From a virus, in the IMG/VR virus record IMGVR_UViG_3300036772_000333, positions 1 to 56,983 of that record: DNA of 56,983 nt. One strand, 5' to 3'. How positions within the stretch are numbered: the stretch's first letter is position 1; each line of letters starts with the position of its first letter. Under the pieces are notes generated by a model. The model did not search any database and was not told where the DNA came from. It saw only the letters and a list, made by a program, of their open reading frames with translations. Of this stretch, positions 1 through 56,983 are shown piece after piece. The translations under genes were made by a program, and so were the position numbers.

Positions 1-127
1 TTCCGCCGGAAAATGTCATGCTGCCTTGGGTTCCGCCAAGTGTCAGGGCAGCCGTGATGATTGTTACACTCAAACCCGCCGGTGTCGATACGGAAAATAA
101 GCCTGTTGTCGCATCATAACCAACCAG
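1..127. repeat. Terminal direct repeat, left copy
   Basis: Bases 1-127 are identical to 56857-56983. The length of 127 equals a common assembler k-mer size, so this is most simply the overlap of a circular contig and not a biological terminal repeat. It means the molecule is circular or circularly permuted, with a unit length of about 56,856 bp. Confidence 0.95.
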
Positions 128-787
128 GTACTCCCCGGCGACTGGCGTTACCGTGGCTGGCAGGACCGGTGTTCCCGATATATCCGCGTAGGCCGGCTGG
201 GTCGCAGTGAAGGCTCCCGTGGAGGCGTTGTAGCTGTTGATCCATTCGTGCGCTACCGCATTGAAGGTGATGGGAACGATCGGGCACGTCGTTGCGAAGA
301 AGTCAGATCCGGTGAAGGTGACGATGGCGAAGTACCCCCCGGCAAGAGGCATGGACGCTGCCGCCGGGTTGAACGCGTAGCTGATGGTGCCGCTCATCGG
401 TGTGAGCGTTGCCAGACCGGTTCCTTGGTTTTCCAGGAACACGAGGTACGGGGAGGAGACTCCATTGCTCAAGGTGATCGCGATGGGAGATGCATCGTTT
501 AGGATGACGGTCGCTCCATTGTCTCCCGGTTGCGTGGTGTAGGCTGTCTGGCCGGATTGATCGTTTACCGTGCCAATCGAGGTGACCGGAGACCCGCCTC
601 CGCCCGAAGGAGAAGACGCGACAACCACCGTCCTGCTGGAGGCTGCCGCTGTTGCCGTTCCATGCACTGCCGCGATGGCCTGCGCGTGGTTATTCAGCTT
701 CTGGTAGATCAGTTGGAGATGGTAACGGACCCTGTCTTCGACCTCGAGTCCAACTGCAGGAAAATAGGTTGTGATGGGGGTTGTCAT
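1..787 (-). CDS. Fibre-like virion protein, N-terminal part (crosses the join)
   Basis: Start ATG at 787, overlapping the stop of the nozzle-like gene as ATGA. The frame stays open to base 1 and, after joining the circle, ends with TAG at 56828-56830, giving 271 residues. The N-terminal ~40 residues look helical (EVEDRVRYHLQLIYQKL). A Gly/Ser linker (SPSGGGGSP) follows, then beta-rich sequence full of Thr, Ser, Gly and Ala, the usual texture of phage fibre or distal tail proteins. It sits between the nozzle-like protein and the ejection-protein candidates, so a tail attachment role is inferred. No enzyme motif is visible. Confidence 0.6.
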   Translation of the reverse strand, partial: MTTPITTYFPAVGLEVEDRVRYHLQLIYQKLNNHAQAIAAVHGTATAAASSRTVVVASSPSGGGGSPVTSIGTVNDQSGQTAYTTQPGDNGATVILNDASPIAITLSNGVSSPYLVFLENQGTGLATLTPMSGTISYAFNPAAASMPLAGGYFAIVTFTGSDFFATTCPIVPITFNAVAHEWINSYNASTGAFTATQPAYADISGTPVLPATVTPVAGEYLVGYDATTGLFSVSTPAGLSVTIITAALTLGGTQGSMTFSGG

Positions 788-3700
788 ATCGCGGCTGTAT
801 CTCCTTGGCTCTCCGCTCCAAACGGTTTTTTGATGGTATACGCCTTCGCGCGCCCCCAGGCACCGATCCACACCTCTACATCTTCTTTCCAGAGAAAGAA
901 TGGGACCGAGCACGTTACAGAGAACGAACATATCTTGAACTTATTGGGCGGACACTTCATCACGACCTTAGCGGGGTTTACCTGCGATCCGGTCGCGGGC
1001 CATGCCACCGAGAAGTTTCCCTGGTCCGTGGTCACCGTTACCGTAACCTCTTGGGTCGCGATGTAGGCCAGATTGATCTGGTAGATGTGTTGCCACCCCC
1101 GGAGTCCGTTATCGGACCCCTCTGTTGTCCAGGTCTCCGCCGCATCGGGGTAAGGTACTGCGATCCACTTCGCCGATCCTGTACCAGAGGGCCAGATACG
1201 CCACGGCACTCCGTCCGTCGAGACGATGCGAACCAGATGCGTCACAAAGGGTGTCGCAAACGAGAATGCCTGAACCGATTGCCCATTGAAGGTTGTGGGG
1301 CTGGGAGTTGGCGTGTGCAGATTTCCCAGTTCGTCTTCCACGTGGAAGGTCTTTGCTGCCCCAAGCGAATCGGCCTGAAGCAAAAGGCCCTGAATAAACT
1401 TGTTGCTGTCGGTTCCCAGGTCGTCCCAATCCGTGGGGCGGTCCTGCACGTTTTCCGGTAGCTCAATCCAATCCGGCTGCCACAAATCCAGGATATTGGC
1501 GAGGTTGATCGACCAGGAAGCCTTGAGCGAAATGTCGTCCAGATCGTCGGCAAATCCCGAAGTAAAGTCGAGGATGTACGGTATCAGTGTTCCGCTGCCG
1601 GTGATCGAGTTTGGAGAAAACCCAGAGAGGGCGACGGTGCCACGTGTGCTATAGAGTCCGATTGTGGTTGTGCCGGCCAATTGCGCCTTGAGAAAGACAT
1701 CGCCGATCCGCTTGATGGCCCTGGAGTCTCCACCATTTTCGCTTTTGGTGACGATGATCGCGTTCTGCGCCTCGGTGTTGCCGCTTCCCATGGTGCGTAC
1801 CGTTCCGTCCGTACACCCCACCAGAACGGCGTTGATGTTCTGTCCTACCTGCCAGGAGTGCACATTGACCGGAGGCGTATAGGCATCGACCGTCCAACCC
1901 TTGCCTTCGGTATCGAAGACCAGCGTTCTAGGGTTTCCATTGGTGTCCTGATAGTCGTAATAGAGGTAGCCCGCCGCCAACGAGAGTTGCTGTGCATTTG
2001 GCTTGGTATCGTCCGGCGGAAAAACCGTCTGCCCGCCAATGACGACCGGTTGCGGCACGTGGCCTTCATGAGGGAAAAGGTTGTAAATATCGTCTGAAAC
2101 CGACTTTTCCGCCCCCCCGCCCGCAGAGGCGAAGATTCCATCCTTCGCGCGATAGAAGATCAGCGAACCAAGCGCGGCAATCGCATACCGCATATACAGG
2201 CCACGCGTCGCGGCAGACTGGATGATCGCCCATTGCGTTCCTGTCGTGCCTGTTACGGTCGCCAGCGCATCCGCGAAGTTGGGAATAATCAGCCAAAACC
2301 GCTCCGAGGAGAAGACGGTGCTCAACTCAGACGTAATCGTTCCATTCTGCAGTGGTTCGGCGGGCGAGGTGACGGCAAGCCGGTTTGTGTCCGGGGCAGA
2401 GTCGAAGTTGTTTCCCTTGGACCATACCAGGTCGCCGGTATTCAGAGGGTCGAGTCCAAAGTAGTATGCACCCGCGTTGTCGGGGGTTGGACCCCAAATC
2501 ACCGGCGATGGCTGCGCCGCAAGGTCCGGCTCTGCAATGTTGTACGTCAGGTTCGTCAACGTGGTCGGCAGGGCAGCGGGAAGGATCACGGTAACCTGGG
2601 TCGCGGAGGTCGGACGATTATAGAACTGGTACGCAACCCCTCCGATAACGATCAGTGTTCCGGGAAGCCATCGCACATTGAATTGATCCCCTGAGACCCA
2701 CGTCACTTGCATGGTGCCGGCCACTGCGCCGGCAGCCACGTTGACGACCCCGGCTTTGGGGAGGTCAATCGATGGAAATGGCTCTAAATTGTCGAACTGC
2801 AGTTGCTGGTTGGTTGCAGCACCCAGGTCGGAGAGGGTGTCGACAAACGCGGTCGCAGAATTTGGTCCGGTGCCGACGTAGGTAAAGTTCGCTAAGCCGC
2901 CGCCTTGCCGGTAGAAGTCGATCTTGTCCACCTGTGGGTCGGAGGATGGGGTAGGAACAATACTGGCGTCCTGAACCGAATAAAACACCGTGACGCCCAT
3001 CGAGTTGATGAACGACCGGTCCGATCCGCCAACCGTTTGCGTGGTGATCTGGACACCAAACCCAAAGGAAGGGTCGTTGATGATATCCGGCGTGAGAGTG
3101 GCCCCCCACGTGTCCGCATTGCCGCCCTGGATGGCATCCGTGCTGGAGGCGGAGTTGGGGATGCCGGGAAACTTCTGGTTGCCGATCTGCTGGCCGAGGT
3201 AATAGAGCGAGACCGCCGTGAGAACGCCGGTACCCGCAAACTGGCCGACCCAATTCAAATCGACCGAGATGCCATCGATGTTGACTCCCTCCGGCACGGT
3301 GAATGGGGTGGAACCCATCTTGACCACAACGAAGTCGGTTGTAACACCCGATCCAACGCTTCCGGTTGTCCTGAGCTGTGGGCTATTGAACTCGTATTGC
3401 AGTGAATTGAAGGTGTAGTTGGTCGCAAACGCTGTTGCCGGAATCGTCTCCGAGGGACCGAACTGGCTGTTGGTTCCAGGAATCGAGTCAGGAGCAGGGT
3501 TTGACAGCGCTCCGGTCACCGACGACCGGTAGACGTAGGTATAGAAAATCTGGGTCGTCCCCGTACCGCCACCGACAAACGTCACGCCGGCAGCCGTCTG
3601 AGGCTCCGCAATGCCAACCTTCCAGATTGTCCCGTCGGAGCGTACCTTGACCATCCCGTTGGCATCGCCGATGTAGGCCCAGGGTTGGGGGCTGGCGTTG

Positions 3701-4056
3701 GGGCGGAAGGTCATAAAACTGAGCGGCAACCCGGAGAGTCCGGTTTTGATCTGCGTCGAATTCAAGTAGAGAATCCCTGCGGTTGTGCCTTCGATCAGGG
3801 CGAACCCTGATCCTGGACCGGCGGGCGTGGCGTCATTCAACCGCAGCACGGAGATCACCGAAGCCGGCAGCGCGGAGGGCAGGACGTTGGCCCCCAACGG
3901 GGCGCGTGCCACCATGCGATCCTGCAGATAGCGACGCACGTTCTGCAGGAAGGCGTATTTTTTGGGTGGCAGGATATCGGCCGGAAGCACAAGGTTCATG
4001 CCGCCGAAGTCGAGGCGCACACCGTTTTTGTCTCGGGAGTACTGTTTAGGAGGCAT
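784..4056 (-). CDS. Large tail/nozzle-like virion protein
   Basis: 1090 residues with no signal peptide. I chose the ATG at 4056 because GGAGG sits directly against the ATG at 4062 but six bases before this one. The first third has repeated short beta-type segments (for example WAYIGDANGMVKVRSDGTIWKVG) like the beta-propeller part of podovirus nozzle proteins (T7 gp12 or P22 gp10 type). Size, low Cys and position after a smaller structural gene fit. The C-terminal ~150 residues include WIGAWGR, near the end. It overlaps the upstream gene by 11 bases and the downstream gene by 4. The nozzle role is inferred; it could be another large tail protein. Confidence 0.5.
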   Translation of the reverse strand: MPPKQYSRDKNGVRLDFGGMNLVLPADILPPKKYAFLQNVRRYLQDRMVARAPLGANVLPSALPASVISVLRLNDATPAGPGSGFALIEGTTAGILYLNSTQIKTGLSGLPLSFMTFRPNASPQPWAYIGDANGMVKVRSDGTIWKVGIAEPQTAAGVTFVGGGTGTTQIFYTYVYRSSVTGALSNPAPDSIPGTNSQFGPSETIPATAFATNYTFNSLQYEFNSPQLRTTGSVGSGVTTDFVVVKMGSTPFTVPEGVNIDGISVDLNWVGQFAGTGVLTAVSLYYLGQQIGNQKFPGIPNSASSTDAIQGGNADTWGATLTPDIINDPSFGFGVQITTQTVGGSDRSFINSMGVTVFYSVQDASIVPTPSSDPQVDKIDFYRQGGGLANFTYVGTGPNSATAFVDTLSDLGAATNQQLQFDNLEPFPSIDLPKAGVVNVAAGAVAGTMQVTWVSGDQFNVRWLPGTLIVIGGVAYQFYNRPTSATQVTVILPAALPTTLTNLTYNIAEPDLAAQPSPVIWGPTPDNAGAYYFGLDPLNTGDLVWSKGNNFDSAPDTNRLAVTSPAEPLQNGTITSELSTVFSSERFWLIIPNFADALATVTGTTGTQWAIIQSAATRGLYMRYAIAALGSLIFYRAKDGIFASAGGGAEKSVSDDIYNLFPHEGHVPQPVVIGGQTVFPPDDTKPNAQQLSLAAGYLYYDYQDTNGNPRTLVFDTEGKGWTVDAYTPPVNVHSWQVGQNINAVLVGCTDGTVRTMGSGNTEAQNAIIVTKSENGGDSRAIKRIGDVFLKAQLAGTTTIGLYSTRGTVALSGFSPNSITGSGTLIPYILDFTSGFADDLDDISLKASWSINLANILDLWQPDWIELPENVQDRPTDWDDLGTDSNKFIQGLLLQADSLGAAKTFHVEDELGNLHTPTPSPTTFNGQSVQAFSFATPFVTHLVRIVSTDGVPWRIWPSGTGSAKWIAVPYPDAAETWTTEGSDNGLRGWQHIYQINLAYIATQEVTVTVTTDQGNFSVAWPATGSQVNPAKVVMKCPPNKFKICSFSVTCSVPFFLWKEDVEVWIGAWGRAKAYTIKKPFGAESQGDTAAI

Positions 4057-5443
4057 TGACATCCTCCAGTGCGTACCGTGGGTCCAGTTCCTCGCCGCGA
4101 TGCCCTTCGAGCAACATCTCGCGCGTAAAGATGCCGAGGGCCACCTTGCGCTTCCTCTCCATCAGACAGTATTCCTCGAATTGCTGGTAGAGCGGCAGGG
4201 TCGCCAGGAACTCTGCGCCACCCATCTTGAACATCGCAAGATGCTGCGCGTAACAGAGAATGGCTTCGACGCCATCGGGAGAGAGCTGCACGTCGATGGA
4301 GGGGTCGACGGGGGCATTGCCGACCAGGGTTAGGATGGTCGAGACCGTCGCCGGGGGAGAGCCGCCAAAGCCTCCGGTGCCAAACCCACCGGGTTCTGCG
4401 CCGAATCCTATGCCAAACCCGACAAACGGGGCGGTCGCAACCAAATCCATGCCGCCGGTAACGAGTTGAGGGTCTGCGATACGCCAGGTGTTTTCCCAGT
4501 TCTGCGCGTAGGCGTCCATCTCGTCGACCGAGACTGTATCGACGGGAAGACCGAGAATCTCCGACCAAAGAATCCACGGCAGGAGGACCATGCCTTTGAG
4601 TGCCTTCTGGTAGCGCATGAGGCAGTATTTGGCGCGTGGGTCGTCAGTGGCTTCGGGAGCGTTTGCAAGGCAATCCGCCAAGGCACCGTACATCGCGGCC
4701 CAACACCAATCATCGGGAAGGCCAACCAGATTGGCCGTGGGGGGATCAAACGGTACGCCGCTCTGCAGGGTGATCAGATCCCATGTTCCCGGAGAGTTTG
4801 GGGTCGAACTGCAGTCGAAAAAGATCGGGGTGTTCGCGGTGATCATCCAGCTTTCAGGCGGTCCCACGGTCGCGAGCAGAGAGTTTCCGTAGGCGTTGGC
4901 GCTTAGCCGGTCTTCCTTGGCCAAGGCGTAGGGGGTTTCGACGCTTGGAGGGTTTTGAGGAATCCACCGCACCCGTCTCAGGTCGATCGTGGTCTCTGGT
5001 AATTGGGTCGTGACCCCCACGATCGGGCTGGCCAATGCGGTACCCTGCTGCACGTTGGCGCCGGAGTACTGCAGCAACTCGTCGCGCCGGTACTGCAGGG
5101 CCTCCGATAGGTTGGTGATGTTGAACTGGCTGGTTCCGGTCCACGTGGACCCTGTGGTTTTCTCCAGCAGCATGTACTCCATCTGGGTATAAATCTCGGT
5201 ATCGGTAACGGTTCTGACGCGGGGTGACGGTGCGGTGGTCAGGGTTTTCCAGGTATCGCCGGAGTTGAAGTCCAACTGGTAGGGTGCTACCCAGGTAGCG
5301 GTCTGGGCGTTGAGAACGCGCAGAGCTTCGATGAGGTAGAGTTGGGCCTCGTCGGTGGAGGTGAAGACCCCATTGATATCCTGAAGGCGTTGCAGGAGTG
5401 AGGCCTGCAGTTGCGCGAAGCTTACGTAACTGTAACCAGCCAT
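4046..5443 (-). CDS. Structural protein, probable head-tail or tail component
   Basis: 465 residues. A strong GGGGAGG lies three bases before the ATG. It is the first gene of the minus-strand operon that runs through the contig join to 51797. The N-terminus is helical and looks like an adaptor fold (AQLQASLLQRLQDI, then DEAQLYLIEALRVL). A Gly-rich tract (FGAEPGGFGTGGFGG) lies around residues 345-360, and the C-terminal ~100 residues are again helical with many Met and Glu. This order recalls the 334-residue connector candidate at 33593-34597, which also starts with a short helical domain, so a related adaptor or tail-tube role is possible. I do not recognise a named family. Confidence 0.5.
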   Translation of the reverse strand: MAGYSYVSFAQLQASLLQRLQDINGVFTSTDEAQLYLIEALRVLNAQTATWVAPYQLDFNSGDTWKTLTTAPSPRVRTVTDTEIYTQMEYMLLEKTTGSTWTGTSQFNITNLSEALQYRRDELLQYSGANVQQGTALASPIVGVTTQLPETTIDLRRVRWIPQNPPSVETPYALAKEDRLSANAYGNSLLATVGPPESWMITANTPIFFDCSSTPNSPGTWDLITLQSGVPFDPPTANLVGLPDDWCWAAMYGALADCLANAPEATDDPRAKYCLMRYQKALKGMVLLPWILWSEILGLPVDTVSVDEMDAYAQNWENTWRIADPQLVTGGMDLVATAPFVGFGIGFGAEPGGFGTGGFGGSPPATVSTILTLVGNAPVDPSIDVQLSPDGVEAILCYAQHLAMFKMGGAEFLATLPLYQQFEEYCLMERKRKVALGIFTREMLLEGHRGEELDPRYALEDVNAS

Positions 5444-6117
5444 AGACCTCCCCTTTTACCAACACGATACCACTAGCCGCCTCTTCCTTGGGAGCATTTG
5501 TTTCGGGGCGCAACTCTCCTGTGCGGTAGTGGAAAACTACTAACCCTGAACCCGCGTGGCGCGACACGTTGGAACGTGCCGTAGAGCCCGTTCGGGCGAA
5601 CTGTTATGCCTGATATCCCATACTCGCTTGATCCCTTAAACGAGATAGAGGCCATCTAAGGCAGGGGCGATTACGACTGGAATCCGACTCTGATTGAACG
5701 CCTACCGTTGGGACAGCCCCCTCCGGTCTGTTAGTGCGCCATCGCGAGTATCGGACTCCCAACTTTCCGCCCGAGCACACCCCGCAGGGTATCCGGCAAC
5801 CAAACTCTCGTCCTACCGGCGTGCTGCCGATTTAGGGACTGGTCGAACATAACGACGCTATGGGAATGCAGGTTCATCTAACCGCGCCGCCTCGCTTTCG
5901 CGAAGATGCCGAGACATAGGAGTACGCTTTCAACGTGGAGTCCGAATTTTTCGGGTTCGATGAGCGCATATTCTTTATAAACTTGGCAACTAAACCATTG
6001 CACAAGTCGTCCGAATATGTCAATATTGCAGTTGCGGGGTGACCGTCGAATCATCCCGATTCGAGTGCATGTGAGCTTGGCGGCAACATCTAACTCGGAG
6101 CGCCCCGCACAATATCA
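5444..6117. other. Non-coding stretch of about 670 bp
   Basis: No convincing reading frame on either strand. It lies directly upstream of the minus-strand tail/ejection operon, so it should hold that operon's promoter. An AT-rich patch at 5964-6000 (minus strand ...GTTTATAAAGAATATG...) is the best but weak candidate. Small inverted repeats are visible: GCCCG/CGGGC near 5586-5600, CTTCG/CGAAG near 5893-5904, and TCGAATC/GATTCGA near 6048-6067. I found no tRNA cloverleaf. It could hold a packaging or replication signal, but nothing proves this. Confidence 0.5.
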
Positions 6118-6143
6118 AAGCCCCTCAAAACATCGAGGGGCTT
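6118..6143 (-). terminator. Stem-loop terminator after the secreted coiled-coil gene
   Basis: Nine-base perfect stem AAGCCCCTC / GAGGGGCTT with an eight-base loop. It lies 34 bases past the stop of the minus-strand gene at 6177-6653. On the minus strand it is followed by TTGATATT, a weak T-rich tail, so termination is likely but perhaps incomplete. Confidence 0.65.
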
Positions 6144-6176
6144 ACCTTATGAGAAATTTTCCCTGCATGAAAACAG

Positions 6177-6653
6177 TTACTTTTTCGGTACGGCCCACGT
6201 CTGCGTGGCAGCGTCGTAGGTCGCGGCCTCCGGCAGACTGTTTTCTTTTCTGACGATCCCTTTGACGCTCTCCATCTGTCCCGCCGCCCCGTTGACGCGC
6301 TCCATCAACTCCCGGTTCGCCTCGACAAACTTCCTCTGCGCGTCCGCATTCAATTGATCGCTTTGCTTCTTCAACTGATCGACCTGGTCCAGTAACGGCT
6401 TATACCGCTTATCGGCTCGGATCTGATCCAATAACTGCTTTTGAAGCGCCGCTGCCTTCTCATTCAACTCTTTATTGCTTGCGTCCAGACTTGAGCGCGC
6501 CTGTTGGGTCTTGGTGTCCAGTTGCGCCTTGTCGACGGCATATTGCTGCGCCATCTTGTTGAGCGTCTGGGAGGCTACGGAGTCCTTGACCGGTTCCTGG
6601 GCCATGACGCCTGCCGTAATCAGCACTATTGCAAGAAAAACCCCTATCTTCAC
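6177..6653 (-). CDS. Secreted or periplasmic coiled-coil protein
   Basis: 158 residues from a GTG at 6653, chosen because AAGGAG stands five bases before it and the protein then opens with a proper Sec signal (KIGVFLAIVLITAGVMAQ, likely cleaved after ..MA). The mature part is almost wholly charged heptad-type helix (residues ~30-135), rich in Lys, Gln, Asp and Leu and without Cys. It is a single gene with its own terminator. A spanin-like or envelope role is possible from its shape, but it lacks a lipobox and is far from the endolysin, so I leave it unnamed. Confidence 0.6.
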   Translation of the reverse strand: MKIGVFLAIVLITAGVMAQEPVKDSVASQTLNKMAQQYAVDKAQLDTKTQQARSSLDASNKELNEKAAALQKQLLDQIRADKRYKPLLDQVDQLKKQSDQLNADAQRKFVEANRELMERVNGAAGQMESVKGIVRKENSLPEAATYDAATQTWAVPKK

Positions 6654-6701
6654 CGTATCTCCTTGTATTTTCCAGTACACCAATAACACTCGCCGTTGCG
6701 G

Positions 6702-6926
6702 TCAAACACGTGCCCGCCGTGAATCCACCGACACACCATTCTCTCGATCCATGCGTTCATCCCGTAGCTCCTTGAACCTCTTTTGCGTCGAATACCCCGG
6801 ATCATGCTCCCCGTTCTCAATCCCAACCACTGTCCGGCGCGTCACCCCAAGCGCTTCGGCAAACTCCGCCTGCGTAAGCCCTTGCCCTTTTCTCCACTCC
6901 CGGAAGACCCTTCCATGCTCGTACAT
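6702..6926 (-). CDS. XRE-family helix-turn-helix regulator
   Basis: 74 residues. The helix-turn-helix spans about residues 18-40 (LTQAEFAEALGVTRRTVVGIE), the typical Cro/C1 pattern of a conserved Q, an AL-GV turn and ..VxxIENG. The rest is a short basic tail. AAGG lies seven bases before the ATG. The gene starts inside the 3' end of the zinc-ribbon gene 6842-7117 and is probably co-transcribed with it from the promoter at 7125-7153. It likely binds a DNA operator as a dimer. Which promoter it controls is not shown, though the symmetric site at 19554-19596 is a candidate. Confidence 0.8.
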   Translation of the reverse strand: MYEHGRVFREWRKGQGLTQAEFAEALGVTRRTVVGIENGEHDPGYSTQKRFKELRDERMDRENGVSVDSRRARV

Positions 6927-7117
6927 ACCCGTACCTTACCCAACTTCGGATACACATGCACCACATTTCTCTCATTCCACTTCCGATGATGATTCGTCGG
7001 ACACCGCACCGGAAACGCCTCACCCCCATAATGAGGATTCGAAAACTGCCGCAACCACGGCCACCCACACACATCACACGTAAACACCTGCACCCCAGAC
7101 CGAGTATATTCAACCAT
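6842..7117 (-). CDS. Small zinc-ribbon protein, probably leaderless
   Basis: 91 residues from ATG 7117. The N-terminal half has CDVC, then a WxW pair, then RCPTNHHRKWN, so cysteine/histidine zinc ligands are likely (C-x2-C plus C and H residues). The ..KWN ending of the ribbon is shared with the small proteins at 7275-7484 and 8333-8629. ATG 7117 is chosen because it lies exactly seven bases after a good -10 box, with no Shine-Dalgarno, which suggests a leaderless message. The last ~28 codons overlap the regulator gene 6702-6926 in another frame. Confidence 0.5.
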   Translation of the reverse strand: MVEYTRSGVQVFTCDVCGWPWLRQFSNPHYGGEAFPVRCPTNHHRKWNERNVVHVYPKLGKVRVCTSMEGSSGSGEKGKGLRRRSLPKRLG

Positions 7118-7124
7118 ACGTATC

Positions 7125-7153
7125 ATCATATCCGGTCTATCGTGTCCCGTCAA
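7125..7153 (-). promoter_or_regulatory. Sigma70-type promoter, leaderless configuration
   Basis: On the minus strand: -35 TTGACG (7153-7148), a 17-base spacer, -10 TATGAT (7130-7125), then seven bases and the ATG at 7117. Both boxes match consensus at five of six positions. The expected transcription start falls on or next to the ATG. It would drive the zinc-ribbon gene and the XRE regulator behind it. Confidence 0.65.
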
Positions 7154-7274
7154 GGCTGAATTTCTCTAACGCGATTTAGGGAAGAGAGGCACCACTCCCA
7201 CGCCGCGCGCGCTCACCGGACAAGTCCGTCGCCCGAAGCACGGTCGGGGCATGTCTACGGGACCGGCGTCGATT

Positions 7275-7484
7275 CTACGACCCCGATTGCTGAGCCTTGG
7301 CGGGGGGTACAAGGCGTCGCCGCTTGGTCGGCATACTTGGGCATAGGGAAATCGTTGGTGGGGCCTTGAGCGTGGATAAGTGGTTCCATGTGCGCGCCTT
7401 GCACTGCGGGCAACGCAACGGTTGATGGCTAAGCCACACATGTCGGCAAACATCACAACTGTTGGCTTGTACCATCACCAGCAT
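7275..7484 (-). CDS. Small zinc-ribbon protein
   Basis: 69 residues. The ribbon is CDVC...RCPQCKARTWNH (residues ~10-35): two CxxC knuckles and the same W-N ending as its neighbours. The C-terminal half is Pro/Lys/Arg rich. No Shine-Dalgarno is visible, but TACAAT, a good -10 box, lies seven bases before the ATG, so it may also be leaderless (no clear -35). Function is unknown; such ribbons usually serve in small DNA- or protein-binding factors. Confidence 0.55.
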   Translation of the reverse strand: MLVMVQANSCDVCRHVWLSHQPLRCPQCKARTWNHLSTLKAPPTISLCPSMPTKRRRLVPPAKAQQSGS

Positions 7485-7543
7485 GGTGAATATTGTACCG
7501 GAAAGCCGGTAGTGGGGCTTAGTGGGGCTCGAAGGCTTCTAGC

Positions 7544-7729
7544 CTACGCTGGTCGCGAACATTTAGGAAAATGCAGCATATATCCGTCGTCATCGACCAA
7601 TATCGTGGGAATGCCATCAATGATATTGACCACTACGGTCTCAGGAAGATATCTTGTTGCCTCTATAAAGTCTGGACAATACTGCGAGTAGTATGTCCGA
7701 TAGGCACCTAATTGAACTTGGGCTATCAC
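7544..7729 (-). CDS. Small hypothetical protein
   Basis: 61 residues from a GTG at 7729, preceded by a GAGGAGG about eleven bases upstream. No recognised domain. The sequence is compact and hydrophobic in the middle (TVVVNIIDGIPTILV), with two Cys and a final KCSRPA, which suggests a small folded beta protein. It abuts a disturbed stretch upstream, so it may be the intact end of a decaying gene set. Confidence 0.4.
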   Translation of the reverse strand: MIAQVQLGAYRTYYSQYCPDFIEATRYLPETVVVNIIDGIPTILVDDDGYMLHFPKCSRPA

Positions 7730-7994
7730 GAAGTAATTTCCTCCTCATCGTCGTAGTCGTCATAGTAGTACTCATCCTCATCACTTGAGCGTGGATGGTC
7801 AATAAATGGGAACTATATACATTACTGACTCCCTTTTGCCATAAATCACGCGAACTGCAGCACTTCCTGGTCAAGTCTCCGGGCTGCGATGCGACCTCTC
7901 TAAGATCGCAGTTATACAACGTTACGGTGCCGTGCTGGTAGTAGGGGCTTAGGCACTCTTCGACGCCTTCGCTTTCCGTGTCCGTAGTCCACAC
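7641..7994 (-). pseudogene. Possible remnant of a DNA methyltransferase start, frame-disrupted
   Basis: An open frame from GTG 7994 whose residues ~17-35 (SPYYQHGTVTLYNCDLREV) match the usual opening of phage site-specific DNA methyltransferases (P-Y-Y-x3-V-T-L-Y-x-G-D-x-R-E). No catalytic (D/N/S)PPY motif or SAM motif follows. Downstream, another frame encodes an acidic tail (DEDEYYYDDYDDEEE, about 7735-7780) with no ordinary start codon, closed by a TGA that overlaps the GTG of 7544-7729. This looks like a truncated or frame-shifted gene. The resemblance is short, so confidence is low. Confidence 0.3.
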
Positions 7995-8041
7995 TCAGCG
8001 CAGATTACTGATTCAAGCACTGCTGGATACTTATTGGCCAT
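7949..8041 (-). CDS. 30-residue CxxC peptide
   Basis: 30 residues. AAAGGAG stands seven bases before the ATG at 8041. It has one CAEC knuckle at residues ~17-20 and a Lys/Arg-rich end. It overlaps the last codons of 8031-8276 by 11 bases, as in a coupled operon. A single CxxC could dimerise around zinc. The strong ribosome site is the main support. Confidence 0.5.
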   Translation of the reverse strand: MANKYPAVLESVICAECGLRTRKAKASKSA

Positions 8042-8276
8042 TTCGTAGCTCCTTTTCCACTCTCTGGATAAACTCCTCAACGTATTGACGAATATCGGGT
8101 GATGGATTGCGCTCGAGCCATCTGCGATACCATCCGGCGAGCTGGGGATCGGAGACGCGTCCAGAGTGCAGGTCGTCTCCATGGACCTGGCAGAGAGTGG
8201 CTCCGGCGTCTGCGGCCATGTTGGGGCAGTCTTCAACTAGGCACTTGAGCTTCGAGGGGCCAAAGGCTATTTTCAT
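8031..8276 (-). CDS. Small zinc-finger protein
   Basis: 81 residues. Residues 12-32 carry C-x4-C...C-x2-H (KCLVEDCPN.., LCQVHG), a plausible zinc site. A helical C-terminus follows (WYRRWLERNPSPDIRQYVEEF). The upstream region has TATTAT as a possible -10 and a G-rich, poor Shine-Dalgarno. It diverges from 8333-8629. Function unknown. Confidence 0.55.
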   Translation of the reverse strand: MKIAFGPSKLKCLVEDCPNMAADAGATLCQVHGDDLHSGRVSDPQLAGWYRRWLERNPSPDIRQYVEEFIQRVEKELRNGQ

Positions 8277-8295
8277 CGTACCACCCTACCACACC

Positions 8296-8325
8296 TTGAC
8301 TGAATAATAGTACTATGTGTACGAT
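8296..8325 (+). promoter_or_regulatory. Promoter of the plus-strand small-gene operon, leaderless configuration
   Basis: -35 TTGACT (8296-8301), 18-base spacer, -10 TACGAT (8320-8325), then seven bases to ATG 8333. The gene has no Shine-Dalgarno, so the message probably begins at or next to the start codon. It has the same geometry as the minus-strand promoter at 7125-7153. Confidence 0.55.
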
Positions 8326-8332
8326 TAGTAAT

Positions 8333-8629
8333 ATGAATACGAATAAGCAGTGTAAACGATGTGGTTATGAGTGGGAGCCGCGTGGAGCCATGCCGCCGCG
8401 ACAGTGTCCCTACTGCAAGTCGCCGAAGTGGAACATAGAGCGTGCCGTGCTAGGAAATGGCAGGTTTGAGGGTATGAAGCAGCCTGCAGTCTCGGCCACA
8501 CAGCCAATGACGAGCGAGGAGATCGTTGAGGCGATCAAGCCGGGGTTCCCCAGGCAGCAGGGAAGGTTCTCCCACGATCCCAAAACCTGCAAGGTCTATG
8601 GCTGTTTGCAATGCAAGGAGGCTAAGTGA
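8333..8629 (+). CDS. Small zinc-ribbon protein
   Basis: 98 residues from ATG 8333. A classic ribbon lies at residues ~7-35: CKRCGYEW..PPRQCPYC..PKWN. A second Cys group closes the protein (CKVYGCLQCKEAK). The middle (TSEEIVEAIK) is a short helix. An ATG at 8315 in the same frame is possible, but the promoter geometry favours 8333. The stop overlaps the next start as GTGA. The role is probably nucleic-acid or protein binding; unknown otherwise. Confidence 0.65.
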   Translation: MNTNKQCKRCGYEWEPRGAMPPRQCPYCKSPKWNIERAVLGNGRFEGMKQPAVSATQPMTSEEIVEAIKPGFPRQQGRFSHDPKTCKVYGCLQCKEAK

Positions 8630-8739
8630 CGATTCGACGCGACACCTGCACTCGATGTGGAAACGAATTTACGCATTGGGGTTCGGCAAAGTACCCGCTA
8701 TGCCGCCCCTGCCGGAAAAAGAAAATACTCCCAAAATAA
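8626..8739 (+). CDS. 37-residue zinc-ribbon peptide
   Basis: 37 residues: TIRRDTCTRCGN, ..YPLCRPCRKKK, i.e. two CxxC knuckles about 14 residues apart and a basic tail. Its GTG at 8626 overlaps the upstream stop as GTGA, and AAGGAGG stands just before it. It is a minimal knuckle protein. The strong ribosome site and coupling argue that it is translated. Confidence 0.6.
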   Translation: MTIRRDTCTRCGNEFTHWGSAKYPLCRPCRKKKILPK

Positions 8740-8742
8740 TCC

Positions 8743-8771
8743 TTGACTTGGATACGATAGTACGATACGCT
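8743..8771 (+). promoter_or_regulatory. Candidate sigma70 promoter
   Basis: TTGACT (8743-8748), 17-base spacer, TACGCT (8766-8771). The -10 matches three of six positions only. The spacer holds a direct repeat (TACGATAGTACGATAC). It stands 29 bases before the gene at 8801, which has its own GAGAG ribosome site. Confidence 0.4.
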
Positions 8772-8800
8772 CACTCCAGAAAGACGAAAGAGAGCGCACA

Positions 8801-9067
8801 ATGTTCACTCAATTCAGCAATAAATCGAGGTTCGAGATACCGGTCAAGGCCGTCAAACACAAAGCAGATTGCAAGATGGCTTTCGGACGCAAAGATAACA
8901 CTTGCCCACGTTGCATTGAACTCATCAACGGCGCTGCACCGATCCAGTGGGCACCTTCTTTCAAGCAGCGTGACGCACAGGCCTGCCGTGAGATTTCAGC
9001 ACACTTTGCCTCTCACAAGCACCTATCAGGCGGATGTGGACCCGTCTGCACCTTCGGAGAGTGGTAA
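8801..9067 (+). CDS. Small Cys/His phage protein
   Basis: 88 residues, with GAGAG about seven bases before the ATG. It contains H20, C24, then CPRCIEL (from residue 35), a GAAPIQW stretch, C62 and a Cys/His-rich end (HFASHKHLSGGCGPVC). This spacing suggests one or two zinc sites. It resembles small unnamed phage proteins with a CPRCxEL..GAxPxxW core, but no function is known to me. It is followed without a gap by 9068-9205. Confidence 0.6.
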   Translation: MFTQFSNKSRFEIPVKAVKHKADCKMAFGRKDNTCPRCIELINGAAPIQWAPSFKQRDAQACREISAHFASHKHLSGGCGPVCTFGEW

Positions 9068-9205
9068 ATGCACGATCCGAAGTGTTACGAATTAGCAGAA
9101 TACTTTTACCCCAATGAGAGCGGCGAGTTTCTTAACGAACTTGCTGAAGAAATACAGAGTCTTGTCGAATACCTCAACCCCAATAATCCGGAGAGTGAAG
9201 TATGA
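9068..9205 (+). CDS. Small acidic protein
   Basis: 45 residues, very acidic (ELAEEIQSLVEYLN), probably one helix pair. The ATG at 9068 follows directly after the TAA of the previous gene. The stop TGA overlaps an ATG at 9202. Function unknown. Confidence 0.5.
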   Translation: MHDPKCYELAEYFYPNESGEFLNELAEEIQSLVEYLNPNNPESEV

Positions 9206-9252
9206 CCCAAGAACTCCAGTCTGTACTGCGGACAAAAAAAGGAGAAAGTTCA

Positions 9253-10170
9253 ATGATTTCATCAGATAAGGCCGTCCTACTTGCCTTTCACGGTAAGCAG
9301 TCGGTAAAGGACTTCTATATCAACCGCATCAAAGAGCATCGCGCAGCCGATGAAATCGTTCGCGGCCAATACTGGGATAAAGACCATGACGGTGTTTTCA
9401 GGGGATGCGCTGTTGGCTGTACGCTTCATTCTTCAAGCCATGCAGCCTATGAAATCGAGCTGGGGATACCTCGCATCTTGGCCCGATTGGAAGATGGGAT
9501 TTTTGAGAATATGCCCCAAGAAAACGCTCCCGATTGGCCACTTCGCTTCCTTGAATCCGTTCCTGTTGGAGCCGATTTGTCATTGGTGTGGCCAAAGTTT
9601 GCAGTATGGATGCTTGGCGATCTCAATGAAGGCGTGATCCGCTTTGCTAAATCAGACAAAACACGCGAGGCAATCCAAGATATCGCGGATATGTACTTGC
9701 GGATTGTTGCAGGAGAAAAGATAGAACCTAATGCATGGCTAAAGGAAAGGCGTGCTGCTGCTGCTTATGCTGATGCTTATGCTTATGCTGATGCTTATGC
9801 TGCTGATGCTTATGCTTATGCTGATGCTTATGCTGCTGCTGCTGCTTATGCTGATGCTGCTGATGCTTATGCTGCTGCTGCTGCTTATGCTGCTTATGCT
9901 GCTGATGCTTATGTTTATGCTGCTGATGCTGCTGATGCTTATGCTGCTGCTGCTACTTATGCTGCTTATGCTGCTGATGATGCTGATGCTGCTCGTGCTG
10001 CTGCTGCTGATGCTGCTGATGATGCTGATGATGTTTATGATGTTTATGATGTTTATGCTGCTGATGCTGCTCGTGCTGCTGCTGCTGATGCTTGGCGCAA
10101 AACGCGCCTCGCACAAGCCGATAAGCTTGTCGAGATTATGGCCTCATCCCCTGTTTTGGAGACGGTATGA
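9253..10170 (+). CDS. Ala/Asp/Tyr repeat protein with conserved N-terminal domain
   Basis: 305 residues from ATG 9253, chosen for AAAGGAG eight bases before it; an in-frame ATG at 9202 (ATGA with the previous stop) would add 17 residues. Residues 1-165 form a globular domain with a RGCAVGCTLHS motif followed by HAAYEIELGIPR and WPKFAVWML, which I recall from unnamed phage proteins. Residues ~168-281 are a low-complexity tract made almost only of Ala, Asp and Tyr, with a few Val, Arg and Thr. A short Lys/Arg helix (WRKTRLAQADKLVEIM) ends the protein. The tract should be helical, with Tyr and Asp on repeating faces. Function unknown. Confidence 0.75.
   Translation: MISSDKAVLLAFHGKQSVKDFYINRIKEHRAADEIVRGQYWDKDHDGVFRGCAVGCTLHSSSHAAYEIELGIPRILARLEDGIFENMPQENAPDWPLRFLESVPVGADLSLVWPKFAVWMLGDLNEGVIRFAKSDKTREAIQDIADMYLRIVAGEKIEPNAWLKERRAAAAYADAYAYADAYAADAYAYADAYAAAAAYADAADAYAAAAAYAAYAADAYVYAADAADAYAAAATYAAYAADDADAARAAAADAADDADDVYDVYDVYAADAARAAAADAWRKTRLAQADKLVEIMASSPVLETV
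9754..10095 (+). repeat. Trinucleotide-type coding repeat GCT/TAT/GAT
   Basis: About 114 codons drawn almost only from GCT, TAT and GAT, with rare GTT, CGT and ACT. Every codon ends in T. Units such as GCTTATGCTGAT recur in imperfect order. This fits expansion by slippage or unequal recombination within an Ala/Asp/Tyr-coding tract. Confidence 0.95.
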
Positions 10171-10340
10171 AACCCACAGAGACTCAGGAATTGGTGATGT
10201 ACTGCGGCAAACAAGTCCATATTACTGAATTAGTAGAAGACATGCTGTGTTCAGGTGTTGCTCCCGAACAGGTAATTCAGCAGCTAGGACGGAGATTGAA
10301 TTTGAAAGAGTATTGGGATGCAAGGAAGGCGGCGCGATGA
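10167..10340 (+). CDS. Small hypothetical protein
   Basis: 57 residues. The ATG overlaps the repeat-protein stop as ATGA. It is a helical, mixed-charge sequence (ITELVEDMLCSGVAPEQVIQ.. then RRLNLKEYWDARKAAR). Its stop overlaps the next start again as ATGA. Function unknown. Confidence 0.5.
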   Translation: MKPTETQELVMYCGKQVHITELVEDMLCSGVAPEQVIQQLGRRLNLKEYWDARKAAR

Positions 10341-10507
10341 AAATAATACCAGCAATTATAGGAACTTTTGCATTGCTGACGATGGTATTGGCCGCTTATG
10401 TGGCTTTTATATCTCCATACCTTTCGCTGAAGGTGATAAACGCCATTTTTGTGCTGGTAAATGGTTACGTCTGCTTTTCGTGTTTTCGGAATATCAAGGA
10501 GTTATAA
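10337..10507 (+). CDS. Small membrane protein with two transmembrane helices
   Basis: 56 residues. Two hydrophobic segments fill most of the protein (IIGTFALLTMVLAAYVAFI and VINAIFVLVNGYVCF) with a polar end. The ATG overlaps the preceding stop. It lies in the early-type small-gene operon, away from the lysis genes, so an envelope or exclusion role is as likely as a holin role. Confidence 0.55.
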   Translation: MKIIPAIIGTFALLTMVLAAYVAFISPYLSLKVINAIFVLVNGYVCFSCFRNIKEL

Positions 10508-10696
10508 ATGAAATGGTTTCGGCAATGGAGAGAATGGGTTCAGTTAAGGCGCGATCTAGAGGAGCATAAGATCGTTTGCCGGGTCCTTGAGGAGACCAAC
10601 ATCGGAAGCGTAGGCCCGGAGAAAACCGAATATTGGGCACGGGCGATAATTTCAATGATACGAACACATGACGAAAGAACACGGAGATGGCTATGA
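10508..10696 (+). CDS. Small basic helical protein
   Basis: 62 residues, Trp/Arg rich at both ends (WFRQWREWVQLRRDLEEH, ..DERTRRWL). It begins right after the previous TAA. No family recognised. Coupled as ATGA to the next gene. Confidence 0.5.
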   Translation: MKWFRQWREWVQLRRDLEEHKIVCRVLEETNIGSVGPEKTEYWARAIISMIRTHDERTRRWL

Positions 10697-10875
10697 GAGC
10701 GATTACCACATACCAGGTTGAACAGAAATTTAGAAACAGAGGGTGGATAAAATGCTGGTTCGCGGAATTTAAATTACTTAAAACCGCCCGGCAATTAATG
10801 GTTGATGTCAAGAATAAACGCGAAGAAGGCATGGCCTATCGAATCGTAAAGCTCACACGTGAGGTGATCGAATGA
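10693..10875 (+). CDS. Small basic protein
   Basis: 60 residues from ATG 10693 (GGAG eight bases before; an in-frame ATG at 10687 is too close to it). Rich in Lys, Arg and Trp, without Cys pairs. Function unknown. Confidence 0.5.
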   Translation: MRAITTYQVEQKFRNRGWIKCWFAEFKLLKTARQLMVDVKNKREEGMAYRIVKLTREVIE

Positions 10876-10907
10876 GCGCAATCAAGGAGGCTAAACGTGA
10901 CAACTGA
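10872..10907 (+). CDS. 11-residue ORF carrying the next gene's ribosome site
   Basis: ATG 10872 overlaps the upstream TGA as ATGA, and the frame ends after 11 residues. It contains AAGGAGG (10884-10890), which serves the GTG at 10897. Probably a translational coupling leader with no functional product. Confidence 0.25.
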   Translation: MSAIKEAKRDN

Positions 10908-11079
10908 TCTAGCACTCAAAATAGGCGCACTCTCTGGGGCGTATTGGTTCATCTCAGGAGTGTTACTTTACCTGGCGATCTGTTTTATCATCCACTGCTT
11001 TTTGAGAGTGATTAGTTGCTGCATGATGGCAATTGGATTTTGGCTAGATGGAGTAGCAGAGAAGGCGGGGAAGCGATGA
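10897..11079 (+). CDS. Small membrane protein
   Basis: 60 residues from GTG 10897, six bases after a perfect AAGGAGG. One long or two short hydrophobic segments (GAYWFISGVLLYLAICFIIH, ..FLRVISCCMMAIGFWL) and a charged end. Stop overlaps the next ATG. Function unknown. Confidence 0.55.
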   Translation: MTTDLALKIGALSGAYWFISGVLLYLAICFIIHCFLRVISCCMMAIGFWLDGVAEKAGKR

Positions 11080-11213
11080 CCTTCGGCATATTCTTTGGAT
11101 CGATGGATGAGTGGATCATCTTGTATCGACCTTGGTTACATGCTGTTCGAGGACTCAGAAAGAGCCGGTTATTGAAACCTGGGAAGTATCGCAGATTTTG
11201 CAGGATCAAATGA
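11076..11213 (+). CDS. Small basic protein
   Basis: 45 residues, ATGA overlap at both ends, with GGGGAAGCG as ribosome site. The first ~20 residues are hydrophobic and aromatic (FGIFFGSMDEWIILYRPW) and the rest strongly basic (RKSRLLKPGKYRRFCRIK). It could attach to the inner membrane. Function unknown. Confidence 0.45.
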   Translation: MTFGIFFGSMDEWIILYRPWLHAVRGLRKSRLLKPGKYRRFCRIK

Positions 11214-11265
11214 TCGATATTGTTCTGGAAGTACTGGAAGACCAGCTATATACCCTTTCAGGGAC

Positions 11266-11391
11266 ATGGAAGTAGGAGATAGTTTTCTGGTTGAGGGCAA
11301 GCATATCAATCGAATTTCTTGGGATGCTTGCAAATACTCCAAAAATATTAGGTGCGCGATTCGCGTGCAGAACTGTAGAAGGTGGGGTTAG
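11266..11391 (+). CDS. Small protein with a PFRxMEVGDSF motif
   Basis: 41 residues from ATG 11266. The frame is open upstream and reads ..IYPFRD before the Met, so translation may start earlier at a non-ATG codon. The YPF-x-x-MEVGDSF pattern and Cys/Arg-rich end (CAIRVQNCRRW) resemble small unnamed phage proteins that I recall only by this motif. A 21-codon ORF (11210-11275) overlaps its start and probably serves coupling. Confidence 0.45.
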   Translation: MEVGDSFLVEGKHINRISWDACKYSKNIRCAIRVQNCRRWG

Positions 11392-11406
11392 GGTTTGGAG
11401 GATCAA

Positions 11407-11616
11407 ATGATCGAAAACCACATGGTCCTTCCTGATTACAGCGAGTTCCGCAGAGCCAAGCCAGAGCCTCACAGATGCCCGTGGTGCCATCAGATCGTAT
11501 CGCTTGATGAAGAGGGAGTCAGTTTGAGCGAAAGTGAGATCTGGTGCAATGACTGCCTGGGAGAGAGTTGGTGCGAGGGGTTGAATTTGTTGCCGAGAGA
11601 TGAGGGGGATAACTAA
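11407..11616 (+). CDS. Small zinc-ribbon protein
   Basis: 69 residues from ATG 11407, five bases after GGAGG. The ribbon is CPWCHQIV...IWCNDCLGESWCEG (residues ~24-57). The remaining sequence is acidic. Followed directly by the gene at 11617. Confidence 0.6.
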   Translation: MIENHMVLPDYSEFRRAKPEPHRCPWCHQIVSLDEEGVSLSESEIWCNDCLGESWCEGLNLLPRDEGDN

Positions 11617-11763
11617 ATGAAGCGACCCAATAGAACTGACGATAGTTTGATCTTGGCAATTTCTCGCAACAGGGTAAGGTTTCTAGCTTACGCTAAATAT
11701 TTCTTCGAACCCAAGCTTATTGAATTTCTCGGACCAAATGATTTTCCGAAAATTCTCAAATAG
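11617..11763 (+). CDS. Small hypothetical protein
   Basis: 48 residues, starting directly after the TAA of the previous gene. A basic N-terminus is followed by a hydrophobic and aromatic half (FLAYAKYFFEPKLIEFLGP). Function unknown. Confidence 0.4.
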   Translation: MKRPNRTDDSLILAISRNRVRFLAYAKYFFEPKLIEFLGPNDFPKILK

Positions 11764-11777
11764 AGAGGACGCCGAAC

Positions 11778-12281
11778 ATGAAAGCATTCGAACGTGAGAC
11801 GATTTGCGAACACTGCGGACAATATATTTGTTATCAACAAACACTACGTGTTTGGGTGCATACCTTATCAAGATTATCAAGATGCATGTTGTGTAGACCA
11901 CATACATTAGCCACCCCAAAGGAGCGGGCTCCTTCAACCCCTTCAGCGGAACAGAAGGTTGATAGTCAATCAGGTGAGGCTAGGTGTGAGAGTATGAACG
12001 CAATCGAATGGCTGCAAAAAGCAAGAAAGCGGATTGAGAATCCTGAGAACTGGGCACAGGGACGCTATAGGTGTGGAAATAGTTTTTGTGCAGTAGGGGC
12101 TCTATATATAGAAGAAGATAATATGGGAAATCAATGCGCGTTCAATAAAGTATACGAATTACTTCAGGATGTATGTCTATCCATGGGAGGAACCAGAAGT
12201 ATTAGTTACTTCAACGACCACCACTCCCATGCCGAAGTCATAGCAGCATTCGATGAAGCGATACGAAGATTGGAGAAATGA
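11778..12281 (+). CDS. Zinc-ribbon plus DUF6197-like protein
   Basis: 167 residues. Residues 10-40 hold CEHCGQYIC and CMLC, a probable zinc site. After a Pro/Ser/Glu linker, residues ~73-167 resemble the DUF6197 pattern: WLQKARKRIENPENW..G, a central CAVGAL, then FNDHHSHAEVIAAFDEAIRRL. DUF6197 normally stands alone, so this is either a natural fusion or two genes in one frame, with a second start at ATG 11995. Function of the family is unknown to me. Confidence 0.6.
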   Translation: MKAFERETICEHCGQYICYQQTLRVWVHTLSRLSRCMLCRPHTLATPKERAPSTPSAEQKVDSQSGEARCESMNAIEWLQKARKRIENPENWAQGRYRCGNSFCAVGALYIEEDNMGNQCAFNKVYELLQDVCLSMGGTRSISYFNDHHSHAEVIAAFDEAIRRLEK

Positions 12282-12427
12282 TGAAGACTAAACCGATGAG
12301 TGATTCAGCAAAGGCGCGCTATGAAAGTATCTGGATACTCCAAGTCTACTCGGTTGAATGTAAGGCTTGGGTGCGGAACAGGTTCAGAAAGCAGGCCACA
12401 ACATGCAGGATGCGGCTGCTTCTATGA
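12278..12427 (+). CDS. Small basic ORF (49 residues)
   Basis: ATG overlaps the preceding stop as ATGA. Basic, with no motif. It overlaps 12367-12552 in another frame by 61 bases, so one of the two may be read only through coupling or a frameshift. Low confidence. Confidence 0.3.
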   Translation: MMKTKPMSDSAKARYESIWILQVYSVECKAWVRNRFRKQATTCRMRLLL

Positions 12428-12552
12428 AGCAGGCTGTAGACAACATGGAAGGCGTTTTATTTAGGCACGAACGGTTTTTGGATGACTGGCTTCAGGGGTA
12501 CCAGGCGATTGTAGAGTCGCAAGCGAAATCAGAGGCCAGCCATGTCGAATAA
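12367..12552 (+). CDS. Small amphipathic helical protein, start unclear
   Basis: 61 residues if the TTG at 12367 is used, or 49 from ATG 12403. The sequence (NMQDAAASMKQAVDNMEGVL, then RFLDDWLQGY) is a typical amphipathic helix of small phage proteins, so I trust this frame more than 12278-12427. No Shine-Dalgarno is obvious. It may be reached by re-initiation. Confidence 0.4.
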   Translation: MGAEQVQKAGHNMQDAAASMKQAVDNMEGVLFRHERFLDDWLQGYQAIVESQAKSEASHVE

Positions 12553-12576
12553 CTCGAAGCCGCAACGAGGTCAACA

Positions 12577-12876
12577 ATGAGTTACTGCACAAACTATCCC
12601 GGTCGCGTGAGAGAGAAACTTGCGGAGATGCTAACCAAGGCACTGGGAACGCCCGTACACGCTGTCGATATATGGCGTCAGTCGCCACGGCATATTCGCT
12701 TTTACGGAGCCGCAGTGTGGGGCGCGGACACTTACCAAGGCAAGCGGTCCATCTGTTCTTGGGACACGATGAGCGATTGCGTTAGGCGTGGGTTCACTGT
12801 CGAGGACTGCTCAAAAGACCGCCACTCGTTTGCTGATTATGAAATTCACGTCATACCAATCGGAGGCACCAAGTGA
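12577..12876 (+). CDS. Hypothetical phage protein
   Basis: 99 residues. GAGG lies seven bases before the ATG, and a 12-codon ORF (12541-12579) overlaps the start as ATGA. Mixed alpha/beta composition, four Cys spread over the length, with RHIRFYGAAVWGADTY and CSWDTMSDCVRRGF. No domain recognised. Coupled as GTGA to the next gene. Confidence 0.5.
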   Translation: MSYCTNYPGRVREKLAEMLTKALGTPVHAVDIWRQSPRHIRFYGAAVWGADTYQGKRSICSWDTMSDCVRRGFTVEDCSKDRHSFADYEIHVIPIGGTK

Positions 12877-13655
12877 ATAAGCCAGAGCCATTCAAAAAGA
12901 TCAAATGCTCAGATGGCAGCTATTTCCATCCATACAAGAACGGCATCTGCGTACAGTGTGGTCATGTATTCGGTCAGCCGGTAGAGCCAGTAGAAGAGGG
13001 AGAGATAGCCCCTAATAGGACCATCGAAGTTTTAGCGCGTGAGATCGTCAGTCGAATCGTCAGGAACACAATAGGTGCCACCTGGACTCGAAATATAGAG
13101 GAGTTGCAGGATTCCGATGCGGAGTTCCCGACCGAAGAAGAGCTAATCATCGATGCCCTAAGCCTCGCGCTGGGCGATGACATAGGTTGCCTGGACCCTA
13201 ATGATGACGATTTTCGTGAGCGCGTAGACGTGCTGTGGCTGGAAGATTTGCTGAAGCGGGAACTCGCGCTAAAGGCTCCTGCTGTAGTAGAGGGAGAGCC
13301 AATGACGTGCTGTGAGGGTTCGGCTCCCCTATCCGATTGCTACGTCAGTTGCGGTGGGACTAAACCGGATCCGCAGCCACTCTCCGAAGTGAGCCCTCGT
13401 CCCATTGAGGGAGAACCAACCGGATTCGCTAAAGCTTTGGATCATGCAAATAAAGTGTGGGCGAACGATCCTGACCCAGAAGATCTGGATGTGAAGGAAC
13501 ACTGCGGAATCCCTTCTGGTCCTTGGATCAGGAAATTCGCGACTGAGATGGTTTGTGAACACTGCGGGAAAATAGAGCAAGATCATATCTCGTTTATGGG
13601 AAAGACCTATTGTAGCGAACGAGGAAGAGGCAAAGGAAGTGCAGATCGGCGATGA
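12873..13655 (+). CDS. Multi-zinc-site acidic protein
   Basis: 260 residues from GTG 12873 (GTGA with the previous stop). Residues 1-35 carry C12, H19 and CVQC in a context like a small ribbon. Residues ~60-135 are acidic and helical, as in a small phage domain of unknown role. Residues ~145-165 hold CCEG..CYVSCGG. The C-terminal ~40 residues have EHCGIP, CEHCGK and YCSERG. It could be a scaffold for metal-bound modules; function unknown. Confidence 0.5.
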   Translation: MNKPEPFKKIKCSDGSYFHPYKNGICVQCGHVFGQPVEPVEEGEIAPNRTIEVLAREIVSRIVRNTIGATWTRNIEELQDSDAEFPTEEELIIDALSLALGDDIGCLDPNDDDFRERVDVLWLEDLLKRELALKAPAVVEGEPMTCCEGSAPLSDCYVSCGGTKPDPQPLSEVSPRPIEGEPTGFAKALDHANKVWANDPDPEDLDVKEHCGIPSGPWIRKFATEMVCEHCGKIEQDHISFMGKTYCSERGRGKGSADRR

Positions 13656-13700
13656 GTGGGTGGTTGAAATATATCCTCACAGAGATTCGAGGCCAGCAAA

Positions 13701-14318
13701 ATGAAAACTCTATTGTTAGTGCTGCTTCTCTGTGGGAGTCTGCAAGCGCAGTGCTCTAATCAGTATCCACTGCAACACGAGGGCACATGTAGGGCACCGT
13801 CCGCTCAGGTAGATGTGAGCAAGGACCATAAAATTGGCCTAACTGCAATTAAAAGAGATGGCATAGTGGCACTGACCTGTTATGACGTTCAACGTTCAAC
13901 TGTAATTTTACTGGGCTTTGATGGTAGGCCACTGACATTGAAATGTTTTATCGATGAAATCGGCGAGCAGTACTGGAGGTTCTATGCCGCACCTGAATGC
14001 ATTATTTGCATTCGCCCTCCAGATGGCTGCTACCTAGATGGAGTTTTCTATCCGGGGTGCGATGGAGGGTGGCCCATGCCTGGATTCTGGGACTGTCCTC
14101 GCTTGCTAGGTAGGGCTGGATGCCAGTTGAATGCCTTACCAATGTGCGCTGGTGGTTCGACGGCTTCGAACGAGCCTTGCACTCCTGCGGGCTATGGTTT
14201 TGAACCAAAAACGGCGGCTATTCCTGATTTGACTAAGCCTTCCTCTAAGCCGAATAAACAAACTCATTGTACCAGCCATCCCTATAGCCACCAGGCTACG
14301 TGCGAAAGGGAGAAATGA
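13701..14318 (+). CDS. Secreted cysteine-rich protein
   Basis: 205 residues. It has a textbook Sec signal (MKTLLLVLLLCGSLQAQC, cleavage after ..LQA). The mature part has about 20 Cys, many in the last 100 residues (CIICIRPPDGC, CDGGW, CPRLLGRAGC), and a Lys/Pro-rich end. Disulfide bonding in the periplasm is likely. It is the last gene of the small-gene operon and overlaps the convergent nuclease gene by 23 bases. A periplasmic effector, for example superinfection exclusion, is a reasonable guess but unproven. Confidence 0.6.
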   Translation: MKTLLLVLLLCGSLQAQCSNQYPLQHEGTCRAPSAQVDVSKDHKIGLTAIKRDGIVALTCYDVQRSTVILLGFDGRPLTLKCFIDEIGEQYWRFYAAPECIICIRPPDGCYLDGVFYPGCDGGWPMPGFWDCPRLLGRAGCQLNALPMCAGGSTASNEPCTPAGYGFEPKTAAIPDLTKPSSKPNKQTHCTSHPYSHQATCEREK

Positions 14319-14625
14319 AGTCGTAGACTTCTCGTTCAGCATGACCCGACATCACCATGTCGGTGGTATAACGCAAAATGCGGTACCCGAGTATCGTGGC
14401 CCTGTTGTATTTCTCGGCGTCCTTGGCCATGCCATATCCCCGAGAGTGTCTTCCCTGCGACCAGGTTCCTCCCTCGATCTCCACTAAGATCATCGGCTCA
14501 ATCATGAAGTCAGACCTCCACCGGCGCGACGGATCGAATTGGAACTCCCGTACAAACTCTATCCCCCTGGCACGCATGTGCAGAGCAAACAACTCTTCGC
14601 CCGGACTACCAGCTCTAGGCATCAC
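14296..14625 (-). CDS. Vsr/DUF559-like small endonuclease
   Basis: 109 residues (GTG at 14625, or ATG at 14622). It follows the Vsr-like restriction-endonuclease fold: Glu10 in the first helix (GEELFALHMR), Asp39 (RSDFMI), Glu49/Glu51 (LVEIEGG), then H60, a KDAEKYN helix (68-74) and GYRILRYT. Phages often carry such nucleases beside HNH enzymes. Upstream is an HNH gene with an overlapping stop. It could act in recombination, resolution or host-DNA cutting. Confidence 0.7.
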   Translation of the reverse strand: MMPRAGSPGEELFALHMRARGIEFVREFQFDPSRRWRSDFMIEPMILVEIEGGTWSQGRHSRGYGMAKDAEKYNRATILGYRILRYTTDMVMSGHAEREVYDFISPFRT

Positions 14626-14969
14626 AGCCTGCGACTCCCTTTCTCGTTATTGCACGCATAGCACGCTGCGAGATTATAGGGTTTACCATCTTTCTCGATG
14701 CGGTCGTCTCGATGCGATCCTCCCATGCCCCTACCGTCAACATGCTCAAAGGTCGGCGTCCATCCTGCCATATTGCCGCCGCGTCGTATGCAGTCAGGCG
14801 TAATCATCAATCCGCAGCGATTACCTTGACGCTCGAGCATGACATAGATGCGTCTCCGGTACTCTCGCTTGCCGGCGATGTGCGATTGCTGACAGACTTC
14901 GCGACCATCAGGATAAACACGCACAGCCTCATACTTTCTCTTGGGCCTGTCCTTCGGCTTCAATATCAC
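14622..14969 (-). CDS. HNH endonuclease
   Basis: 115 residues, GTG start overlapping the previous stop. Residues 52-110 carry the zinc/HNH core: C52, C60, then EHVDGRG (H75, D77), H86, N99, CYACN (C103, C106, N108) and K110. The length fits free-standing phage HNH nucleases. It lies in the recombination operon directly before the Vsr-like nuclease, so a role in DNA processing is more likely than homing. No AP2 domain is present, unlike the three homing enzymes elsewhere in this genome. Confidence 0.75.
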   Translation of the reverse strand: MILKPKDRPKRKYEAVRVYPDGREVCQQSHIAGKREYRRRIYVMLERQGNRCGLMITPDCIRRGGNMAGWTPTFEHVDGRGMGGSHRDDRIEKDGKPYNLAACYACNNEKGSRRL

Positions 14970-15163
14970 CGGCTAATTCCCAGCAGCAACCGCCTCGCTG
15001 ACTCAGTCTTGCAGTCGCGGACCTGCTCAAGCTCCCGCTGCGTGAACTCCTTCGCTTGCTTGTACGTCAGCTTATACTTCGTCCCGATTGACTGGCGCAG
15101 CGGATTCGAATGGAAGTTCAATTTCGTCTTCCCAGTAGTCGTGCCCGCAGGATTGGCACTCAT
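14966..15163 (-). CDS. Small basic hypothetical protein
   Basis: 65 residues from ATG 15163, with GGAG nine bases before. The second half (LTYKQAKEFTQRELEQVRD) looks like a helical pair. Its first ~30 codons overlap the zinc-ribbon gene 15072-15230 in another frame, so either the overlap is real or this gene starts later at a weak codon. Coupled to the HNH gene as GTGA. Confidence 0.4.
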   Translation of the reverse strand: MSANPAGTTTGKTKLNFHSNPLRQSIGTKYKLTYKQAKEFTQRELEQVRDCKTESARRLLLGISR

Positions 15164-15230
15164 ATTTTGCAACTCCGTTGATCGCATCGACTTCCTCCAC
15201 ATCTTTCGAACTGCATTCTGGGCAGGTCAT
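15072..15230 (-). CDS. 52-residue zinc-ribbon protein
   Basis: Starts MTCPECSSKD and continues to YECQSCGHDYWE: two CxxC knuckles 20 residues apart, a standard zinc ribbon, then an acidic tail. The ATG at 15230 overlaps the stop of 15227-15811 as ATGA, which strongly supports translation. It belongs to the replication/recombination operon and may bind DNA or a replication partner. Confidence 0.65.
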   Translation of the reverse strand: MTCPECSSKDVEEVDAINGVAKYECQSCGHDYWEDEIELPFESAAPVNRDEV

Positions 15231-15811
15231 GCCGGTATCCCCCTCATCTTTTCATAGTCAGCCACATGCTCCGCGATATACCAATCGAACACCGCATCGA
15301 GGGCCGTCTTACGGCTGGAGGTTCCCTCGATCGCCATCGCTATCTCGATAGCCTCGTCCTGCTTCGTCGCGCGATGCTCGAGGTGCTGCTCTGGCGCTGT
15401 CCGTTGGATGGTCGATATAAACTCCCGTTCCGACTGTGCCGCCGCCGCCTGGAGCGTTTCAGGGCGATTGCGGACCTCTGTCGAGAGAGACTGCATCACC
15501 ACGATATTGCAGCGAGGGATCCCAGCCAGCTTCTCCGAGTCAATATCTCGCAATTCCTCGGCCGCCGCCATCGCCGCATAGCAATCCCGATAACTGTACG
15601 GTGCTGCAGAGAGTACCCACCGATCAAACGAAGTGTAGGGCGCATCCGTGGTTGGATCGGTGAGGTCGTCCCATGGAAAACGCCGCTTCATCTCCCGCAG
15701 TATCAGTCCGCGCTCAATGTAGGAGGTCTTCGCCGTTACATCAAGAGAGCGTACTCTTTGGTCGAGGTAATAGGTTGCCTGTTTTTCCAACAGGGAAAAT
15801 TTCTCATTCAT
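15227..15811 (-). CDS. Hypothetical protein of the replication operon
   Basis: 194 residues, mostly helical. The stretch RDCYAAMAAAEELRDIDSEKLAGIPRCNIVVM resembles the small helical DNA-binding part of ParB-like or phage replication accessory proteins, but the match is loose. A Gln/Glu-rich central part and the end (DAVFDWYIAEHVADYEKM) follow. ATGA overlaps couple it on both sides. Function unknown; a replication accessory role is inferred from context. Confidence 0.45.
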   Translation of the reverse strand: MNEKFSLLEKQATYYLDQRVRSLDVTAKTSYIERGLILREMKRRFPWDDLTDPTTDAPYTSFDRWVLSAAPYSYRDCYAAMAAAEELRDIDSEKLAGIPRCNIVVMQSLSTEVRNRPETLQAAAAQSEREFISTIQRTAPEQHLEHRATKQDEAIEIAMAIEGTSSRKTALDAVFDWYIAEHVADYEKMRGIPA

Positions 15812-16353
15812 AGACCTAATACCCTCGCGATCTCATCACCAACGTCTTTAGTCGTTACCCATTCTCGCATCGGACGACGTGCCCAGATAGAGTTTTTTTC
15901 AATCGGCATAGCTATTGGTTTATCCCCTGTTTTGCCAATGTTTTCCCAGAATAGTTCCTCTATCCTTGGGTTTTCCGGGTGTTTCTCCGCCATCCAATGC
16001 AGCGCCCCGCAGACGCAAGCCCATAGGTGCTCCTGCCTGTTTTGGTGCCGTCTCTGCCTATTATCCCGATATGACTTTTGCTCATCCTTTAGCCTCTTCT
16101 GCCTGATTGCCTTGATTGTTGCAGCATCCTGCTTCCCCTCCCTGGCATACCACAGGTCGCGCATCTGTAGGCCTACAGCGTCCAGCACAGACTCAATCGT
16201 GCAACCAGCCCAGCAGCGTATTAACATCGCGTCTTTTCCCTCCCGCAGGCTTAGGGATGGTGATCGGTCCTTGTGTGACGGACACTTGGCCGACCACTTC
16301 CCTTTACCTGCTCGGGTGGCGTTGAATACGGAGACGATCTGTCCGGCTGTCAT
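15808..16353 (-). CDS. Primase-type CHC2 zinc-finger protein without a catalytic domain
   Basis: 181 residues. Residues 20-60 follow the primase zinc-binding pattern: C24-P-S-H27, PSLSL, then CWAGC (C47, C51) and a helix ending VGLQMRDLW. After it there is only a charged helical stretch (RQKRLKDEQKSYRDNRQRRHQ) and a short C-terminal part. No TOPRIM or polymerase motif is present. It overlaps the helicase gene by 4 bases. It may recognise the template or recruit a host primase. The missing catalytic domain is notable. Confidence 0.7.
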   Translation of the reverse strand: MTAGQIVSVFNATRAGKGKWSAKCPSHKDRSPSLSLREGKDAMLIRCWAGCTIESVLDAVGLQMRDLWYAREGKQDAATIKAIRQKRLKDEQKSYRDNRQRRHQNRQEHLWACVCGALHWMAEKHPENPRIEELFWENIGKTGDKPIAMPIEKNSIWARRPMREWVTTKDVGDEIARVLGL

Positions 16354-17960
16354 GCCGTCTTTCTGTTTGCTTCCATCAACTTCGATACCTGCAACTTCGT
16401 GCTGCCCGCTGGAATCACGATACCTTCACGTTTGCACTGGTCAATCTGGCCCTGCGTCGGGTGCTCGGTCTTCGCGCGACGGATTCGTCGGCCAGTCTCG
16501 AAGTTCTGCACCTCGCGCGAGGGCGGGGCTGATACCTTGTCCAACTGGTTGGGCCAAACTCCGAATTTCTCCCGATAGGCGTGGGCTGCCCACCCGTCCT
16601 GGTGTCCGCGAGACCGGGCGATATGCAGCAGCCCGGAGTAGAACTCCTGTTTGGTCGCCATCGTCGCTTTGGGCTTGGTCGACTTCGATCCCCACTCCAC
16701 CAACTCCCCATCCTCAACGGTGACGCCGCTGAGCATCAGTTGCTCCGCCTTGCACCCTGGGCATATCCGCTCCCCCTTCGCCATGACCATGCCACATTTC
16801 GCGCACTTCTTCGGCTTAGGTGCCGGTTTGTCCTTCGATTCTGCCGACTTATCCGTCTTCTTCTGGCAATTCATCGTATCGTGGTGGATGTCAGTCACCA
16901 TGCCAAGGCGCAGGGTGTTGCCGGCATGGTCGAGGATCAGGAGTTCTCGTTTTTCAGGAGCTGTGCGGAGGCCTCGGCCAATCTTTTGTACGTGCTTGAT
17001 TTCACTTTTCGTGGGTGCTGCGTCAACAATGCATCGCACATCTTCATCCACTCCTGTAACGAGACACCCGACGCTTGCAATAATTTTATCGCTGCCTTCT
17101 CGAAACCTGCGGAACGTATTTCTTCTATCATCATCATCTGAATAGGCGTCAATGTATCCACAACTAATTCCGGCATCGTGAAACTCCTTCTGCAGAGATT
17201 GAGCATGTTTGCATTCAACGGCAAAGAGGAACGTAGGCAGGCCCGCAGCCCTCTCCTGCCACGTCTTGACGATGTCAGCCACCAGTACCGGCTTATCCAT
17301 CGCCTCCGAAAGTTGGTGCTCGTTGTAATCGCCTGCTGTTATTTTCACCTTCGACAGGTCAGCCTCTTGCTGTGGGGCGTAGATGCGAAACGGCACCAAA
17401 TGACCTTCATCGATGAGCTGCTGCGTCCGTGCGGCTACGATCAGCTTCGTCCATCGCAACCCCATACCCTTAGCCCAAGGCGTGGCTGACAGGCCGATGA
17501 CGATCTTATCTTTCCACTCCTCGGAGTCGAGGATTTCGTTGAGTTTGTCCCACTGGTTGTGACACTCATCGATGATGACGAAGTCAACCTCCGGCACTGC
17601 CCGACGGATCAGCGTCTGGACGCTGGCAATCTGCACCGGTTGCAGCCAATCCGTGCGCTCGTGCTTCGCCTGGATCACCCCGATGCGATGGATGCCTTCC
17701 GCCTCAAACGCCTTCAGAGTCTGGTTGACCAGATTGATGGCAGGGCAGGTGAACATCGCACGGTTGCCCTTGGCGACCGCCCCAGAGAGGATGTGCGCGC
17801 TCAACAGGGTTTTCCCGAACCCTGTAGGGGCTTGCACGACGATGCGCTTATGACCGGCTTTGACGGCGTCGCGGATCATCGGGATGCAGGCAGCCTGCCG
17901 GGGGCGCAGAGGGCGGAGCTTGCCCTCTGGTTCCACCCCGAAAAGGGAGTTTTGCTTCAT
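16350..17960 (-). CDS. SF2 DEAD/DEAH helicase, RadD-like with zinc finger
   Basis: 536 residues. Motifs in order: QAPTGFGKT (43-51, Walker A), DECH (131-134), SAT (158-160), QKIGRGLR (325-332, motif VI). A four-Cys zinc site follows, CAKC...CPGC (386-403), as in RadD-type helicases, then a ~130-residue C-terminal part with GWAAHAYREKFG. It would unwind or remodel branched DNA in replication and recombination. It sits between the primase-like protein and an exonuclease in one coupled operon. Confidence 0.85.
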   Translation of the reverse strand: MKQNSLFGVEPEGKLRPLRPRQAACIPMIRDAVKAGHKRIVVQAPTGFGKTLLSAHILSGAVAKGNRAMFTCPAINLVNQTLKAFEAEGIHRIGVIQAKHERTDWLQPVQIASVQTLIRRAVPEVDFVIIDECHNQWDKLNEILDSEEWKDKIVIGLSATPWAKGMGLRWTKLIVAARTQQLIDEGHLVPFRIYAPQQEADLSKVKITAGDYNEHQLSEAMDKPVLVADIVKTWQERAAGLPTFLFAVECKHAQSLQKEFHDAGISCGYIDAYSDDDDRRNTFRRFREGSDKIIASVGCLVTGVDEDVRCIVDAAPTKSEIKHVQKIGRGLRTAPEKRELLILDHAGNTLRLGMVTDIHHDTMNCQKKTDKSAESKDKPAPKPKKCAKCGMVMAKGERICPGCKAEQLMLSGVTVEDGELVEWGSKSTKPKATMATKQEFYSGLLHIARSRGHQDGWAAHAYREKFGVWPNQLDKVSAPPSREVQNFETGRRIRRAKTEHPTQGQIDQCKREGIVIPAGSTKLQVSKLMEANRKTA

Positions 17961-18589
17961 GAGAGACTCGCCCTCAGTTGTTCGTTCAGTTGGCTAGTAT
18001 GAGTGGTAGGTTTCGGGTTTTCGAGGTACCGTAAGGCGAAGTCCTTGAATTCTAGCGCCAGATTCATGCAGTCTTCGGTCATGTCGGGATACCGGAACTG
18101 CTCCAGCCGGTGCATGGCGTGAACACAGTAGTTTCTGGGTTCGTCCATCTCCTTCATCTCCCAAACGTTCCAGATAAATCGGTCTGCGCCGAAGATGTCC
18201 ATGTAGAAGCGATGCTGGAAGCCGTCAAGATAGTTCTCCGCGTCGAATCGTTCGGTCGTCTTGTCGTCCCACATCGTACTCCCTGCAAACGCATCCGTCT
18301 GCCCCGAAATCGTGATGCCGCCGTAGTCCTTGAAACGCCGAACCTCACGCATTGGAGGCCGGTATAAATGGAACTCTCCGGTGAAGTGGAAGGTATAGCC
18401 GTCCTGCGATGCGGAGGTAAACTCCTGGCCGACCTTGACGTGCTCCAGTATCTTGTGGAAGGCGGTTCCTTTGCGCATCGCTTCGGTCTCTTGGCTATGG
18501 AGGATGTCGTTGATCAGGAAATCGACCCCGACATCCTCCATCTGCTGCCAGCGATGGAAGGTGCACACATTGGATACACGGTAAATCAT
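17957..18589 (-). CDS. PD-(D/E)XK exonuclease, RecB/Cas4-like phage type
   Basis: 210 residues. GTAFHKILE (41-49) is the early helix motif; SGQTDAF (D99), WDDKTT (D108, K110) and Q125 with FQHRFYM form the usual D...DxK...Q catalytic set. Function: 5'-3' or end-processing nuclease feeding single-strand annealing. It lies between the Sak4-like ATPase and the helicase with 4-base overlaps, which supports a recombination module. No Fe-S cysteine set is visible here. Confidence 0.8.
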   Translation of the reverse strand: MIYRVSNVCTFHRWQQMEDVGVDFLINDILHSQETEAMRKGTAFHKILEHVKVGQEFTSASQDGYTFHFTGEFHLYRPPMREVRRFKDYGGITISGQTDAFAGSTMWDDKTTERFDAENYLDGFQHRFYMDIFGADRFIWNVWEMKEMDEPRNYCVHAMHRLEQFRYPDMTEDCMNLALEFKDFALRYLENPKPTTHTSQLNEQLRASLS

Positions 18590-19485
18590 GCTGCCTCCGT
18601 ATAGAGGCCCGACTTCTTGTCTGCCTTATAGCCACGGCGCTTGGCTTCCTCCGCCGCAAATGTAGTGAACTCCTTACCGTGATTTCCTTCCTTCATCAAC
18701 GGAACGATGTTGCTGTTGAAGAGGTCAAGCGTGTCGTTCTCTCCCATGACGGCGGTCCACTGTTCGGCCTTCTGCGTAGCCTCAGCCTGTTCGGAGGTCA
18801 TCTTGTTGATGCTTCCCTTGATCTGAGCGATAACGTCCGCGAGATAGTGAGGGTTTTTATCGGGGTGAGGAAAGGCCATCTTCGGCAACTGCGCGGGGTT
18901 TTTTCCGAATCCTCCCTCACGCGGATCGAAGTTGAGCGCACGAGTTCCGTCTGGCTGGACGAAGAGCCGTGCCATCGCATCGGAGGACTTGTAAATCTCG
19001 TTCTTGCTGGCACCCTGTGCGTCGATGCGCTCGATGAGGTCGTCACCGTTTTTGTCCTCCTGCATGTGGCAGATAAGCACTAAGTCCTTACCGAGGGACC
19101 GAATAAAGTTCTGCCATGCTGCAAAGCGGGACTTCAACTCGCCGTAACCCTGGAGCGATAACGAACCACCGCGCCCCATCTTGGGATTACCGGCAATGAT
19201 GTCCATGCTGATGGCGTCGAGCGCGCGTCCGGCGGTATCCACAATGAGCGTGTTGTAGGGCGCTAGGTCTTCTGCAGTCATCTGAGCAACATCGGCCCAC
19301 TTCTGGACAACAACCGAGTCTTTGCGGTTCTGTGCACGGTAGGAGCCTTTGTCGAAGTCGAGCATGAGCGGCTTATCTGCAGTAAATGCGAGAGAGGACT
19401 TGCCGAGTCCCGGCGCTCCGTACAGGGTAAGCGTGATGTGGTCAATCGTCATAGCTTCTGACGCCGCAATGATCTTGAGTGCCAT
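18586..19485 (-). CDS. Sak4-like RecA-fold ATPase
   Basis: 299 residues from ATG 19485, four bases after GGAGG. Walker A is GAPGLGKS (23-30), followed by MLDFDKGSYR, the signature of phage Sak4/RAD51-like proteins. Walker B is LIVDTAGR (80-87), and LVLICHMQED is the sensor strand. It is the first gene of the minus-strand recombination operon behind a strong promoter. It probably loads on single-stranded DNA and promotes annealing with the adjacent exonuclease. Confidence 0.8.
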   Translation of the reverse strand: MALKIIAASEAMTIDHITLTLYGAPGLGKSSLAFTADKPLMLDFDKGSYRAQNRKDSVVVQKWADVAQMTAEDLAPYNTLIVDTAGRALDAISMDIIAGNPKMGRGGSLSLQGYGELKSRFAAWQNFIRSLGKDLVLICHMQEDKNGDDLIERIDAQGASKNEIYKSSDAMARLFVQPDGTRALNFDPREGGFGKNPAQLPKMAFPHPDKNPHYLADVIAQIKGSINKMTSEQAEATQKAEQWTAVMGENDTLDLFNSNIVPLMKEGNHGKEFTTFAAEEAKRRGYKADKKSGLYTEAA

Positions 19486-19516
19486 GTTTCCTCCAGTGTT
19501 CCGTCTTCTGGATACG

Positions 19517-19545
19517 ACTGTACGCGAATGGTTCTTGCTTGTCAA
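19517..19545 (-). promoter_or_regulatory. Strong sigma70 promoter of the recombination operon
   Basis: Minus strand: perfect -35 TTGACA (19545-19540), 17-base spacer, -10 TACAGT (19522-19517, four of six). It lies 31 bases before the Sak4-like gene and its GGAGG site. Confidence 0.8.
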
Positions 19546-19553
19546 GCAGGGAA

Positions 19554-19596
19554 AATTGCTCATTTTCTCACTAATTCATTTGCAAAATGAGCAATT
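19554..19596. promoter_or_regulatory. Operator: perfect 13-bp inverted repeat in the divergent promoter region
   Basis: AATTGCTCATTTT (19554-19566) and its exact inverse AAAATGAGCAATT (19584-19596), 17 bases apart, about 2.9 turns centre to centre. The right arm lies between the -35 and -10 of the plus-strand promoter, and the left arm is directly behind the -35 of the minus-strand promoter. This is what a repressor site controlling both directions would look like. The XRE proteins at 6702-6926 and 44921-45244 are candidate binders (inference). Confidence 0.75.
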
Positions 19597-19608
19597 CGGT
19601 CCGATACT
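19580..19608 (+). promoter_or_regulatory. Plus-strand promoter of the 19.6-20.8 kb operon
   Basis: TTGCAA (19580-19585), 17-base spacer, GATACT (19603-19608); each box matches four of six. The downstream gene at 19627 has AAGGAG before its ATG. One arm of the operator lies inside the spacer. Confidence 0.55.
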
Positions 19609-19626
19609 CTGTGGAAGGAGAACCCC

Positions 19627-19995
19627 ATGAAATTAGCCTCTATCCTACTCGCTGGCGCTCTGCTTGCCCCGTTGGGATGCAAGACTGCCAGCGCACCCGC
19701 CGCCCCTCCGGCACCCGGCTACCTCAACGCGCAGGATCAAATCATCGGACAGGCGCTTGCCTCGCTCGATACCTTCGTGCGACAGGCCACCGCCGACTAT
19801 GCCACCCTTACGCCGGCACAACAGGCTTCCGAGAAGTCGGCACTCAATAACATGGTGACTGCTGTCAACATCGCCAACTCGCTCTATCTTGCCTATCACA
19901 ACGGCACATCGACTGAAGCTCAGGCTCAAACAGCCTTGGTTACGGCGCAATCGGCTCAGACCAATTACACGAGTGTCGCGGGGGTAAAACAGTGA
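19627..19995 (+). CDS. Lipoprotein-like secreted protein
   Basis: 122 residues. The signal MKLASILLAGALLAPLGCK ends in a Cys, but the -3 residue is Pro, so the lipobox is imperfect. The mature part is Ala/Thr/Gln rich and helical with no further Cys. It is first in a three- or four-gene plus-strand operon under the regulated promoter. An envelope role such as outer spanin or exclusion lipoprotein is possible; not proven. Confidence 0.55.
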   Translation: MKLASILLAGALLAPLGCKTASAPAAPPAPGYLNAQDQIIGQALASLDTFVRQATADYATLTPAQQASEKSALNNMVTAVNIANSLYLAYHNGTSTEAQAQTALVTAQSAQTNYTSVAGVKQ

Positions 19996-20345
19996 ACTTC
20001 CTTCCTATCATCGGTATCTTCGCCAATATCGTTCTGCAGGCAGTCGGTGCGGCCGGCGTACTTGCTCCGGCTACGACGAATCTCATCGAATCGCTCATCG
20101 GCAATATCTCCCCACTCATCGCCACGCTCTTCAGCGGCCAGCCAAAGGTGCAGGATGTGCTCGCAGTCTTGGCGGGTCTCTCCGCGATCATCACGACGCT
20201 TGAGCAGGATACCAACCTACCCGCCGACCGTTTGGCGCGTCTAAAGTTGCTGGACGGCGAAGTCTCTGCGGCAATCTCTGCCTACGTCAAAGCTGGAGCC
20301 GGATTCGATGCGACAACATACACTCAGATTTCTCCAGTGGATTAG
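19992..20345 (+). CDS. Small protein with hydrophobic N-terminus
   Basis: 117 residues from GTG 19992, GTGA overlap with the previous stop. The first ~65 residues are hydrophobic (FLPIIGIFANIVLQAVGAAG, ..VLAVLAGLSAIITTL); the rest is a Lys/Glu helix. Probably membrane-associated. Function unknown. Confidence 0.5.
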   Translation: MNFLPIIGIFANIVLQAVGAAGVLAPATTNLIESLIGNISPLIATLFSGQPKVQDVLAVLAGLSAIITTLEQDTNLPADRLARLKLLDGEVSAAISAYVKAGAGFDATTYTQISPVD

Positions 20346-20364
20346 AAGTCTATGGAGCGTGCCT

Positions 20365-20541
20365 ATGCCCCATCATCACAAGCCGGATCGGTCCGAAGAA
20401 ATTCAGGAGAAAATCCTAGAAACCGATAGGGAAATTCTCAAAGAATTGCGTAAGATCGAGCATGACGTACACCCTCACCGCTACACTATTTTGATCCAAC
20501 AGGAGCATCACACATGGCTATCCAGAACGGAATTATCGTAG
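20365..20541 (+). CDS. Small His-rich coiled-coil protein
   Basis: 58 residues from ATG 20365, GGAG eight bases upstream. HHHK near the start, then a highly charged helix (SEEIQEKILETDREILKELR), then HDVHPHRY. It overlaps the next gene by 28 bases. Function unknown; a metal-binding helix pair is possible. Confidence 0.5.
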   Translation: MPHHHKPDRSEEIQEKILETDREILKELRKIEHDVHPHRYTILIQQEHHTWLSRTELS

Positions 20542-20843
20542 GTTCCACCGGAACCTTCTCCGCCACCCTCCAGGACAACGGAGCCACTATCGCCCTACCC
20601 GCAGGATCAACCTATGCATGGACCTCGCTCGATCCAGAAGTAAGCTTTGATACATCGGCAGACCCGACTGGAGCGTCTGTTGTTGTCACTGTTGCGGCAG
20701 CGGATACGTCGCAGGACGTGACCATCACCGCGACCGCGACTGCTCCCGACGGCAACCCCGCTACGGGCAGCCTCACGTTCCCCGTACTGCCTGTAGCACA
20801 GAAGTTCACGATCCTGGTTCAACAGACCGGACCGACAGTCTAA
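20514..20843 (+). CDS. Small Ig-like domain protein
   Basis: 109 residues, with AGGAG before the ATG. Beta-rich, Thr/Ser/Ala/Val with no Cys, and a strand pattern like a bacterial Ig-like fold (GTFSATLQDNG..., YAWTSLDPEV, VTITATATAPDG). Ig-like domains decorate capsids and tails, so virion decoration is a fair guess even though it is in the regulated non-structural operon. A terminator follows 38 bases after the stop. Confidence 0.6.
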   Translation: MAIQNGIIVGSTGTFSATLQDNGATIALPAGSTYAWTSLDPEVSFDTSADPTGASVVVTVAAADTSQDVTITATATAPDGNPATGSLTFPVLPVAQKFTILVQQTGPTV

Positions 20844-20881
20844 AACGCAGGAGGTGCGATCAAAATGCAGTAAAACAGATG

Positions 20882-20899
20882 GCCTCCCTTCGGGGAGGC
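20882..20899. terminator. UUCG-loop terminator between convergent genes
   Basis: Seven-base perfect stem GCCTCCC / GGGAGGC around a C(UUCG)G tetraloop, one of the most stable RNA loops. It lies between the plus-strand gene ending at 20843 and the minus-strand gene ending at 20908. The tails are only modestly T-rich, with a TTTT run on the minus strand, so it may serve both directions. Confidence 0.8.
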
Positions 20900-20907
20900 T
20901 TCTGGGG

Positions 20908-21093
20908 TTAACGGAGACAGGGATTGGTGTGGGCGCCCCAGCCCATTCCGGGTAAGAATCCGATAACGTAGATGATCACGATCAGGCACAAGACAATACG
21001 GATAATCATGGCGAGCGTAGCGTCCATCGGGATCAGGCTGACCATGTACATCAGGACCGCGAGGACGATAAGTGCGACGAGGATTCCGATCAT
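20908..21093 (-). CDS. Small two-helix membrane protein, holin candidate
   Basis: 61 residues from ATG 21093, eight bases after AAGGAG. Two transmembrane segments cover most of it (IGILVALIVLAVLMYMVSLI and IIRIVLCLIVIIYVIGFL) with a short polar end. It resembles the small Thivi_2564-type membrane protein family as I remember it. Being next to the endolysin operon makes a lysis role plausible. Confidence 0.6.
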   Translation of the reverse strand: MIGILVALIVLAVLMYMVSLIPMDATLAMIIRIVLCLIVIIYVIGFLPGMGWGAHTNPCLR

Positions 21094-21097
21094 GGAT

Positions 21098-21412
21098 TTA
21101 CTCCTTGGGTGCTGAGGAGTTGGATGCACTCTGGGAGACAACCGGCTTGGCCGCTGGATCGTCCGGTACGGGGTGCGCGGGAACAACCTGTGGGGTAGGG
21201 TTACCTGGAACCACAGCGAGCGTCTTATCGGCGTCCTGCGTGATGAGGCCGATCCAGATTTTCCCGATAATCTGTACCGCTCCGAGACCCAGGACATACT
21301 TTGCCGGGATCAGGGCGTTCAGGGGCGGGGCGAGAAAGGCAGCCGAGGTCGCCATTGTCGCGGTGAGGATGCTTGATACGGTTGATTTCCAGCTTTCTCC
21401 GAGAACGCTCAT
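21098..21412 (-). CDS. Membrane protein, probable holin
   Basis: 104 residues. The first ~60 contain two hydrophobic helices (SSILTATMATSAAFLA and YVLGLGAVQIIGKIWIG), then a long Pro/Val/Ala/Ser tail. It overlaps the endolysin gene by 4 bases. Position and shape fit a class II holin, although the long Pro-rich tail is unusual. Confidence 0.55.
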   Translation of the reverse strand: MSVLGESWKSTVSSILTATMATSAAFLAPPLNALIPAKYVLGLGAVQIIGKIWIGLITQDADKTLAVVPGNPTPQVVPAHPVPDDPAAKPVVSQSASNSSAPKE

Positions 21413-21849
21413 AGTTCCTCCATAGGGGTGTCAAATAGTGATTTTTCAGCCAACCGTCGACGGACCAGGCCGTCGCTGACCTTGCCATCGATTTTATTCC
21501 ACATCAGCATCGCATTCGAGGCTCCGAGGTAGTCCTTTGAGAGCAGGAGGCGGCGAGCGGTGGAGTTCTCGAAATTTCCCGGTCCGATGTTGTAGATGAA
21601 GGAGATCAGCGCGTCCCATTGGTGCTGGTTGAGCGGGACGCCAACTGCGATCTGGAGGGCGAGGTCGAAGTGGCCGAGATCGGCGTCTAGTTCATCATCG
21701 GCCTGTTGCTGCGTCCATACATCGCCCATCTTCACGCCCTGAGTATGCCCCCAGCCGATCGTGGGGATCCCATTCCCATCTCTATACGCGGTGAGCCGGC
21801 AGCCTTCGAATTGTTGAACTAATTTCGTCGCAACCTGTGAGTGTTCCAT
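21409..21849 (-). CDS. Endolysin, T4-type lysozyme (GH24)
   Basis: 146 residues. The N-terminus carries the GH24 catalytic set with exact T4 lysozyme spacing: Glu15 (FEG), Asp24 (YRDGNG), Thr30 (PTIGWGHT). No signal peptide is present, so a holin must release it. GAGG stands eight bases before the ATG. It cleaves the peptidoglycan glycan strand at the end of infection. It overlaps head-to-head (9 bases) with the membrane protein gene at 21841. Confidence 0.92.
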   Translation of the reverse strand: MEHSQVATKLVQQFEGCRLTAYRDGNGIPTIGWGHTQGVKMGDVWTQQQADDELDADLGHFDLALQIAVGVPLNQHQWDALISFIYNIGPGNFENSTARRLLLSKDYLGASNAMLMWNKIDGKVSDGLVRRRLAEKSLFDTPMEEL

Positions 21850-22311
21850 TACGATGTCCTCATGCTGCTACGGTTGGCATTGCTCGTCTGGATTCTATCG
21901 CTCATCGGGAACGTGGTGTTAGCGTTATTTCTGGTTTGCTGGCGATATTACATCCAGTGGGGATGGTTGACGATATCGACCATTGCAGCTGTTTTCTGCG
22001 ATTTCCTGCTGTTCAAATGCCACTTCCTCTATAACCCGGCCTATGAGCACTTACGGTTTTTTATCTTCTATGTCTTGTTCTGGGTTCTCGATGCTCTGGT
22101 GATCTGGGAGGCGTATCGGCTTAGGAATAAATTGGTCCAAACGCTGGTAGAGATTCAATTAGGGCTGGCTCTCGCGGGGATGTTGCTGAAGCATCTGCCT
22201 TTCCCGTGGACTGCGTACTACCTTGAACTCTTCGCACGATTCTTTAATCTGATCGTGATAGTTTTGTTGCTAAATATGTTCCACCGAAGGAGCGACTATG
22301 CACCACGATAA
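21841..22311 (+). CDS. Polytopic membrane protein
   Basis: 156 residues from GTG 21841, or ATG 21862. Four or five hydrophobic segments: residues ~8-30, ~40-58, ~73-92, ~108-120 and ~130-148. Cationic loops suggest a defined topology. It overlaps the endolysin start head-to-head. It may be an accessory lysis or exclusion protein; no family recognised. Confidence 0.6.
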   Translation: MFHYDVLMLLRLALLVWILSLIGNVVLALFLVCWRYYIQWGWLTISTIAAVFCDFLLFKCHFLYNPAYEHLRFFIFYVLFWVLDALVIWEAYRLRNKLVQTLVEIQLGLALAGMLLKHLPFPWTAYYLELFARFFNLIVIVLLLNMFHRRSDYAPR

Positions 22312-22402
22312 GCCGAAGCATCCCGATCCCGATCCTAAGCCGATCCAGCCCGAAGATGACACCGAACCAGGGGCACCACCTGATCCACCGCCGCACGGTT
22401 AA
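22298..22402 (+). CDS. 34-residue Pro/Asp/His peptide
   Basis: 34 residues, almost only Pro, Asp, His, Lys and Glu (KHPDPDPKPIQPEDD). A good AAGGAG stands six bases before the ATG. It overlaps the preceding gene by 14 bases and the convergent gene by 4. A disordered peptide; function unknown. Confidence 0.45.
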   Translation: MHHDKPKHPDPDPKPIQPEDDTEPGAPPDPPPHG

Positions 22403-22656
22403 ATGATTTTGAAGTGATTCAGAATAATCCCGGTTACCAGGCTAAGGACCGCTACGAGAAGGATGTTTAGCTTTGTCTCGCGGCGGTTCTGGCTTTCCTT
22501 TATATCCATCATAATTTCGTTCACGCTCTTCTCCAATCTATCGAGTCTCGTTACAACCGGAGGGTCGTTAAGACCTTTACCGATATACATATCGATATAA
22601 GTGGAACTACACCTCTCGCGCCATTCCCGCTCTGCTCTCTGCGCCGCTGTTTCCAC
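22399..22656 (-). CDS. XhlA-like small membrane protein
   Basis: 85 residues from GTG 22656, nine bases after GGAGG. A charged coiled coil (residues ~30-60, VVTRLDRLEKSVNEIMMDIKE) is followed by one C-terminal transmembrane helix (LNILLVAVLSLVTGIILNHF). This is the layout of XhlA-type haemolysin/holin partners. It joins the other membrane proteins near the endolysin. Confidence 0.6.
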   Translation of the reverse strand: METAAQRAEREWRERCSSTYIDMYIGKGLNDPPVVTRLDRLEKSVNEIMMDIKESQNRRETKLNILLVAVLSLVTGIILNHFKII

Positions 22657-22751
22657 TCACACATTCCTCCGTTTAGATGCGTACTGGGCCACCTTGCGGC
22701 TGCTACCTATTCCGTAGCTCCTATGTACTGGACAGGCCCTTCCCAAAGCAT

Positions 22752-25700
22752 TTACTGCAATTTGATGTTCCCACTAAACACAGTTTTGCCGCCTACAATG
22801 ATGGTTACATTGGTAGTTATAGTGTATGCCGCTGTCAAAACGGAGGAATTTGTTGAACCCGATTTCGTGGCTAAAGCCATAATGGTCAGGGAGGTGGTTA
22901 CAGGAACGGCCCCCGAATACGCTGTGCCATGCGTGCAGGTTCCGGCAGTGGTCGCCGTGGGAGTCGAGCCGTCTGTGGTATAGCAGATTGTCGCGCCACT
23001 TGTGGTTGAGGCCAGAACAACCGACTGAGCGCCGATATAGATGCCCGCAGGAGGCGTTGCTGTGGGTGTAGCGACTGTAGCACTGCCGGCAAACTGGAGC
23101 GCCCCCTGGGAGGGCGTGGAGGCCCAAGCAACACCAAGATAGTCCGTAGTCTGACCGGAGAGCGCTATTCCAGCAGAGACTGCCGGGGAGCTGCTGGAGA
23201 GGGCCATGTTGTAGTTGTCGAGAGCGGATTCTACGGAGATAGGAGTGGCGGGTTGGCTGGTGACTAGCGGGGAGATCGTAAGGTCATGCGCTCCAACGCA
23301 ATTTGAGGTTGCCGCCGTGTAGTTATAGCAGGTGTTGTAGTCCTCGAGAGAAGGACCAAGCTCGGGCCACATGTGAGGCGTAAGACCAGAGTTGTAGTTA
23401 GAATCCCCGTATCCGATGAAGACGTTATCTCTGTAGTCGGCAACATAGCCTGCCCCTAGATTGGGATTTACCTGATTCTGCGGAAACGCTGTCTGGACTT
23501 GGTTATCGAAGCTCTCAGAGTAGTTCACCAGAGTATTGTGGTAAATCTTCGCCACCGTGGTCGAGGCTGGCGTGGTTGGGACGATGACGAAGTAGGTGTT
23601 AGACGGGTTTGTAGGATAGGCCGAGCTGATCGTCCAGTGGGAGTTGTCGGTCTTTGTGGCTACGGTTCGGGCGTAGGTGTGGTAGTCGGAGGTGTCGGGG
23701 ATGAGGGTTTGGCCTACAGTGATTCCAGTAGTTCCCGAAGTTGAGGTGCAAGCGGTAGCCGTGCAACTAATATCTCTTGCGTAATCGCTGCTTGTCGAGT
23801 TGAAGACAAGGGTGGCGTTGGTATTGGAATTGACTCCATTAGCTGTTCCAGCGCGGCAATAGTCTGAAAGATTAGAGTTGAATCCAGACCCCATTCCCGT
23901 AATTGCCGCAGACATGCGATTGCATCCCGATACGATAATGTTATTGAAGACATTGACGGCCGTGTTAGGTCCGACTTTGATGTTTCCGCCGTTGTTGCCG
24001 TAGAAGAATCCATTGGTGAAGGTCTCCGTGCCGCCATGGGTGTGGCCCAAGTCTACACCATCCTGCGTGTTGTAGATGGCAAACATGTGGTCCGCAATCC
24101 AGTTGATCGGACCGGTTACGGGGGTGCCTACACCATCACCATACCCTCCGGTTGACTGTGATGTGCAAGCTCCTGAGCCGAACGGGATAGCATCCACCAC
24201 CGGGTATTCTTCGGCGCATCCGTTGAAGACAATTCCAAGGTAAGACGATGTGACGGTACCATTTGAAGCCTGACTTCCGCCCGGATCGAAGTCCCACCCA
24301 GCCTGACTATTTCCTTGGATAACGACTCTCGTAACGTTCCACTGGCCTCCGATATTGCCGAGAATCCCTCGCGACTGGAAGCCGTGAATCTTCATATCGG
24401 TGAGGTTGATGTCTGAATTGGTTGGAGTCGTAGAGTTGCCGGAGTAGATACCATAAGAGGCCCAATCGGTTCCGCTACAGGAAGGGCCGCCCGAAGCTCC
24501 GCAGGGAGAGTGATCGGAGAGGTCGATGCAGGCCATGCCGATATGCTGGGTGTCTTGGACGGAGAAGGCAAAGAAAGCTCCCGCGCCAGCCCATAGATAG
24601 GACGTATTCGCCGGGTCCGCGCCTTGATACTGATAGAGCGATGAAGTGGTGTTGAATGCCTGTTGAGTCGTATGGCATGACCCGAAGTGCTCTCCTTCAA
24701 GCATCGTGAGGTTGCTTGTACTGGTACCGGCCGGGAGTGCAGGAGGGGTGCAGGTGGTCCCGATTCCAGCGCAAGGGTTGCCGGCAGAGGAGTTCGATGA
24801 ACCGGCAATCTGGCATGGGCTGCTGGAGGTGCAGTTCTTGAAGATCACTGTATCGCCGCCGTTCATAACCCAAACGCCGGGGTTCTGGAAGTTCAGCCAG
24901 TCATCCCAGAGAGAGCGGGCATCGGCAAAGGGGCAGGATTGGTTATGCGCCCCACCTGAGTTATAGGCGGTGGTCGCGAGGCCGTTGCAGGAGGCCGCAG
25001 AAGGGGCTGCGGTACTGGTTCTTGGGCCGCCGTTCACGGGATCGACGTACCAGGTCAAGTGAATCACATACGCAGCCGTGAGCACCGAGGAATTTATATC
25101 GCCCGACAGCGTTCCGATGGCCTTGACTGTGGTCGAAGTGGAAAGAGTAAAGGGTGCGCTGTAGGTAATCGCTGGAGAGTCACAGGTTCCCGCAGTTGTG
25201 GCAGTCGGGGCTACTCCGTCGAGGCGATAGCAGATCGTGGCGCCGGAAGTCGTTGTTGCCAGCGTGATGGTCTGAATTGAGGTATACGTTCCGGCCACAG
25301 GAGAGGCAGTAGGAGTTGCTACCGTTGCCGTCGAAGGAAACTGATACGCGCCGTCATCCCAGGCCCCAGAGGAGGGAGCTACATTCCCGTCTGGATCGAC
25401 GTTATACGGTGAACCAAGATTGACCCCGATTGCATGAAGTACGGTTGAGTTCGACAGAAGATGCGCATCGCCTCCGGTTGCGTTGACGAAAGGGTTCTGC
25501 GTCGAGTTGTTGTAAGTGATGTTCCCGGTGCCGGTGGGGGCTGAGAATCCGCCGTAGGTGGTGTAGTTATAGGCATCGTGGTCGTTGGTGATGACCCCGC
25601 CCGTTCCGGCGTTCGGCAGCGAGTTCGAGACGTAGTAGAAGACGTTGTTTTGATTGATGATGTTGGTGAAGGTCGAGCCGTTGTCGGAGATAAAGGCGCA

Positions 25701-26627
25701 GTTCGAGGAGCATGGGCCGGTGTTCGATACGAAGGTGTTATTGACAATCACCACAGGGCCGTAGTTCGAGCCTGAGTTCTTGGTGGTCATCAGCGAGAAG
25801 GCCGAAGCGTAGATGTAGTTGCGATAGAAATAGTATCCCTTCATCCCGCCAAACTCAAAGAAAACACCGTCGTTCGGAGAGTTGAAGAAGGTCGTCCAGC
25901 GGACTGTGTTGTTGCCCGAAGGACCATCCGTGAAGTTGTAGATATAGTCTTCGTGGTCGATGCCATCGTTTGAGATGTCATGGAACGAAGAGTTTTGGAT
26001 GATCGTGTTCTGCCAGTTCGAGGTGCGCACCGTCTCTGACATGCTGCCGGCTTCTACGTGGTCCAAGAGTAGGCCGTCTACGATATTCGTGCTTGGGGCG
26101 ATATTGAATCCGTAAGCGCCGACAGAGCAATTACCCGCAGGAGCGCAGGCAGGGCCAGCCCCATAGACGTAGTGGAGCTCATCGCCGAGGATAGAGCGCG
26201 TGGTGGCTCCGGTGACCGTGTTCCCGCCGCCTGCTGGCGTGGTGATCGTGATGCCCCTGCTGACACGCCCGGAGACAACGTTATAGTCTCCATTGATAAC
26301 GAAGGTGGGCATATTGACCGTTGCGTCGAATGAGGAGTTCCAGCCCGGAGAGGCAACGGGTACGGAGTCCGTCGCAAGGACGCGGTTGAAGGTAAGCTTA
26401 GCGCCCGAAGTGCAGACCTTGGTCATAGGTAGGGCCGTTGTATAGGTACCCCCGGCGATCCAAATGGTGTCGCCGCAGGCTACCGTCGATACATTGATGG
26501 AGGAGAGCGTTGGCCATGCTGCACTCCATGAAGTCCCGGCCCCAGTTCCCGAAGATTGGACATACCAATTCGATCCCATCGCTGGTAGCGTGAGCAACAT
26601 CAAGAGGGGGAGGATGAGTTTCTTCAT
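22752..26627 (-). CDS. Secreted double beta-helix protein with chitobiase-type modules
   Basis: 1291 residues. Sec signal MKKLILPLLMLLTLPAMG. Residues ~20-430 and ~525-1185 read as right-handed parallel beta-helices (rungs with N, G, V, I and stacked Asn). Two copies of a ~80-residue module with a TTSGATICY core, at ~435-520 and ~1190-1275, match the chitobiase C-terminal fold. The end (TIIVGGKTVFSGNIKLQ) is a short strand cap. It is last in the minus-strand operon of large fibre-like proteins, so a receptor-binding or glycan-degrading spike is likely. A Sec signal on such a protein is unusual. Confidence 0.65.
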   Translation of the reverse strand: MKKLILPLLMLLTLPAMGSNWYVQSSGTGAGTSWSAAWPTLSSINVSTVACGDTIWIAGGTYTTALPMTKVCTSGAKLTFNRVLATDSVPVASPGWNSSFDATVNMPTFVINGDYNVVSGRVSRGITITTPAGGGNTVTGATTRSILGDELHYVYGAGPACAPAGNCSVGAYGFNIAPSTNIVDGLLLDHVEAGSMSETVRTSNWQNTIIQNSSFHDISNDGIDHEDYIYNFTDGPSGNNTVRWTTFFNSPNDGVFFEFGGMKGYYFYRNYIYASAFSLMTTKNSGSNYGPVVIVNNTFVSNTGPCSSNCAFISDNGSTFTNIINQNNVFYYVSNSLPNAGTGGVITNDHDAYNYTTYGGFSAPTGTGNITYNNSTQNPFVNATGGDAHLLSNSTVLHAIGVNLGSPYNVDPDGNVAPSSGAWDDGAYQFPSTATVATPTASPVAGTYTSIQTITLATTTSGATICYRLDGVAPTATTAGTCDSPAITYSAPFTLSTSTTVKAIGTLSGDINSSVLTAAYVIHLTWYVDPVNGGPRTSTAAPSAASCNGLATTAYNSGGAHNQSCPFADARSLWDDWLNFQNPGVWVMNGGDTVIFKNCTSSSPCQIAGSSNSSAGNPCAGIGTTCTPPALPAGTSTSNLTMLEGEHFGSCHTTQQAFNTTSSLYQYQGADPANTSYLWAGAGAFFAFSVQDTQHIGMACIDLSDHSPCGASGGPSCSGTDWASYGIYSGNSTTPTNSDINLTDMKIHGFQSRGILGNIGGQWNVTRVVIQGNSQAGWDFDPGGSQASNGTVTSSYLGIVFNGCAEEYPVVDAIPFGSGACTSQSTGGYGDGVGTPVTGPINWIADHMFAIYNTQDGVDLGHTHGGTETFTNGFFYGNNGGNIKVGPNTAVNVFNNIIVSGCNRMSAAITGMGSGFNSNLSDYCRAGTANGVNSNTNATLVFNSTSSDYARDISCTATACTSTSGTTGITVGQTLIPDTSDYHTYARTVATKTDNSHWTISSAYPTNPSNTYFVIVPTTPASTTVAKIYHNTLVNYSESFDNQVQTAFPQNQVNPNLGAGYVADYRDNVFIGYGDSNYNSGLTPHMWPELGPSLEDYNTCYNYTAATSNCVGAHDLTISPLVTSQPATPISVESALDNYNMALSSSSPAVSAGIALSGQTTDYLGVAWASTPSQGALQFAGSATVATPTATPPAGIYIGAQSVVLASTTSGATICYTTDGSTPTATTAGTCTHGTAYSGAVPVTTSLTIMALATKSGSTNSSVLTAAYTITTNVTIIVGGKTVFSGNIKLQ

Positions 26628-26634
26628 ATATCTC

Positions 26635-27366
26635 CTAGTTGCTCTTTAGCGCGACGATGAAGCCTAGGCCGAAGTCAGTTGTGGAGAGAGGGATAGTCGC
26701 TGTCTGTGTTCCTGTCGAGGTGACGGGCTTCCAGTAAAATCCGGTGGTATTGCGTGAGGCGCTGGACTGTTGGGTGAAGCCTGCAAGAGCACCCCACGTC
26801 TGTCCGGCATTGAAGACCTGACAGACAGCAATAACCAAGTCGTTTGCATTGGCTGTCGCGGAGGTCGTTCCTGTTGAGCAACTGGTTGAGGTCGTTGCTT
26901 GGATATTCGTTGCCGTCTGATCGGTGAAGGATGAGTTCCACGTATTCGTCGTATGGAACGCAATCGCCTCGATATCGGTAAATGTTCCATCCGCTCCGGT
27001 CCACGTCGCTACCGGAATGTTCGCCCCCGTCGTTGTGATGATGCATCCAGAGATAGCTGTGATGAAGTGCCCAGAACCGTTGAGCTGGAAGGTCGCTGCG
27101 CCGGGAGCAATGATTGCCGTGGGGGTGCAGGAGGCTGTGCCTGAGAACGTGAAAGCAACGGTTGAAGTATTGACCGTGGAGGAGCTTTTCGAGATAAGGA
27201 TCAGCAGATCACCAACCACCCCAGAACCCCCAAGAGTGCAGTTCGTAGTGGCTGCGGAGGCGTTATTGACGCAGACTGCGGAAGACGCCGTGATTGTCGG
27301 CGCGCTCGAACCAAAGCTCCTCCTTCCCGGTCCGGGGAAGGGAACCTGAAGCAACAGCCCGATCAT
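26635..27366 (-). CDS. Fibre-like domain protein
   Basis: 243 residues from ATG 27366, just after the stop of 27378-29258. A short hydrophobic start (MIGLLLQVPFPGPG) could be a weak signal or a membrane tether. The rest is beta-rich with many Thr, Ser and Ala and several Cys (VCVNN, NCTLGG, SCTP, GCII), ending FGLGFIVALKSN. It resembles receptor-type or secreted beta-sandwich domains. It sits between two larger fibre candidates. Confidence 0.55.
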   Translation of the reverse strand: MIGLLLQVPFPGPGRRSFGSSAPTITASSAVCVNNASAATTNCTLGGSGVVGDLLILISKSSSTVNTSTVAFTFSGTASCTPTAIIAPGAATFQLNGSGHFITAISGCIITTTGANIPVATWTGADGTFTDIEAIAFHTTNTWNSSFTDQTATNIQATTSTSCSTGTTSATANANDLVIAVCQVFNAGQTWGALAGFTQQSSASRNTTGFYWKPVTSTGTQTATIPLSTTDFGLGFIVALKSN

Positions 27367-27377
27367 GAGCAGAACTC

Positions 27378-29258
27378 TCACCGGGTGATACTCCAGTTGA
27401 TCGAAACCGCTCCGGGCGTGATGGAGGAGGCGGTGGGGTTGCACACCTTCAGATTGAACGTATTCGCCGTGGGCCACGTGTAGATCGCCAGGCCCCCGGC
27501 GGTAACAGGGGCATATCCCGTCACGGCGGTGATATCGGCGTTCGGCGTAAAGGTGATGGTATCGGTCGAGGCTGCTCCTGTTGCTGTAGCGGTCTGAGCG
27601 GTTCCGCAGACGCCGGAGCTGATCGCACCTGTGGCGAGTGCGAGAGTTCCGCTGGCGATCGTCGCTGTGCCTCCGGCGCCCCAGGAACATATACTCGGGG
27701 CAGTCGCGGTGCAGGTGAAGAAGGTTTGGCCGGCTGTCGGGGCAGTGCCGGGAAGTTCGATCCGATAGGAAGTCACCGACGAAGGAGCTTCCACCTGTAC
27801 TGAGTTTGCGGGAACGCCACTCGGTGAACTGCCTGCGGTAAGGTCAAAGAAGCCGCTCACTGAGCTTACCGCGCTAAAAGAAGCTGCGGTCACGTTTCCT
27901 GCGCCATCCGTGGAACAGTTTGGATCAACCTTACTATCGACTCCTCCATTGCCGATGACGCAGTGGAGAGAGGTCATCGAGCCGGTTGAAGCGGTGCCGA
28001 TCAGGACGCCGTTGATGTTCGAATTGATCCCTAGATCAACAGGAGCCTGAATGGTCATCGAAGCGAGGCCGGTTCCACCTCCGATGGTCGTCGGACTCCA
28101 GACGAAGTTAGAGGTTGGGCTGGTTCCGGTACCAATAGAGATATTGGCATTCCAGGTTATCTGGCCGACTCCAGTTCCATTCCAATACTCTGCTCCCCAG
28201 GCAATGCCGCCCGAATCGAAGTTGCCCGACGAAGAGGTCGGGTCGGTGGAGGGTCCGGTGATGATGTTAATCCCTACTAACCCAGAAATCACAGGGCCGA
28301 GGAATAAATTGCCGCCAGAGGTATAGACTCCATTGCCGGCATGAATCACTCCCGAAGCGTCTCCACTCGTTCCGTTACCGATAGCGAGTATTCCGGGGCT
28401 GGCCTGACTTAGCCCAAGCGTCGGCGTCGTGCTGATGGCCGAGGCTGATGCCCACCCAAGGATAGAGTTGCTGCTCAAGATCGTATTCGGTCCATTCAAA
28501 CACCAGGGAGCATCGCCGGTATTCCCATTGAGCGAACAGAACTGCCCTGCAATTCCGCCTCCCGCCGACCCAATTGCGAGGAGAAAGTAGTCCGAGGAAG
28601 ACGATGGATTCTGAAGCTCGAACGCCGTATTAGCGAGTGAGTTTGAGGAAAGCCTCATCGAAAGGTTCGAGGCGTTCCCGTTGAATACGTTGGTCCCGAT
28701 AAAGGTCTGATTCGCAGCAAGGAGGGCGACATTCGACGGAACGATTCCAGAGTCTGCGGCATTTCCTGACCCGTTCCCGGCGAGCAGATTCGTTGTGCTT
28801 GGAATACTCCCGCCGCCACCGCTGGCAGCGATGGTGATCATATTCCCGCTTGGCGTAAGAGTTATATTCGACCCCGCAGCCAGTGTCACGGCTCCCGTCA
28901 GGGAGTTGAGCGAAGCCACCCCCGCCGCTGACCCAATCGCTGCCCATTGCGTGGGGCTGCTGGATGGGGAGTGGTTGAGATTCCCCGGCACCAGCGAGAT
29001 ATATGTCGATCCCCCCGAGGTCACGAACTGGCCTGGGAGGTAGGTAACGGTCGAACTCCATGCCCCTTTGTAGGTCTGCGAGAGAGTATCAATCGCATTG
29101 GTGTTGGCGTTGATGGGGATGTCGTAACGGAGATAGTTGAAGGGAATCACGTTGAGGTTGAGGTTCGGGGTGCAGGTAATACCGCCCGTGGGGGTGCAGG
29201 TTTGCGCGGCGGCGGAGCCGACGGAGAGTGCGAGGAGGAGGGTAATTTTACGTATCAA
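27378..29258 (-). CDS. Secreted tail-fibre-like protein
   Basis: 626 residues from TTG 29258, chosen because GGAG lies six to seven bases before it and a clean Sec signal then starts (IRKITLLLALSVGSAAAQT). Around residues 100-150 a fibre-type segment appears (VASLNSLTGAVTLAAGS, ITLTPSG), as in many phage fibres. Later parts are Ser/Gly/Thr-rich repeats, ending in a beta domain (PGAVSINWSITR). Likely trimeric fibre; the secretion signal is odd for a fibre. Confidence 0.6.
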   Translation of the reverse strand: MIRKITLLLALSVGSAAAQTCTPTGGITCTPNLNLNVIPFNYLRYDIPINANTNAIDTLSQTYKGAWSSTVTYLPGQFVTSGGSTYISLVPGNLNHSPSSSPTQWAAIGSAAGVASLNSLTGAVTLAAGSNITLTPSGNMITIAASGGGGSIPSTTNLLAGNGSGNAADSGIVPSNVALLAANQTFIGTNVFNGNASNLSMRLSSNSLANTAFELQNPSSSSDYFLLAIGSAGGGIAGQFCSLNGNTGDAPWCLNGPNTILSSNSILGWASASAISTTPTLGLSQASPGILAIGNGTSGDASGVIHAGNGVYTSGGNLFLGPVISGLVGINIITGPSTDPTSSSGNFDSGGIAWGAEYWNGTGVGQITWNANISIGTGTSPTSNFVWSPTTIGGGTGLASMTIQAPVDLGINSNINGVLIGTASTGSMTSLHCVIGNGGVDSKVDPNCSTDGAGNVTAASFSAVSSVSGFFDLTAGSSPSGVPANSVQVEAPSSVTSYRIELPGTAPTAGQTFFTCTATAPSICSWGAGGTATIASGTLALATGAISSGVCGTAQTATATGAASTDTITFTPNADITAVTGYAPVTAGGLAIYTWPTANTFNLKVCNPTASSITPGAVSINWSITR

Positions 29259-29291
29259 TGGCAACTCCAATTGATCCGGTAATAGCAACTC

Positions 29292-32200
29292 TCACTTATC
29301 ATTGACCCATGCCCCCGCAACACAAACATAAAAAGTGCTTCCTGTGGTCCCGGCTGTATTGCTGAAGAGCGACCCATTAGCACAGGAGCCGGTTGGCGCT
29401 GAAGCTCCTGTAGTCCAGAAGACTGTAGCCGTGGGGCCGATCTTCGAAGCATAGAGCTGAGCTAGGCCATCTCCAGAGGTAGACCCGTCCGCGCTGATAA
29501 TTCCATCGGTATGCTGGCTGAACCCGGAGGTGAGCAAAGGAATAGAATTTACCGCGAAGGTATCGTTTTGCGTAAACCTGAACCCTCTGCCTGCACCATT
29601 GACGATATCCGCTCCCGCTATCCATGGCCCTGCAACCGAGAACGGACTTACGCCGGTAAGCGGAGAAGTTCTGGTCCCGATATCGTCTACATGGGATGCA
29701 TTGCTCGCGCATGGCCCTAAGTCATAGCTTTGATTTCCTACGAACGTCCAGATTTCGCCCGTTATGCCGGTAGGCAAAAGCGAGCATGAGACTCGGTTGA
29801 GGTTTGTGCCGCTCAGGGTCGCGTTGCCATTACGGATATCTGTAGTCTTTGTCCATGTAGAGCCATCGGGGAAATTAGCCTGTAGCTGGTAGATATACTC
29901 CGAAGTGCCCGGAGTTCCGATAACCGTAACCTGCGGTGTTCCAACACCTAGATAGTTGTCATATCCCAGAGTTCCCGTAGGCTGTCCGGGGCTGATATCA
30001 CGTATTGCATAGGTCTGGACGTTAGTAAACCCTCCCAGGAAAGAGCTAGCGGTAAATATCTCTTCCGGCACAGAGATTGGAATGTGAAAGTCGTTCTCAA
30101 CTGTATTCAGCGATATAAGAGAGTTATTTCCGTTGACCCAATCGTATTGAACAGAGACGTTGTTCCACTTCAACCCGAAGTTTCCTGACGCCAGAGAGAA
30201 TATGAAAAAGTTCTGTAGTCCCGGCTGAGGAGAACTTCCTGATATATTTCCGATGCAAAGCGCACATCCATTGTGAACCGGAGCGGAGTCCATAACAAAG
30301 CCGCCCGAATAAGGTTCATTGCCGGCTAGCTCCACGCCAACAGGGGGATTCATCACGCCTCCAGCCCCGATGACATGGAACTGATCGAACATGTTATTGA
30401 AGACCTTCAGCGCTACCGAGCTTGAGGCAGAGTAATTGCTAAGGTTGATCTCAAGAGCCTCCTGAGCTTCGGCTCCCGGTGTAATCAATTCCATCGACAT
30501 ACGGTTCTCAATAGCTTTGAGAGAGGAGTTAGGACCCGCGTAGAAGTTATCTCCTGCCTGAAATAGCGGAGATAGGTACGAAGTCGCCATGTGCCCTGAG
30601 TTAAGAATTCCTACCGGCTGAACTCCGGGAGTTTGGTCTGCTGTGTTGTAGATTTCTACGGCAGGGAACAGGGATGCCGCCAGGTAGTTGAAAGGAAGAC
30701 GTACAGATGTGGTTCCATCGGCGCAACTTGTGTCAGCCCCGGATTGGACGAGGGAATAAACGCCATCGGTTGAAGAGGTAAAAGGATGTGGCTGCTCTCC
30801 GTTGACGGTAGCGTCAGGACATCCAATGATTCGGATATGGTTTTGCAGGATAATTCTGTCCGCCTGTGGGCCAGCATTGGTATTAATTTGCAGTGTAAGA
30901 ACGCCACCAACTCGCTGTACATTATTGGCAAGATAGGTTCCACCCGCATTGCCTTCTCCAGGAACGCCGGTAAAGGATGCTTCTGTGAAAGCCTGGCTAC
31001 CGTTCTGCGGTCCGCCACGCCATTGCTGGCCAGCCGCATAAACTGCCACGCCAACTGAGTTGTCGCTACCGGATACCAGCACCGGCTCCAGGCTTCCCAG
31101 CGCTAACCCTTGAACCGTAGTCGAGTCTGCGTTCAAACTGATCGCGGTACCGCAAGCCCCGCCCTGAGCCGCAATTGTGGCCGTTCCTGATGCGGGAACG
31201 GTGCGATTGAGGAGTGCGGTAACTACCTGATTACCGCTTCCGTCAGGCGCGGTGATTGCAGTTACTTGAACGCCGAAGGCCATCTGATTGCCGCTAGTGG
31301 CCCCAAGACATAAACGCCCTACTCCATCGGGGGCCGATCCTCCCGATACCGTGAATGGGGAGGTGTTGGAATGCACTGTAAAGCTAACCGAGGTTACAGT
31401 CCCATCCTGCGTAGGAACGTCTGCGGTAGTCACAAGATAACCAATGGCATAGCTAACAGGAATCGCCTCTGTGGCGGTCCCTCCTGAAGATGTGGCCGAT
31501 CCAGCCAGAGCATAGGTCAAAGTCGTTCCGGTTGAGGCCAGAATCGTAAACGTTCCGTTGAATACGGAGTTTGAAACCCCGGCGATATTCACCTGACCGC
31601 CAGGAGTTGGATTCTGAAAGGTCAATCCAGGAGGCGGTGTGAATGTTGCTACAGCCGTTCCGCCTGAACTGGTGATGCTGGTGATGGGGAGAGTAGGAAA
31701 GTCAAAGACGATTGTCGGAATGTAGGGAGATGGGCTATGCGAATCGCCGCCATCGAAACTATGCGCCATCAACTGCAAATCTACAATAGGCTTGCTGACA
31801 TCGATGCCGATCTGTCCAATACCGGCGATTCCTCCACTTTGCGTGGACGGAGCTATTAGATGATAGGAGTCCGTAACCGAAGTGATCGGGCCGAGAAGAG
31901 CAATGGGGCTTCTGAAATGATGCCCTTCGTCATAGCAGCCTTCATCTGAAAAGACCAGCCATCCGCCATTGCAGTAGGTGTAATAGTAGTGTCGGATCTG
32001 ATCCCCGATACCCAACATAAAGGTTTGGGTTGTCGATCCTTTAATTCCTTCACTGACGAAGTAGTTCGTGATGTCTTGAAACTGCGCCAAGGACCATCCA
32101 AAGGAACTGGTATGGGTTGTGGCTGTACCGCCCGATGAAGACGTATTCGCGCCAGAGTTACTATAGGAGATAGAGTTTCCAGAGATCGCCGTGACTGGAG

Positions 32201-33596
32201 AATTAGCAGTATTGAAGCTGGAGTCGGTTACGCCCGCGACTACAATCGGCAATCCTACTTGAGCGAGCAATGGTGTCGCGGTTGTGACGGTAGCCACATT
32301 GCCGGTTCGAGAAACAGCAGTGAGGGCAACCTGTCCTCCCGTCGTCTCTGTCGTCCCGAAATTATGACTACCTGCGGCCCAGATATTGAACTGATAATCG
32401 GGCACCTGTTCGCCTCCCTGGAGAGGACCAGGATTGGGAAAAAGGAAGGCGCTTCCATGCGGATGTGTTGTCTGGAATTGATAGCCAGTGAACGACGACG
32501 GCATGACATTGGTTGCGAACTGCCCATCAGAATTAGCGCGCTTATCGGCGAGAAAAGATGAGACGTTATTCGCTGTCATGGGAAGCATGTTGCCCTGTTC
32601 GGTGTCTCCCGATGTTGGCGGAGTCTCTAGGGTGCACATCGTCAGACTGCAGTTTGCCTGCGCGTTGGCAATACCATTATTGCCACCACCAGAGATGAAT
32701 AGGTCGGTGTTTGATATGCCCTGAAGGATGCCCGTCTGGCAGTTTGTGGTGAGCGCACACGGAAATCCCCCGCCGGAGGTGCTGCTGTTGTAGGTCGCGA
32801 CGACTCCCCAATTTCCGTTCAATGGGCCGTTCAGCGTGACGGATTCGTAATCGTTATTGAGGACATAGCTGCTCTGTCCGGAAATCGTTATTCCCATCGC
32901 GCTTGGGAGGATCGTTACGGTGTGCCCGTCGGCCAGTCCTCTTTGTATCGAGTAGTACCCCTGCACCGTGGGAGGCAGCGTGATGGTGATGTTTTGATTG
33001 TTCGCTTGCGTACTCACGCTGATAAAACTGTTTGCGTTTGTTCTGCCGTCGTTGATGACGAGATCGCTGGTCACAGGCGGGCCGGGAGACAAGAATAGGG
33101 TTCCCGTCAAAACGAGGACCGGTGCTATAAATCCAACCTGTGTCCCTCCAACGACTCCGAATGTGGTCCCGGTAGGCTGGTTGATGATCTGATCCGAGGT
33201 CGGGTTCAGAAGGACATCCCCACCACCACCGCCACCTCCACCGCCGATACAGATGTTCGGGATCGTCGTCGGCGTCATACCCTGCCCCGACATGACAACG
33301 TCGTAGCACACGTTCCCCGACGCGAAGAAGCCGAATAGCGCCGTCTTGGTATCCCCTGTGAATGGGTTTGTGAGCGCCCCTCCTCCGGCCGTCGAGAAGA
33401 TCGTCGATAGCGTTACCGTACCGGTGTTGTATACGGTCACCGTACAGCCGGGAACTGCGCTCTCCTGGTAGTTGGTTGAGGCGAGGCCAGAGACCAGAGC
33501 TTTCGTCGCGCCCTGGGTGCATAGGCCGTTATACCGGAAGTTCTGAGCAAACGCCGGAGCTGTGAGCGCCAGCAAAAGAAAGATGAGGCGCTTCAT
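29292..33596 (-). CDS. Large secreted spike/fibre protein
   Basis: 1434 residues from ATG 33596 (GGAG seven bases before; ATGA overlap with the previous stop). Signal MKRLIFLLLALTAPAFAQ. The N-terminal ~110 residues look like a separate beta domain. A run of nine Gly near residue 120 then leads to long beta-structured sequence, with helix-type rungs and several Ser/Thr/Gly repeats. The end (STFYVCVAGAWVNDK) resembles a C-terminal fibre cap. Probably the main receptor-binding spike. No catalytic motif is certain. Confidence 0.65.
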   Translation of the reverse strand: MKRLIFLLLALTAPAFAQNFRYNGLCTQGATKALVSGLASTNYQESAVPGCTVTVYNTGTVTLSTIFSTAGGGALTNPFTGDTKTALFGFFASGNVCYDVVMSGQGMTPTTIPNICIGGGGGGGGGDVLLNPTSDQIINQPTGTTFGVVGGTQVGFIAPVLVLTGTLFLSPGPPVTSDLVINDGRTNANSFISVSTQANNQNITITLPPTVQGYYSIQRGLADGHTVTILPSAMGITISGQSSYVLNNDYESVTLNGPLNGNWGVVATYNSSTSGGGFPCALTTNCQTGILQGISNTDLFISGGGNNGIANAQANCSLTMCTLETPPTSGDTEQGNMLPMTANNVSSFLADKRANSDGQFATNVMPSSFTGYQFQTTHPHGSAFLFPNPGPLQGGEQVPDYQFNIWAAGSHNFGTTETTGGQVALTAVSRTGNVATVTTATPLLAQVGLPIVVAGVTDSSFNTANSPVTAISGNSISYSNSGANTSSSGGTATTHTSSFGWSLAQFQDITNYFVSEGIKGSTTQTFMLGIGDQIRHYYYTYCNGGWLVFSDEGCYDEGHHFRSPIALLGPITSVTDSYHLIAPSTQSGGIAGIGQIGIDVSKPIVDLQLMAHSFDGGDSHSPSPYIPTIVFDFPTLPITSITSSGGTAVATFTPPPGLTFQNPTPGGQVNIAGVSNSVFNGTFTILASTGTTLTYALAGSATSSGGTATEAIPVSYAIGYLVTTADVPTQDGTVTSVSFTVHSNTSPFTVSGGSAPDGVGRLCLGATSGNQMAFGVQVTAITAPDGSGNQVVTALLNRTVPASGTATIAAQGGACGTAISLNADSTTVQGLALGSLEPVLVSGSDNSVGVAVYAAGQQWRGGPQNGSQAFTEASFTGVPGEGNAGGTYLANNVQRVGGVLTLQINTNAGPQADRIILQNHIRIIGCPDATVNGEQPHPFTSSTDGVYSLVQSGADTSCADGTTSVRLPFNYLAASLFPAVEIYNTADQTPGVQPVGILNSGHMATSYLSPLFQAGDNFYAGPNSSLKAIENRMSMELITPGAEAQEALEINLSNYSASSSVALKVFNNMFDQFHVIGAGGVMNPPVGVELAGNEPYSGGFVMDSAPVHNGCALCIGNISGSSPQPGLQNFFIFSLASGNFGLKWNNVSVQYDWVNGNNSLISLNTVENDFHIPISVPEEIFTASSFLGGFTNVQTYAIRDISPGQPTGTLGYDNYLGVGTPQVTVIGTPGTSEYIYQLQANFPDGSTWTKTTDIRNGNATLSGTNLNRVSCSLLPTGITGEIWTFVGNQSYDLGPCASNASHVDDIGTRTSPLTGVSPFSVAGPWIAGADIVNGAGRGFRFTQNDTFAVNSIPLLTSGFSQHTDGIISADGSTSGDGLAQLYASKIGPTATVFWTTGASAPTGSCANGSLFSNTAGTTGSTFYVCVAGAWVNDK

Positions 33597-34597
33597 CGCC
33601 ATGCTCCGATCCCACCCATATTCGCGCGCCCAATCTGGCTATTAAAATACGGCATTCTGCATCCACCCATGTAACTGTTCATGCTGAGGTTATACGAGTC
33701 AACCTGATCCTTATCGATCAACCGCAATGTCTTGAGTCGGGATAGGAACTCCGCTTCTCCCTCTTTCTTCAGTGCGCTGTAGTTGGCACCGGAACCCTTG
33801 GCAGCCATCACGTCCTTGCGCGATTCAGCCCACTCGTAGGCGTAGACGCGCGCCTTGGTGAGAACTACGTCCTGCGTGATCGGATACGGCAGCGTGTCGG
33901 AGTTATTGACCAGGACCGGAGCATCCGCTACATAGTACGTCTGGTAGCTGATCTGCGTTGACGGGTTCGGGTACAACTCATAGAGCATCTGGCCAAAGGT
34001 CGATGATCCGGCACGCATGTCGGTCCCGAGCGGCAGGAGGCTATCGGGATTCGACGTATAAAGCCGAGCCGGGTCCCACTGATTCACATCGCGCCTCGAA
34101 GTCCATATATCCATCGCCCAGCAGTTGAACATGTCAGCCACGTTGAGCCACCTCTTGAACCTGGGAGGAGCCGCGATGTACGCCTGAAACATCTGGTACT
34201 CATTGCCCGCAAGAAACGGCAGCGGATCGACGAAGTTACGGTCTAATGTCAGGATGACAGCCGTAGGGTCCGTCGCGTCCATCGCCACAATGGAGTAAAT
34301 CGAGTAGCCGGTGATACGGATTTGTTGGAGCGTCGTCTGCCAGTACAGGGGCAGTGCCAGCCATGCTGCAGAAGCCACCGCGTCTCCCACGAGAGTGTTC
34401 TGTCCCAGCCCGGTGACCGTAACGCTGCCGGCCGTGGTAATATTCGGTGTCGAGAATCCGCCTTGTCCAAGCTGAAAGGACCAGAGGTTGGAATCCTGCA
34501 CGACGCGCCAAGCCCGGTTGATCAGTGTACCAGCGTAGATTCTACTTAAACCGGGTATAGCCTCAGAAAGTTCTGCTTTCATGTCTAGGTAGGACAT
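33593..34597 (-). CDS. Head-tail connector or neck protein candidate
   Basis: 334 residues from ATG 34597, which has a G-rich AGGGGGG site before it. The N-terminal ~35 residues are a short helical domain (MKAELSEAIPGLSRIYAG, then LINRAWRVVQDSNLW). The middle is beta-rich and the C-terminal ~100 residues are helical and charged (YALKKEGEAEFLSRLKTL-like). It stands between the capsid genes and the spike genes, where podovirus adaptor or tail-tube A proteins occur. Family not recognised with certainty. Confidence 0.5.
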   Translation of the reverse strand: MSYLDMKAELSEAIPGLSRIYAGTLINRAWRVVQDSNLWSFQLGQGGFSTPNITTAGSVTVTGLGQNTLVGDAVASAAWLALPLYWQTTLQQIRITGYSIYSIVAMDATDPTAVILTLDRNFVDPLPFLAGNEYQMFQAYIAAPPRFKRWLNVADMFNCWAMDIWTSRRDVNQWDPARLYTSNPDSLLPLGTDMRAGSSTFGQMLYELYPNPSTQISYQTYYVADAPVLVNNSDTLPYPITQDVVLTKARVYAYEWAESRKDVMAAKGSGANYSALKKEGEAEFLSRLKTLRLIDKDQVDSYNLSMNSYMGGCRMPYFNSQIGRANMGGIGAWR

Positions 34598-34608
34598 ATG
34601 CCCCCCTG

Positions 34609-34656
34609 TATAATGAAAGAGCGGCTGGAAGGCCGCAATTCCATTCGAGGTGGAAT
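34609..34656 (+). promoter_or_regulatory. Promoter and ribosome-site hairpins of the HNH/AP2 homing gene
   Basis: A perfect TATAAT (34609-34614) with TG just before it but only a weak -35. Two hairpins follow: GCGGC/GCCGC (34621-34636) and ATTCCA/TGGAAT (34638-34656). The loop of the second holds GAGG, the ribosome site for the ATG at 34660. Such hairpins limit translation of homing endonuclease genes in other phages. Confidence 0.55.
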
Positions 34657-34659
34657 CAC

Positions 34660-35196
34660 ATGCCCGCACCCGTGAAACGTCACGAGGTTTCTCAGCCGCT
34701 TGATCAATCTTACCGCCTTATTCCCCTTACCCGAGGACAAACCGCAATCGTTGATGTAGAGGACTACGACCGCCTGAGTGGGCACTACTGGAACGCTCAT
34801 TGGAATCCTCTCTCCAAGAGCTTCTACGCTGTTCGAAATGTTCGCCTGCCTACAGCCGAGAGACGCTATACCGCTAGCTACATGCACAACGAGGTTATGC
34901 AGGTACCACGCGGTATCGACCATAAGCGATGCGAAGACACTCTCGATAACCGCAAGAGCAATCTTCGTCACGCCAACGCCTCCCAGCAAGGAGCTAATCA
35001 GGCCATTCGCGCAGACAACAAAAGTGGATACAAGGGGGTTTTTCTCAAGGATAACGGTAGATACCGCGCCAAAGTCTTCAAGGACCGGAAGCAGTATGAC
35101 GCGGGAACCCACTCGACCGCAGAAGAGGCTGCCCGTGCCTACGATGCCTTGGCTCGGGAACTTCATGGCGAATTCGCTTGGCTCAACTTCCGTTAA
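34660..35196 (+). CDS. HNH homing endonuclease with AP2 DNA-binding domain
   Basis: 178 residues. HNH core: YMHNEVM (H76), GIDHKRCEDTLDNRKSNLR (D87, H88, N97, N101). An AP2 domain fills residues ~121-176 (SGYKGVFLKDNGRYRAKV, ..YDAGTHSTAEEAARAYD). It is on the plus strand, opposite to the structural operons on both sides, between the decoration genes and the connector. Likely a free-standing mobile gene that cuts phages lacking it. Confidence 0.85.
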   Translation: MPAPVKRHEVSQPLDQSYRLIPLTRGQTAIVDVEDYDRLSGHYWNAHWNPLSKSFYAVRNVRLPTAERRYTASYMHNEVMQVPRGIDHKRCEDTLDNRKSNLRHANASQQGANQAIRADNKSGYKGVFLKDNGRYRAKVFKDRKQYDAGTHSTAEEAARAYDALARELHGEFAWLNFR

Positions 35197-35207
35197 CATA
35201 AATTCCT

Positions 35208-35246
35208 AAAAAAAGGGGCAGAGCGTTTGTTTACGCCCCGCCCTTT
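35208..35246 (-). terminator. Rho-independent terminator of the head operon
   Basis: Minus strand: hairpin with outer stem AAAGGGC/GCCCTTT (one bulge) and inner ACGC/GCGT, followed directly by seven Ts. It lies just after the stop at 35265 and before the plus-strand homing gene end at 35196. The stem could also stop that gene. Confidence 0.85.
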
Positions 35247-35264
35247 GGCAACTACGAAAGAAGC

Positions 35265-35600
35265 TCAGTATCCGATAGCGCTCAATCTGACGGTGACCCC
35301 ATTGAGTGCGGTTCCGTTGGTGACTTCCGTCATGCCGACCACCGTAAACCAGCGAATCTTCCACGCGGTCACTCCGTTGTTGACGGTTTGCGGTACGGCG
35401 ATGTAGGTACCCGACTGATCGATTGCTCCCTCCAGGCTCTGGATCGTGTTGTAGAAAGCAAACCAATGAGGGTCTACCAGGTCGCCTCCGGTTGCGCCTC
35501 CTGCATACGAAGCGGGGCCGGAGTAGTCGACGGTTCCGTAGAACCGCCCTCCGAAGGTATCCCGTCCGTTCTTGACCTGCTTTGCTGATCCTTGCGCCAT
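35265..35600 (-). CDS. Small head protein
   Basis: 111 residues, AAGGAG before the ATG. Beta-rich, no Cys, with GTVDYSGPASYAGGATGGD and PHWFAFYNTI. It is the last gene before the head-operon terminator and follows the decoration-like protein, so head decoration or completion is likely. No named family recognised. Confidence 0.5.
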   Translation of the reverse strand: MAQGSAKQVKNGRDTFGGRFYGTVDYSGPASYAGGATGGDLVDPHWFAFYNTIQSLEGAIDQSGTYIAVPQTVNNGVTAWKIRWFTVVGMTEVTNGTALNGVTVRLSAIGY

Positions 35601-35613
35601 GACTACTCCTTAG

Positions 35614-36258
35614 CTAGTTAGGGAAGCGGTAGAAGATATCGGGGAAGTAGCAGACGCAGTTGCTATTCGCCACTGAAGTCTGCGCCGTCAATCCGACACT
35701 CACCGAGGTTGTGGTCGGGCTGGCTACCGTATTGAACTTACCGGCATTGGTACCGGTGCCGACGTTCACGATAGACCCGATAGCTGCACTTATGGTTCCG
35801 CTGAGAGCAACCGTGGCTCGACCGCCTCCATTGAAGATGAATCCCCAATTGCCCGGAGTGATCGAGTTCAGAAAGACACCGGCAAACAGGTTGGTAGACC
35901 CTCCGCCGATGACGACCTGATCCTCAGAGGTAACCTGCGGCACCTCATACGAGGTCTCGGGAATCGCTCCCTGGGTCGGACCGGAGTCCAGCTTGATAAA
36001 GGCAGCGAGACCAGCGGCCACGTTCGCCGCCGTTGCACCGGAGTCCACCTGAACCCACTGATAGAAGCCGTCGAACAACTGCGTACCGGGAGCGGCAAGG
36101 TTTTGCGCCTCCTGTGGACCCATCGCAATTGCCTTACCCGCCGTGGTACCAGACGGATACTGAGTGCCATACGCATCCTGCTGTCCGAACTGAGACGGCG
36201 AATTGCACGTGTTGAGGAATCCTGGGATGAAGACTCCAACCGTCGGGTTATTTGCCAT
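35614..36258 (-). CDS. Decoration-like capsid protein
   Basis: 214 residues, AAGGAG before the ATG. Gly/Thr/Ala/Val rich. The sequence (AIAMGPQEAQNLAAPGTQLFDG, then VFLNSITPGNWGFIF and GGRATVALSGTISAAIGSIV) resembles DUF2190-type capsid-surface or decoration proteins that follow the major capsid gene. Assigned from position and composition. Confidence 0.6.
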   Translation of the reverse strand: MANNPTVGVFIPGFLNTCNSPSQFGQQDAYGTQYPSGTTAGKAIAMGPQEAQNLAAPGTQLFDGFYQWVQVDSGATAANVAAGLAAFIKLDSGPTQGAIPETSYEVPQVTSEDQVVIGGGSTNLFAGVFLNSITPGNWGFIFNGGGRATVALSGTISAAIGSIVNVGTGTNAGKFNTVASPTTTSVSVGLTAQTSVANSNCVCYFPDIFYRFPN

Positions 36259-36288
36259 GTCCTATCTCCTTGAAACTAAAAGATTTAC

Positions 36289-37509
36289 CTACCCCTTTAT
36301 TCCGTAGCACTGCTGATGACGGCGCGGTGTCGGGGTATAGAAGTTGAGTGCGTGACGCAGGAACTGTGTGTAGAGCGTCGGGTTCTGTGGATACCGGATG
36401 GGGTCCATCATGTGGTAGTTGAATGATCCAGTATCCGCCGGACGATACTTCCACGACTCCACATCGATCCAGAACAGCGGCTCACCGACCACGATCGTAT
36501 TCAAGCCTCCGGTCAGGAGAGGAGTCGCGTTCGAGGTGAATCCCAGGTTGGGGAGGTTGCTGGTTCCCTGGTTCGCCAGCATCGCCTGCGTGATCTGGAA
36601 CTGACCCGTCTGGATAGCCCCCGGAGTGGGCGCGGTACCGTCCACCGTGGTAAAGAGGTTGGCAATCGACTGCTTTGGGTTCGAGGAAGGAACGATATCG
36701 TCATTGAAGATCGTCGCATCCTCAAACTTGATGCCCGACCAATTGATATTTTGGTCGTCGCGCGTCTCATACCGCTGCTGGCGCTGGAATGCGCTGGCAA
36801 TCGCTGAGTAGCCAATGTAGGAGGTGACGCCAAGCGTCGGACGACCAATCGGCGTCATATAGGTCTTCAGCAACTCCTGATAGTTCGGAGGAGCCGGATT
36901 CCCCGAGGCATCCCCGAGCCAGATCGGAATCGAATTCAACGCCGCGCCAATCGCTCCGTTGCGGGTCTGGCCGGAGTAGGTCGGAAACACGTTGCTATCC
37001 CATGAGGGGGTAACCCCATCGTTCATGGCCTCCGAGAATCCGCTGATCGAAGCAAGCCGATTGTCCGAGACCCCGTTCCCGGCTGCCTGCCCATGGCGGA
37101 ACATATCGCCCTCAAGCTGGAAGTCGATACCTTCCATCATCTGTTCCATGTAGGCTTCGAGGATGTTGACCCGAGCCTCAGAACCGGTATTCAGCACCTC
37201 CAGCGAGAACTCTTCCACCAGAATGAACTTGGTGTAGAGCTTTGGGCTGAAGAGGCCGGCAGTAATCATCTGGACGCGGTTGACCGTTACGTCCTGACCC
37301 GGATAGATCGCTCCACCCTGCGCGCCCTGATACAACTGCGGAAGCTGCATCGCAGCGCCGCCGCCAAACGGGTCGTAGGCACCCGAAGCGCGGAAATACC
37401 GCTGCATCGGCGTCGAAATGTAGCTGTTCTGGTAAATGTACCCGTCGATGATCTCGTTTACCGTAGTCGCCGGTACTTCGGGGAATAGCGGTCCAAATGG
37501 AGCTGCCAT
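36289..37509 (-). CDS. Major capsid protein
   Basis: 406 residues, AAGGAG before the ATG. It follows the scaffold gene and precedes the decoration gene in the usual order, and the size is right for an HK97-fold capsid protein. It has a helical N-arm (EIIDGYIYQNSYI), a long central helix (EARVNILEAYMEQMMEGIDFQ) and a beta-rich end. It does not resemble any lineage strongly enough for me to name. Confidence 0.8.
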   Translation of the reverse strand: MAAPFGPLFPEVPATTVNEIIDGYIYQNSYISTPMQRYFRASGAYDPFGGGAAMQLPQLYQGAQGGAIYPGQDVTVNRVQMITAGLFSPKLYTKFILVEEFSLEVLNTGSEARVNILEAYMEQMMEGIDFQLEGDMFRHGQAAGNGVSDNRLASISGFSEAMNDGVTPSWDSNVFPTYSGQTRNGAIGAALNSIPIWLGDASGNPAPPNYQELLKTYMTPIGRPTLGVTSYIGYSAIASAFQRQQRYETRDDQNINWSGIKFEDATIFNDDIVPSSNPKQSIANLFTTVDGTAPTPGAIQTGQFQITQAMLANQGTSNLPNLGFTSNATPLLTGGLNTIVVGEPLFWIDVESWKYRPADTGSFNYHMMDPIRYPQNPTLYTQFLRHALNFYTPTPRRHQQCYGIKG

Positions 37510-37527
37510 TGGTGTTTCTCCTTATCT

Positions 37528-38358
37528 CTATGCCACTTCCGAAAGCTTACTGATAGCCGACTTGCGCCACGGCTCATTGGCCGCCTTACGCATTCCGGGT
37601 GCTGTCTGCCACGGCTTGGTGGAGCCTGCTGCGTCCGATGGCTTGTACGTGGAAAATCGCGATGGGACGCCGGTGCGGGTGTGAGGATTGTCGCCATGCT
37701 TCTGACGCTCTTCCTTCAACTTCGCCGCGACTGCGGTATCGATATCCTTCTGACGCTCTGCCGCTGCCGTCTCAGCCCGCTTGGCTTCAACGTTATACTT
37801 GGTCTCCCACGCCTTCTTGAGCGTGTAGTCTTTATGCCCAAGTGTATGCTGGCGTGTGACTTCATCGACCAGCCCCTGAGAATCAGGGAGGGGAGAGCCG
37901 TAGAGCTTGAAGTGCTCTGCGTTGAGGTCGTTCAACGAAATAATTGCCCGCGACGACTGCGCGCTGTACCGCTCAAGATCGGCCTTGCTGAGCGCGTTGG
38001 GGTCCGGCGATCCTGGGGCGCGCACCGGTTCGGCGGGTGTTACGTTCGTGGACTCGGGAACGATGCCGTATTCCTTGGCAGCCTTTAGTTCGGCCTGGGC
38101 ACGAGCCAACTCGCCTTGAGCGCGGAGGGAGTCTTGTGTCACCTTACGCATCTCAGGGATAAATTCGTCTTGGTAGCGTTTTTCGAGGTCCAACCGAGAC
38201 TGCTCTGCTGCCTTCTTATCGGCGGCGGCGGCTTCGTTGGAGCCAATCATCTTCTGTAGCATACCGACGAACTTGGTGTGTCCGGCAACCGCTTCCATTG
38301 CCTTCAATTCGTCGTCCGTGAGTCCCGATTCCTGTTTGAGCCATTCGAGTTCAGTCAT
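37528..38358 (-). CDS. Scaffold protein
   Basis: 276 residues, GGAG before the ATG. Acidic and Lys/Ala/Glu-rich helix through the middle (residues ~40-95, KKAAEQSRLDLEKRYQDEF), a Pro/Asn linker (~100-120), then helices and a basic C-terminus (KPWQTAPGMRKAANEPWRK), which usually binds the capsid. Position between portal and capsid genes fits. No protease motif, so self-cleavage is not evident. Confidence 0.75.
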   Translation of the reverse strand: MTELEWLKQESGLTDDELKAMEAVAGHTKFVGMLQKMIGSNEAAAADKKAAEQSRLDLEKRYQDEFIPEMRKVTQDSLRAQGELARAQAELKAAKEYGIVPESTNVTPAEPVRAPGSPDPNALSKADLERYSAQSSRAIISLNDLNAEHFKLYGSPLPDSQGLVDEVTRQHTLGHKDYTLKKAWETKYNVEAKRAETAAAERQKDIDTAVAAKLKEERQKHGDNPHTRTGVPSRFSTYKPSDAAGSTKPWQTAPGMRKAANEPWRKSAISKLSEVA

Positions 38359-38385
38359 TGTTTTCTCCTATGAAGGTCTCTCAGG

Positions 38386-38634
38386 CTACCGGGGTGGGGC
38401 TGCTTGCGGTGGGGGAGCGGCTTGGGCAGCGGCAGACGACTGAACCATACGGAGACCATCGAGCATCATCTTGATGCCCTGCTGTCCGCCGGGGAACTGA
38501 GTCGCCAGACCCTGAATCAGTTGACCCAGCATCGCCAGCTTGATTGCTGGAGACTGCCCGCCACCTTGAGGGGAGGGAGAAGGCGCTCCGTCTGGAGCGC
38601 CGCCCGGTGCAACTGTTGGTGGAAAAGTTGCCAT
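38386..38634 (-). CDS. Small Pro/Ala/Gln-rich head-operon protein
   Basis: 82 residues. A Pro/Gly/Ser N-terminus, a hydrophobic helix in the middle (AIKLAMLGQLIQGLATQF, then GIKMMLDGLRMVQSSA) and a Pro/Ala end. It sits before the scaffold. A scaffold or head partner is likely, but no family is recognised. Confidence 0.5.
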   Translation of the reverse strand: MATFPPTVAPGGAPDGAPSPSPQGGGQSPAIKLAMLGQLIQGLATQFPGGQQGIKMMLDGLRMVQSSAAAQAAPPPQAAPPR

Positions 38635-38635
38635 A

Positions 38636-38749
38636 CTAGCGCTTTTTGCCTCCGCGCTTACGGCCCTTCTTGCCCTTGTGTGCCTTGTGTCCGAGGTGTG
38701 CGCCCATTACCTTGAGCTTGCCGCCCTTGTGCTTTTTGTGACGTGCCAT
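38636..38749 (-). CDS. 37-residue very basic peptide
   Basis: 37 residues with 12 Lys, 4 Arg, 5 His and 8 Gly (for example MARHKKHKGGKLK, ..HKGKKGRKRGGKKR), with no acidic residue. AAGGAG stands seven bases before the ATG at 38749, and it lies tightly in the head operon between 38386-38634 and an intergenic inverted repeat. Such composition fits a DNA-binding or DNA-condensing peptide packed with the genome. That role is inference. Confidence 0.65.
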   Translation of the reverse strand: MARHKKHKGGKLKVMGAHLGHKAHKGKKGRKRGGKKR

Positions 38750-38855
38750 GTGAGGCTCCTTGTCGTTCAAAATGAACTTTAGGGTGGCCTAAACGCATCA
38801 CAACGAGGTGGGCCGTGTCCTGAGTTGCTTCCAACACTACGGCCCTATGTGCCTC

Positions 38856-38880
38856 TACAGCAAGCACTTATTTTGCTGTA
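38856..38880. promoter_or_regulatory. Inverted repeat in the head-operon gap
   Basis: TACAGCAA (38856-38863) and TTGCTGTA (38873-38880), an eight-base perfect stem with a nine-base loop, inside the 159-bp gap between the basic peptide and 38909-39145. No T-run follows on the minus strand. It may be an internal processing or attenuation site. Confidence 0.4.
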
Positions 38881-38908
38881 TTTGGGGGGGTCTTTGGGTT
38901 TTTAGTGA

Positions 38909-39145
38909 TTATTCTTGGTCGTCGGGAAATTCCATGCTGCTTTGAGGGACGACGGACTTCTCATCGAACGTCACCGAGGACACGCACCCACCCAATCCGA
39001 ACTGCACGGTGAGTTGCCCGACCTGCTTATGCTCATGGATGAGATTGAATGCCTCAAGAATGAGGCTCTTTCCGCCATCCTTGCGCGGCGTCTCTGCGGT
39101 GATCGTGGTCCGGTGATTCAAGGTGCTGACCGTTCTCGTGTTCAT
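38909..39145 (-). CDS. Small head-operon protein
   Basis: 78 residues, AGGAG before the ATG, directly after the portal gene. Mixed sequence with a strand-rich end (VGQLTVQFGLGGCVSSVTF). It may be a portal-associated or head factor. No family recognised. Confidence 0.5.
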   Translation of the reverse strand: MNTRTVSTLNHRTTITAETPRKDGGKSLILEAFNLIHEHKQVGQLTVQFGLGGCVSSVTFDEKSVVPQSSMEFPDDQE

Positions 39146-39152
39146 GGGTCTC

Positions 39153-41258
39153 CTATCCCGATGTACTGACTACCGGCCTTCCGCCGCCGGCCATGCCCTT
39201 TTGTTTGACCTTCGGAGCCTTTTTATTTGTGGCAGGTCGTCCCGTCTTGCCTGGACCCTCTTCCGGCGGCGGTGCCAGCCCCAAAGCCTTCTCCAGTTTG
39301 GCGATATCCGCCTTCTCGGTAAGCTGCTCCTTGGCCCAATTGAAGACCTTTTCCTTTACCGTGGAACCTTCGATACTGCCCCAATTGGGGATGTCGAAGG
39401 CGGTTGCCATCGTCTCCGGGTCGATCACGACACCCTTGCTCGTAGCCGCCAGAAGATTAAGCTTGTACGCCTTCTGTGCAATATAGTGCAGAGAGTGCGG
39501 CGTGATAAAGAAGCGGATGTTTTTAGCGAACGCCTTCGCCCGCGACATCGGATCGGCAGTAGACTCCTGCGACTGGCCCATCGCGTCGATCGTCGTCTCC
39601 CCCGGCAAGTGTGAGGGGATCAGCATGTCGGGGGCGTAGTCGAAGACTTCGGGAGCCATGCCCGTAGCACCGACATACTGCATCGTCCGGCGCGTCGTCA
39701 GGTACTGGATGATGAGGTACTTCATCATCTCGCCCAAATCGCGTAGGCCCATCTCCATCGAACGCGAGGTGCCGACAACCACCGGACCTTCGGCGTCCAG
39801 CAGCTTCTCGGGGTCTTCGACATTGGCCTTCAGTTTTTGAAGTGCTTGGATCTGATCGAGTCCGAGTTGACGCATGATCGAGGCTTGCAGGAACTCGACC
39901 ACCTTCATCACCCATTCCGGCACGTTGTAGCACCACTCCGGCATGGGAGGGCGCATCACTGGTTCTTTCGTGTCTCCGTCGACGCCGAAGGTTGCATTTG
40001 GATCGAAGGGGTCCATCTGCTCGGCCTGACGCGAGGAAATCTTCCCATTTTTGTCGCCTGTTGTGATATCGGTGTTGTAGCTCTTGCCGGGATTGGCGCG
40101 AGACATCGCAATCCGGTACACCGAGCGCACCAGGTCGTCAATCGCATCCTGCAACGCCACGGTACCCCGAAACAGCGAGTATCCTGTTCCTTCCCATGCC
40201 CAATCATCCAGATAGAACGGGATGAGCGGCACCATGCCGTGGAGGTCGAAGGCGGGACCGTCATACATGAGCGCTGCATCACAGGAGATCATCAACCGGC
40301 GCTGTGGATACACCCGGCAGTCGTCTTCGGTAGCCGCGCGCGTCACCTGACGACCATCCTCGAACCGCGTGATCATCTGCCCTACGAACGGCACCGTATA
40401 CGACCAGCTCGTGCCTTCCTGCCCCATCTTCAACTCTCGCCCGATGGGGTTTCCGGCTTCATCGAGGATTGGCTTCCCCTTCTCGTCTACATCACCATAG
40501 TTGATGCGGAGGTCGAGGATGTACGAATAAAAGATGTCGGTAAACTGTTCAAGCTGCGTTTCGATGGAATGCATCCGCCATCGGTTCTGGTCATATCCTT
40601 TCCGCTGCTCGCCGCCTCGCGTCTTGCCGTATCGCTTGGTCGCAAACGGATGCAGATACTGCTGAAACATCGGGAACCGCGCATGAGCCTCGGCAATGCC
40701 CATCGGAATCGCCAGTGTGACGATATACGCCTTCTGATAGTTGCGGCTCCGCGGGAGTTGGACCGGCAACACGTCCGGCTGGCCGAGCGCCATGAAATTG
40801 AACTCGCCCTCACCCATACCGAACATCCCGCGCGAGTAGAACGGATACAGGAACCCGCCACCCGTGACAGAGGCAAACTGCAACGCGTCTCTGAGGGAGC
40901 GGTCCACGAAGGATTCCAGGTAGATGCTCTTGGTAACCTTGTTGAGCATGTTCGCTTCGTCACGGAAGGCATCGTTATCGGTCTGGTACCCCCAGAACGG
41001 GCGAATGTCCGCCAGAGTCTCAATAATCTCCCGGACAGCGCGCTTGAGGTCGCCGGTGGTGAAACTGGCCCATTTCCCGGTGAGTTGGCTGCCCGACTTT
41101 CCGGCAAGCGTGTCGATGCCCCGGCGGATATCCTCGGAGGAGGTTTGCTCCTCGTTCCACTTGATGCCGCTCTCGATAGCCTGTCGGCAGAAGGCAAGCT
41201 TCTTATCGTCGGGAGCTTCGAAGACCGGGGCTTGCCAGGAGACTTCGTTCTGTTTCAC
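39153..41258 (-). CDS. Portal protein
   Basis: 701 residues from GTG 41258 (GTGA overlap). The length fits large podovirus portals of the P22 type. Typical features: helical N-terminus with RRGIDTLAG and RDALQFASVTGGGFLYPFYSRG, a central domain with a long helix near residues 450-480, and a Lys/Gly-rich C-terminal part with KTGRPATNKKAPKVKQKG. Gene order terminase, small gene, portal, scaffold, capsid is standard. It forms the 12-subunit DNA gate at the head vertex. Confidence 0.8.
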   Translation of the reverse strand: MKQNEVSWQAPVFEAPDDKKLAFCRQAIESGIKWNEEQTSSEDIRRGIDTLAGKSGSQLTGKWASFTTGDLKRAVREIIETLADIRPFWGYQTDNDAFRDEANMLNKVTKSIYLESFVDRSLRDALQFASVTGGGFLYPFYSRGMFGMGEGEFNFMALGQPDVLPVQLPRSRNYQKAYIVTLAIPMGIAEAHARFPMFQQYLHPFATKRYGKTRGGEQRKGYDQNRWRMHSIETQLEQFTDIFYSYILDLRINYGDVDEKGKPILDEAGNPIGRELKMGQEGTSWSYTVPFVGQMITRFEDGRQVTRAATEDDCRVYPQRRLMISCDAALMYDGPAFDLHGMVPLIPFYLDDWAWEGTGYSLFRGTVALQDAIDDLVRSVYRIAMSRANPGKSYNTDITTGDKNGKISSRQAEQMDPFDPNATFGVDGDTKEPVMRPPMPEWCYNVPEWVMKVVEFLQASIMRQLGLDQIQALQKLKANVEDPEKLLDAEGPVVVGTSRSMEMGLRDLGEMMKYLIIQYLTTRRTMQYVGATGMAPEVFDYAPDMLIPSHLPGETTIDAMGQSQESTADPMSRAKAFAKNIRFFITPHSLHYIAQKAYKLNLLAATSKGVVIDPETMATAFDIPNWGSIEGSTVKEKVFNWAKEQLTEKADIAKLEKALGLAPPPEEGPGKTGRPATNKKAPKVKQKGMAGGGRPVVSTSG

Positions 41259-41713
41259 TGGATGACCTCGGTCTCAGTCGGGGCCTTGACCAGCAGGTCT
41301 TCCGCATTGAAGGTCTTGGTGGTGGACGGGGGCAGCGGTGCTGCGGATTCCTGCATCGCGCTCACCCCGTAAACACTGTTTCTGTTTAGCTTAGCTTCTC
41401 GATTATCACATGCCTTGAGCGCCACTTGCAGCAACTCCCGCTCCGCATTCGAACAATCGGAAGACGCCATGCGCGCCTGAATGTCCCTGCGCCACTGCTC
41501 GATCCTGTCTCTCCGTCGGAGGTAGTCGCTGTAGAGCATCTGGCCGTGTTCGGCACGTGTCTGTGCATTGAGCTTCTTGAAGATGCCGTCCATCACCGAC
41601 GGCGAGGTGGTCTCGAACCGCTGATATCCGGCAGGGACAGGAGATTGCGGAGAGGTCAGAAACACTCGCCCGTCTTCGTTTTCACAGTACCAAAGTCTTT
41701 CGAATCCGTTCAT
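41255..41713 (-). CDS. Hypothetical protein between terminase and portal
   Basis: 152 residues. The ATG overlaps the terminase stop and the stop overlaps the portal start. It is helical in the centre (SDYLRRRDRIEQWRRDIQARM, then NAERELLQVALKACDNREAK). No signal or metal motif. It may assist packaging or portal assembly. Confidence 0.5.
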   Translation of the reverse strand: MNGFERLWYCENEDGRVFLTSPQSPVPAGYQRFETTSPSVMDGIFKKLNAQTRAEHGQMLYSDYLRRRDRIEQWRRDIQARMASSDCSNAERELLQVALKACDNREAKLNRNSVYGVSAMQESAAPLPPSTTKTFNAEDLLVKAPTETEVIQ

Positions 41714-43833
41714 ACGTCAAACCCCTCACTGATCAATGAGTATGGCACCGATACACCCACCGGGAAAGAATAATCTATGTCCGCGATCTGCTCATCCCGC
41801 ACAAACGCATGTTCGACCCGGCGGCTCATCGACTCCGTATCGTTGAAGATGATATAGGCGATAGCCGACGCAAAGATACGGTCGTCATGCTTGCCGGAGG
41901 CGTGATCGTAGCGCGTCTTGCCTCCAGCCGCCTGGTCGATCTGGAACGATGGTATCTCGTTTCGAAGCAGGAACGGCGAGTTGAGCTTGTACCAATGATT
42001 TTCTACGGCGTTCTTATACATCCCCAGCATGAACGTACGCGACCAGTCGAAGGTATACCAGCCCTCGCGCTTCGACTTCTTTTGATCATGCTTCGGGTTT
42101 TTTCCGTCCAGGCGCGAGAATTTGTAAAATCTGCGGTAGCCGTGCATCTTCATCTGAATCTGTGCAGCGTCACCTGTGCCGTATACCTGTTCCACGGCCA
42201 CAAGTGGTTCTCTCTCCATCTCCTGCCCATAGAGCGCGGCAACAGCCATGATCCACGCATGAGCCATCGCATGAGGAACTCTGTTTGATGCAAACTCGGC
42301 GACTTGGACATCTGGCTCTGTACCGTCAATCGATCGCCGATTAACACAGATGACAGTGTTATCTCCTCCAGAACCTCCAGCGGTGTCCACACCAATCGAG
42401 TAGTCGTATCCCTCTTCCGGCCATTCAAAAACCACCAGCTTACAGTCCGCATCGAAGATGTCTCCTCCCTTTTCCGGCGGGGTCACGAGTGGAACGAACT
42501 CCCAGATCATCTCCCGATTCTGCTTGCCATGAATGTCGTGTACCACGCCGTTATACGAAACTCTGAACCGGTCTGCCTCATAGTCGATGTCGTTCGGAAG
42601 CGGATGATACTTTTCCTGAATCTGCTCTCCGGTGATCGCCCAAAGCGTGTATGGCTGCCGGTCTTTGTACTGCGTGTCAATCTCCGATAAGTCGAATACG
42701 AGGTCTTTCTTCGGCTGGAGAGCTTCGATATCGTCAATCGGATGCTCCTGCAGAAAGCCTTTTGCGTTGCCTTTCCGTCGTGCCTCAAGAAACTTGTACT
42801 CCCAGTAGTACGACTGAAAGTCAGGCATTCGCCACGAGTCGCCGTAGAACTTCCGCATCAATGGTGTTTGGTGGACATACGCTGCCGCTTTCATGACCAT
42901 GCGTTCGGTCTCTACAAGGGAGGGACGCCAGCCGACAGGAACGGGGTGCTCTCGTCTCCAATCAATCGTGGGAAAGAGGTCTTCCGCGCAGAACCATGGA
43001 AAGAATACCGGCTGAAGCCGCGCTCCGCCCGTATGCCAGAAATCTCGTGAGGAGTACCACGTCTTGGCCCACCAGTCCGTGTTTCCCTTTCCCGTTGACT
43101 CCAGAACCATGAATACGCGCGGAGACGTGTGGACGGCAGCAAACAGAGAGTTTTCAATGACATTTTGTGCGTCGGGGAACTCACAAACCTCCGAAATATG
43201 GAGCACCGACGGAGTGTCGCCACGAGCGATACCTGAAGCCTTCCGGCCGGAATAGAGCGTCAATCGAGTGGAGTTGGCTCCGAACGCCATCAGATTTCCG
43301 GCTCGATCCGAGGTCGGATTTGCTTTCATCCATGCCGGCATTTCGTTATAGCCGAGCTGCATCATGCCCGCCATGCGTTCGCAGGCATCCGCGTCATACG
43401 AGGCTACTGCAGCCTTGACCCCCATGCCGAAGTTGACCTGATGGGTGATCGCCCCCTCCACCTCAGTGCTGATTCCCTGCTGCCTGGCCTTCAATATCTG
43501 CTGTTCAATCCCGAATCCCAGGTCTTGTCTCTCTGCCCACAGGTCTAACAGCATCTGCTGACTGGCGCGCCGCTCAAATCGTTTGATCTCGCCCGAAGCG
43601 TTGATGTAAAAGTAGTTATTGGACCAGTACCGATAGTCGCAGGCACAAATTTGGTACTCATTGGCAATCCAAGCAAGTTCTTCAGGTCCGAGGGATACCT
43701 CTATATCGGTACCGTTACGCTCACACTTTCTTCCTATCTCGACAAAGTGGGAGTTGAACGAGTCAATCTCCGAAAGCGAGTGATACTCCGGTATCCACCC
43801 CGTCTTCTTCGACAGAGTTTCAAGTTTTTCCAA
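41710..43833 (-). CDS. Terminase large subunit
   Basis: 707 residues from TTG 43833; an ATT seven codons earlier has a better GGGAGG site, so the start is uncertain. ATPase part: KARQQGIST (~115-123, Walker A type), VLHISEVCEFPD (~210-221, Walker B with the catalytic Glu). Nuclease part: YSIGVDTAGGSGGDNT (~478-495) and KHDDRIFASAIAY (~666-678) carry the metal-binding Asp residues. It drives DNA into the portal and cuts concatemers. It lies directly after the small-subunit candidate. Confidence 0.88.
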   Translation of the reverse strand: MEKLETLSKKTGWIPEYHSLSEIDSFNSHFVEIGRKCERNGTDIEVSLGPEELAWIANEYQICACDYRYWSNNYFYINASGEIKRFERRASQQMLLDLWAERQDLGFGIEQQILKARQQGISTEVEGAITHQVNFGMGVKAAVASYDADACERMAGMMQLGYNEMPAWMKANPTSDRAGNLMAFGANSTRLTLYSGRKASGIARGDTPSVLHISEVCEFPDAQNVIENSLFAAVHTSPRVFMVLESTGKGNTDWWAKTWYSSRDFWHTGGARLQPVFFPWFCAEDLFPTIDWRREHPVPVGWRPSLVETERMVMKAAAYVHQTPLMRKFYGDSWRMPDFQSYYWEYKFLEARRKGNAKGFLQEHPIDDIEALQPKKDLVFDLSEIDTQYKDRQPYTLWAITGEQIQEKYHPLPNDIDYEADRFRVSYNGVVHDIHGKQNREMIWEFVPLVTPPEKGGDIFDADCKLVVFEWPEEGYDYSIGVDTAGGSGGDNTVICVNRRSIDGTEPDVQVAEFASNRVPHAMAHAWIMAVAALYGQEMEREPLVAVEQVYGTGDAAQIQMKMHGYRRFYKFSRLDGKNPKHDQKKSKREGWYTFDWSRTFMLGMYKNAVENHWYKLNSPFLLRNEIPSFQIDQAAGGKTRYDHASGKHDDRIFASAIAYIIFNDTESMSRRVEHAFVRDEQIADIDYSFPVGVSVPYSLISEGFDV

Positions 43834-43884
43834 GGATTTTCTAGTGGAAAAAATGACTAATCCTCCCTACAAAATTCGCGGCGG

Positions 43885-44598
43885 CTAAACATCGCGTTCC
43901 ACCAACACGTCCGACTGCAAGTGGTCAAGCTTACCGCCGATCACGATGGGCGATGACGCCGGAGCTGGAAGCCTACGGGCTTCGGTCATGTCATGAATCG
44001 CCCTCAACCGCTCATCGGCCGTCTGCCACAGCGCTGGAGCGTCCTTCGGAGTCTCCTTCTCCTCTTGCACTGCTCCGTTGTTGTTCTGGATCGCGATGAC
44101 ATTACCCTTGGGCATCGGACGGACGTTGCCTGCCTGGAGAATCCAGCCACGGTCCGTAAGGCCCTCGTCCTTCAGTGCCATCTTGATCGATTTCTCAACC
44201 ACCTTCGGCATCTTGGAGGCAAGGATGAGTTTGGTGCGTATCTGTCCGCTCAAGAGGACCGCCGTCTGCGCCACCTCCGCAAGACGCAGCGAACCCACCC
44301 CCGCAGCGTAGGATATCTCTTCCAAAGACACATGATTGCGGTCTGTAGCGGTGAGCATGTCATAGGTCTCCAGAAAGTCTCGCGTATCGTCCTCGTCGTA
44401 GGCCCTGAGCGCATGGATCAGCGCCGGGATGCCCCCGTCCACTGCCTTCAATAGTGGCGTAATGATGATCTCTTCCGATGGATCGAACTCCTCACCCTCG
44501 ACACCGTTCCAATGGGCGCGCAGCTTGTCCATCGCCACCGCTCGTGCGCGATCCTTGGACTTGCCCTGCTTCACCTTGATGGCTACCTTGGGGGGCAT
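43885..44598 (-). CDS. Probable terminase small subunit
   Basis: 237 residues, GGAG five bases before the ATG. Central part (residues ~75-160) has helical pairs and a helix-turn-helix look (VSLEEISYAAGVGSLRLAEV). The C-terminal half is Pro/Gln/Asn-rich and ends in a LVERDV tail. It stands one gene before the large subunit, where the DNA-recognition subunit usually lies. Assigned by position and composition, not by a clear family match. Confidence 0.6.
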   Translation of the reverse strand: MPPKVAIKVKQGKSKDRARAVAMDKLRAHWNGVEGEEFDPSEEIIITPLLKAVDGGIPALIHALRAYDEDDTRDFLETYDMLTATDRNHVSLEEISYAAGVGSLRLAEVAQTAVLLSGQIRTKLILASKMPKVVEKSIKMALKDEGLTDRGWILQAGNVRPMPKGNVIAIQNNNGAVQEEKETPKDAPALWQTADERLRAIHDMTEARRLPAPASSPIVIGGKLDHLQSDVLVERDV

Positions 44599-45012
44599 TT
44601 ACGCTCCGCGTACCTGATTCTTCGGGCGAGCCTTGTTCTCCGGGCGCGGGCCGCGCTTGACCCACTTCTCCGATGACGTTCCCTTGCCGTCGGTCACCAG
44701 TACCGGCACCGGCAAGTCCGCATCCTCGCGTACCTGGTTCGGTGGACGCAGCGGAATGTCCAGTACATCATCGATGGTTGGTTCCGCTTCGATGCCTTCT
44801 TGGTCTCCCGCTTCCACGGTCAAGTCCCGCTCCACCGGCGGGGTAAAGGTCAGGTGCGGATAGAATTTGAATCCAATCTCCGCCTTGAACCCGTTGTAGC
44901 TCATGTGGGACGAAAAGCGGTCATCCTTTCCGAGTGCCGTCCTTAGCGACTGGAGGCATGATTCGAGCGCTTCGGGACCGGAGAGTGGCTTTGCTATGGA
45001 TACTTCTGTCAT
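44599..45012 (-). CDS. Hypothetical protein upstream of the terminase genes
   Basis: 137 residues, AAAGGAG before the ATG. Residues ~30-58 are mixed alpha/beta (HMSYNGFKAEIGFKFYPHLTF), then an acidic linker and a basic Pro/Arg/Lys end (KWVKRGPRPENKARPKN). The basic tail may contact DNA. The first ~30 codons overlap the XRE regulator gene in another frame. Confidence 0.5.
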   Translation of the reverse strand: MTEVSIAKPLSGPEALESCLQSLRTALGKDDRFSSHMSYNGFKAEIGFKFYPHLTFTPPVERDLTVEAGDQEGIEAEPTIDDVLDIPLRPPNQVREDADLPVPVLVTDGKGTSSEKWVKRGPRPENKARPKNQVRGA

Positions 45013-45244
45013 TCGCTGCTCCTTTGTTATCGAATATCGTGTCGCACTTCTCTAGCCAATTGATGCGGATAGCGTAGAGATTGAGTAGTTTTTCCAAGGT
45101 CCGGGTCTGTGGCTTACGATCCCCGCGCTCCAGATAGCACAGCGTCGCCTCGCTCACCCCCGTCAGCTCGACAACCTGCATCTGGGAGAGATGGGCGCGC
45201 TTGCGGAGAGATTTAAGCTTCGGCCCCGGGTACCGGTTTAGCAT
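44921..45244 (-). CDS. XRE-family helix-turn-helix regulator
   Basis: 107 residues from ATG 45244. HTH at residues ~20-42 (LSQMQVVELTGVSEATLCYLE) with the family's RGDRKPQTRTLEKLL continuation. The C-terminal ~40 residues are basic and disordered. It lies at the head of the terminase operon, beside the divergent promoter of the glycan cassette, so it could regulate either. The same genome has a second XRE protein at 6702-6926. Confidence 0.75.
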   Translation of the reverse strand: MLNRYPGPKLKSLRKRAHLSQMQVVELTGVSEATLCYLERGDRKPQTRTLEKLLNLYAIRINWLEKCDTIFDNKGAANDRSIHSKATLRSRSARIMPPVAKDGTRKG

Positions 45245-45416
45245 AATCCCCAACACTACCATCACTCACAACCGACGACAAGATCAATTCAATATTGCGC
45301 TCTGCCGTGTCGAACTGCTGTTTGCGGAATTCATCGACCTTTGATGCCCTGCCGAGCTTCAAGGCGATGAGCGCGTTGCCTAACTTTTGGGTCACATCGT
45401 CGCGAACAAGTATCAT
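45213..45416 (-). CDS. Small hypothetical protein, first of the head operon
   Basis: 67 residues from ATG 45416, eight bases after GAGG. Helical (DDVTQKLGNALIALKLG, then EFRKQQFDTAERNIELIL). It overlaps the XRE gene by 32 bases. No promoter for it is clear in the 64-base gap to the divergent gene. Confidence 0.45.
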   Translation of the reverse strand: MILVRDDVTQKLGNALIALKLGRASKVDEFRKQQFDTAERNIELILSSVVSDGSVGDYAKPVPGAEA

Positions 45417-45430
45417 GGCGAAATCCTCTG

Positions 45431-45459
45431 TTGACACCATAGCACCGATCGAGTAATGT
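45431..45459 (+). promoter_or_regulatory. Promoter of the glycan cassette
   Basis: Perfect -35 TTGACA (45431-45436), 17-base spacer, TAATGT (45454-45459, three of six). The first gene's ATG is at 45481, with an AGGG-type ribosome site. It points away from the head operon. Confidence 0.6.
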
Positions 45460-45480
45460 TAGGGGGAATTTAGGGATGAC

Positions 45481-46635
45481 ATGACACAAAAACTGCTGCT
45501 GGTTTCCGATTCCGCCTCGTGCCACTCCGGTCTTGGTCGCATCACGAGAGACCTCGCTACGCGCATCCACGCCGATCTGCCGGAGTTTGAGGTGGCAACC
45601 GCCGGATTCGGTGGTCCCGGCAATAAAGACTTTGGGTGGCCGGAGTACCACTTCCACGAACTCAATAACTTTATGCCTCCCGAACTGCCGATGATCTGTC
45701 AGGACTTCGCGGGAGATGAAGAGTTGATTGTTCTGTGCATCTGGGACCCATCCAGGCTAAGGTGGTTTGCCAATCCAGACCAATGCCCAATGCCGATGAT
45801 GCGGCAGTGGCTCAAAGTCGCCAACATCCGCAAGTGGATTTATGCGCCGATTGATGCCGAGGGGCCAAACGGAAAACTCAGCGTCCGGTTGCAGGAGTCG
45901 CTTGCCGGATTCGAGCGCGTTCTCAACTACTCCAAGTGGTCGGCCGGCGTAACCGGATACCCCGACTTCATTCCTCATGGACTGGATACCGAAGCCTGGA
46001 GACCCCGCGATAAGTCGGAGGCAAAGAAGGTTCTTGGGGAGTTGGGGTTCCACGGACTCAAGGAAACAGATTTCCTTGTCGGCATGGTCGCGACCAACCA
46101 GGCACGTAAAAACTATGCTCTGGGTATTCAGACGTGCCGCATCCTTCTCGAAAGAGGTCTCGATGTCAAGGTGTGGGTTCACATCGACTCTCTTGAACGC
46201 CACTGGAATATCATCTCTCTGGTCGAAGACTACGGATTGCAGGGTCGGGTCATGATCACCACAAGCAACTTCACCGACATGCAGATGCGGTACATGTACT
46301 CTGCCTGCAACGTAACCCTGGGTATCGGTCTCGGCGAAGGGTTCGGCTATCCGATCTTCGAGTCCATGCTTTGCGGCACGCCCTGCGTCCATGGAAACTA
46401 CGGCGGGGCTGCAGAGCATTTGCCTTCGTGGATGAAGGTCGATCCGATACCCTATGCATGGTTCTATGAGTCTCCCTACTGCAATAAGCGCCCGGTTTAT
46501 CTGCCTGAACAGTGGGCGGCAAAGGCGGAGGAAGCTGCTGAAAACCCAGACATCGCCGATATCAATGCGCTGGAGTTGGACTGGAGCAAGGTATGGCCGA
46601 AGTTCAAATCTTGGCTGAAAGCAGGGTTGCGATGA
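45481..46635 (+). CDS. Glycosyltransferase family 4
   Basis: 384 residues. N-terminal domain begins LLLVSDSASCHSGLGRITRDLA with the usual Gly-rich loop. The C-terminal domain has NQARKNYALGIQTC, then GEGFGYPIFESMLCGTPCV (residues ~285-303), the E-x7-E type nucleotide-sugar site of GT4. It is the first gene of the plus-strand cassette behind a sigma70 promoter. It would transfer a sugar from a nucleotide donor to an unknown acceptor. Stop overlaps the next start as ATGA. Confidence 0.88.
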   Translation: MTQKLLLVSDSASCHSGLGRITRDLATRIHADLPEFEVATAGFGGPGNKDFGWPEYHFHELNNFMPPELPMICQDFAGDEELIVLCIWDPSRLRWFANPDQCPMPMMRQWLKVANIRKWIYAPIDAEGPNGKLSVRLQESLAGFERVLNYSKWSAGVTGYPDFIPHGLDTEAWRPRDKSEAKKVLGELGFHGLKETDFLVGMVATNQARKNYALGIQTCRILLERGLDVKVWVHIDSLERHWNIISLVEDYGLQGRVMITTSNFTDMQMRYMYSACNVTLGIGLGEGFGYPIFESMLCGTPCVHGNYGGAAEHLPSWMKVDPIPYAWFYESPYCNKRPVYLPEQWAAKAEEAAENPDIADINALELDWSKVWPKFKSWLKAGLR

Positions 46636-47309
46636 TCGAGATGGTATGCACTACTCTGTGGCAACCGCGATGGTCCGAGTGTGTTCAGTCGTGGCGCGAC
46701 ACCGCCAATGCTTACCTTCCCGTCAACGTAATCGCAGGTCAAACTCTGATGCACGCCTACGAGCAAGGCAGGATCGAGTCGACAGAAACTATCCTGGGAT
46801 ATGTCCACGATGACGTGATCATTTATGAAAAGGGGTGGGATGAGCGCGTGCGTCGAGAGTTTGAAGACTTGAATGTAGTGATGGTTGGATTCGGAGGGGC
46901 TTTGGGACATGGGCACCCGGCACTCTATTCTCCCCCTTACCAGATCGGGAAGCTGGCTCGTCAGCAGTTCATGTCGAACATGAGGAATGCAGAGCAGCAT
47001 GGGCAGAGGTTCAGCGAAGCGCGGGATGTTTCGGTGCTGGACGGGTTCGCGGTGTTCATCCGTCGGTCATTTCTCCAAGAGTGTGGCGGGTGGCCGCAAG
47101 ATGGAAGTTACGGTTATTTTCTTTATATGGAATATATGTGTTGCATGTCGAGGCGCCTCGGCTATAACATCAGGCTAGTGGGAGTCGATTGCGAACACTT
47201 GGGGGGAAAGTCCTCCGGACTAAAACAGGATCAGGTTTTTGATTATGAAGGCGAACATCTCCGGCTATATGAGCAATTCAAAGACGTTTTACCCCACCGA
47301 GTCCCCTGA
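46632..47309 (+). CDS. Glycosyltransferase-like protein (GT2-type fold)
   Basis: 225 residues from ATG 46632 (ATGA overlap). YVHDDVIIYEKGWDERV holds a D-x-D-like pair in the right place for a GT-A donor site. VLDGFAVFIRRSFLQECGGW is the usual acceptor-domain pattern of GT2 enzymes, and EYMCCMSRRLGYNIRLV follows. The 3' end overlaps the homing endonuclease gene by 65 bases, so the gene end may have been altered by that insertion. Confidence 0.7.
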   Translation: MIEMVCTTLWQPRWSECVQSWRDTANAYLPVNVIAGQTLMHAYEQGRIESTETILGYVHDDVIIYEKGWDERVRREFEDLNVVMVGFGGALGHGHPALYSPPYQIGKLARQQFMSNMRNAEQHGQRFSEARDVSVLDGFAVFIRRSFLQECGGWPQDGSYGYFLYMEYMCCMSRRLGYNIRLVGVDCEHLGGKSSGLKQDQVFDYEGEHLRLYEQFKDVLPHRVP

Positions 47310-47964
47310 TTGGAGATATCTCGCGGGACTGTGGGATGGAGAGGGGTGCGTCGGTATTTGCTGTGTTAGGCAGAAGAGGAAGGACGGTACCTACAGCGTG
47401 TACTGGGATCTTCGCCTAATGCTGTCAAATACAAGCGAAAAATTGATCAGATCACTACTGGAGGAATTCGGAGGAAACGCCCATTTTGGGTCGAAGGTGT
47501 ATCCCTATGCGAAGAAGATAGCCAATCAATGGAAGGTTCAAAATTCCAGACATAGCTTGCACATCCTTAGAAATATTCTCCCTTTCCTCAGATACAAGGA
47601 TGAAGAAGCTAAGTTGGCCATAGAGTTTCTATCCGGGGTTGAGCGCAACAAAGGCGTAAGCCTATCCGCATCGGAAGTGGATCGACGCAACGACTTGATT
47701 GAAAGGATACGGCAAGTAGCGGGCCGAAGGGTCAAGCCAGTTAGGGCCGAAAAAATGGAGCACCGAACTCCGAACGCATCACTAAATCAGATTCCTGGGC
47801 CAAGAAATAAGTCTGGAATTATCGGAGTTTCGTGGATACCCAGCAAGGGGAAATGGATGGCGCACAAAGGCAAGGATGGGAAAAATAAAACGCTCGGGTA
47901 TTCAGACACCAAAGAAGGTGCCGCTGCCATACGTGCAGCACGAGATTTGGAGGACGCCGAATGA
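47245..47964 (+). CDS. LAGLIDADG-like homing endonuclease with AP2 domain
   Basis: 239 residues from ATG 47245; the true start may differ. Residues 25-34 hold YLAGLWDGEG, a LAGLIDADG-type motif with its acidic residue. An AP2-like DNA-binding domain fills the end (~187-238: SGIIGVSWIPSKGKWMAH, ..GYSDTKEGAAAIRAARD). It overlaps the glycosyltransferase upstream by 65 bases and couples to the next gene as ATGA. One LAGLIDADG motif suggests that it acts as a dimer. It is a likely mobile invader of the cassette. Confidence 0.8.
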   Translation: MKANISGYMSNSKTFYPTESPDWRYLAGLWDGEGCVGICCVRQKRKDGTYSVYWDLRLMLSNTSEKLIRSLLEEFGGNAHFGSKVYPYAKKIANQWKVQNSRHSLHILRNILPFLRYKDEEAKLAIEFLSGVERNKGVSLSASEVDRRNDLIERIRQVAGRRVKPVRAEKMEHRTPNASLNQIPGPRNKSGIIGVSWIPSKGKWMAHKGKDGKNKTLGYSDTKEGAAAIRAARDLEDAE

Positions 47965-48677
47965 TCAATCTCACGATGCTGGTCCACAATCGCCTCGACC
48001 TGACGAAACAGGCTCTCTCTTCGCTCGTGGCTCATACGCCCCTACACGCCGTCACGTTGACCGTGTTGGATGACGTGAGCGATGAACCTACCGCGCAATG
48101 GCTGCGCGACTTCCAGACGATTGCATGGCCGGAAGGTAAGATGCGCCTGATTCGGAACGAAGTAAGTCCAGGAACCGGTTTGGCTCGTAATCAGGTCGTC
48201 GCAGAGAGCGAACAATTTTTTGGTCGCGGACGGATGCTGTACCTCAGCGACAACGATGTGTACTTCAAAAAGGATTGGTTGCAGACGTTAGCCTCGGCTT
48301 ATGTAGAGTCGGTCGAGGATGACTACAAGGTCGTAGGGGGCTATAACCACCCGTTCAACGGCCCTATCGCCGGTATGCCGTGGTATCGCACCTTTGGCGT
48401 GGATATCTATCCAGTCTTCGCTCTGGCCAGTCAGTCGATGTTGCTGTCGTGGCATGTCTGGGATACCTTCGGCCCGTTCTGTCAGACGCCCGCGGGAAAG
48501 GTCTGCCAGAGCGAGGATGTAGACTTCTCGAACCGCGTTCGTGGAGCCGGTTTCAAGCTGGGTGTCGTCACTCCTCCTGTGATCGTCAACACCGGCATCA
48601 CCAACAGCTTCGGGGAGCCTATACCGGGCTGGCAGAACGTTCTTGCGGAAGCCCCCGGAGGTGTTCTCGTTGAGTAA
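47961..48677 (+). CDS. Glycosyltransferase family 2
   Basis: 238 residues. LTMLVHNRLDLTKQALSSL opens the GT-A fold; YLSDNDVYFKKDW holds the D-x-D metal site (SDNDV); CQSEDVDFSNRVRGAGFKLG is the GT2 acceptor-binding pattern (E-D-V/D-F). It follows the homing enzyme with an ATGA overlap and precedes a methyltransferase. Confidence 0.88.
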   Translation: MINLTMLVHNRLDLTKQALSSLVAHTPLHAVTLTVLDDVSDEPTAQWLRDFQTIAWPEGKMRLIRNEVSPGTGLARNQVVAESEQFFGRGRMLYLSDNDVYFKKDWLQTLASAYVESVEDDYKVVGGYNHPFNGPIAGMPWYRTFGVDIYPVFALASQSMLLSWHVWDTFGPFCQTPAGKVCQSEDVDFSNRVRGAGFKLGVVTPPVIVNTGITNSFGEPIPGWQNVLAEAPGGVLVE

Positions 48678-49242
48678 CGGCGTCGTCCATGTCGGAGCGC
48701 ACTGCGGAGAAGAGATTGAGGAGTACGCCGGCCGCTCCCCCATCATCTGCTTCGAGCCGCAAGCGACGATCTTTCCAGAAGGAGTCATTTGGGCGAACTT
48801 CGCTCTCGGCGATCATCATGGAGTGATCAACCTGTTTGTTCCGTGGCGTATCCATGGAGACGGACTCGATACCCAGATGGCAAGCGCCTACCCTCTGATC
48901 GAAGAGGTAGCGAACGAGATTGGATGGTCTGTCACTCGCTGCGAAGTCATTCCCGTTCCGGTGACGCGTTTTGACCTGTGGGCGATGAAGTACTTCTACA
49001 AAGAGGGTTCGTGTTCCCTTCTGGTGATCGACGCTCATGGTATGGAGCTGGAAGTTCTCGAAGGGTTTGGTCGGTACCTTATAAGCTTCACCGACCTCAA
49101 GATCGAATGCTGCGAAGTTTCGCCTTGGGACGGAGGCTGCTCTGCCTATGAAGTAGAGGAGTTTTTGAAGGGTCATGGGTTCAAGCGAACCAGCCCGATT
49201 CTATCGTGTGGTGATGTTTTCTTTACAAAGGAGCTACAGTGA
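48670..49242 (+). CDS. FkbM-family methyltransferase
   Basis: 190 residues from TTG 48670, eight bases after GGAGG and overlapping the previous stop. Motif I is VVHVGAHCGEE, then ICFEP for the acidic ribose contact, and LVIDAHGMELEVLEGF matches the FkbM D-x-x-G-x-E-x-x-V-L-x-G signature. Enzymes of this type O-methylate sugars. In this cassette it may cap a glycan. Confidence 0.82.
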   Translation: MSNGVVHVGAHCGEEIEEYAGRSPIICFEPQATIFPEGVIWANFALGDHHGVINLFVPWRIHGDGLDTQMASAYPLIEEVANEIGWSVTRCEVIPVPVTRFDLWAMKYFYKEGSCSLLVIDAHGMELEVLEGFGRYLISFTDLKIECCEVSPWDGGCSAYEVEEFLKGHGFKRTSPILSCGDVFFTKELQ

Positions 49243-49811
49243 TTCCAAGTTTTGAAGAGGTGATGCGTTTCACCACAACCGTAAGCGGCAGTACTGCACT
49301 TGAAGATGCCGATGCGTTCGGACTCTACAGTGCCTGCCTCGAAGTTCCACGAGGAGGAATTGTCGTTGAGACCGGATGCCAGCTCGGAAGGTCTTCGAGT
49401 TTGATTCTGCAGATGGCGCGGGCAATCGGCTTTCACTCCATCCACATCGATCCGTATACGGAACAGCCTGAGTTTCTATCCAATTGGGTCTCGATGATGC
49501 ATCGCCTGGGCGGCGAGCGCACGCGGGAGTTTACCTTCCTCTGCATGGAATCGCTCAAGTCGTCTTGGCTCATCCAAAAACTCGGTCCTATCGATATGTG
49601 TTTTATCGATGGAGATCACGAGTATCCCGGTGTCATGATCGATCTCGCACTGATTGCGGAGCAGGTTCGCCCCGGCGGCGTTCTCACGGCTCACGACTAC
49701 ACGAATGAGGGTCTTCCGGGAGTTACCCGAGCGATATCCGACTACATGGTCAAAGGAACGTGGGATCCCGTGGGCGTGTTCGGAACACTCGGAGTCTGGA
49801 GGCGGCAATGA
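49239..49811 (+). CDS. Class I SAM methyltransferase (Methyltransf_24-like)
   Basis: 190 residues from GTG 49239 (GTGA overlap; AAAGGAG upstream). VVETGCQLGRSSSLIL is SAM motif I, HIDPYTEQ the acidic strand end, MCFIDGDHEYPGVMIDL the strand-4 motif and GGVLTAHDY the post-motif. This pattern is used by glycan- and macrocin-type O-methyltransferases. The substrate is unknown. It follows the FkbM gene. Confidence 0.8.
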   Translation: MIPSFEEVMRFTTTVSGSTALEDADAFGLYSACLEVPRGGIVVETGCQLGRSSSLILQMARAIGFHSIHIDPYTEQPEFLSNWVSMMHRLGGERTREFTFLCMESLKSSWLIQKLGPIDMCFIDGDHEYPGVMIDLALIAEQVRPGGVLTAHDYTNEGLPGVTRAISDYMVKGTWDPVGVFGTLGVWRRQ

Positions 49812-50332
49812 AGATCGGATATAACGTCGGTAGTGGGCAGAGGCCCTTCAAGAGCACATCGGAAATCCAATGGATCAACACAGACAAAATTGCTCACGAA
49901 GGGATGCCAGCCCCCGACCTATTGGCCGATGGTGCACATCTCCCCTGCGGAGACCAAACCGCCGACTACTTTGTGCTCTCCCAAGTTTATGAACATTTTG
50001 GTTGCGGAGAAGCGATTGATCTGCTACAAGAGTCCTATAGAGTCTTAAAGCCGGGAGGATCGCTAATCATATCTGTTCCCAATATGAAGGCGATTGCCCA
50101 GAGATGGGTAGACGGCCTGATAGATGAGTACATTTTCATGGTCTGCACCTACGGTGCTTTCATGGGCCATGAAGAGGATAGGCATCGTTGGGGAACGACG
50201 CCTGAAAGTTTGGTTCGGGATATAGAAAAGAGTGCGAATTGGAAATCCATCCAAACCTTCAACTCTCGACCAATACCCGGACTCGACGTAGCAAGGGATT
50301 GGTGGATAACGTGTCTAGAAGCGATACGGTAG
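49808..50332 (+). CDS. Class I SAM methyltransferase, compact
   Basis: 174 residues from ATG 49808 (ATGA overlap). It opens KIGYNVGSGQRPFKST, a motif-I type loop, then VLSQVYEHFGCGEAIDLLQE and RVLKPGGSLIISVPN, the classic methyltransf_11 order. It ends near 50332, overlapping the next homing gene. It may add a methyl group to the glycan or to a small substrate; uncertain. Confidence 0.75.
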   Translation: MKIGYNVGSGQRPFKSTSEIQWINTDKIAHEGMPAPDLLADGAHLPCGDQTADYFVLSQVYEHFGCGEAIDLLQESYRVLKPGGSLIISVPNMKAIAQRWVDGLIDEYIFMVCTYGAFMGHEEDRHRWGTTPESLVRDIEKSANWKSIQTFNSRPIPGLDVARDWWITCLEAIR

Positions 50333-50979
50333 AAATACCGCTCACATTTAATAAGGTTGCCGTGATCGACTCGGATGATTTCGAGTCGATATCTCCATAC
50401 AAATGGAGAGCAGAGCGAACCAAACGTGGAACCTACTATGCGGTAGCCACCATTGGCAGAAAAAATGTTCGTATGCATCAATTGGTAATGCCTGATGCCG
50501 TGGAGCGAGATCACAAGGATGGCGATGGACTGAATAATCGAAGAAGCAATCTTCGATCTGTTACACATGCACAGAACATGCACAACTCACTAAAAGCAAG
50601 AACGCCGAATGCCAGCTCTAGATTTAAAGGGGTAGCTTTTCAGAAGAGGCTCAAGTCTCGACCTTGGCAAGCTCGAATTGGAGATAAGCACCTCGGATAC
50701 TTCGAGACCGAAGAAGAGGCTGGTACTGCTTACGACTTGGCCGCCAACGCTGAGCGTGGCGAATATGCGAAAACAAACAATCTGGATGTACCGATAACTC
50801 CGAATCATCGGTATCGAATAGTCCGAAAGGAATTTAGGGCACAGCCGATTCTGGGGCACCCAGAAGCTAGAATCCTTGAGTACGAATTGGAGTGCGGTCA
50901 CGTACATTCCATATCGGCGTGTAAGGCAGAAAAGATCGGCACAGAGTCGCGCTGCAAAACCTGCATTGGAGCAATATGA
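50311..50979 (+). CDS. HNH homing endonuclease with AP2 and zinc end
   Basis: 222 residues if GTG 50311 is the start. HNH core: RMHQLVMPD and ERDHKDGDGLNNRRSNLR. An AP2 domain follows (~103-150: SRFKGVAFQKRLKSRPWQARIG, ..YFETEEEAGTAYDLA), then a four-Cys end (CGH..SACK..RCKTC) which may bind zinc. It lies between a methyltransferase and a glycosyltransferase, coupled to the latter by ATGA. It is the second mobile gene in the cassette. Confidence 0.82.
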   Translation: MSRSDTVEIPLTFNKVAVIDSDDFESISPYKWRAERTKRGTYYAVATIGRKNVRMHQLVMPDAVERDHKDGDGLNNRRSNLRSVTHAQNMHNSLKARTPNASSRFKGVAFQKRLKSRPWQARIGDKHLGYFETEEEAGTAYDLAANAERGEYAKTNNLDVPITPNHRYRIVRKEFRAQPILGHPEARILEYELECGHVHSISACKAEKIGTESRCKTCIGAI

Positions 50980-51668
50980 TGAACCCGGTTCTAATCCTGA
51001 CTCATAATAATCTCGCCCTCACGAAGCGCTGTGTCGAAAGCCTCCGCAAGCAGACTGTGGATGTCGATATCAACATCTTCGACAATGGATCGACGGATGG
51101 AACCCCGGATTGGTGTATGCAGCAACACGATGTCGCGCCGTTCCTGTCCATGACGAACGTCGGCGTCAGCAAGGGTTGGAATAACGTCCTCAACATCCTG
51201 TTTCGAGAGGATGGGTTCGATCATGTTCTCGTAGTTGGCAATGATACAGTGCTTCCGCCGTGGTTCTACGCAGAACTCCTGAGTTATGATCTTCCGTTTG
51301 TGACCGGAGTGGCCGTCGACACGATCACCAGCATCGCAGCGCCGCCTACAGAACGCAAGACTGAGCCACACCCCGATTTCAGCGCCTTCCTCATCCGCCG
51401 GGACTGTTGGGAGAATGTTGGCCCCTTCGATGAGACGATGGAACTTTATGTACAGGACTGCGACTTTCACGTGCGCGCCCATCGTGCCGGGATCGAGTTG
51501 ATGAAGGCCAGCGTACCCTACTACCACGAGAGGAGTTCTACCCTACGCAATGCCCCGCCCCAAGAGCAGCGACAAATCCACGAGCAAGCCAATCGAGACC
51601 GCGCAACCTTCCGAGCCAAGTACGGATGTATCCCCGGTGAGGCGGCTTATGAAGACCTCTTCCGCTAA
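50976..51668 (+). CDS. Glycosyltransferase family 2
   Basis: 230 residues. VLILTHNNLALTKRCVESL, then INIFDNGSTDGTPDW (GT2 donor loop), VLVVGNDTVLPP as the D-x-D-like metal site, and YVQDCDFHVRAHRAGIEL as the acceptor motif. ATGA overlap with the homing gene. It is the last catalytic gene of the cassette. Confidence 0.88.
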   Translation: MMNPVLILTHNNLALTKRCVESLRKQTVDVDINIFDNGSTDGTPDWCMQQHDVAPFLSMTNVGVSKGWNNVLNILFREDGFDHVLVVGNDTVLPPWFYAELLSYDLPFVTGVAVDTITSIAAPPTERKTEPHPDFSAFLIRRDCWENVGPFDETMELYVQDCDFHVRAHRAGIELMKASVPYYHERSSTLRNAPPQEQRQIHEQANRDRATFRAKYGCIPGEAAYEDLFR

Positions 51669-51849
51669 GAAGCGCATTTACCTTCAGTTCGAGAGGCCGG
51701 AGGACTTGGAGCTTTACGATCGTCTTGCTAAAGATGCCGTAGAGAAGCGGTACGATCTTCCTGTCTACACCCTTCTGGTACTCTTGGCGGCGTATCCTAA
51801 GACCTTATCCGGTACAGGTGAGGAAGTTGATCGGGTGTCACCGGAGTAG
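51649..51849 (+). CDS. Small hypothetical protein at the cassette end
   Basis: 66 residues from ATG 51649, or 99 from ATG 51550 with a Ser/Thr/Pro-rich N-terminus that overlaps the glycosyltransferase. The core (KKRIYLQFERPEDLELYDRLAKDAVEKRYDLP) looks like a small ribbon-helix-helix or helical domain. It overlaps the convergent nuclease-like gene by 53 bases. Possibly a small regulator; not proven. Confidence 0.45.
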   Translation: MKTSSAKKRIYLQFERPEDLELYDRLAKDAVEKRYDLPVYTLLVLLAAYPKTLSGTGEEVDRVSPE

Positions 51850-52690
51850 GAGAGTAGCAACATGCCTGATAGGGACAAGCACCCCTTCCGACTTCATCGC
51901 ATGCAGACCGTCTCATCGGGGACGTTTCTTGTGTATGCGGCATACTCCGGGCCATGTCCTTCATATCTGAACGAGCTTGAACCATCCTGCTGTCCGCCGG
52001 GTCGTATCTTATTTCCCGATTCAAGATCAATTCGTCTAATACCCCGTCTGATTGCATCACCTTCAGCCAGTCTACCGTCGCTATCTGAGACTGATCCCGC
52101 CATACTTCTTGCCAATCCAACGAGCCTCCACTCCGCTTCCTGAACCTTAGTTCTCGGTTGCTCGGATGAAGATGGCCCTTAGTCCATGCGCTATGGCGTC
52201 GACCGTGGCTGTGCGATCCAAGAATCACGGCGGTCAAGGTCAGCGATCGTTCGAGTGCAGCAAGCTCTCCTATCGTTCCCCACGAGTGAGCGTAGCTGCG
52301 GAGTGCGTCATCGTTCCAATGCCCCATCAGGACGATGCGGTGACCGCTGAATAGGTTCGAATGCCACTCGTGCTCGCCAAACGGTACAGGTTCCTGCTTT
52401 TCAAGATTCCCCAGACGACACTGGAGCGCCACCGCGAGGATGCCGGCTAGGTATCCGGTGTGCCGCACTACCATAAAGCGGTTCTCTGCGGTGTCCAGGT
52501 CGCGCTCCTGTGCGATCCGCAGTGTCGTGTCCTTAGCCTCCTGCTCAGGGTCCTCTGAGACCAGGGCGGCCTCCAGTGCGGCGTACAGCAGTCCCAGAGG
52601 CGTGATGGAACGAGGTTCGTATTTTCGACTCAAGGCATAGCGCCTCTCGCAACGATCGTGCTCGTCCAGCATCGCAGGCGTCAGGATCAT
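51797..52690 (-). CDS. Cas4/RecB-like Fe-S protein, catalytic residues unclear
   Basis: 297 residues. The N-terminus (LTPAMLDEHDRCERRYALS, C14) and C-terminus (ACDEVGRGACPYQACC: C264, C272, C277, C278) give the one-plus-three Cys spacing of Fe-S PD-(D/E)XK nucleases such as Cas4 or AddB. Between them I see GHWNDDAL and a ..LTLTAVILGSHSHGRRHS stretch, but no clear D...ExK. It is the last gene of the ejection-protein operon (ATGA overlap). It may be an inactive or diverged nuclease with a structural role. Confidence 0.5.
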   Translation of the reverse strand: MILTPAMLDEHDRCERRYALSRKYEPRSITPLGLLYAALEAALVSEDPEQEAKDTTLRIAQERDLDTAENRFMVVRHTGYLAGILAVALQCRLGNLEKQEPVPFGEHEWHSNLFSGHRIVLMGHWNDDALRSYAHSWGTIGELAALERSLTLTAVILGSHSHGRRHSAWTKGHLHPSNRELRFRKRSGGSLDWQEVWRDQSQIATVDWLKVMQSDGVLDELILNREIRYDPADSRMVQARSDMKDMARSMPHTQETSPMRRSACDEVGRGACPYQACCYSPTPVTPDQLPHLYRIRS

Positions 52691-53682
52691 TGCACAAATT
52701 TTCTTATTTCATTTGCTCCAGCCGCCCCTGCAGCCGCTGCACCTACAATTGGTGCTGATTTTTTTAATCGATTCAACGTGTTAGTCCCAAGCCTTTTTAC
52801 TTGGCTCCCACGGTGATACTCCCGCATTGCGGAGTAGTACCGATCACGTATCGCCGGTATTGGAATCGCTTCTCCGATATCGTGTTTGAACGCTTCCGCC
52901 ACTTGCCCAATTTTTCTCCTCATCTCAGGTTTCATTGACATCTTCTCTTCAGAAGATAGCGTCGTGATGTTCTTGTAAAATCTCCGCGCCTCGTCGTAGG
53001 TGATAGGCCCTTTATTGTCTCCCCACCGCTTCACGAGTTTCTTGATGACTGGAGGGACGGATGAACCCGCGTCGAAATCCTGCATGATATTCATAAGCGG
53101 TCCTTCGCTCTTGGTGAGATTGACAGGAACACCCTTCATCACCGTCTCGAGTTGGTTCAGTATTTCTCCAGCATGAGCAGTCGAAGGGATAGCCTCAATC
53201 GCCTTTGACGCCACACTTTCGCCGGTCATGTATCCGGGAATCTCCATCGCCTTGAGGATGCCCTTGCCAGTGTCGATCGCACCCTTTATCGGAGTGTCTT
53301 TCATCTCAGCAATTCCCTGAGCGGTATTTGTAGCGCCCAGCAGCGGACTGCCCATCATATCGCCAGCTTCCTTCGATACGCCCGCCTCGATACCATTGAA
53401 GCCCTTATCGCCGCGCCCCTGCATCATGCCGAGCACCCGACCGACTCCGGTACGTGTGCCGCCTTGGGTGATATCGTTTTCAGCGTTCTTCAGCCAATCG
53501 AAGACGGGAGTCTTGTTGTCTGGGGTAGCCGTGATGCTGGGCTTATCTCCCTGCTTCTGGTAGCCAAGCCGCGTGGCAAGGGTGGTCTTCTGCTCCGGCG
53601 ACATGGCCGCCATCGCCTTTGTCCGCTGCTCCGGGGTGAGAGCCTTCCACTGCGCGCCGATATCGGGTGCCTGGTCTGCCAT
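52687..53682 (-). CDS. Probable ejection (internal virion) protein
   Basis: 331 residues. It starts ADQAPDIGAQWKALTPEQRTKAM, and the LTPEQxxxAMAAMSPEQK pattern is shared in style with phage ejection proteins. The middle is Gly/Met/Lys-rich and amphipathic (GGTRTGVGRVLGMMQGRGD). The end is Ala-rich and could enter a membrane (APIVGAAAAGAAGANEIRKF). It overlaps the previous gene by one base and the next by four. Such proteins pass into the host envelope with the DNA. Confidence 0.55.
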   Translation of the reverse strand: MADQAPDIGAQWKALTPEQRTKAMAAMSPEQKTTLATRLGYQKQGDKPSITATPDNKTPVFDWLKNAENDITQGGTRTGVGRVLGMMQGRGDKGFNGIEAGVSKEAGDMMGSPLLGATNTAQGIAEMKDTPIKGAIDTGKGILKAMEIPGYMTGESVASKAIEAIPSTAHAGEILNQLETVMKGVPVNLTKSEGPLMNIMQDFDAGSSVPPVIKKLVKRWGDNKGPITYDEARRFYKNITTLSSEEKMSMKPEMRRKIGQVAEAFKHDIGEAIPIPAIRDRYYSAMREYHRGSQVKRLGTNTLNRLKKSAPIVGAAAAGAAGANEIRKFVQ

Positions 53683-55169
53683 TAGAAACTCTGGAGAAAC
53701 TTGTCTACTGCTGCATCGCCGGTCTTCTTGGCGGGTTGGTCAGGCTGTGGATTCTTGATTGCATCCTGGGCCGCCGGAACGACGTTGTTCTGTAACCACT
53801 TAATCTTGTCATACATCAACTTCGGCGTGTCGGTCGGGTGCGGGAGATGTTGCTGGACGACCTCAAAGGTATAGCGGCTGCGACCAATCTTCGTCCACAA
53901 GGAAGCACCGAGAACGCTCATCAGCGCGGTGTTCTCGAAGATTTTCGTGAGGTTAGGATCGGACGGCGGGATGCCTCTCTTATACTTGGCAAACTCGAGC
54001 CGCATCTTCACCGCATCCTCGAGGCTCCCATTGTTTTTCAGTGGTTCGAGAAGAGGCAAAACGTCGTTGACGGACGAGATGATCTGCTTCGAGGATTCGA
54101 GCGTCTGTTTATCCGCGTTGCTCTGAAGCTTATGATTCGCCAGCGAAGAGAGGCCGGGAACCACGGTTTTATCCTTGGGCGCACCGCCAGGGGGCTGAGT
54201 GACCGGCTTTGGCTTGACGATGCCTCCCACAGAGGACTTGCCGACCGGTTGAGCAGAGGTGGGGGGCTTTGCCGCTTCGCCCCCGTCCGTTTGGGCCTCT
54301 GACTCGGGAGTAACATCGATCTTTTCGCCCTGCGGCGTACTAACGGTCGTCAGGGTAACCATGTGCATCTGCCCGTCATCTCCGGGTTGCAACTGCTGCC
54401 GTGTCGTGACCTTTCCGGTATCAATAGGGCCAACATCACGCAGCTTCGCCCCCGTTGAGGGGTCTACGAGAACGAGGTGCCCTGCAACCTTCTTGAGCAC
54501 CGGCTTCGCCTTAGCCACCGGCCAGAATGAGCCATTCCACTCCACAAACGAGTTGCCGGCATTGCGCGCATCCTGCGGAATCGGCTGTCCATCGGGACCA
54601 ATAGCCTCCGGAGGAAGAGCGTTTCCCGGCAGTGGAGGTGACTTGCCGGCCGGCTTGTGATACTTCGCCTGAGCTGCGGCGCGCGCATCGATTGCCGCCA
54701 GCATCGCCTGTTGCTTCAACTCCGCCTGTTTTTCCTTCTGCGCCTCATCCGCTGCGCCCGTGCCTCCGGGAGGTACCGCGTTAGGCAATGGCTTCATCGG
54801 TGGTGCGTTGCCGGCCGTAGCGCCGTTCGGATGGATCACCTGACGAAGCTTCTCCATCAACTGCGGCGCGTGGCGCGGGTGGGAGTAGAGTCCCGTGATT
54901 TGGTCAACGTACTGCTGCTGTTGCTCGGGGGTCAGAGTGCCGTACTTCCGGCCTATCTCCAGCTGCGATTCCAGTTCCTGGGCCTTGGATGCGATGCCAG
55001 CATCTTCCAGTTTGTACGCCTGGGCACGCTTCTCCGCGTCGATCTGCGGAGCCTCACCGGAGACCACCTCTGCTGTACGCTGCAGTACCGGCACAGCGAT
55101 GGTCCCAGCGGCTTTGACCCCCTTCTCGAGGCCCGACCCGATCGTCGATAGGATGTCGCCGATTGCCAT
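53682..55169 (-). CDS. Probable ejection (internal virion) protein
   Basis: 495 residues. N-terminus AIGDILSTIGSGLEKGVKAAGTI suits membrane insertion. Then helices with LTPEQQQQYVDQITGLY (residues ~75-92), a long Pro/Lys/Gln/Ala-rich region (120-330) and a helical C-terminal part ending DAAVDKFLQSF. Composition and the adjacent 331- and 203-residue proteins fit a podovirus ejection set. TAATG overlaps couple it to both neighbours. Confidence 0.55.
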   Translation of the reverse strand: MAIGDILSTIGSGLEKGVKAAGTIAVPVLQRTAEVVSGEAPQIDAEKRAQAYKLEDAGIASKAQELESQLEIGRKYGTLTPEQQQQYVDQITGLYSHPRHAPQLMEKLRQVIHPNGATAGNAPPMKPLPNAVPPGGTGAADEAQKEKQAELKQQAMLAAIDARAAAQAKYHKPAGKSPPLPGNALPPEAIGPDGQPIPQDARNAGNSFVEWNGSFWPVAKAKPVLKKVAGHLVLVDPSTGAKLRDVGPIDTGKVTTRQQLQPGDDGQMHMVTLTTVSTPQGEKIDVTPESEAQTDGGEAAKPPTSAQPVGKSSVGGIVKPKPVTQPPGGAPKDKTVVPGLSSLANHKLQSNADKQTLESSKQIISSVNDVLPLLEPLKNNGSLEDAVKMRLEFAKYKRGIPPSDPNLTKIFENTALMSVLGASLWTKIGRSRYTFEVVQQHLPHPTDTPKLMYDKIKWLQNNVVPAAQDAIKNPQPDQPAKKTGDAAVDKFLQSF

Positions 55170-55546
55170 TAGTTGCTCGAATCACTCGCGCAGATAGTGA
55201 CCTTGTCGCCCGAGGAGCTGCCATCGATGTAGTATCGACTGATGTCCAAGACGCTCTCCGTCAAGGGGTCGTTGGGAAACCCCACATACGGTTGATTGGG
55301 TCCGATCACCGCAACCGTCCGGTTGACATCGCGCCCCGCGAAAGGGCCGTCGTTGATATAGACCAGACCCGTATTACCGGGAGTCGATAAAGTCAACTGA
55401 CGGCAGGATGCGGAGAACGGTTGGGTCGCCTTCTGCGCCCCGACGATGGAGGTCAGAGCGATAGGTGTGCCGGAGGTAATGGTGAAGGTACCGAGGGGCC
55501 AGACTCCGCCGATAGCATTGGTTTCAGGTCGGGACTGTGGTGGCAT
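55169..55546 (-). CDS. Small virion-associated beta protein
   Basis: 125 residues from ATG 55546, AGGAG five to seven bases before. Beta-rich (GTFTITSGTPIALTSIVGAQ, then VYINDGPFAGRDVNRTV), Cys at residues 48 and 119. It lies between the collagen-like secreted protein and an ejection protein. Likely a small tail or decoration component; no family recognised. Confidence 0.5.
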   Translation of the reverse strand: MPPQSRPETNAIGGVWPLGTFTITSGTPIALTSIVGAQKATQPFSASCRQLTLSTPGNTGLVYINDGPFAGRDVNRTVAVIGPNQPYVGFPNDPLTESVLDISRYYIDGSSSGDKVTICASDSSN

Positions 55547-55554
55547 GTATTCTC

Positions 55555-56196
55555 CTAGTAAACTGCTCCATTGTAAGCCTGAGCCGAGGGTGTCAGCCCG
55601 AGAGTCAGTGCCGTGCAAAATTGTGGGGTTACCGTATTCGCAGCACTCACGAAACACTGTGGTTGCACATTGGAAGGCTGCGTCCCGCCCGCACCGCTCA
55701 TCGTGCAGGACATGCCTGTGGTCGCGCCAGGTACCGTGATGGGTGTCTGGTTCGCACAGCCCAGCGTAATGAGAGCGCCGCCAATGTTTCCCGTAACAAA
55801 CTTGATCGGAGAGCTGCCCGCTGCGCCGGTGGCTCCTTGGGGTCCGGTGGCCCCGGTAGCCCCGGTATTTCCTGTTGGACCCTGAGCGCCTGTAGGGCCA
55901 GCCGGTCCGGTGGCTCCCATCATGCAATTGGAGTCCGCCGGCACCCACTGCAGTGCGGAGTTCTGGCAGAACAATGCAACCGCCGGGGGTGGAAAGTTGG
56001 CGGCCTGCCCTGTACTGGTCGTCGTCAGGGGAGTCCAGCCGTCTCCGGCGAAGGTAAAGGCTCCGACGGGGCTGGGGTTGGAGATGTTCTGCGCGACTCC
56101 ACGAAACAGGATGGCCGACGCCGATAGAAGCACGAATAGAAGCGAATAATTCATCATTCGTTTCATGAGCACTTGCTGCTGAGCGATACTCAACAT
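55555..56196 (-). CDS. Secreted collagen-like virion protein
   Basis: 213 residues from ATG 56196 (AGGAG about eight bases before). Hydrophobic signal in residues ~15-35 (YSLLFVLLSASAILFRGVAQ). Residues ~93-130 are a collagen-type G-x-y run (GATGPAGPTGAQGPTGNTG) followed by ATGAAGSSP. The end is beta-rich with several Cys (NQTPITVPGATTGMSCTMSG). It resembles collagen-repeat fibres found in phage tails, here again with a signal. Confidence 0.6.
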   Translation of the reverse strand: MLSIAQQQVLMKRMMNYSLLFVLLSASAILFRGVAQNISNPSPVGAFTFAGDGWTPLTTTSTGQAANFPPPAVALFCQNSALQWVPADSNCMMGATGPAGPTGAQGPTGNTGATGATGPQGATGAAGSSPIKFVTGNIGGALITLGCANQTPITVPGATTGMSCTMSGAGGTQPSNVQPQCFVSAANTVTPQFCTALTLGLTPSAQAYNGAVY

Positions 56197-56207
56197 ACTC
56201 TTTTCTC

Positions 56208-56819
56208 CTAAGAAAGCAGTCCTGCGAAGTCGGATGGTACCTCCGAAACCCCGGAGGTTGGGTTAGCCGCAATCTGTTGCGCGTTGTAAAGCCCCTGATA
56301 GGGGTCGGAGGCCCCGCCGATGGGAAGTCCGGTGGCAATCGAGGCAACACCGCTCGCAATGCCGCCTACCGCGTTATCCATCCGGCTCCGATTCGCCTGA
56401 GCCAATCCCGCCTCCGAGTTGATGTTCCCGGAGGCTTGACTCAGTAGATTCGTTCCCAGCCCAGCCTCTCCCGCCGCAGCCGAGGACTTCAGTTGCCCCT
56501 CTAAATCGATGATATTTCCACGAGACTGGCTTACGCCCGCCTGAGTCGCAGCGTTCAATCCCCCGGAGCGGTTTCCGAACTGAGCGTTGGCATTACGGGA
56601 CTGCTGTAACTGATCCTGATTCGCTTTGATCTCAGGGGCAAGCGCTTCGGCCTCTGCCGGTCCACCAGCCAGAATATCGCCATAGAAGTCATTCGCTGCG
56701 TTGACCGCGCCGGTGCCTGTACTGCTCTCCTGCGTCCCTAGCGTGCTGAGCTGGTTCTGCTCCGACTGCGTGGGGTTTCCCGAAAGTATGTCGAAAATAC
56801 TGCTTACGAGACTTCCCAT
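56208..56819 (-). CDS. Probable small internal virion protein
   Basis: 203 residues from ATG 56819 (AGGAG five bases before it, better than the GTG at 56825). Short hydrophobic start (GSLVSSIFDILSG), then long amphipathic helix rich in Ala, Gln, Asn and Gly (EIKANQDQLQQSRNANAQFG), ending in a Gly-rich hydrophobic part (GGIASGVASIATGLPIGG). It resembles T7 gp14-type ejection proteins in layout. First of the ejection set after the fibre gene that crosses the join. Confidence 0.55.
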   Translation of the reverse strand: MGSLVSSIFDILSGNPTQSEQNQLSTLGTQESSTGTGAVNAANDFYGDILAGGPAEAEALAPEIKANQDQLQQSRNANAQFGNRSGGLNAATQAGVSQSRGNIIDLEGQLKSSAAAGEAGLGTNLLSQASGNINSEAGLAQANRSRMDNAVGGIASGVASIATGLPIGGASDPYQGLYNAQQIAANPTSGVSEVPSDFAGLLS

Positions 56820-56827
56820 GATCACTC

Positions 56828-56983
56828 CTAGGTTGCAGGCGTTTGAGCGGTTAGCCTTCCGCCGGAAAATGTCATGCTGCCTTGGGTTCCGCCAAGTGTC
56901 AGGGCAGCCGTGATGATTGTTACACTCAAACCCGCCGGTGTCGATACGGAAAATAAGCCTGTTGTCGCATCATAACCAACCAG
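56828..56983 (-). CDS. Fibre-like virion protein, C-terminal part (crosses the join)
   Basis: Continuation of the gene that begins at 787. Bases 56857-56983 duplicate 1-127, and 56828-56856 add the final residues (ending ..TAQTPAT) and the TAG stop. The next minus-strand gene starts only 9 bases further on, at 56819, in keeping with one co-transcribed virion operon across the join. Confidence 0.6.
   Translation of the reverse strand: MVGYDATTGLFSVSTPAGLSVTIITAALTLGGTQGSMTFSGGRLTAQTPAT
56857..56983. repeat. Terminal direct repeat, right copy
   Basis: Exact copy of bases 1-127. Removing one copy joins the two parts of the minus-strand gene that starts at 787 and stops at 56828, leaving an intact frame of 271 codons. 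This supports true circularity. Confidence 0.95.

Follow-up and report, generated by a model that had tools for sequence, protein, structure and literature searches.

A phage protein family with an alanine-rich arm whose codons tend to share one third base

An alanine-rich arm, in which codons tend to end in one and the same letter, separates a conserved N-terminal domain (N-domain) from a C-terminal cap in a family of phage proteins. The member studied here is encoded in a 57-kb stretch of viral DNA (56,983 nucleotides, analysed whole and referred to as the window), where the original prediction, made from the sequence, had singled it out as a repeat protein built from three codons. Beyond that prediction, the third-base lock spans different residues and the whole family, its letter varies from phage to phage, and the arm is common to other N-domain families. 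The product is probably an accessory phage protein, modelled with a small N-domain of helices joined to a cap helix by a long, amphipathic arm based on alanine. We hold with good confidence that the protein is divided into N-domain, arm and cap, and that the arm evolves as a young array subject to duplication and deletion. We infer only tentatively that the arm serves as a binding surface, with its likeliest use a conflict against a factor from the host or from a rival phage. The complete explanation, an amphipathic helical arm produced as arrays are rapidly born, duplicated and deleted, shaped by selection and serving as a fast-evolving interaction surface, has in our judgement an even chance of being right.

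The gene and its parts

The window is a single virus contig with matches to terminase, portal and major head proteins; a helicase and a Sak4-like annealing protein are also encoded, and no tRNA genes were found in it. The gene and its features are as follows.

9253..10170, + strand: whole gene, an open frame of 305 amino acids plus stop (ATG at 9253, stop codon at 10168-10170)
9253..9750, + strand: conserved N-domain, codons 1-166, ordinary codon usage
9406..9441, + strand: C52-x3-C56-x2-H59-x3-H63 cluster, from conservation among 65 members
9751..10092, + strand: locked alanine-rich arm, 114 codons, every one ending in T
9769..9837, + strand: exact in-frame 36-bp duplication within the arm (copies 9769-9804 and 9802-9837)
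9982..10014, + strand: first copy of an exact in-frame 33-bp duplication, from sequence comparison within the arm
10060..10092, + strand: second copy of the same 33-bp duplication, from the same comparison
10030..10056, + strand: GATGTTTAT three times in tandem (Asp-Val-Tyr), read from the sequence
10093..10167, + strand: C-terminal cap helix, ordinary codon usage, family-wide, pLDDT 85-98

Starting instead from an in-frame ATG at 9202 would lengthen the protein by 17 residues. Elsewhere in the window, two very large proteins (1291 and 1436 amino acids; 22752-26627 and 29292-33602, minus strand) have no PHROG match.

Codons 167-280 form an unbroken run of 114 NNT codons, 106 of which specify Ala, Asp or Tyr (GCT 66, GAT 21, TAT 19, GTT 4, CGT 3, ACT 1), which confirms the pattern noticed on a first reading of the stretch. 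NNT codons make up 28% of the 166 codons 5′ of the arm, and across 15 long open reading frames elsewhere in the window, GCT serves for 19% of Ala, TAT for 41% of Tyr and GAT for 44% of Asp. With these 15 frames as background, the probability that all 106 Ala, Tyr and Asp codons would end in T is ~10^-62, so the all-T arm is not a product of chance. Tandem Repeats Finder detected arrays in the window only at the location of the arm, and the exact in-frame duplications internal to it measure 33-36 bp. The triplication of GATGTTTAT is a recent local expansion.

Relatives and family layout

No Pfam family matched the whole protein at E-values up to 1, and the best match of the isolated N-domain (SelR, E 0.21) lay below the cutoff. 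Neither NCBIfam nor PADLOC returned a usable match for the protein, a PDB sequence search gave no relative, and a DNA-level search of cultured phages with the region gave no match. PHROG 3416 (function unknown) matched weakly (E 5.5e-5), mainly within the arm (N-domain alone, E 0.016), and was matched by 48 of 62 family members (best 1.4e-10). A profile search of IMG/VR with the N-domain revealed 373 related viral stretches. Scanning bacterial genomes with the single sequence returned nothing and scanning them with a profile returned 12 loci; the bacterial-MAG loci are labelled Bacteroidetes, Anaerolineales, Gemmatimonadetes, Pirellulaceae, Proteobacteria and others. After removal of duplicates, the working set consisted of 156 members from IMG/VR, cultured Xanthomonas phages and bacterial MAGs.

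The family layout is a conserved N-domain carrying C-x3-C-x2-H-x3-H, an alanine-rich tract and a C-terminal cap. The N-domain had been called conserved-looking, and relatives in more than 370 viral stretches bear this out; C52 and C56 are present in 65 of 65 members, H63 in 64 and H59 in 58, and the cluster is a possible metal site. The cap helix closes nearly all complete members, with K291, L292 and L295 as conserved columns and a consensus of about R..Q-A-D-K-L-L-E-L-L. The element earlier described as a basic cap is better called a conserved C-terminal helix than simply basic. Exceptions such as L024, L097, L123 and L232 appear truncated or frame-shifted. L232, L123 and L065 are shifted in frame, or end in or before the tract, with L232 entering a shifted-frame Pro/Thr reading; these are possibly natural frameshift alleles or assembly errors.

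Tract length differs between phages and ranges from about 9 to 198 residues across the family, in line with the length variation proposed at the outset. The suggested check for N-domains without a tract yielded two near-tractless members, L142 (9 residues) and L018 (17 residues), and one with a tract that is not alanine-based. In the latter (L004:5001-5627), the N-domain is kept and the arm is replaced by a tract whose NGG-NNT-NTT rhythm recurs every three codons and whose residues are highly diverse; read in another frame, this DNA gives a hydrophobic Gly-Leu-Phe repeat.

A hypothetical protein of the cultured Xanthomonas phages KPhi1, phiXaf18, BsXeu269p/3 and XapPhi1-6 has a homologous N-domain (26-33% identity; tblastn E 1e-8 to 1e-10; C-x3-C motif aligned) and an Ala-rich tract ahead of a C-terminal cap. 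It differs in that the arm is built from Ser-Ala-Ala-(Trp/Arg/Glu/Gln) in mostly G-ending codons, and the cap looks unrelated. The gene lies directly 3′ of one annotated as virulence-associated E in KPhi1, phiXaf18 and BsXeu269p/3; a comparison of neighbouring genes across the family found none conserved.

The lock across the family

Median entropies over 140 tracts were 0.87, 1.05 and 0.14 bits for the first, second and third codon positions, compared to about 1.9 bits for each of the three in the N-domains. One third base is common to at least 95% of codons in 85 of the 140 tracts and to all codons in 64. The shared base is T, C, G or A depending on the phage, with Ala codons ending mostly in T or C. 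The third base of Asp codons matches that of the Ala codons in the same tract in 82 of 85 tracts, and the third base of Tyr codons does so in 80 of 83, where 55-57% would be expected. Third-position GC content of the N-domain (GC3) is 0.36 for T-locked and 0.59 for C-locked members, with broadly overlapping ranges and one C-lock at a GC3 of 0.23.

The lock also persists between diverged relatives: the N-domains of L106, L107, L109, L111 and L113 differ at 11-22% of third positions, and their tracts remain 94-100% T. L109 and L113 are two gene copies within one contig (IMGVR_UViG_3300045921_000803) and carry different T-locked arms. In L064, L067, L019 and L047, synonymous codons are mixed with a strict period (2, 3 or 4 codons) and amino acid changes follow no period.

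Residue choice and predicted structure

The residues of the arm vary with the shared letter. T- or C-locked tracts contain 709 Tyr, 652 Asp, 49 Trp and 28 Glu residues, and G- or A-locked tracts contain 104 Trp, 157 Glu, 8 Tyr and 27 Asp; residue identity thus tracks the third base, and the aromatic and acidic chemistry is kept. Non-Ala residues are enriched at spacings of 3, 4, 7, 8 and 11 and depleted at 1, 2 and 5, in z-scores that array duplication inflates and of which only the direction counts; this pattern fits a placement on one face of a helix. AlphaFold predicted a confident N-domain and cap in the window protein, joined by an arm that is helical at low confidence. The spacing and this model agree with the helical tract that had been anticipated. 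For the short-tract member L018, the N-domain and cap pack into one confident model (pTM 0.86). Fold searches with this N-domain and cap model gave a best Foldseek E-value of 0.69 and a best VIA Z of 4.2; no clear PDB fold match was returned for the predicted structures, and the sole match in a viral structure library was an unnamed phage protein.

The main rival to an interaction role casts the arm as inert, a spacer or length ruler that separates N-domain and cap, with slippage setting its length and its residues needing only solubility and helicity. The wide range of lengths and the free reshuffling of residue order are what a spacer would allow, and the conserved parts are exactly the N-domain and cap that pack together in the short-arm model. 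Against it, 78 of the 82 locked T/C tracts contain Asp, and 78 contain Tyr; Val, which is reached from Ala by a single transition and hence more easily than Asp or Tyr, is present in only 30. The retention of aromatic and acidic chemistry where the third base forces other residues, and the spacing along one helix face, also argue against inertness. We regard the spacer as improbable, although a serious competitor.

Turnover of the arm and the origin of the lock

In the explanation that we favour, an Ala codon (or a unit of 2-4 codons) would expand via in-frame duplication and deletion, Asp and Tyr (or Trp, Glu or Arg) codons would arise within the array through changes at positions 1 and 2, and selection would keep charged and aromatic side chains spaced as on a helix. 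With the array often reborn and reshuffled, synonymous differences would be erased and one third base would be left.

Pairs of closely related alleles document such turnover in relatives of the window phage. L336 and L337 are set apart by an in-frame duplication of 45 bp plus two substitutions, including an Asp-to-Tyr change in the tract, and L319 and L352 differ by a clean 78-bp in-frame deletion; both pairs carry N-domains other than that of the window family. The N-terminal parts of L072 and L073 are identical at 491 of 492 nucleotides, and their tracts comprise 86 and 56 codons that differ in order and end in C throughout. The regions upstream of this last pair are only 78% identical, and thus the gene lies on a mosaic segment. 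Together with the locked codons and the exact internal duplications, the clean in-frame indels uphold the original suggestion of recent expansion. Among the Xanthomonas isolates, tract changes are mostly synonymous and give no indication of rapid adaptation. Third-base changes account for all four tract substitutions between XapPhi3 and XapPhi5 and for three of the four that separate KPhi1 from BsXeu269p/3. The Rhodopila relatives L095 and L098, from MAGs, have the same N-domain and cap and an Ala-rich tract with mixed codons; these unlocked tracts can be aligned with one single-residue gap and, on this evidence, seem to be a slow-evolving form of the arm.

Singletons in locked tracts number 26, 21 and 11 at codon positions 1, 2 and 3 (11 of 58 single-step changes at the third base), in tracts pre-selected as locked and therefore biased against position 3. 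Since these singletons and the Xanthomonas isolates show third-base changes, mutation does reach this position, and the simple notion that it never does was dropped. For the same reason, rapid turnover is the natural explanation of third-base purity. Toy simulations in which slippage was combined with selection merely retaining Asp and Tyr produced no shared third base, and homology-dependent slippage gave no lock in the first model rows. Young arrays grown from one Ala codon came closer, yet stayed below the observed concordance. These simulations were crude, with one lineage, a simple fitness function and arbitrary rates. Turnover with stabilising selection was dropped as a full account of the lock, which the toy simulations fail to reproduce. 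One option is that arrays are reborn very often, with at least 15 T/C switches among 86 members; the other is that some further factor keeps the third base in place.

The second option, in which the third base itself is held by DNA- or RNA-level selection or by a mutational process confined to positions 1 and 2, is in our view unlikely. The concordance across residues is nearly complete, simple turnover models do not yield it, and the tracts of L072 and L073 differ only by indels and at positions 1 and 2. However, third-base changes do occur, in the singletons and in both Xanthomonas comparisons; the N-domain tree (86 members) shows no fewer than 15 switches of the letter between T and C, the Rhodopila tracts are unlocked, and no candidate enzyme was identified. 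We consider still less likely a codon-register-aware diversification that would alter positions 1 and 2 with the third base fixed, act on arms attached to unrelated N-domains and be distinct from retroelement-based diversification.

The same arm on other N-domains

A scan for the T-locked Ala/Asp/Tyr DNA pattern returned at least 120 stretches. Among the matches listed, 92 proteins with an N-terminal part of at least 50 amino acids formed four real blast clusters: one of 65 containing Imm5_like proteins, the window family with 16, a ‘CIEAA/CSIAA’ group with 8 and a ‘GHGLHVS’ group with 3; one unrelated repeat protein was also present. The cluster of 65 may merge more than one family, as linkage is transitive, and part of it was assigned by Pfam to Imm5_like (PF21805). 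In all four clusters among the matches listed, 93-95% of tract codons outside the search pattern end in T. The locked arm is therefore a module attached, in environmental phages, to at least three further N-domain families, one of them Imm5_like. At locus L362, two adjacent RGDW-type genes each have their own T-locked arm.

The phage Imm5_like proteins resemble the window protein in having an N-domain, a locked Ala/Tyr/Asp arm (about 95% T outside the search pattern in their cluster) and a short cap, but their N-domain is of the form ACxxA...RGDWxLW. Alignment of the two N-domains gave an hhalign probability of 1.4%, and membership of the window protein in PF21805 was rejected on these unrelated profiles and the lack of a Pfam match. 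An immunity protein of the Imm5_like kind, directed against a toxin or rival element with the arm facing the toxin, is suggested by analogy, since arm, layout and lock all recur in phage proteins matching that family. The unrelated N-domain, the merely putative status of Imm5_like as an immunity family and a non-exhaustive look at the neighbours, in which no adjoining toxin gene was identified, make this reading unlikely for the window protein.

Assembly across the tract

A contig end is reached by 31 of 154 family members, and thus assembled tract lengths may be imperfect; two of the six XapPhi records (L366, XapPhi1, and L369, XapPhi2) end inside the tract. Ends at or inside the tract suggest that it breaks assemblies, and it marks a site where phage assemblies tend to do so. 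That the repeat was collapsed or invented by assemblers, which struggle there, is nonetheless scarcely credible: almost every complete member has an open frame that ends with a conserved cap, the gene is identical in XapPhi3 and XapPhi4 and differs by one tract base between KPhi1 and phiXaf18, isolates from different countries, and the pattern is seen again in well over a hundred contigs. Assembly collapse, which had been named as one way to refute the arm, does not explain it, as cultured phage genomes carry intact arms.

Comparison with other repeat systems

The arms allow protein-level selection and DNA-level repeat turnover to be told apart: the needed residue class is aromatic and acidic, and the third base is merely an inherited letter. 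Should the arms prove to bind factors of the host or of rivals, every phage would have a newly rewritten binding surface. The aim would then be similar to that of known phage diversification systems, and the phage arms would need repeat instability only. Literature searches, with most subscription papers outside their coverage, returned no account of such locked arms.

The tandem repeats of Borg elements are likewise in-frame, fast-evolving and recently formed in proteins of mobile elements, but their DNA is A-rich and they are mostly predicted to be disordered (PMC9879509), whereas the phage arms have a high Ala content, a helical character and a locked third base. Amino acid repeats formed by trinucleotide slippage are codon-homogeneous runs of a single amino acid (PMC1557989). 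The phage arms share with them strong codon homogeneity (a single third base in 64 of 140 tracts) and expansion and contraction, seen as in-frame length variation in close alleles of relatives. They differ in combining several amino acids under a common third base, in an aperiodic order with helical spacing.

Follow-up and report, generated by a model that had tools for sequence, protein, structure and literature searches.

The large fibre and spike proteins encoded in the window, which is the entire 56,983-nt stretch of soil-phage DNA analysed in this study, begin with Sec signal peptides (SPs), and their export via the host Sec machinery is well supported by sequence features. We lean slightly towards the view that they are Sec-exported virion adhesins, which would mature in the periplasm and join the particles at lysis. 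The particles of tailed phages are thought to be assembled within the cytoplasm, and the standard cytoplasmic model expects no export signal on a tail fibre. No SP was found among 47 ORFs of at least 300 aa in the controls MTx, crAss001, phi38:1 and the T7 late region, in agreement with that expectation, whereas the fibres of the window depart from it. To our knowledge, tailed-phage assembly with exported fibres has no precedent.

Sec signals of the fibre-like genes

The preliminary description of this DNA had reported Sec signals on the 1291-, 626- and 1434-aa fibre-like proteins and on a 213-aa collagen-like protein, and all four were present at the positions it gave (Table 1). The SP calls were made by a home-made log-odds scorer of the n-, h- and c-regions, with which 11 known signal peptides score 9.3-20. 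The four fibre-like genes scored 13-18 with this scorer and are preceded by good ribosome-binding sites; GGAG lies 7 nt before the ATG of the 1434-aa gene, and AGGAG lies upstream of the 213-aa gene, the signal of which ends ...LFRGVA before Q. Each of the four strong signals has a positive n-region, a hydrophobic h-region and an A-x-A type cleavage site, as expected of a Sec/SPase I substrate. Among the 191 window ORFs of at least 80 aa, five scored above 12 at the first start, namely three of the four fibre-like genes, a 205-aa gene and a lipoprotein, and the 626-aa gene cleared 12 at a downstream TTG start. The top score of the presumed non-gene ORFs of the window was 8.4. Chance hydrophobic N-termini were ruled out by these window controls and the control phages.

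Table 1. Features of the window considered in this study
Feature	Coordinates	Strand	Remarks
158-aa SP-bearing coiled-coil protein	6177..6653	-	OmpH/Skp-like match, sub-threshold
205-aa protein with export signal	13701-14318	+	
Lipoprotein with export signal	19627-19995	+	
1291-aa SP-bearing protein	22752..26627	-	28 Cys in mature part
Signal of 1291-aa protein	26574..26627	-	MKKLILPLLMLLTLPAMG, then S; AGGAG upstream; score 13.7
248-aa gene, between 626- and 1291-aa genes	26635..27381	-	GTG start with SD; 6 Cys
626-aa SP-bearing fibre	27378..29258	-	10 Cys in mature part
Signal of 626-aa protein	29205..29258	-	MIRKITLLLALSVGSAAA, then Q; TTG start, GGAG upstream; score 15.0
1434-aa SP-bearing fibre/spike	29292..33596	-	20 Cys in mature protein; Tunturi_1/2 gp12 homologue
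Putative tailspike head-binding (virion-attachment) domain	33222..33545	-	Adjoins signal; bears covarying Cys pair C26/C51
Signal of 1434-aa protein	33546..33596	-	MKRLIFLLLALTAPAFA, then Q; score 18.2
334-aa putative tail tube/adaptor, directly upstream of fibres	33593..34597	-	Synteny; no SP
Major head protein (internal control)	36289..37509	-	No SP; 1 Cys
213-aa collagen-like SP-bearing fibre	55555..56196	-	6 Cys in mature part

The preliminary list understates the exported set, since the 205-aa, 158-aa coiled-coil and lipoprotein genes also have export signals. The 158-aa protein is possibly a periplasmic chaperone or a spanin-like protein. The 248-aa protein has a hydrophobic N-terminus (MRVLLMIGLLLQVPFPGPG) with a weak SP score (4.1) and was left out of the SP-positive counts. 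No export signal is present in a conserved fibre-like protein of 271 aa whose gene runs across the ends of the record, which has a terminal repeat of 127 bp.

The 1434-aa gene is the first one after the tail-tube-like 334-aa gene, whose position matches that of Tunturi_1 gp11 ('tail protein'). The 626-aa protein has its counterpart in Tunturi_1/2 gp13 ('tail fiber protein' in Tunturi_2), and the 1291-aa protein, which contains two C-terminal CHB_HEX_C_1/Fn3_assoc stretches, in Tunturi_1/2 gp17 and Tunturi_4 gp114. The 626- and 1291-aa proteins are called fibres because of this gene position and the annotated Tunturi counterparts; no head-binding domain was present in their Pfam/PHROGs output. 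In G004 and G005 the slot of the 213-aa gene is taken by different SP-bearing proteins, of 132 and 674 aa respectively; in G001, G002, G009 and G011 it holds none.

Conservation of the signals among acidobacterial phages

The same signals were found in relatives, a check that the preliminary description had proposed: of 24 homologues found in IMG/VR for the N-terminus of the 1434-aa protein, 22 carry an SP, and so does gp12 of Tunturi_1, a phage of Tunturiibacter psychrotolerans X5P2. The mature gp12 is predicted to begin at Q20, followed by TAAYPNGVC. These homologues came from an alignment of the N-terminal domain; the full-length 1434- and 626-aa queries gave no viral matches. The signal is kept despite a mature-domain identity of only about 35-50%; its sequence varies freely, with charge, hydrophobicity and cleavage-site pattern maintained.

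SPs were also located on large fibre/spike genes of the cultured Tunturiibacter phages Tunturi 1 and 2 (podoviruses), 4 (siphovirus) and 5 (jumbo myovirus). The SP-bearing genes are gp12, gp13, gp14 'tail spike' and gp17 in Tunturi_1, gp111 (from an upstream start), gp113 and gp114 in Tunturi_4, and gp337, gp341, gp342 'tail fiber' and gp338 in Tunturi_5. The fibre signals are not peculiar to one genome, as three unrelated Tunturiibacter phage lineages share them. Tunturi_3, a phage of the same host strain, copes without SPs (0 of 25 ORFs).

Tunturi_1 and Tunturi_2 (PP887698, PP885685) have SPs on all of gp12, gp13, gp14 and gp17, as the window fibres do, and share the gene order behind the tail gene, although their MCP is only 28% identical to that of the window. 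Gp12 is homologous to the 1434-aa protein over much of its length, and gp17 to the 1291-aa protein; in the deposited records the counterparts are labelled tail, structural or hypothetical proteins. The signals of Tunturi_1 and Tunturi_2 are too alike for selection to be compared. The text of the Tunturi paper does not contain 'signal peptide', and no mention of virion proteomics or fractionation was found in it (PMC11924767).

For a second N-terminal type, that of Tunturi_5 gp337, the search for relatives without a signal yielded only matches at chance level. The T7 tail family PF03906 gave no match and was uninformative.

When the +1 position was left unweighted, glutamine occupied it in 35% of the phage SPs and 30% of the Granulicella plasmid SPs; with the weighted scorer the proportion rose to about 51%. 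A Bacteroidetes-type Q-rule would place glutamine at +1 in most SPase I substrates. At +1, the phage signals match signals of the host lineage. The host is probably a terriglobial acidobacterium. In Porphyromonas gingivalis phages (proposed Nixviridae), SPase I substrates follow the +1 glutamine preference of the host; the five Q-rule proteins are of unknown function and, unlike the proteins here, were not reported as tail fibres (PMC10367356). Acidobacteria are unmentioned in the text of that paper.

Attachment domain and cysteine patterns

The AlphaFold model of the attachment domain of the 1434-aa protein had a pLDDT of 82, and its top Foldseek matches were the tail machines of Pam1, Pan3 and P22. 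In hmmsearch, the domain matched the Pan3 tail spike (E=1e-5) and the Pam1 'Tailspike head-binding domain' (0.011). The best fold or profile matches were the Pam1 tailspike head-binding domain (7eeq), the Pan3 tail spike (9vyg) and the P22 tail complex (9jg6), at a sequence identity of about 20% or less. Judged by profile and predicted fold, the N-terminal domain is homologous to the P22/Pam1-type head-binding domain. The Pam1, Pan3 and P22 tailspikes belong to cytoplasmically assembled phages. Homologous attachment domains are also found in the tailspikes of Serratia phage MTx/MyoSmar, E. coli phages ECO1230-10 and Alux-21, Klebsiella phage KA2-1 and Pseudomonas phage Orimi01. In the A2 alignment, the Serratia, E. 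coli, Klebsiella and Pseudomonas tailspikes begin at the same domain without a signal; these proteins start with MELK and lack both SP and Cys pair.

The two cysteines of this domain, C1 and C2, covary (18 sequences with both, 12 with neither and 2 with C2 only; p=4e-7). The pair is present in 22 of 29 SP-positive homologues, the other 7 lacking the complete pair, compared with 0 of 9 SP-negative ones (p=7e-5). Furthermore, an even Cys count was observed in 30 of 36 SP-positive clusters of at least 300 aa, against 71 of 136 SP-negative clusters (p=3.5e-5), and in 15/15 signal-bearing fibres of the window, Tunturi_1 (gp12, gp13, gp14 and gp17), Tunturi_4 and Tunturi_5. Even Cys numbers together with the SP-linked Cys pair therefore indicate real export and disulphide formation. 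Cys parity is not a general export mark, since Granulicella SP-positive proteins had no even bias (19 even, 21 odd). Cys density was rejected as non-specific, because the SP-less MTx tailspike is also Cys-rich (11 Cys), and parity and covariation were used instead.

Discussion

Export, as the preliminary description had proposed, is borne out by signals conserved in unrelated acidobacterial phages, host-like +1 residues and disulphide-fitting Cys patterns. Of the three consequences it offered, outer assembly, surface display and secreted decoys, fibres joining the particle after export are favoured because a virion-attachment domain lies directly behind the signal; the other two are less probable. 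We propose that the large fibre and spike chains would be exported by the host Sec machinery instead of being assembled in the cytoplasm. SPase I would cut the signal at A-x-A, exposing a +1 residue that is often glutamine, and the mature chains would acquire their fold, trimeric state and disulphide bonds in the periplasm. They may be kept there while DNA-filled particles form inside, and the two pools would mix as lysis breaches the inner membrane. The spikes would then dock on the tail by the N-terminal head-binding domain, before or just after the burst, and the exported fibres would in this way be incorporated into virions. The proposal is weakened by the dilution that released fibres would undergo at lysis, by Tunturi_3, which does without SPs on the same host strain, and by the SP-positive homologues that lack the complete Cys pair.

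The signals and cysteines point to export alone, and the exported proteins may act off the virion, as displayed or secreted receptor blockers or as free polysaccharide-degrading or adhesive proteins that open the matrix. Receptor blocking could be directed against superinfection or the loss of progeny to debris. In favour of off-virion action, CHB_HEX_C_1 occurs in the 1291-aa protein and its Tunturi_1 counterpart, which also has a weak beta-helix match, Tunturi_5 gp342 combines a lectin-like domain with a GDSL lipase, and some tailed phages, those of Porphyromonas, encode Q-rule secreted proteins (PMC10367356). However, in the 1434-aa family the signal is followed immediately by a tailspike head-binding domain, the fibre genes of the window directly follow a tail gene, and inspection of the C-termini by eye showed neither an outer-membrane anchor nor a barrel. 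Moreover, all large fibre genes found in the window bear signals, so a purely off-virion role would leave the virion only the 271-aa fibre. We consider such a role unlikely, though with an appreciable chance of being correct. If the signals were instead relics of captured host secretory genes, or were tolerated because the fibres fold and trimerise too fast for export, fibre assembly would be cytoplasmic as usual. Gene capture could carry a signal along, and CHB_HEX_C_1 domains are common in terriglobial secreted proteins. Nevertheless, the signals are kept in the diverged homologues and the three unrelated lineages. They occur on several fibres that are not homologous to one another, their cleavage sites are intact, and even Cys counts and the SP-linked Cys pair accompany them, which makes both readings improbable. 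No cellular or prophage donor was found in a plasmid tblastn or in scans of the genomes of 85k species; the scans matched exact peptide patterns only, so this negative result is weak.

The hydrophobic stretch, which is placed exactly at the virion-proximal end, might stay uncleaved as a docking peptide anchoring the fibre in the tail. Its variable sequence with kept charge, hydrophobicity and cleavage pattern nevertheless resembles cleavable signals, the SP-less homologues dock without such a stretch, and the Cys pattern would be left unexplained; we give this explanation little credence. A translation start past the signal-like codons, which the preliminary description had raised, found its only support in Tunturi_4 gp111, annotated from a later start; the upstream start of that gene has a Shine-Dalgarno (SD) site, however, and gives 12 Cys after the signal versus 9 from the annotated one. 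In the window, SD sites lie ahead of the signal-bearing starts, and the first in-frame start past the signal with any SD is codon 79 in the 626-aa gene and codon 169 in the 1434-aa gene, where it would remove the conserved domain; the 1291-aa gene has none up to codon 188. Later start codons were discarded on these grounds. The four signals appear to lie at the true gene starts, a start past them being unlikely, and the chance that the signals are a gene-start artefact is very slight indeed.

Exported phage proteins are known in other settings. The coat proteins pIII and pVIII of filamentous phage M13 are made with signal peptides, pIII being a receptor-binding virion protein with disulphides, and phage T5 makes Llp, a non-virion lipoprotein and receptor blocker, with a signal peptide. 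Unlike the window proteins, neither is a tailed-phage fibre; the assembly of filamentous phages takes place at the membrane, and Llp is not in the virion. We found no description of tailed-phage fibres bearing Sec signals in the literature covered, which excludes most subscription journals and preprints.

The bacterial host range of a phage is decided by its tail fibres. We regard it as an even question whether tailed phages of Acidobacteriota (podo-, sipho- and myoviruses) build the capsid with the tail core in the cytoplasm, make the disulphide-bonded receptor-binding fibres in the periplasm and join them at lysis, which would be a mode not known to have been described for Caudoviricetes. 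The cultured phages Tunturi 1, 2, 4 and 5 allow the export of fibres to be tested directly. If fibres are exported and oxidised before attachment, they would be reachable in the periplasm ahead of lysis, and fibres of acidobacterial phages, when produced recombinantly, would require an oxidising compartment for folding. Signal peptides with even Cys counts would then serve as markers for receptor-binding proteins and for host guesses in soil viromes, and the rule of wholly cytoplasmic tailed-phage assembly would have an exception, in the phages of a very common soil phylum.

Sec signals on the fibre genes

The window, a virus record from IMG/VR, has a terminal repeat of 127 bp and is therefore probably a complete circularised genome of 56,983 bp. 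A preliminary description had assigned Sec signals to three large fibre-like proteins and a collagen-like protein, and the four genes were present as described, with scores of 13-18. The scorer, written for this analysis, weighed the n, h, and c regions together with residue preferences at -3 and -1; 11 classical E. coli and phage signal peptides scored 9.3-20, and the top presumed non-gene ORF of the window scored 8.4. No signal score at all was obtained for the major head protein, the tail gene, and the end-spanning fibre. Start artefacts are an unlikely source of the signals. A Shine-Dalgarno (SD) sequence lay at a sensible distance before each of the four starts, and translation from behind the signal, which that description would have counted against itself, was not supported: in-frame starts past the signal lacked an SD until codon 79 in the 626-aa gene and until codon 169 in the 1434-aa gene, and none was found after the first start of the 1291-aa gene at any start listed down to codon 188.

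Features of the window and its relatives (SP, signal peptide)
Feature	Position (strand)	SD	Observation
1291-aa fibre	22752-26627 (-)	AGGAG	
626-aa fibre	27378-29258 (-)	GGAG	TTG start
1434-aa fibre	29292-33596 (-)	GGAG	ATG start
Attachment domain of 1434-aa fibre	33222-33545 (-)		
Collagen-like protein, 213 aa	55555-56196 (-)	AGGAG	
Coiled-coil SP-bearing protein	6177-6653 (-)		OmpH/Skp match below threshold (E=9e-5); possibly a spanin-like protein, or a chaperone that serves exported fibres in the periplasm
322-aa ORF	9202-10170 (+)		Long YADAYAA repeats; two frames open simultaneously
Second frame over this ORF	9752-10228		Reads as LMLMLM repeats
SP-bearing protein, 205 aa	13701-14318 (+)		About 13 Cys; no family match
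Small lipoprotein-like gene	19627-19995 (+)		Lipobox; an APG motif rich in alanine and proline recurs in this gene and in similar ones in relatives G006 and G010 and in Tunturi_1, which may be outer spanins
Similar gene, Tunturi_1	39529-39912 (-)		
Glycosyltransferase-like and methyltransferase-like block	45481-51668 (+)		In relatives G004 and G011, an SP-bearing spike gene is divergent from, and adjoins, the first glycosyltransferase
Tunturi_4 gp111	80076-83171 (L050:30076-33171)	Present at upstream start	GenBank start 80433 omits the upstream start with Sec signal; 12 mature Cys from upstream start vs 9 from GenBank start

The nearest isolates were two podoviruses that infect Tunturiibacter psychrotolerans (Acidobacteriota, Terriglobia), Tunturi_1 and Tunturi_2 (PMC11924767). 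Downstream of the tail gene, Tunturi_1 has the gene order of the window, and a Sec signal opens each of four proteins there: gp12, gp13, gp17, and gp14, the last annotated as tail spike. The same signals, proposed to be sought in relatives, were indeed found there: among 24 IMG/VR loci recruited by a profile of the 1434-aa N-terminus, 22 carried one (including L074, which scored just 6.6 but looks like a signal by eye) and 2 did not. Signals were also present on gp113, gp114, and, from its upstream start, gp111 of the unrelated siphovirus Tunturi_4, and on gp337, gp338, gp341, and gp342 (annotated tail fibre) of the jumbo myovirus Tunturi_5. No signal was found on the fibres of Tunturi_3, a podovirus of the Tunturi_1 host strain, or in 47 large ORFs of Serratia MTx, crAss001, Cellulophaga phi38:1, and the T7 late region. 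Therefore, among acidobacterial phages the signals track large fibre genes in several lineages, but this extends neither to every such phage nor to phages generally.

Attachment domain behind the signal

Members of the 1434-aa family carry a domain some 100 residues long at the N-terminus of the mature chain. The tailspikes of Serratia MTx, E. coli ECO1230-10 and Alux-21, Klebsiella KA2-1, and Pseudomonas Orimi01 have a homologous domain and begin directly at it (MELKTFFAQD..VPGATVTVYL), without a signal. The AlphaFold model of the 1434-aa protein's domain was good (pLDDT 82), and its top PDB matches were the Pam1 tail machine and the Pan3 tail complex, with the P22 tail complex lower. The profile search retrieved the Pam1 'Tailspike head-binding domain' (E=0.011) and the Pan3 'Tail spike protein' (E=1e-5). 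Thus, in acidobacterial phages a signal precedes a virion-attachment domain.

Cysteine content

Among proteins of at least 300 aa clustered at 40% identity, the Cys count was even in 30/36 signal-bearing clusters (p=3.5e-5) vs 71/136 signal-less clusters, and Cys density was twice as high in the former; the relatives are not fully independent, here or in the cysteine-pair statistics below. Mature counts were even in 4/4 window fibres (28, 10, 20, 6) and in 11/11 fibres of Tunturi_1 (20, 10, 20, 32), Tunturi_4 (12, 8, 20), and Tunturi_5 (18, 6, 14, 12). Tunturi_2 gp14 has 21, counted over the whole chain including the signal, and the MTx tailspike is rich in Cys though it lacks a signal. Since the secreted proteins of a Granulicella plasmid had no even-number bias, parity characterises these fibres, not export in general.

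In the attachment domain, C26 and C51 (1434-aa numbering) were both present in 18 loci and both absent in 12, with the second cysteine (C2) alone in 2 (p=4e-7). The pair occurred in 22/29 signal-bearing vs 0/9 signal-less homologues (p=7e-5; hand-read loci included), the pattern to be expected of a disulphide made outside the cytoplasm. The motif APTGxC...Y.C..GxW, probably a second disulphide-linked unit, recurs in the SP-bearing fibres of L068, L075, and L076 and near the C-terminus of the 1434-aa protein.

Glutamine behind the predicted cleavage site

With +1 unweighted, glutamine followed the predicted cleavage site in 23/65 phage signals and 17/56 Granulicella tundricola plasmid signals. 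In this respect the phage signals resemble those of the acidobacterial lineage inferred as host of the window. Among predicted SPase I substrates of the plasmid (pACIX901, L100-L119), +1 glutamine occurred in about 30% without weighting and in up to 52% under the weighted scorer, a seemingly Q-rule-like bias that merits testing throughout Acidobacteriota. The best-known such preference is the Bacteroidetes Q-rule, in a paper whose text does not mention Acidobacteria (PMC5837995); Porphyromonas phages encode Q-rule proteins of unknown function (PMC10367356).

Proposed route of the fibres

We lean towards a route in which the fibres would cross the membrane via Sec with cleavage of the signal, be oxidised and trimerised in the periplasm, be held there, and dock onto particles once lysis opens the inner membrane. 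In P22 and T4, preformed spikes dock on finished particles outside cells; a literature search on such docking returned nothing.

The main alternative, export for use off the virion, is less likely. Since a virion-attachment domain stands directly behind the signal, exported virion fibres are favoured over ordinary secreted enzymes. The 1291-aa protein, with CHB_HEX_C_1 domains and a beta-helix-like relative, could nevertheless act off the virion even if the 1434-aa protein is a virion spike, and the window may mix both kinds. That the signals are relics, or serve as docking peptides, is unlikely.

Searches of an open-access library turned up no account in which the fibres of tailed phages regularly bear Sec signals. 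The spikes and attachment domains are already known; the new element is the export signal in front of them. A possible gain of periplasmic maturation would be disulphide-hardened fibres suited to acid soil.

Follow-up and report, generated by a model that had tools for sequence, protein, structure and literature searches.

The window, i.e. the whole stretch of 56,983 nt analysed here, is a complete circular phage genome with a 127-bp end repeat, bases 1-127 being the same as 56857-56983. Its plus strand carries a chain of sugar- and methyl-transferring enzymes at 45481-51849, placed between two minus-strand blocks:

41710-45440, minus strand: left flank, i.e. TerL, a TerS-like protein, p137, an HTH protein and a 75-aa ORF; divergent from the cassette
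45481-46635, plus strand: GT4, 384 aa, first cassette gene and most widespread member (Pfam Glycos_transf_1, 3.8e-10)
46632-47309, plus strand: GT2a, 225 aa (Pfam PF13712 Glyco_tranf_2_5, 2.1e-10)
about 47269-47964, plus strand: LAGLIDADG and AP2 homing endonuclease, start uncertain (Pfam LAGLIDADG_1, 7.7e-8; AP2, 6.3e-6)
47961-48677, plus strand: GT2b, 238 aa, with a DND motif (Pfam PF00535, 1.1e-7)
48670-49242, plus strand: FkbM-type SAM methyltransferase, TTG start at 48670 (Pfam PF05050, 3.1e-9)
49239-49811, plus strand: MT24, 190 aa, SAM methyltransferase of the Methyltransf_24 family (Pfam PF13578, 5e-15)
49808-50332, plus strand: MT11, 174 aa, short SAM methyltransferase of Methyltransf_11 type (Pfam PF08241, 9.8e-8)
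about 50302-50979, plus strand: HNH and AP2 homing endonuclease, start uncertain (Pfam HNH_3, 1.2e-6; phrog_99, 8e-30)
50976-51668, plus strand: GT2c, 230 aa, last enzyme and second core member (Pfam PF00535, 2.9e-8)
51649-51849, plus strand: small 66-aa protein overlapping GT2c, with GGTGAGG upstream and a counterpart at the same place in the related locus L100 (3e-6)
51797-56825, minus strand: right flank, i.e. p297, p331, p495, p396 and p205; convergent with the cassette

The original prediction had listed one GT4, two GT2, one GT2-like enzyme (GT2a), an FkbM and two other SAM methyltransferases on the plus strand, and Pfam backs all seven; the list left unnamed the two homing endonucleases that lie within the chain. 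The tight coupling it described was also borne out, nearly all genes being joined by overlaps between starts and stops of mostly 4-8 nt, such as the 4 nt by which the ATG of GT2a overlaps the GT4 stop. Shine-Dalgarno-like sequences precede most starts, among them GGAGG in front of the TTG of FkbM and another GGAGG, serving GT2b, within the 3' end of the LAGLIDADG gene; scans for promoters and terminators gave no signal above chance. As for the two flanking blocks, both had been called virion blocks, which holds directly for the left one (TerL, portal and MCP). The right block (51797-56825) returned no family match of its own; since it continues over the circular join into genes with virion homologues in Tunturiibacter phage Tunturi_1 (784-4062 and 4046-5443), the genes nearest the cassette are presumably virion genes as well.

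In both endonucleases a catalytic domain plus a DNA-binding domain was found. For the LAGLIDADG protein, the AP2 match lies below Pfam's own cut-off and is supported by PHROG matches; in the HNH protein, too, the AP2 assignment rests on PHROG matches, with phrog_99 spanning both the HNH and the AP2-like part. The two genes have the lowest GC content in the chain (0.49 and 0.48, compared with 0.55 for the genome), and that of MT11 is likewise low (0.495). An empty site for the LAGLIDADG gene was found in L094, where GT2a and GT2b overlap directly, and relatives of the HNH protein lie beside GT4 in L097 and after the portal gene in L092. Introns around the endonucleases were considered and rejected: an Rfam search for introns gave no match and, by alignment with relatives, GT2a and MT11, the proteins preceding the endonucleases, are full length in the window. 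Therefore, we read both as free-standing genes. Nuclease genes have been described at the borders of exchanged phage segments (PMC10448857), a pattern that both endonucleases fit. Lying at gene junctions, the two probably promote module exchange or are at least carried along by it.

Relatives of the cassette were reached stepwise. Single-sequence searches of viral_contigs with GT4 or MT24 and tblastn searches with GT2a and MT24 returned nothing, whereas a profile of four phage GT4s led to one locus (L011), and an alignment of the window GT4 with that of L011 then yielded nine loci (L091-L099); close GT4 orthologues were reached only by this two-sequence alignment. L097 is the contig of L011, and the GT4 match of L099 is weak. 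Near full-length GT4 orthologues, with 31-44 % identity, are present in seven IMG/VR contigs (L091-L096 and L098). Two further loci, L100 and L101, were drawn from genome collections, i.e. from a MAG and a single-cell genome, respectively. Gene order was read from six-frame ORFs labelled by phmmer with the window proteins; the relatives are mostly fragments, and cassette-bearing contigs are few (n=10):

L091: TerS, TerL, two small ORFs, GT4, GT2c, portal, scaffold, MCP; all on one strand, the cassette consisting of GT4-GT2c only
L092: TerL, GT4, NAD-dependent epimerase, unknown protein, MT24-family protein, GT2a, GT2c, portal, HNH, scaffold, MCP
L093: GT4, GT2a, SDR, DegT/DnrJ aminotransferase, GT2c; faces p297, like the window
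L094: GT2a, GT2b, MT24, GT_PLOD-type GT, MT11, GT2c; about 3 kb on GT4, then p297
L095: GT4, radical SAM/SPASM protein, GT2c relative
L096: GT4, weak GT2c relative, FkbM
L097: TerL, further ORFs, HNH and AP2 protein, GT4 with a 4-nt overlap; the contig ends there
L098: GT4, Band_7, GT2a, further GTs, GT2b, GT_PLOD, MT11, GT2c
L100 (Acidobacteria MAG): GT4 (47 % identical), MT24, a GT2; facing p297, p331, p495, p396 and p205, arranged as in the window
L101 (single-cell genome of an uncultured bacterium): TerL, small gene, GT4, GT2-like ORF, GT2c, portal, scaffold, MCP

The cassette thus sits at sites of two kinds, i.e. inside the head operon, from TerL to portal on the same strand (L091, L092 and L101, with GT4 43-44 % identical to that of the window), or opposite p297, as in the window (L093, L094 and L100). 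GT4 and GT2c are mostly retained, and GT2c has 29-55 % identity to its relatives in six contigs. The genes between the two differ from phage to phage and include an epimerase, a sugar aminotransferase, additional GTs and methyltransferases. Relatives were found for GT2a (L092, L093, L094 and L098), GT2b (L094 and L098), MT24 (L094 and L100, with the same family in L092) and MT11 (L094 and L098, sharing its C-terminus). Since relatives of six of the seven enzymes, i.e. all except FkbM, recur together in other phages, the set is not a chance assembly; L096 carries its own FkbM-family protein.

GT4 and GT2c exceed the virion genes in identity in the two cases measured: L093 shares 55 % (GT2c) and 42 % (GT4) with the window, compared with 35 % for TerL, 33 % for MCP and 31 % for p297, and L101 shares 52 % and 43 %, compared with 33 % for TerL, 32 % for portal and 31 % for MCP. 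Such values fit either cassette exchange between lineages or slower evolution of the two enzymes; on these comparisons, we infer that the cassette may have been exchanged between lineages.

Evidence for an association with head genes also comes from more distant phages. The GT4 homologues of Pontimonas phage phiPsal1, Synechococcus phage S-CBS4 and Microcystis phage Mae-JY09 (profile matches of 1e-25 to 2e-31; 23-28 % identity) adjoin portal or MCP genes, GT2c homologues lie next to GT4 in phiPsal1 and S-CBS4 (1.3e-16 and 1e-12), and an annotated SAM methyltransferase lies near GT4 in two of the three phages. GT4 is common to all three groups, Mae-JY09 combining it with an epimerase-like protein, but they comprise two or three enzymes rather than the seven of the window. 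Among 123 neighbours of 21 distant GT4 clusters, for which there was no control set, the top PHROG families were major head, head-tail adaptor, scaffold and protease. The GT4 and GT2c pair was mostly not found in these 21 clusters, and we therefore claim it only for the relatives listed above, phiPsal1 and S-CBS4.

That the locus builds a glycan and caps it with methyl groups, as originally predicted, is supported by the enzyme families and by the NDP-sugar-type epimerase, SDR, DegT/DnrJ aminotransferase and further GTs in the relatives. Calling it a full set was too strong: no recognisable sugar-nucleotide synthesis is encoded in the window, and the cassette must use host donors. The AlphaFold model of GT4 (pLDDT 86) has its best PDB match in the GT4 B736L of chlorovirus NY-2A, whereas the GT2c model (pLDDT 94) resembles rhamnosyl-, fucosyl- and GalNAc-transferases equally. 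The acceptor cannot be read from a GT4 or GT2 fold, and PDB sequence searches for GT2a, GT2c and MT24 were uninformative.

Virion proteins, the host surface and, less likely, DNA had been named as possible acceptors, of which virion proteins are now favoured because of the head-operon placement in relatives and because neither a membrane-like protein in the cassette nor a base-preparing enzyme was found. We consider it likely that the cassette is an exchangeable locus serving to glycosylate and O-methylate a virion protein. The soluble GT4 would add the first sugar, from a host sugar nucleotide, to a side chain of a virion protein in the cytoplasm, a candidate acceptor being an abundant major capsid, head or tail protein. 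GT2a, GT2b and GT2c would then lengthen it into a short chain, which FkbM, MT24 and MT11 would cap by O-methylation of sugar hydroxyls. With the end enzymes fixed and the middle ones swapped between phages, each phage might thereby obtain a surface glycan of its own, and the likely benefit of an altered particle surface would be stability, non-specific adsorption or protection from particle-binding factors.

The strongest competitor, which we nevertheless regard as unlikely, is that the enzymes change host LPS or exopolysaccharide during infection and so block superinfection. O-antigen clusters commonly hold FkbM, MT11-type and GT families. GtrABC serotype-conversion cassettes of temperate phages are phage-borne glycan-modifying genes too, but they need membrane proteins, i.e. 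GtrA, GtrB and a Gtr-specific one. None of the cassette proteins has a membrane-helix-like hydrophobic segment (highest 19-residue mean, 1.33), as would suit an acceptor protein in the cytoplasm rather than a surface system of Gtr type. Pfam gave no match to a Gtr family, and a flippase and a polyprenyl-phosphate GT are likewise missing from the cassette. A host-surface role has been proposed for GTs in hypervariable regions of pelagimyophages, which were interpreted as O-chain modifiers (PMC7029224), but the orthologues of the window enzymes lie in head operons, where the late expression to be expected would be poorly timed for exclusion.

It is more improbable still that the product has nothing to do with the particle, being a free or lipid-linked glycan or a glycosylated host protein or peptide. 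The cassette of L095 includes a radical SAM/SPASM protein, of a kind often found in peptide modification, but in unrelated phages the enzymes are repeatedly found among head genes, which argues against this reading. Least probable is DNA hypermodification, with the GTs and methyltransferases acting on modified bases: DNA-glycosylating phage GTs exist (literature cited in PMC12619734), but a Pfam scan of 77 ORFs, from the early region and elsewhere, found no base-preparing enzyme (thymidylate synthase/hydroxymethylase, TET/JBP, nucleotide kinase or other), and the cassettes of relatives hold sugar-nucleotide-type enzymes instead.

Modification of virion proteins, our preferred reading, has precedents. 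According to PMC12363180, virion proteins of mycobacteriophages Che8, Corndog and Myrna are glycosylated by GTs that the phages themselves encode, and in Che8 and Corndog the capsid and tail-tube proteins are glycosylated (Freeman et al. 2023, cited therein). In Che8, three GT genes stand side by side, with a small gene and an HNH gene behind them, and the window likewise combines GTs with a nearby HNH gene. By eye, the C-terminal half of the first Che8 GT resembles a methyltransferase. A difference is that the Che8 GT genes are located at the far right genome end. Homology to Che8 gp108-110 was rejected, as GT4 and GT2c profiles gave no significant match by HMM or hhalign comparison. Therefore, we do not count the cassette as a member of that system; by analogy, it probably works like Che8 virion glycosylation. 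Chloroviruses PBCV-1 and NY-2A (A064R, A546L/B736L) also encode soluble GTs, including a GT4, and a methyltransferase domain is thought to cap the terminal rhamnose; chlorovirus GTs have been described as soluble, with a GT-methyltransferase protein thought to finish the capsid glycan (PMC5408694). Chlorovirus GTs are early genes. These are, however, eukaryotic algal viruses, and sequence identity to B736L is 18 %.

It is tempting to speculate further, although here we remain on the doubtful side, that the cassette represents a serotype-like, endonuclease-assisted virion glycan locus common to unrelated tailed phages, in which sugar-making and methylating genes are interchangeable and have a fixed GT4/GT2c pair as their anchor, and which moves between lineages as a unit into the head operon or the p297 boundary, diversifying particle surface chemistry much as O-antigens are diversified in bacteria. 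In the literature that we found, mycobacteriophages are the tailed phages for which virion glycosylation is proven. If our reading is true, Acidobacteria-linked phages would add a non-homologous, modular and more elaborate cassette, i.e. methyl-capped and variable. Its core pair also occurs in head clusters of a cyanophage and an actinophage, and particle sugar coats would then be commoner than thought and would evolve by module exchange.

A nucleotide search of phage records with 41000-53700 gave no match. TerL, portal, the major head protein and internal proteins share about 28-36 % identity with those of Tunturi_1, a podovirus of Acidobacteriota (PMC11924767), and by these protein comparisons the phage is distantly related to the Acidobacteriota podoviruses Tunturi 1/2. 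Four IMG/VR fragments are nearer than Tunturi_1 (TerL, 63 %). In the MAG of L100, named uncultured Acidobacteria bacterium, there is a second contig whose terminase shares 60-69 % identity with that of the window; no cassette lies between TerL and portal on that contig. From these two contigs, the host of the phage group is probably an Acidobacteriota, bearing in mind that binning can err.

The window cassette adjoins the head block on the opposite strand, and in L093, too, the cassette strand is opposite to the head genes; this bears on late co-expression and was counted against a virion acceptor. The absence of the cassette from Tunturi_1 was counted in the same direction; the cultured Tunturi 1 would also serve as a ready negative control.

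The cassette protein encoded at window 47269-47964 (+) joins an AP2 domain to a LAGLIDADG domain of the single-motif type; in phages, AP2 more often accompanies HNH nucleases. A further endonuclease ORF lies among the virion genes:

Window 34660-35196, plus strand: HNH/AP2-type endonuclease ORF, within the minus-strand virion block

Its product is kin to gp29 of Tunturi_1, a distantly related Tunturiibacter phage, as well as to the HNH protein of the cassette.

The portal protein of contig L002 (7897-10770) contains around 250 additional aa in frame, i.e. 957 aa vs 706 aa in L005, and judging by its ends this insertion looks like an intein; in L003, the portal match is broken in two at the same place. 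The TerL ORFs of L101, from a single-cell genome (2594-5590, 998 aa), and L103 (4884-8153, 1089 aa) exceed the roughly 710 aa found elsewhere, and homology to the window TerL is broken near residues 92-95 and 213-222, pointing to probable inteins at two different positions.

The GT4...GT2c cassette of one related phage includes a radical SAM/SPASM protein (L095:12271-13389); in that of another, an SPFH/Band_7 protein directly follows GT4 (L098:7286-8146). Window 51649-51849 (+) encodes a 66-aa protein, perhaps one with a small regulatory or DNA-binding role, whose relative in L100, a contig from an Acidobacteria MAG, occupies the equivalent place.
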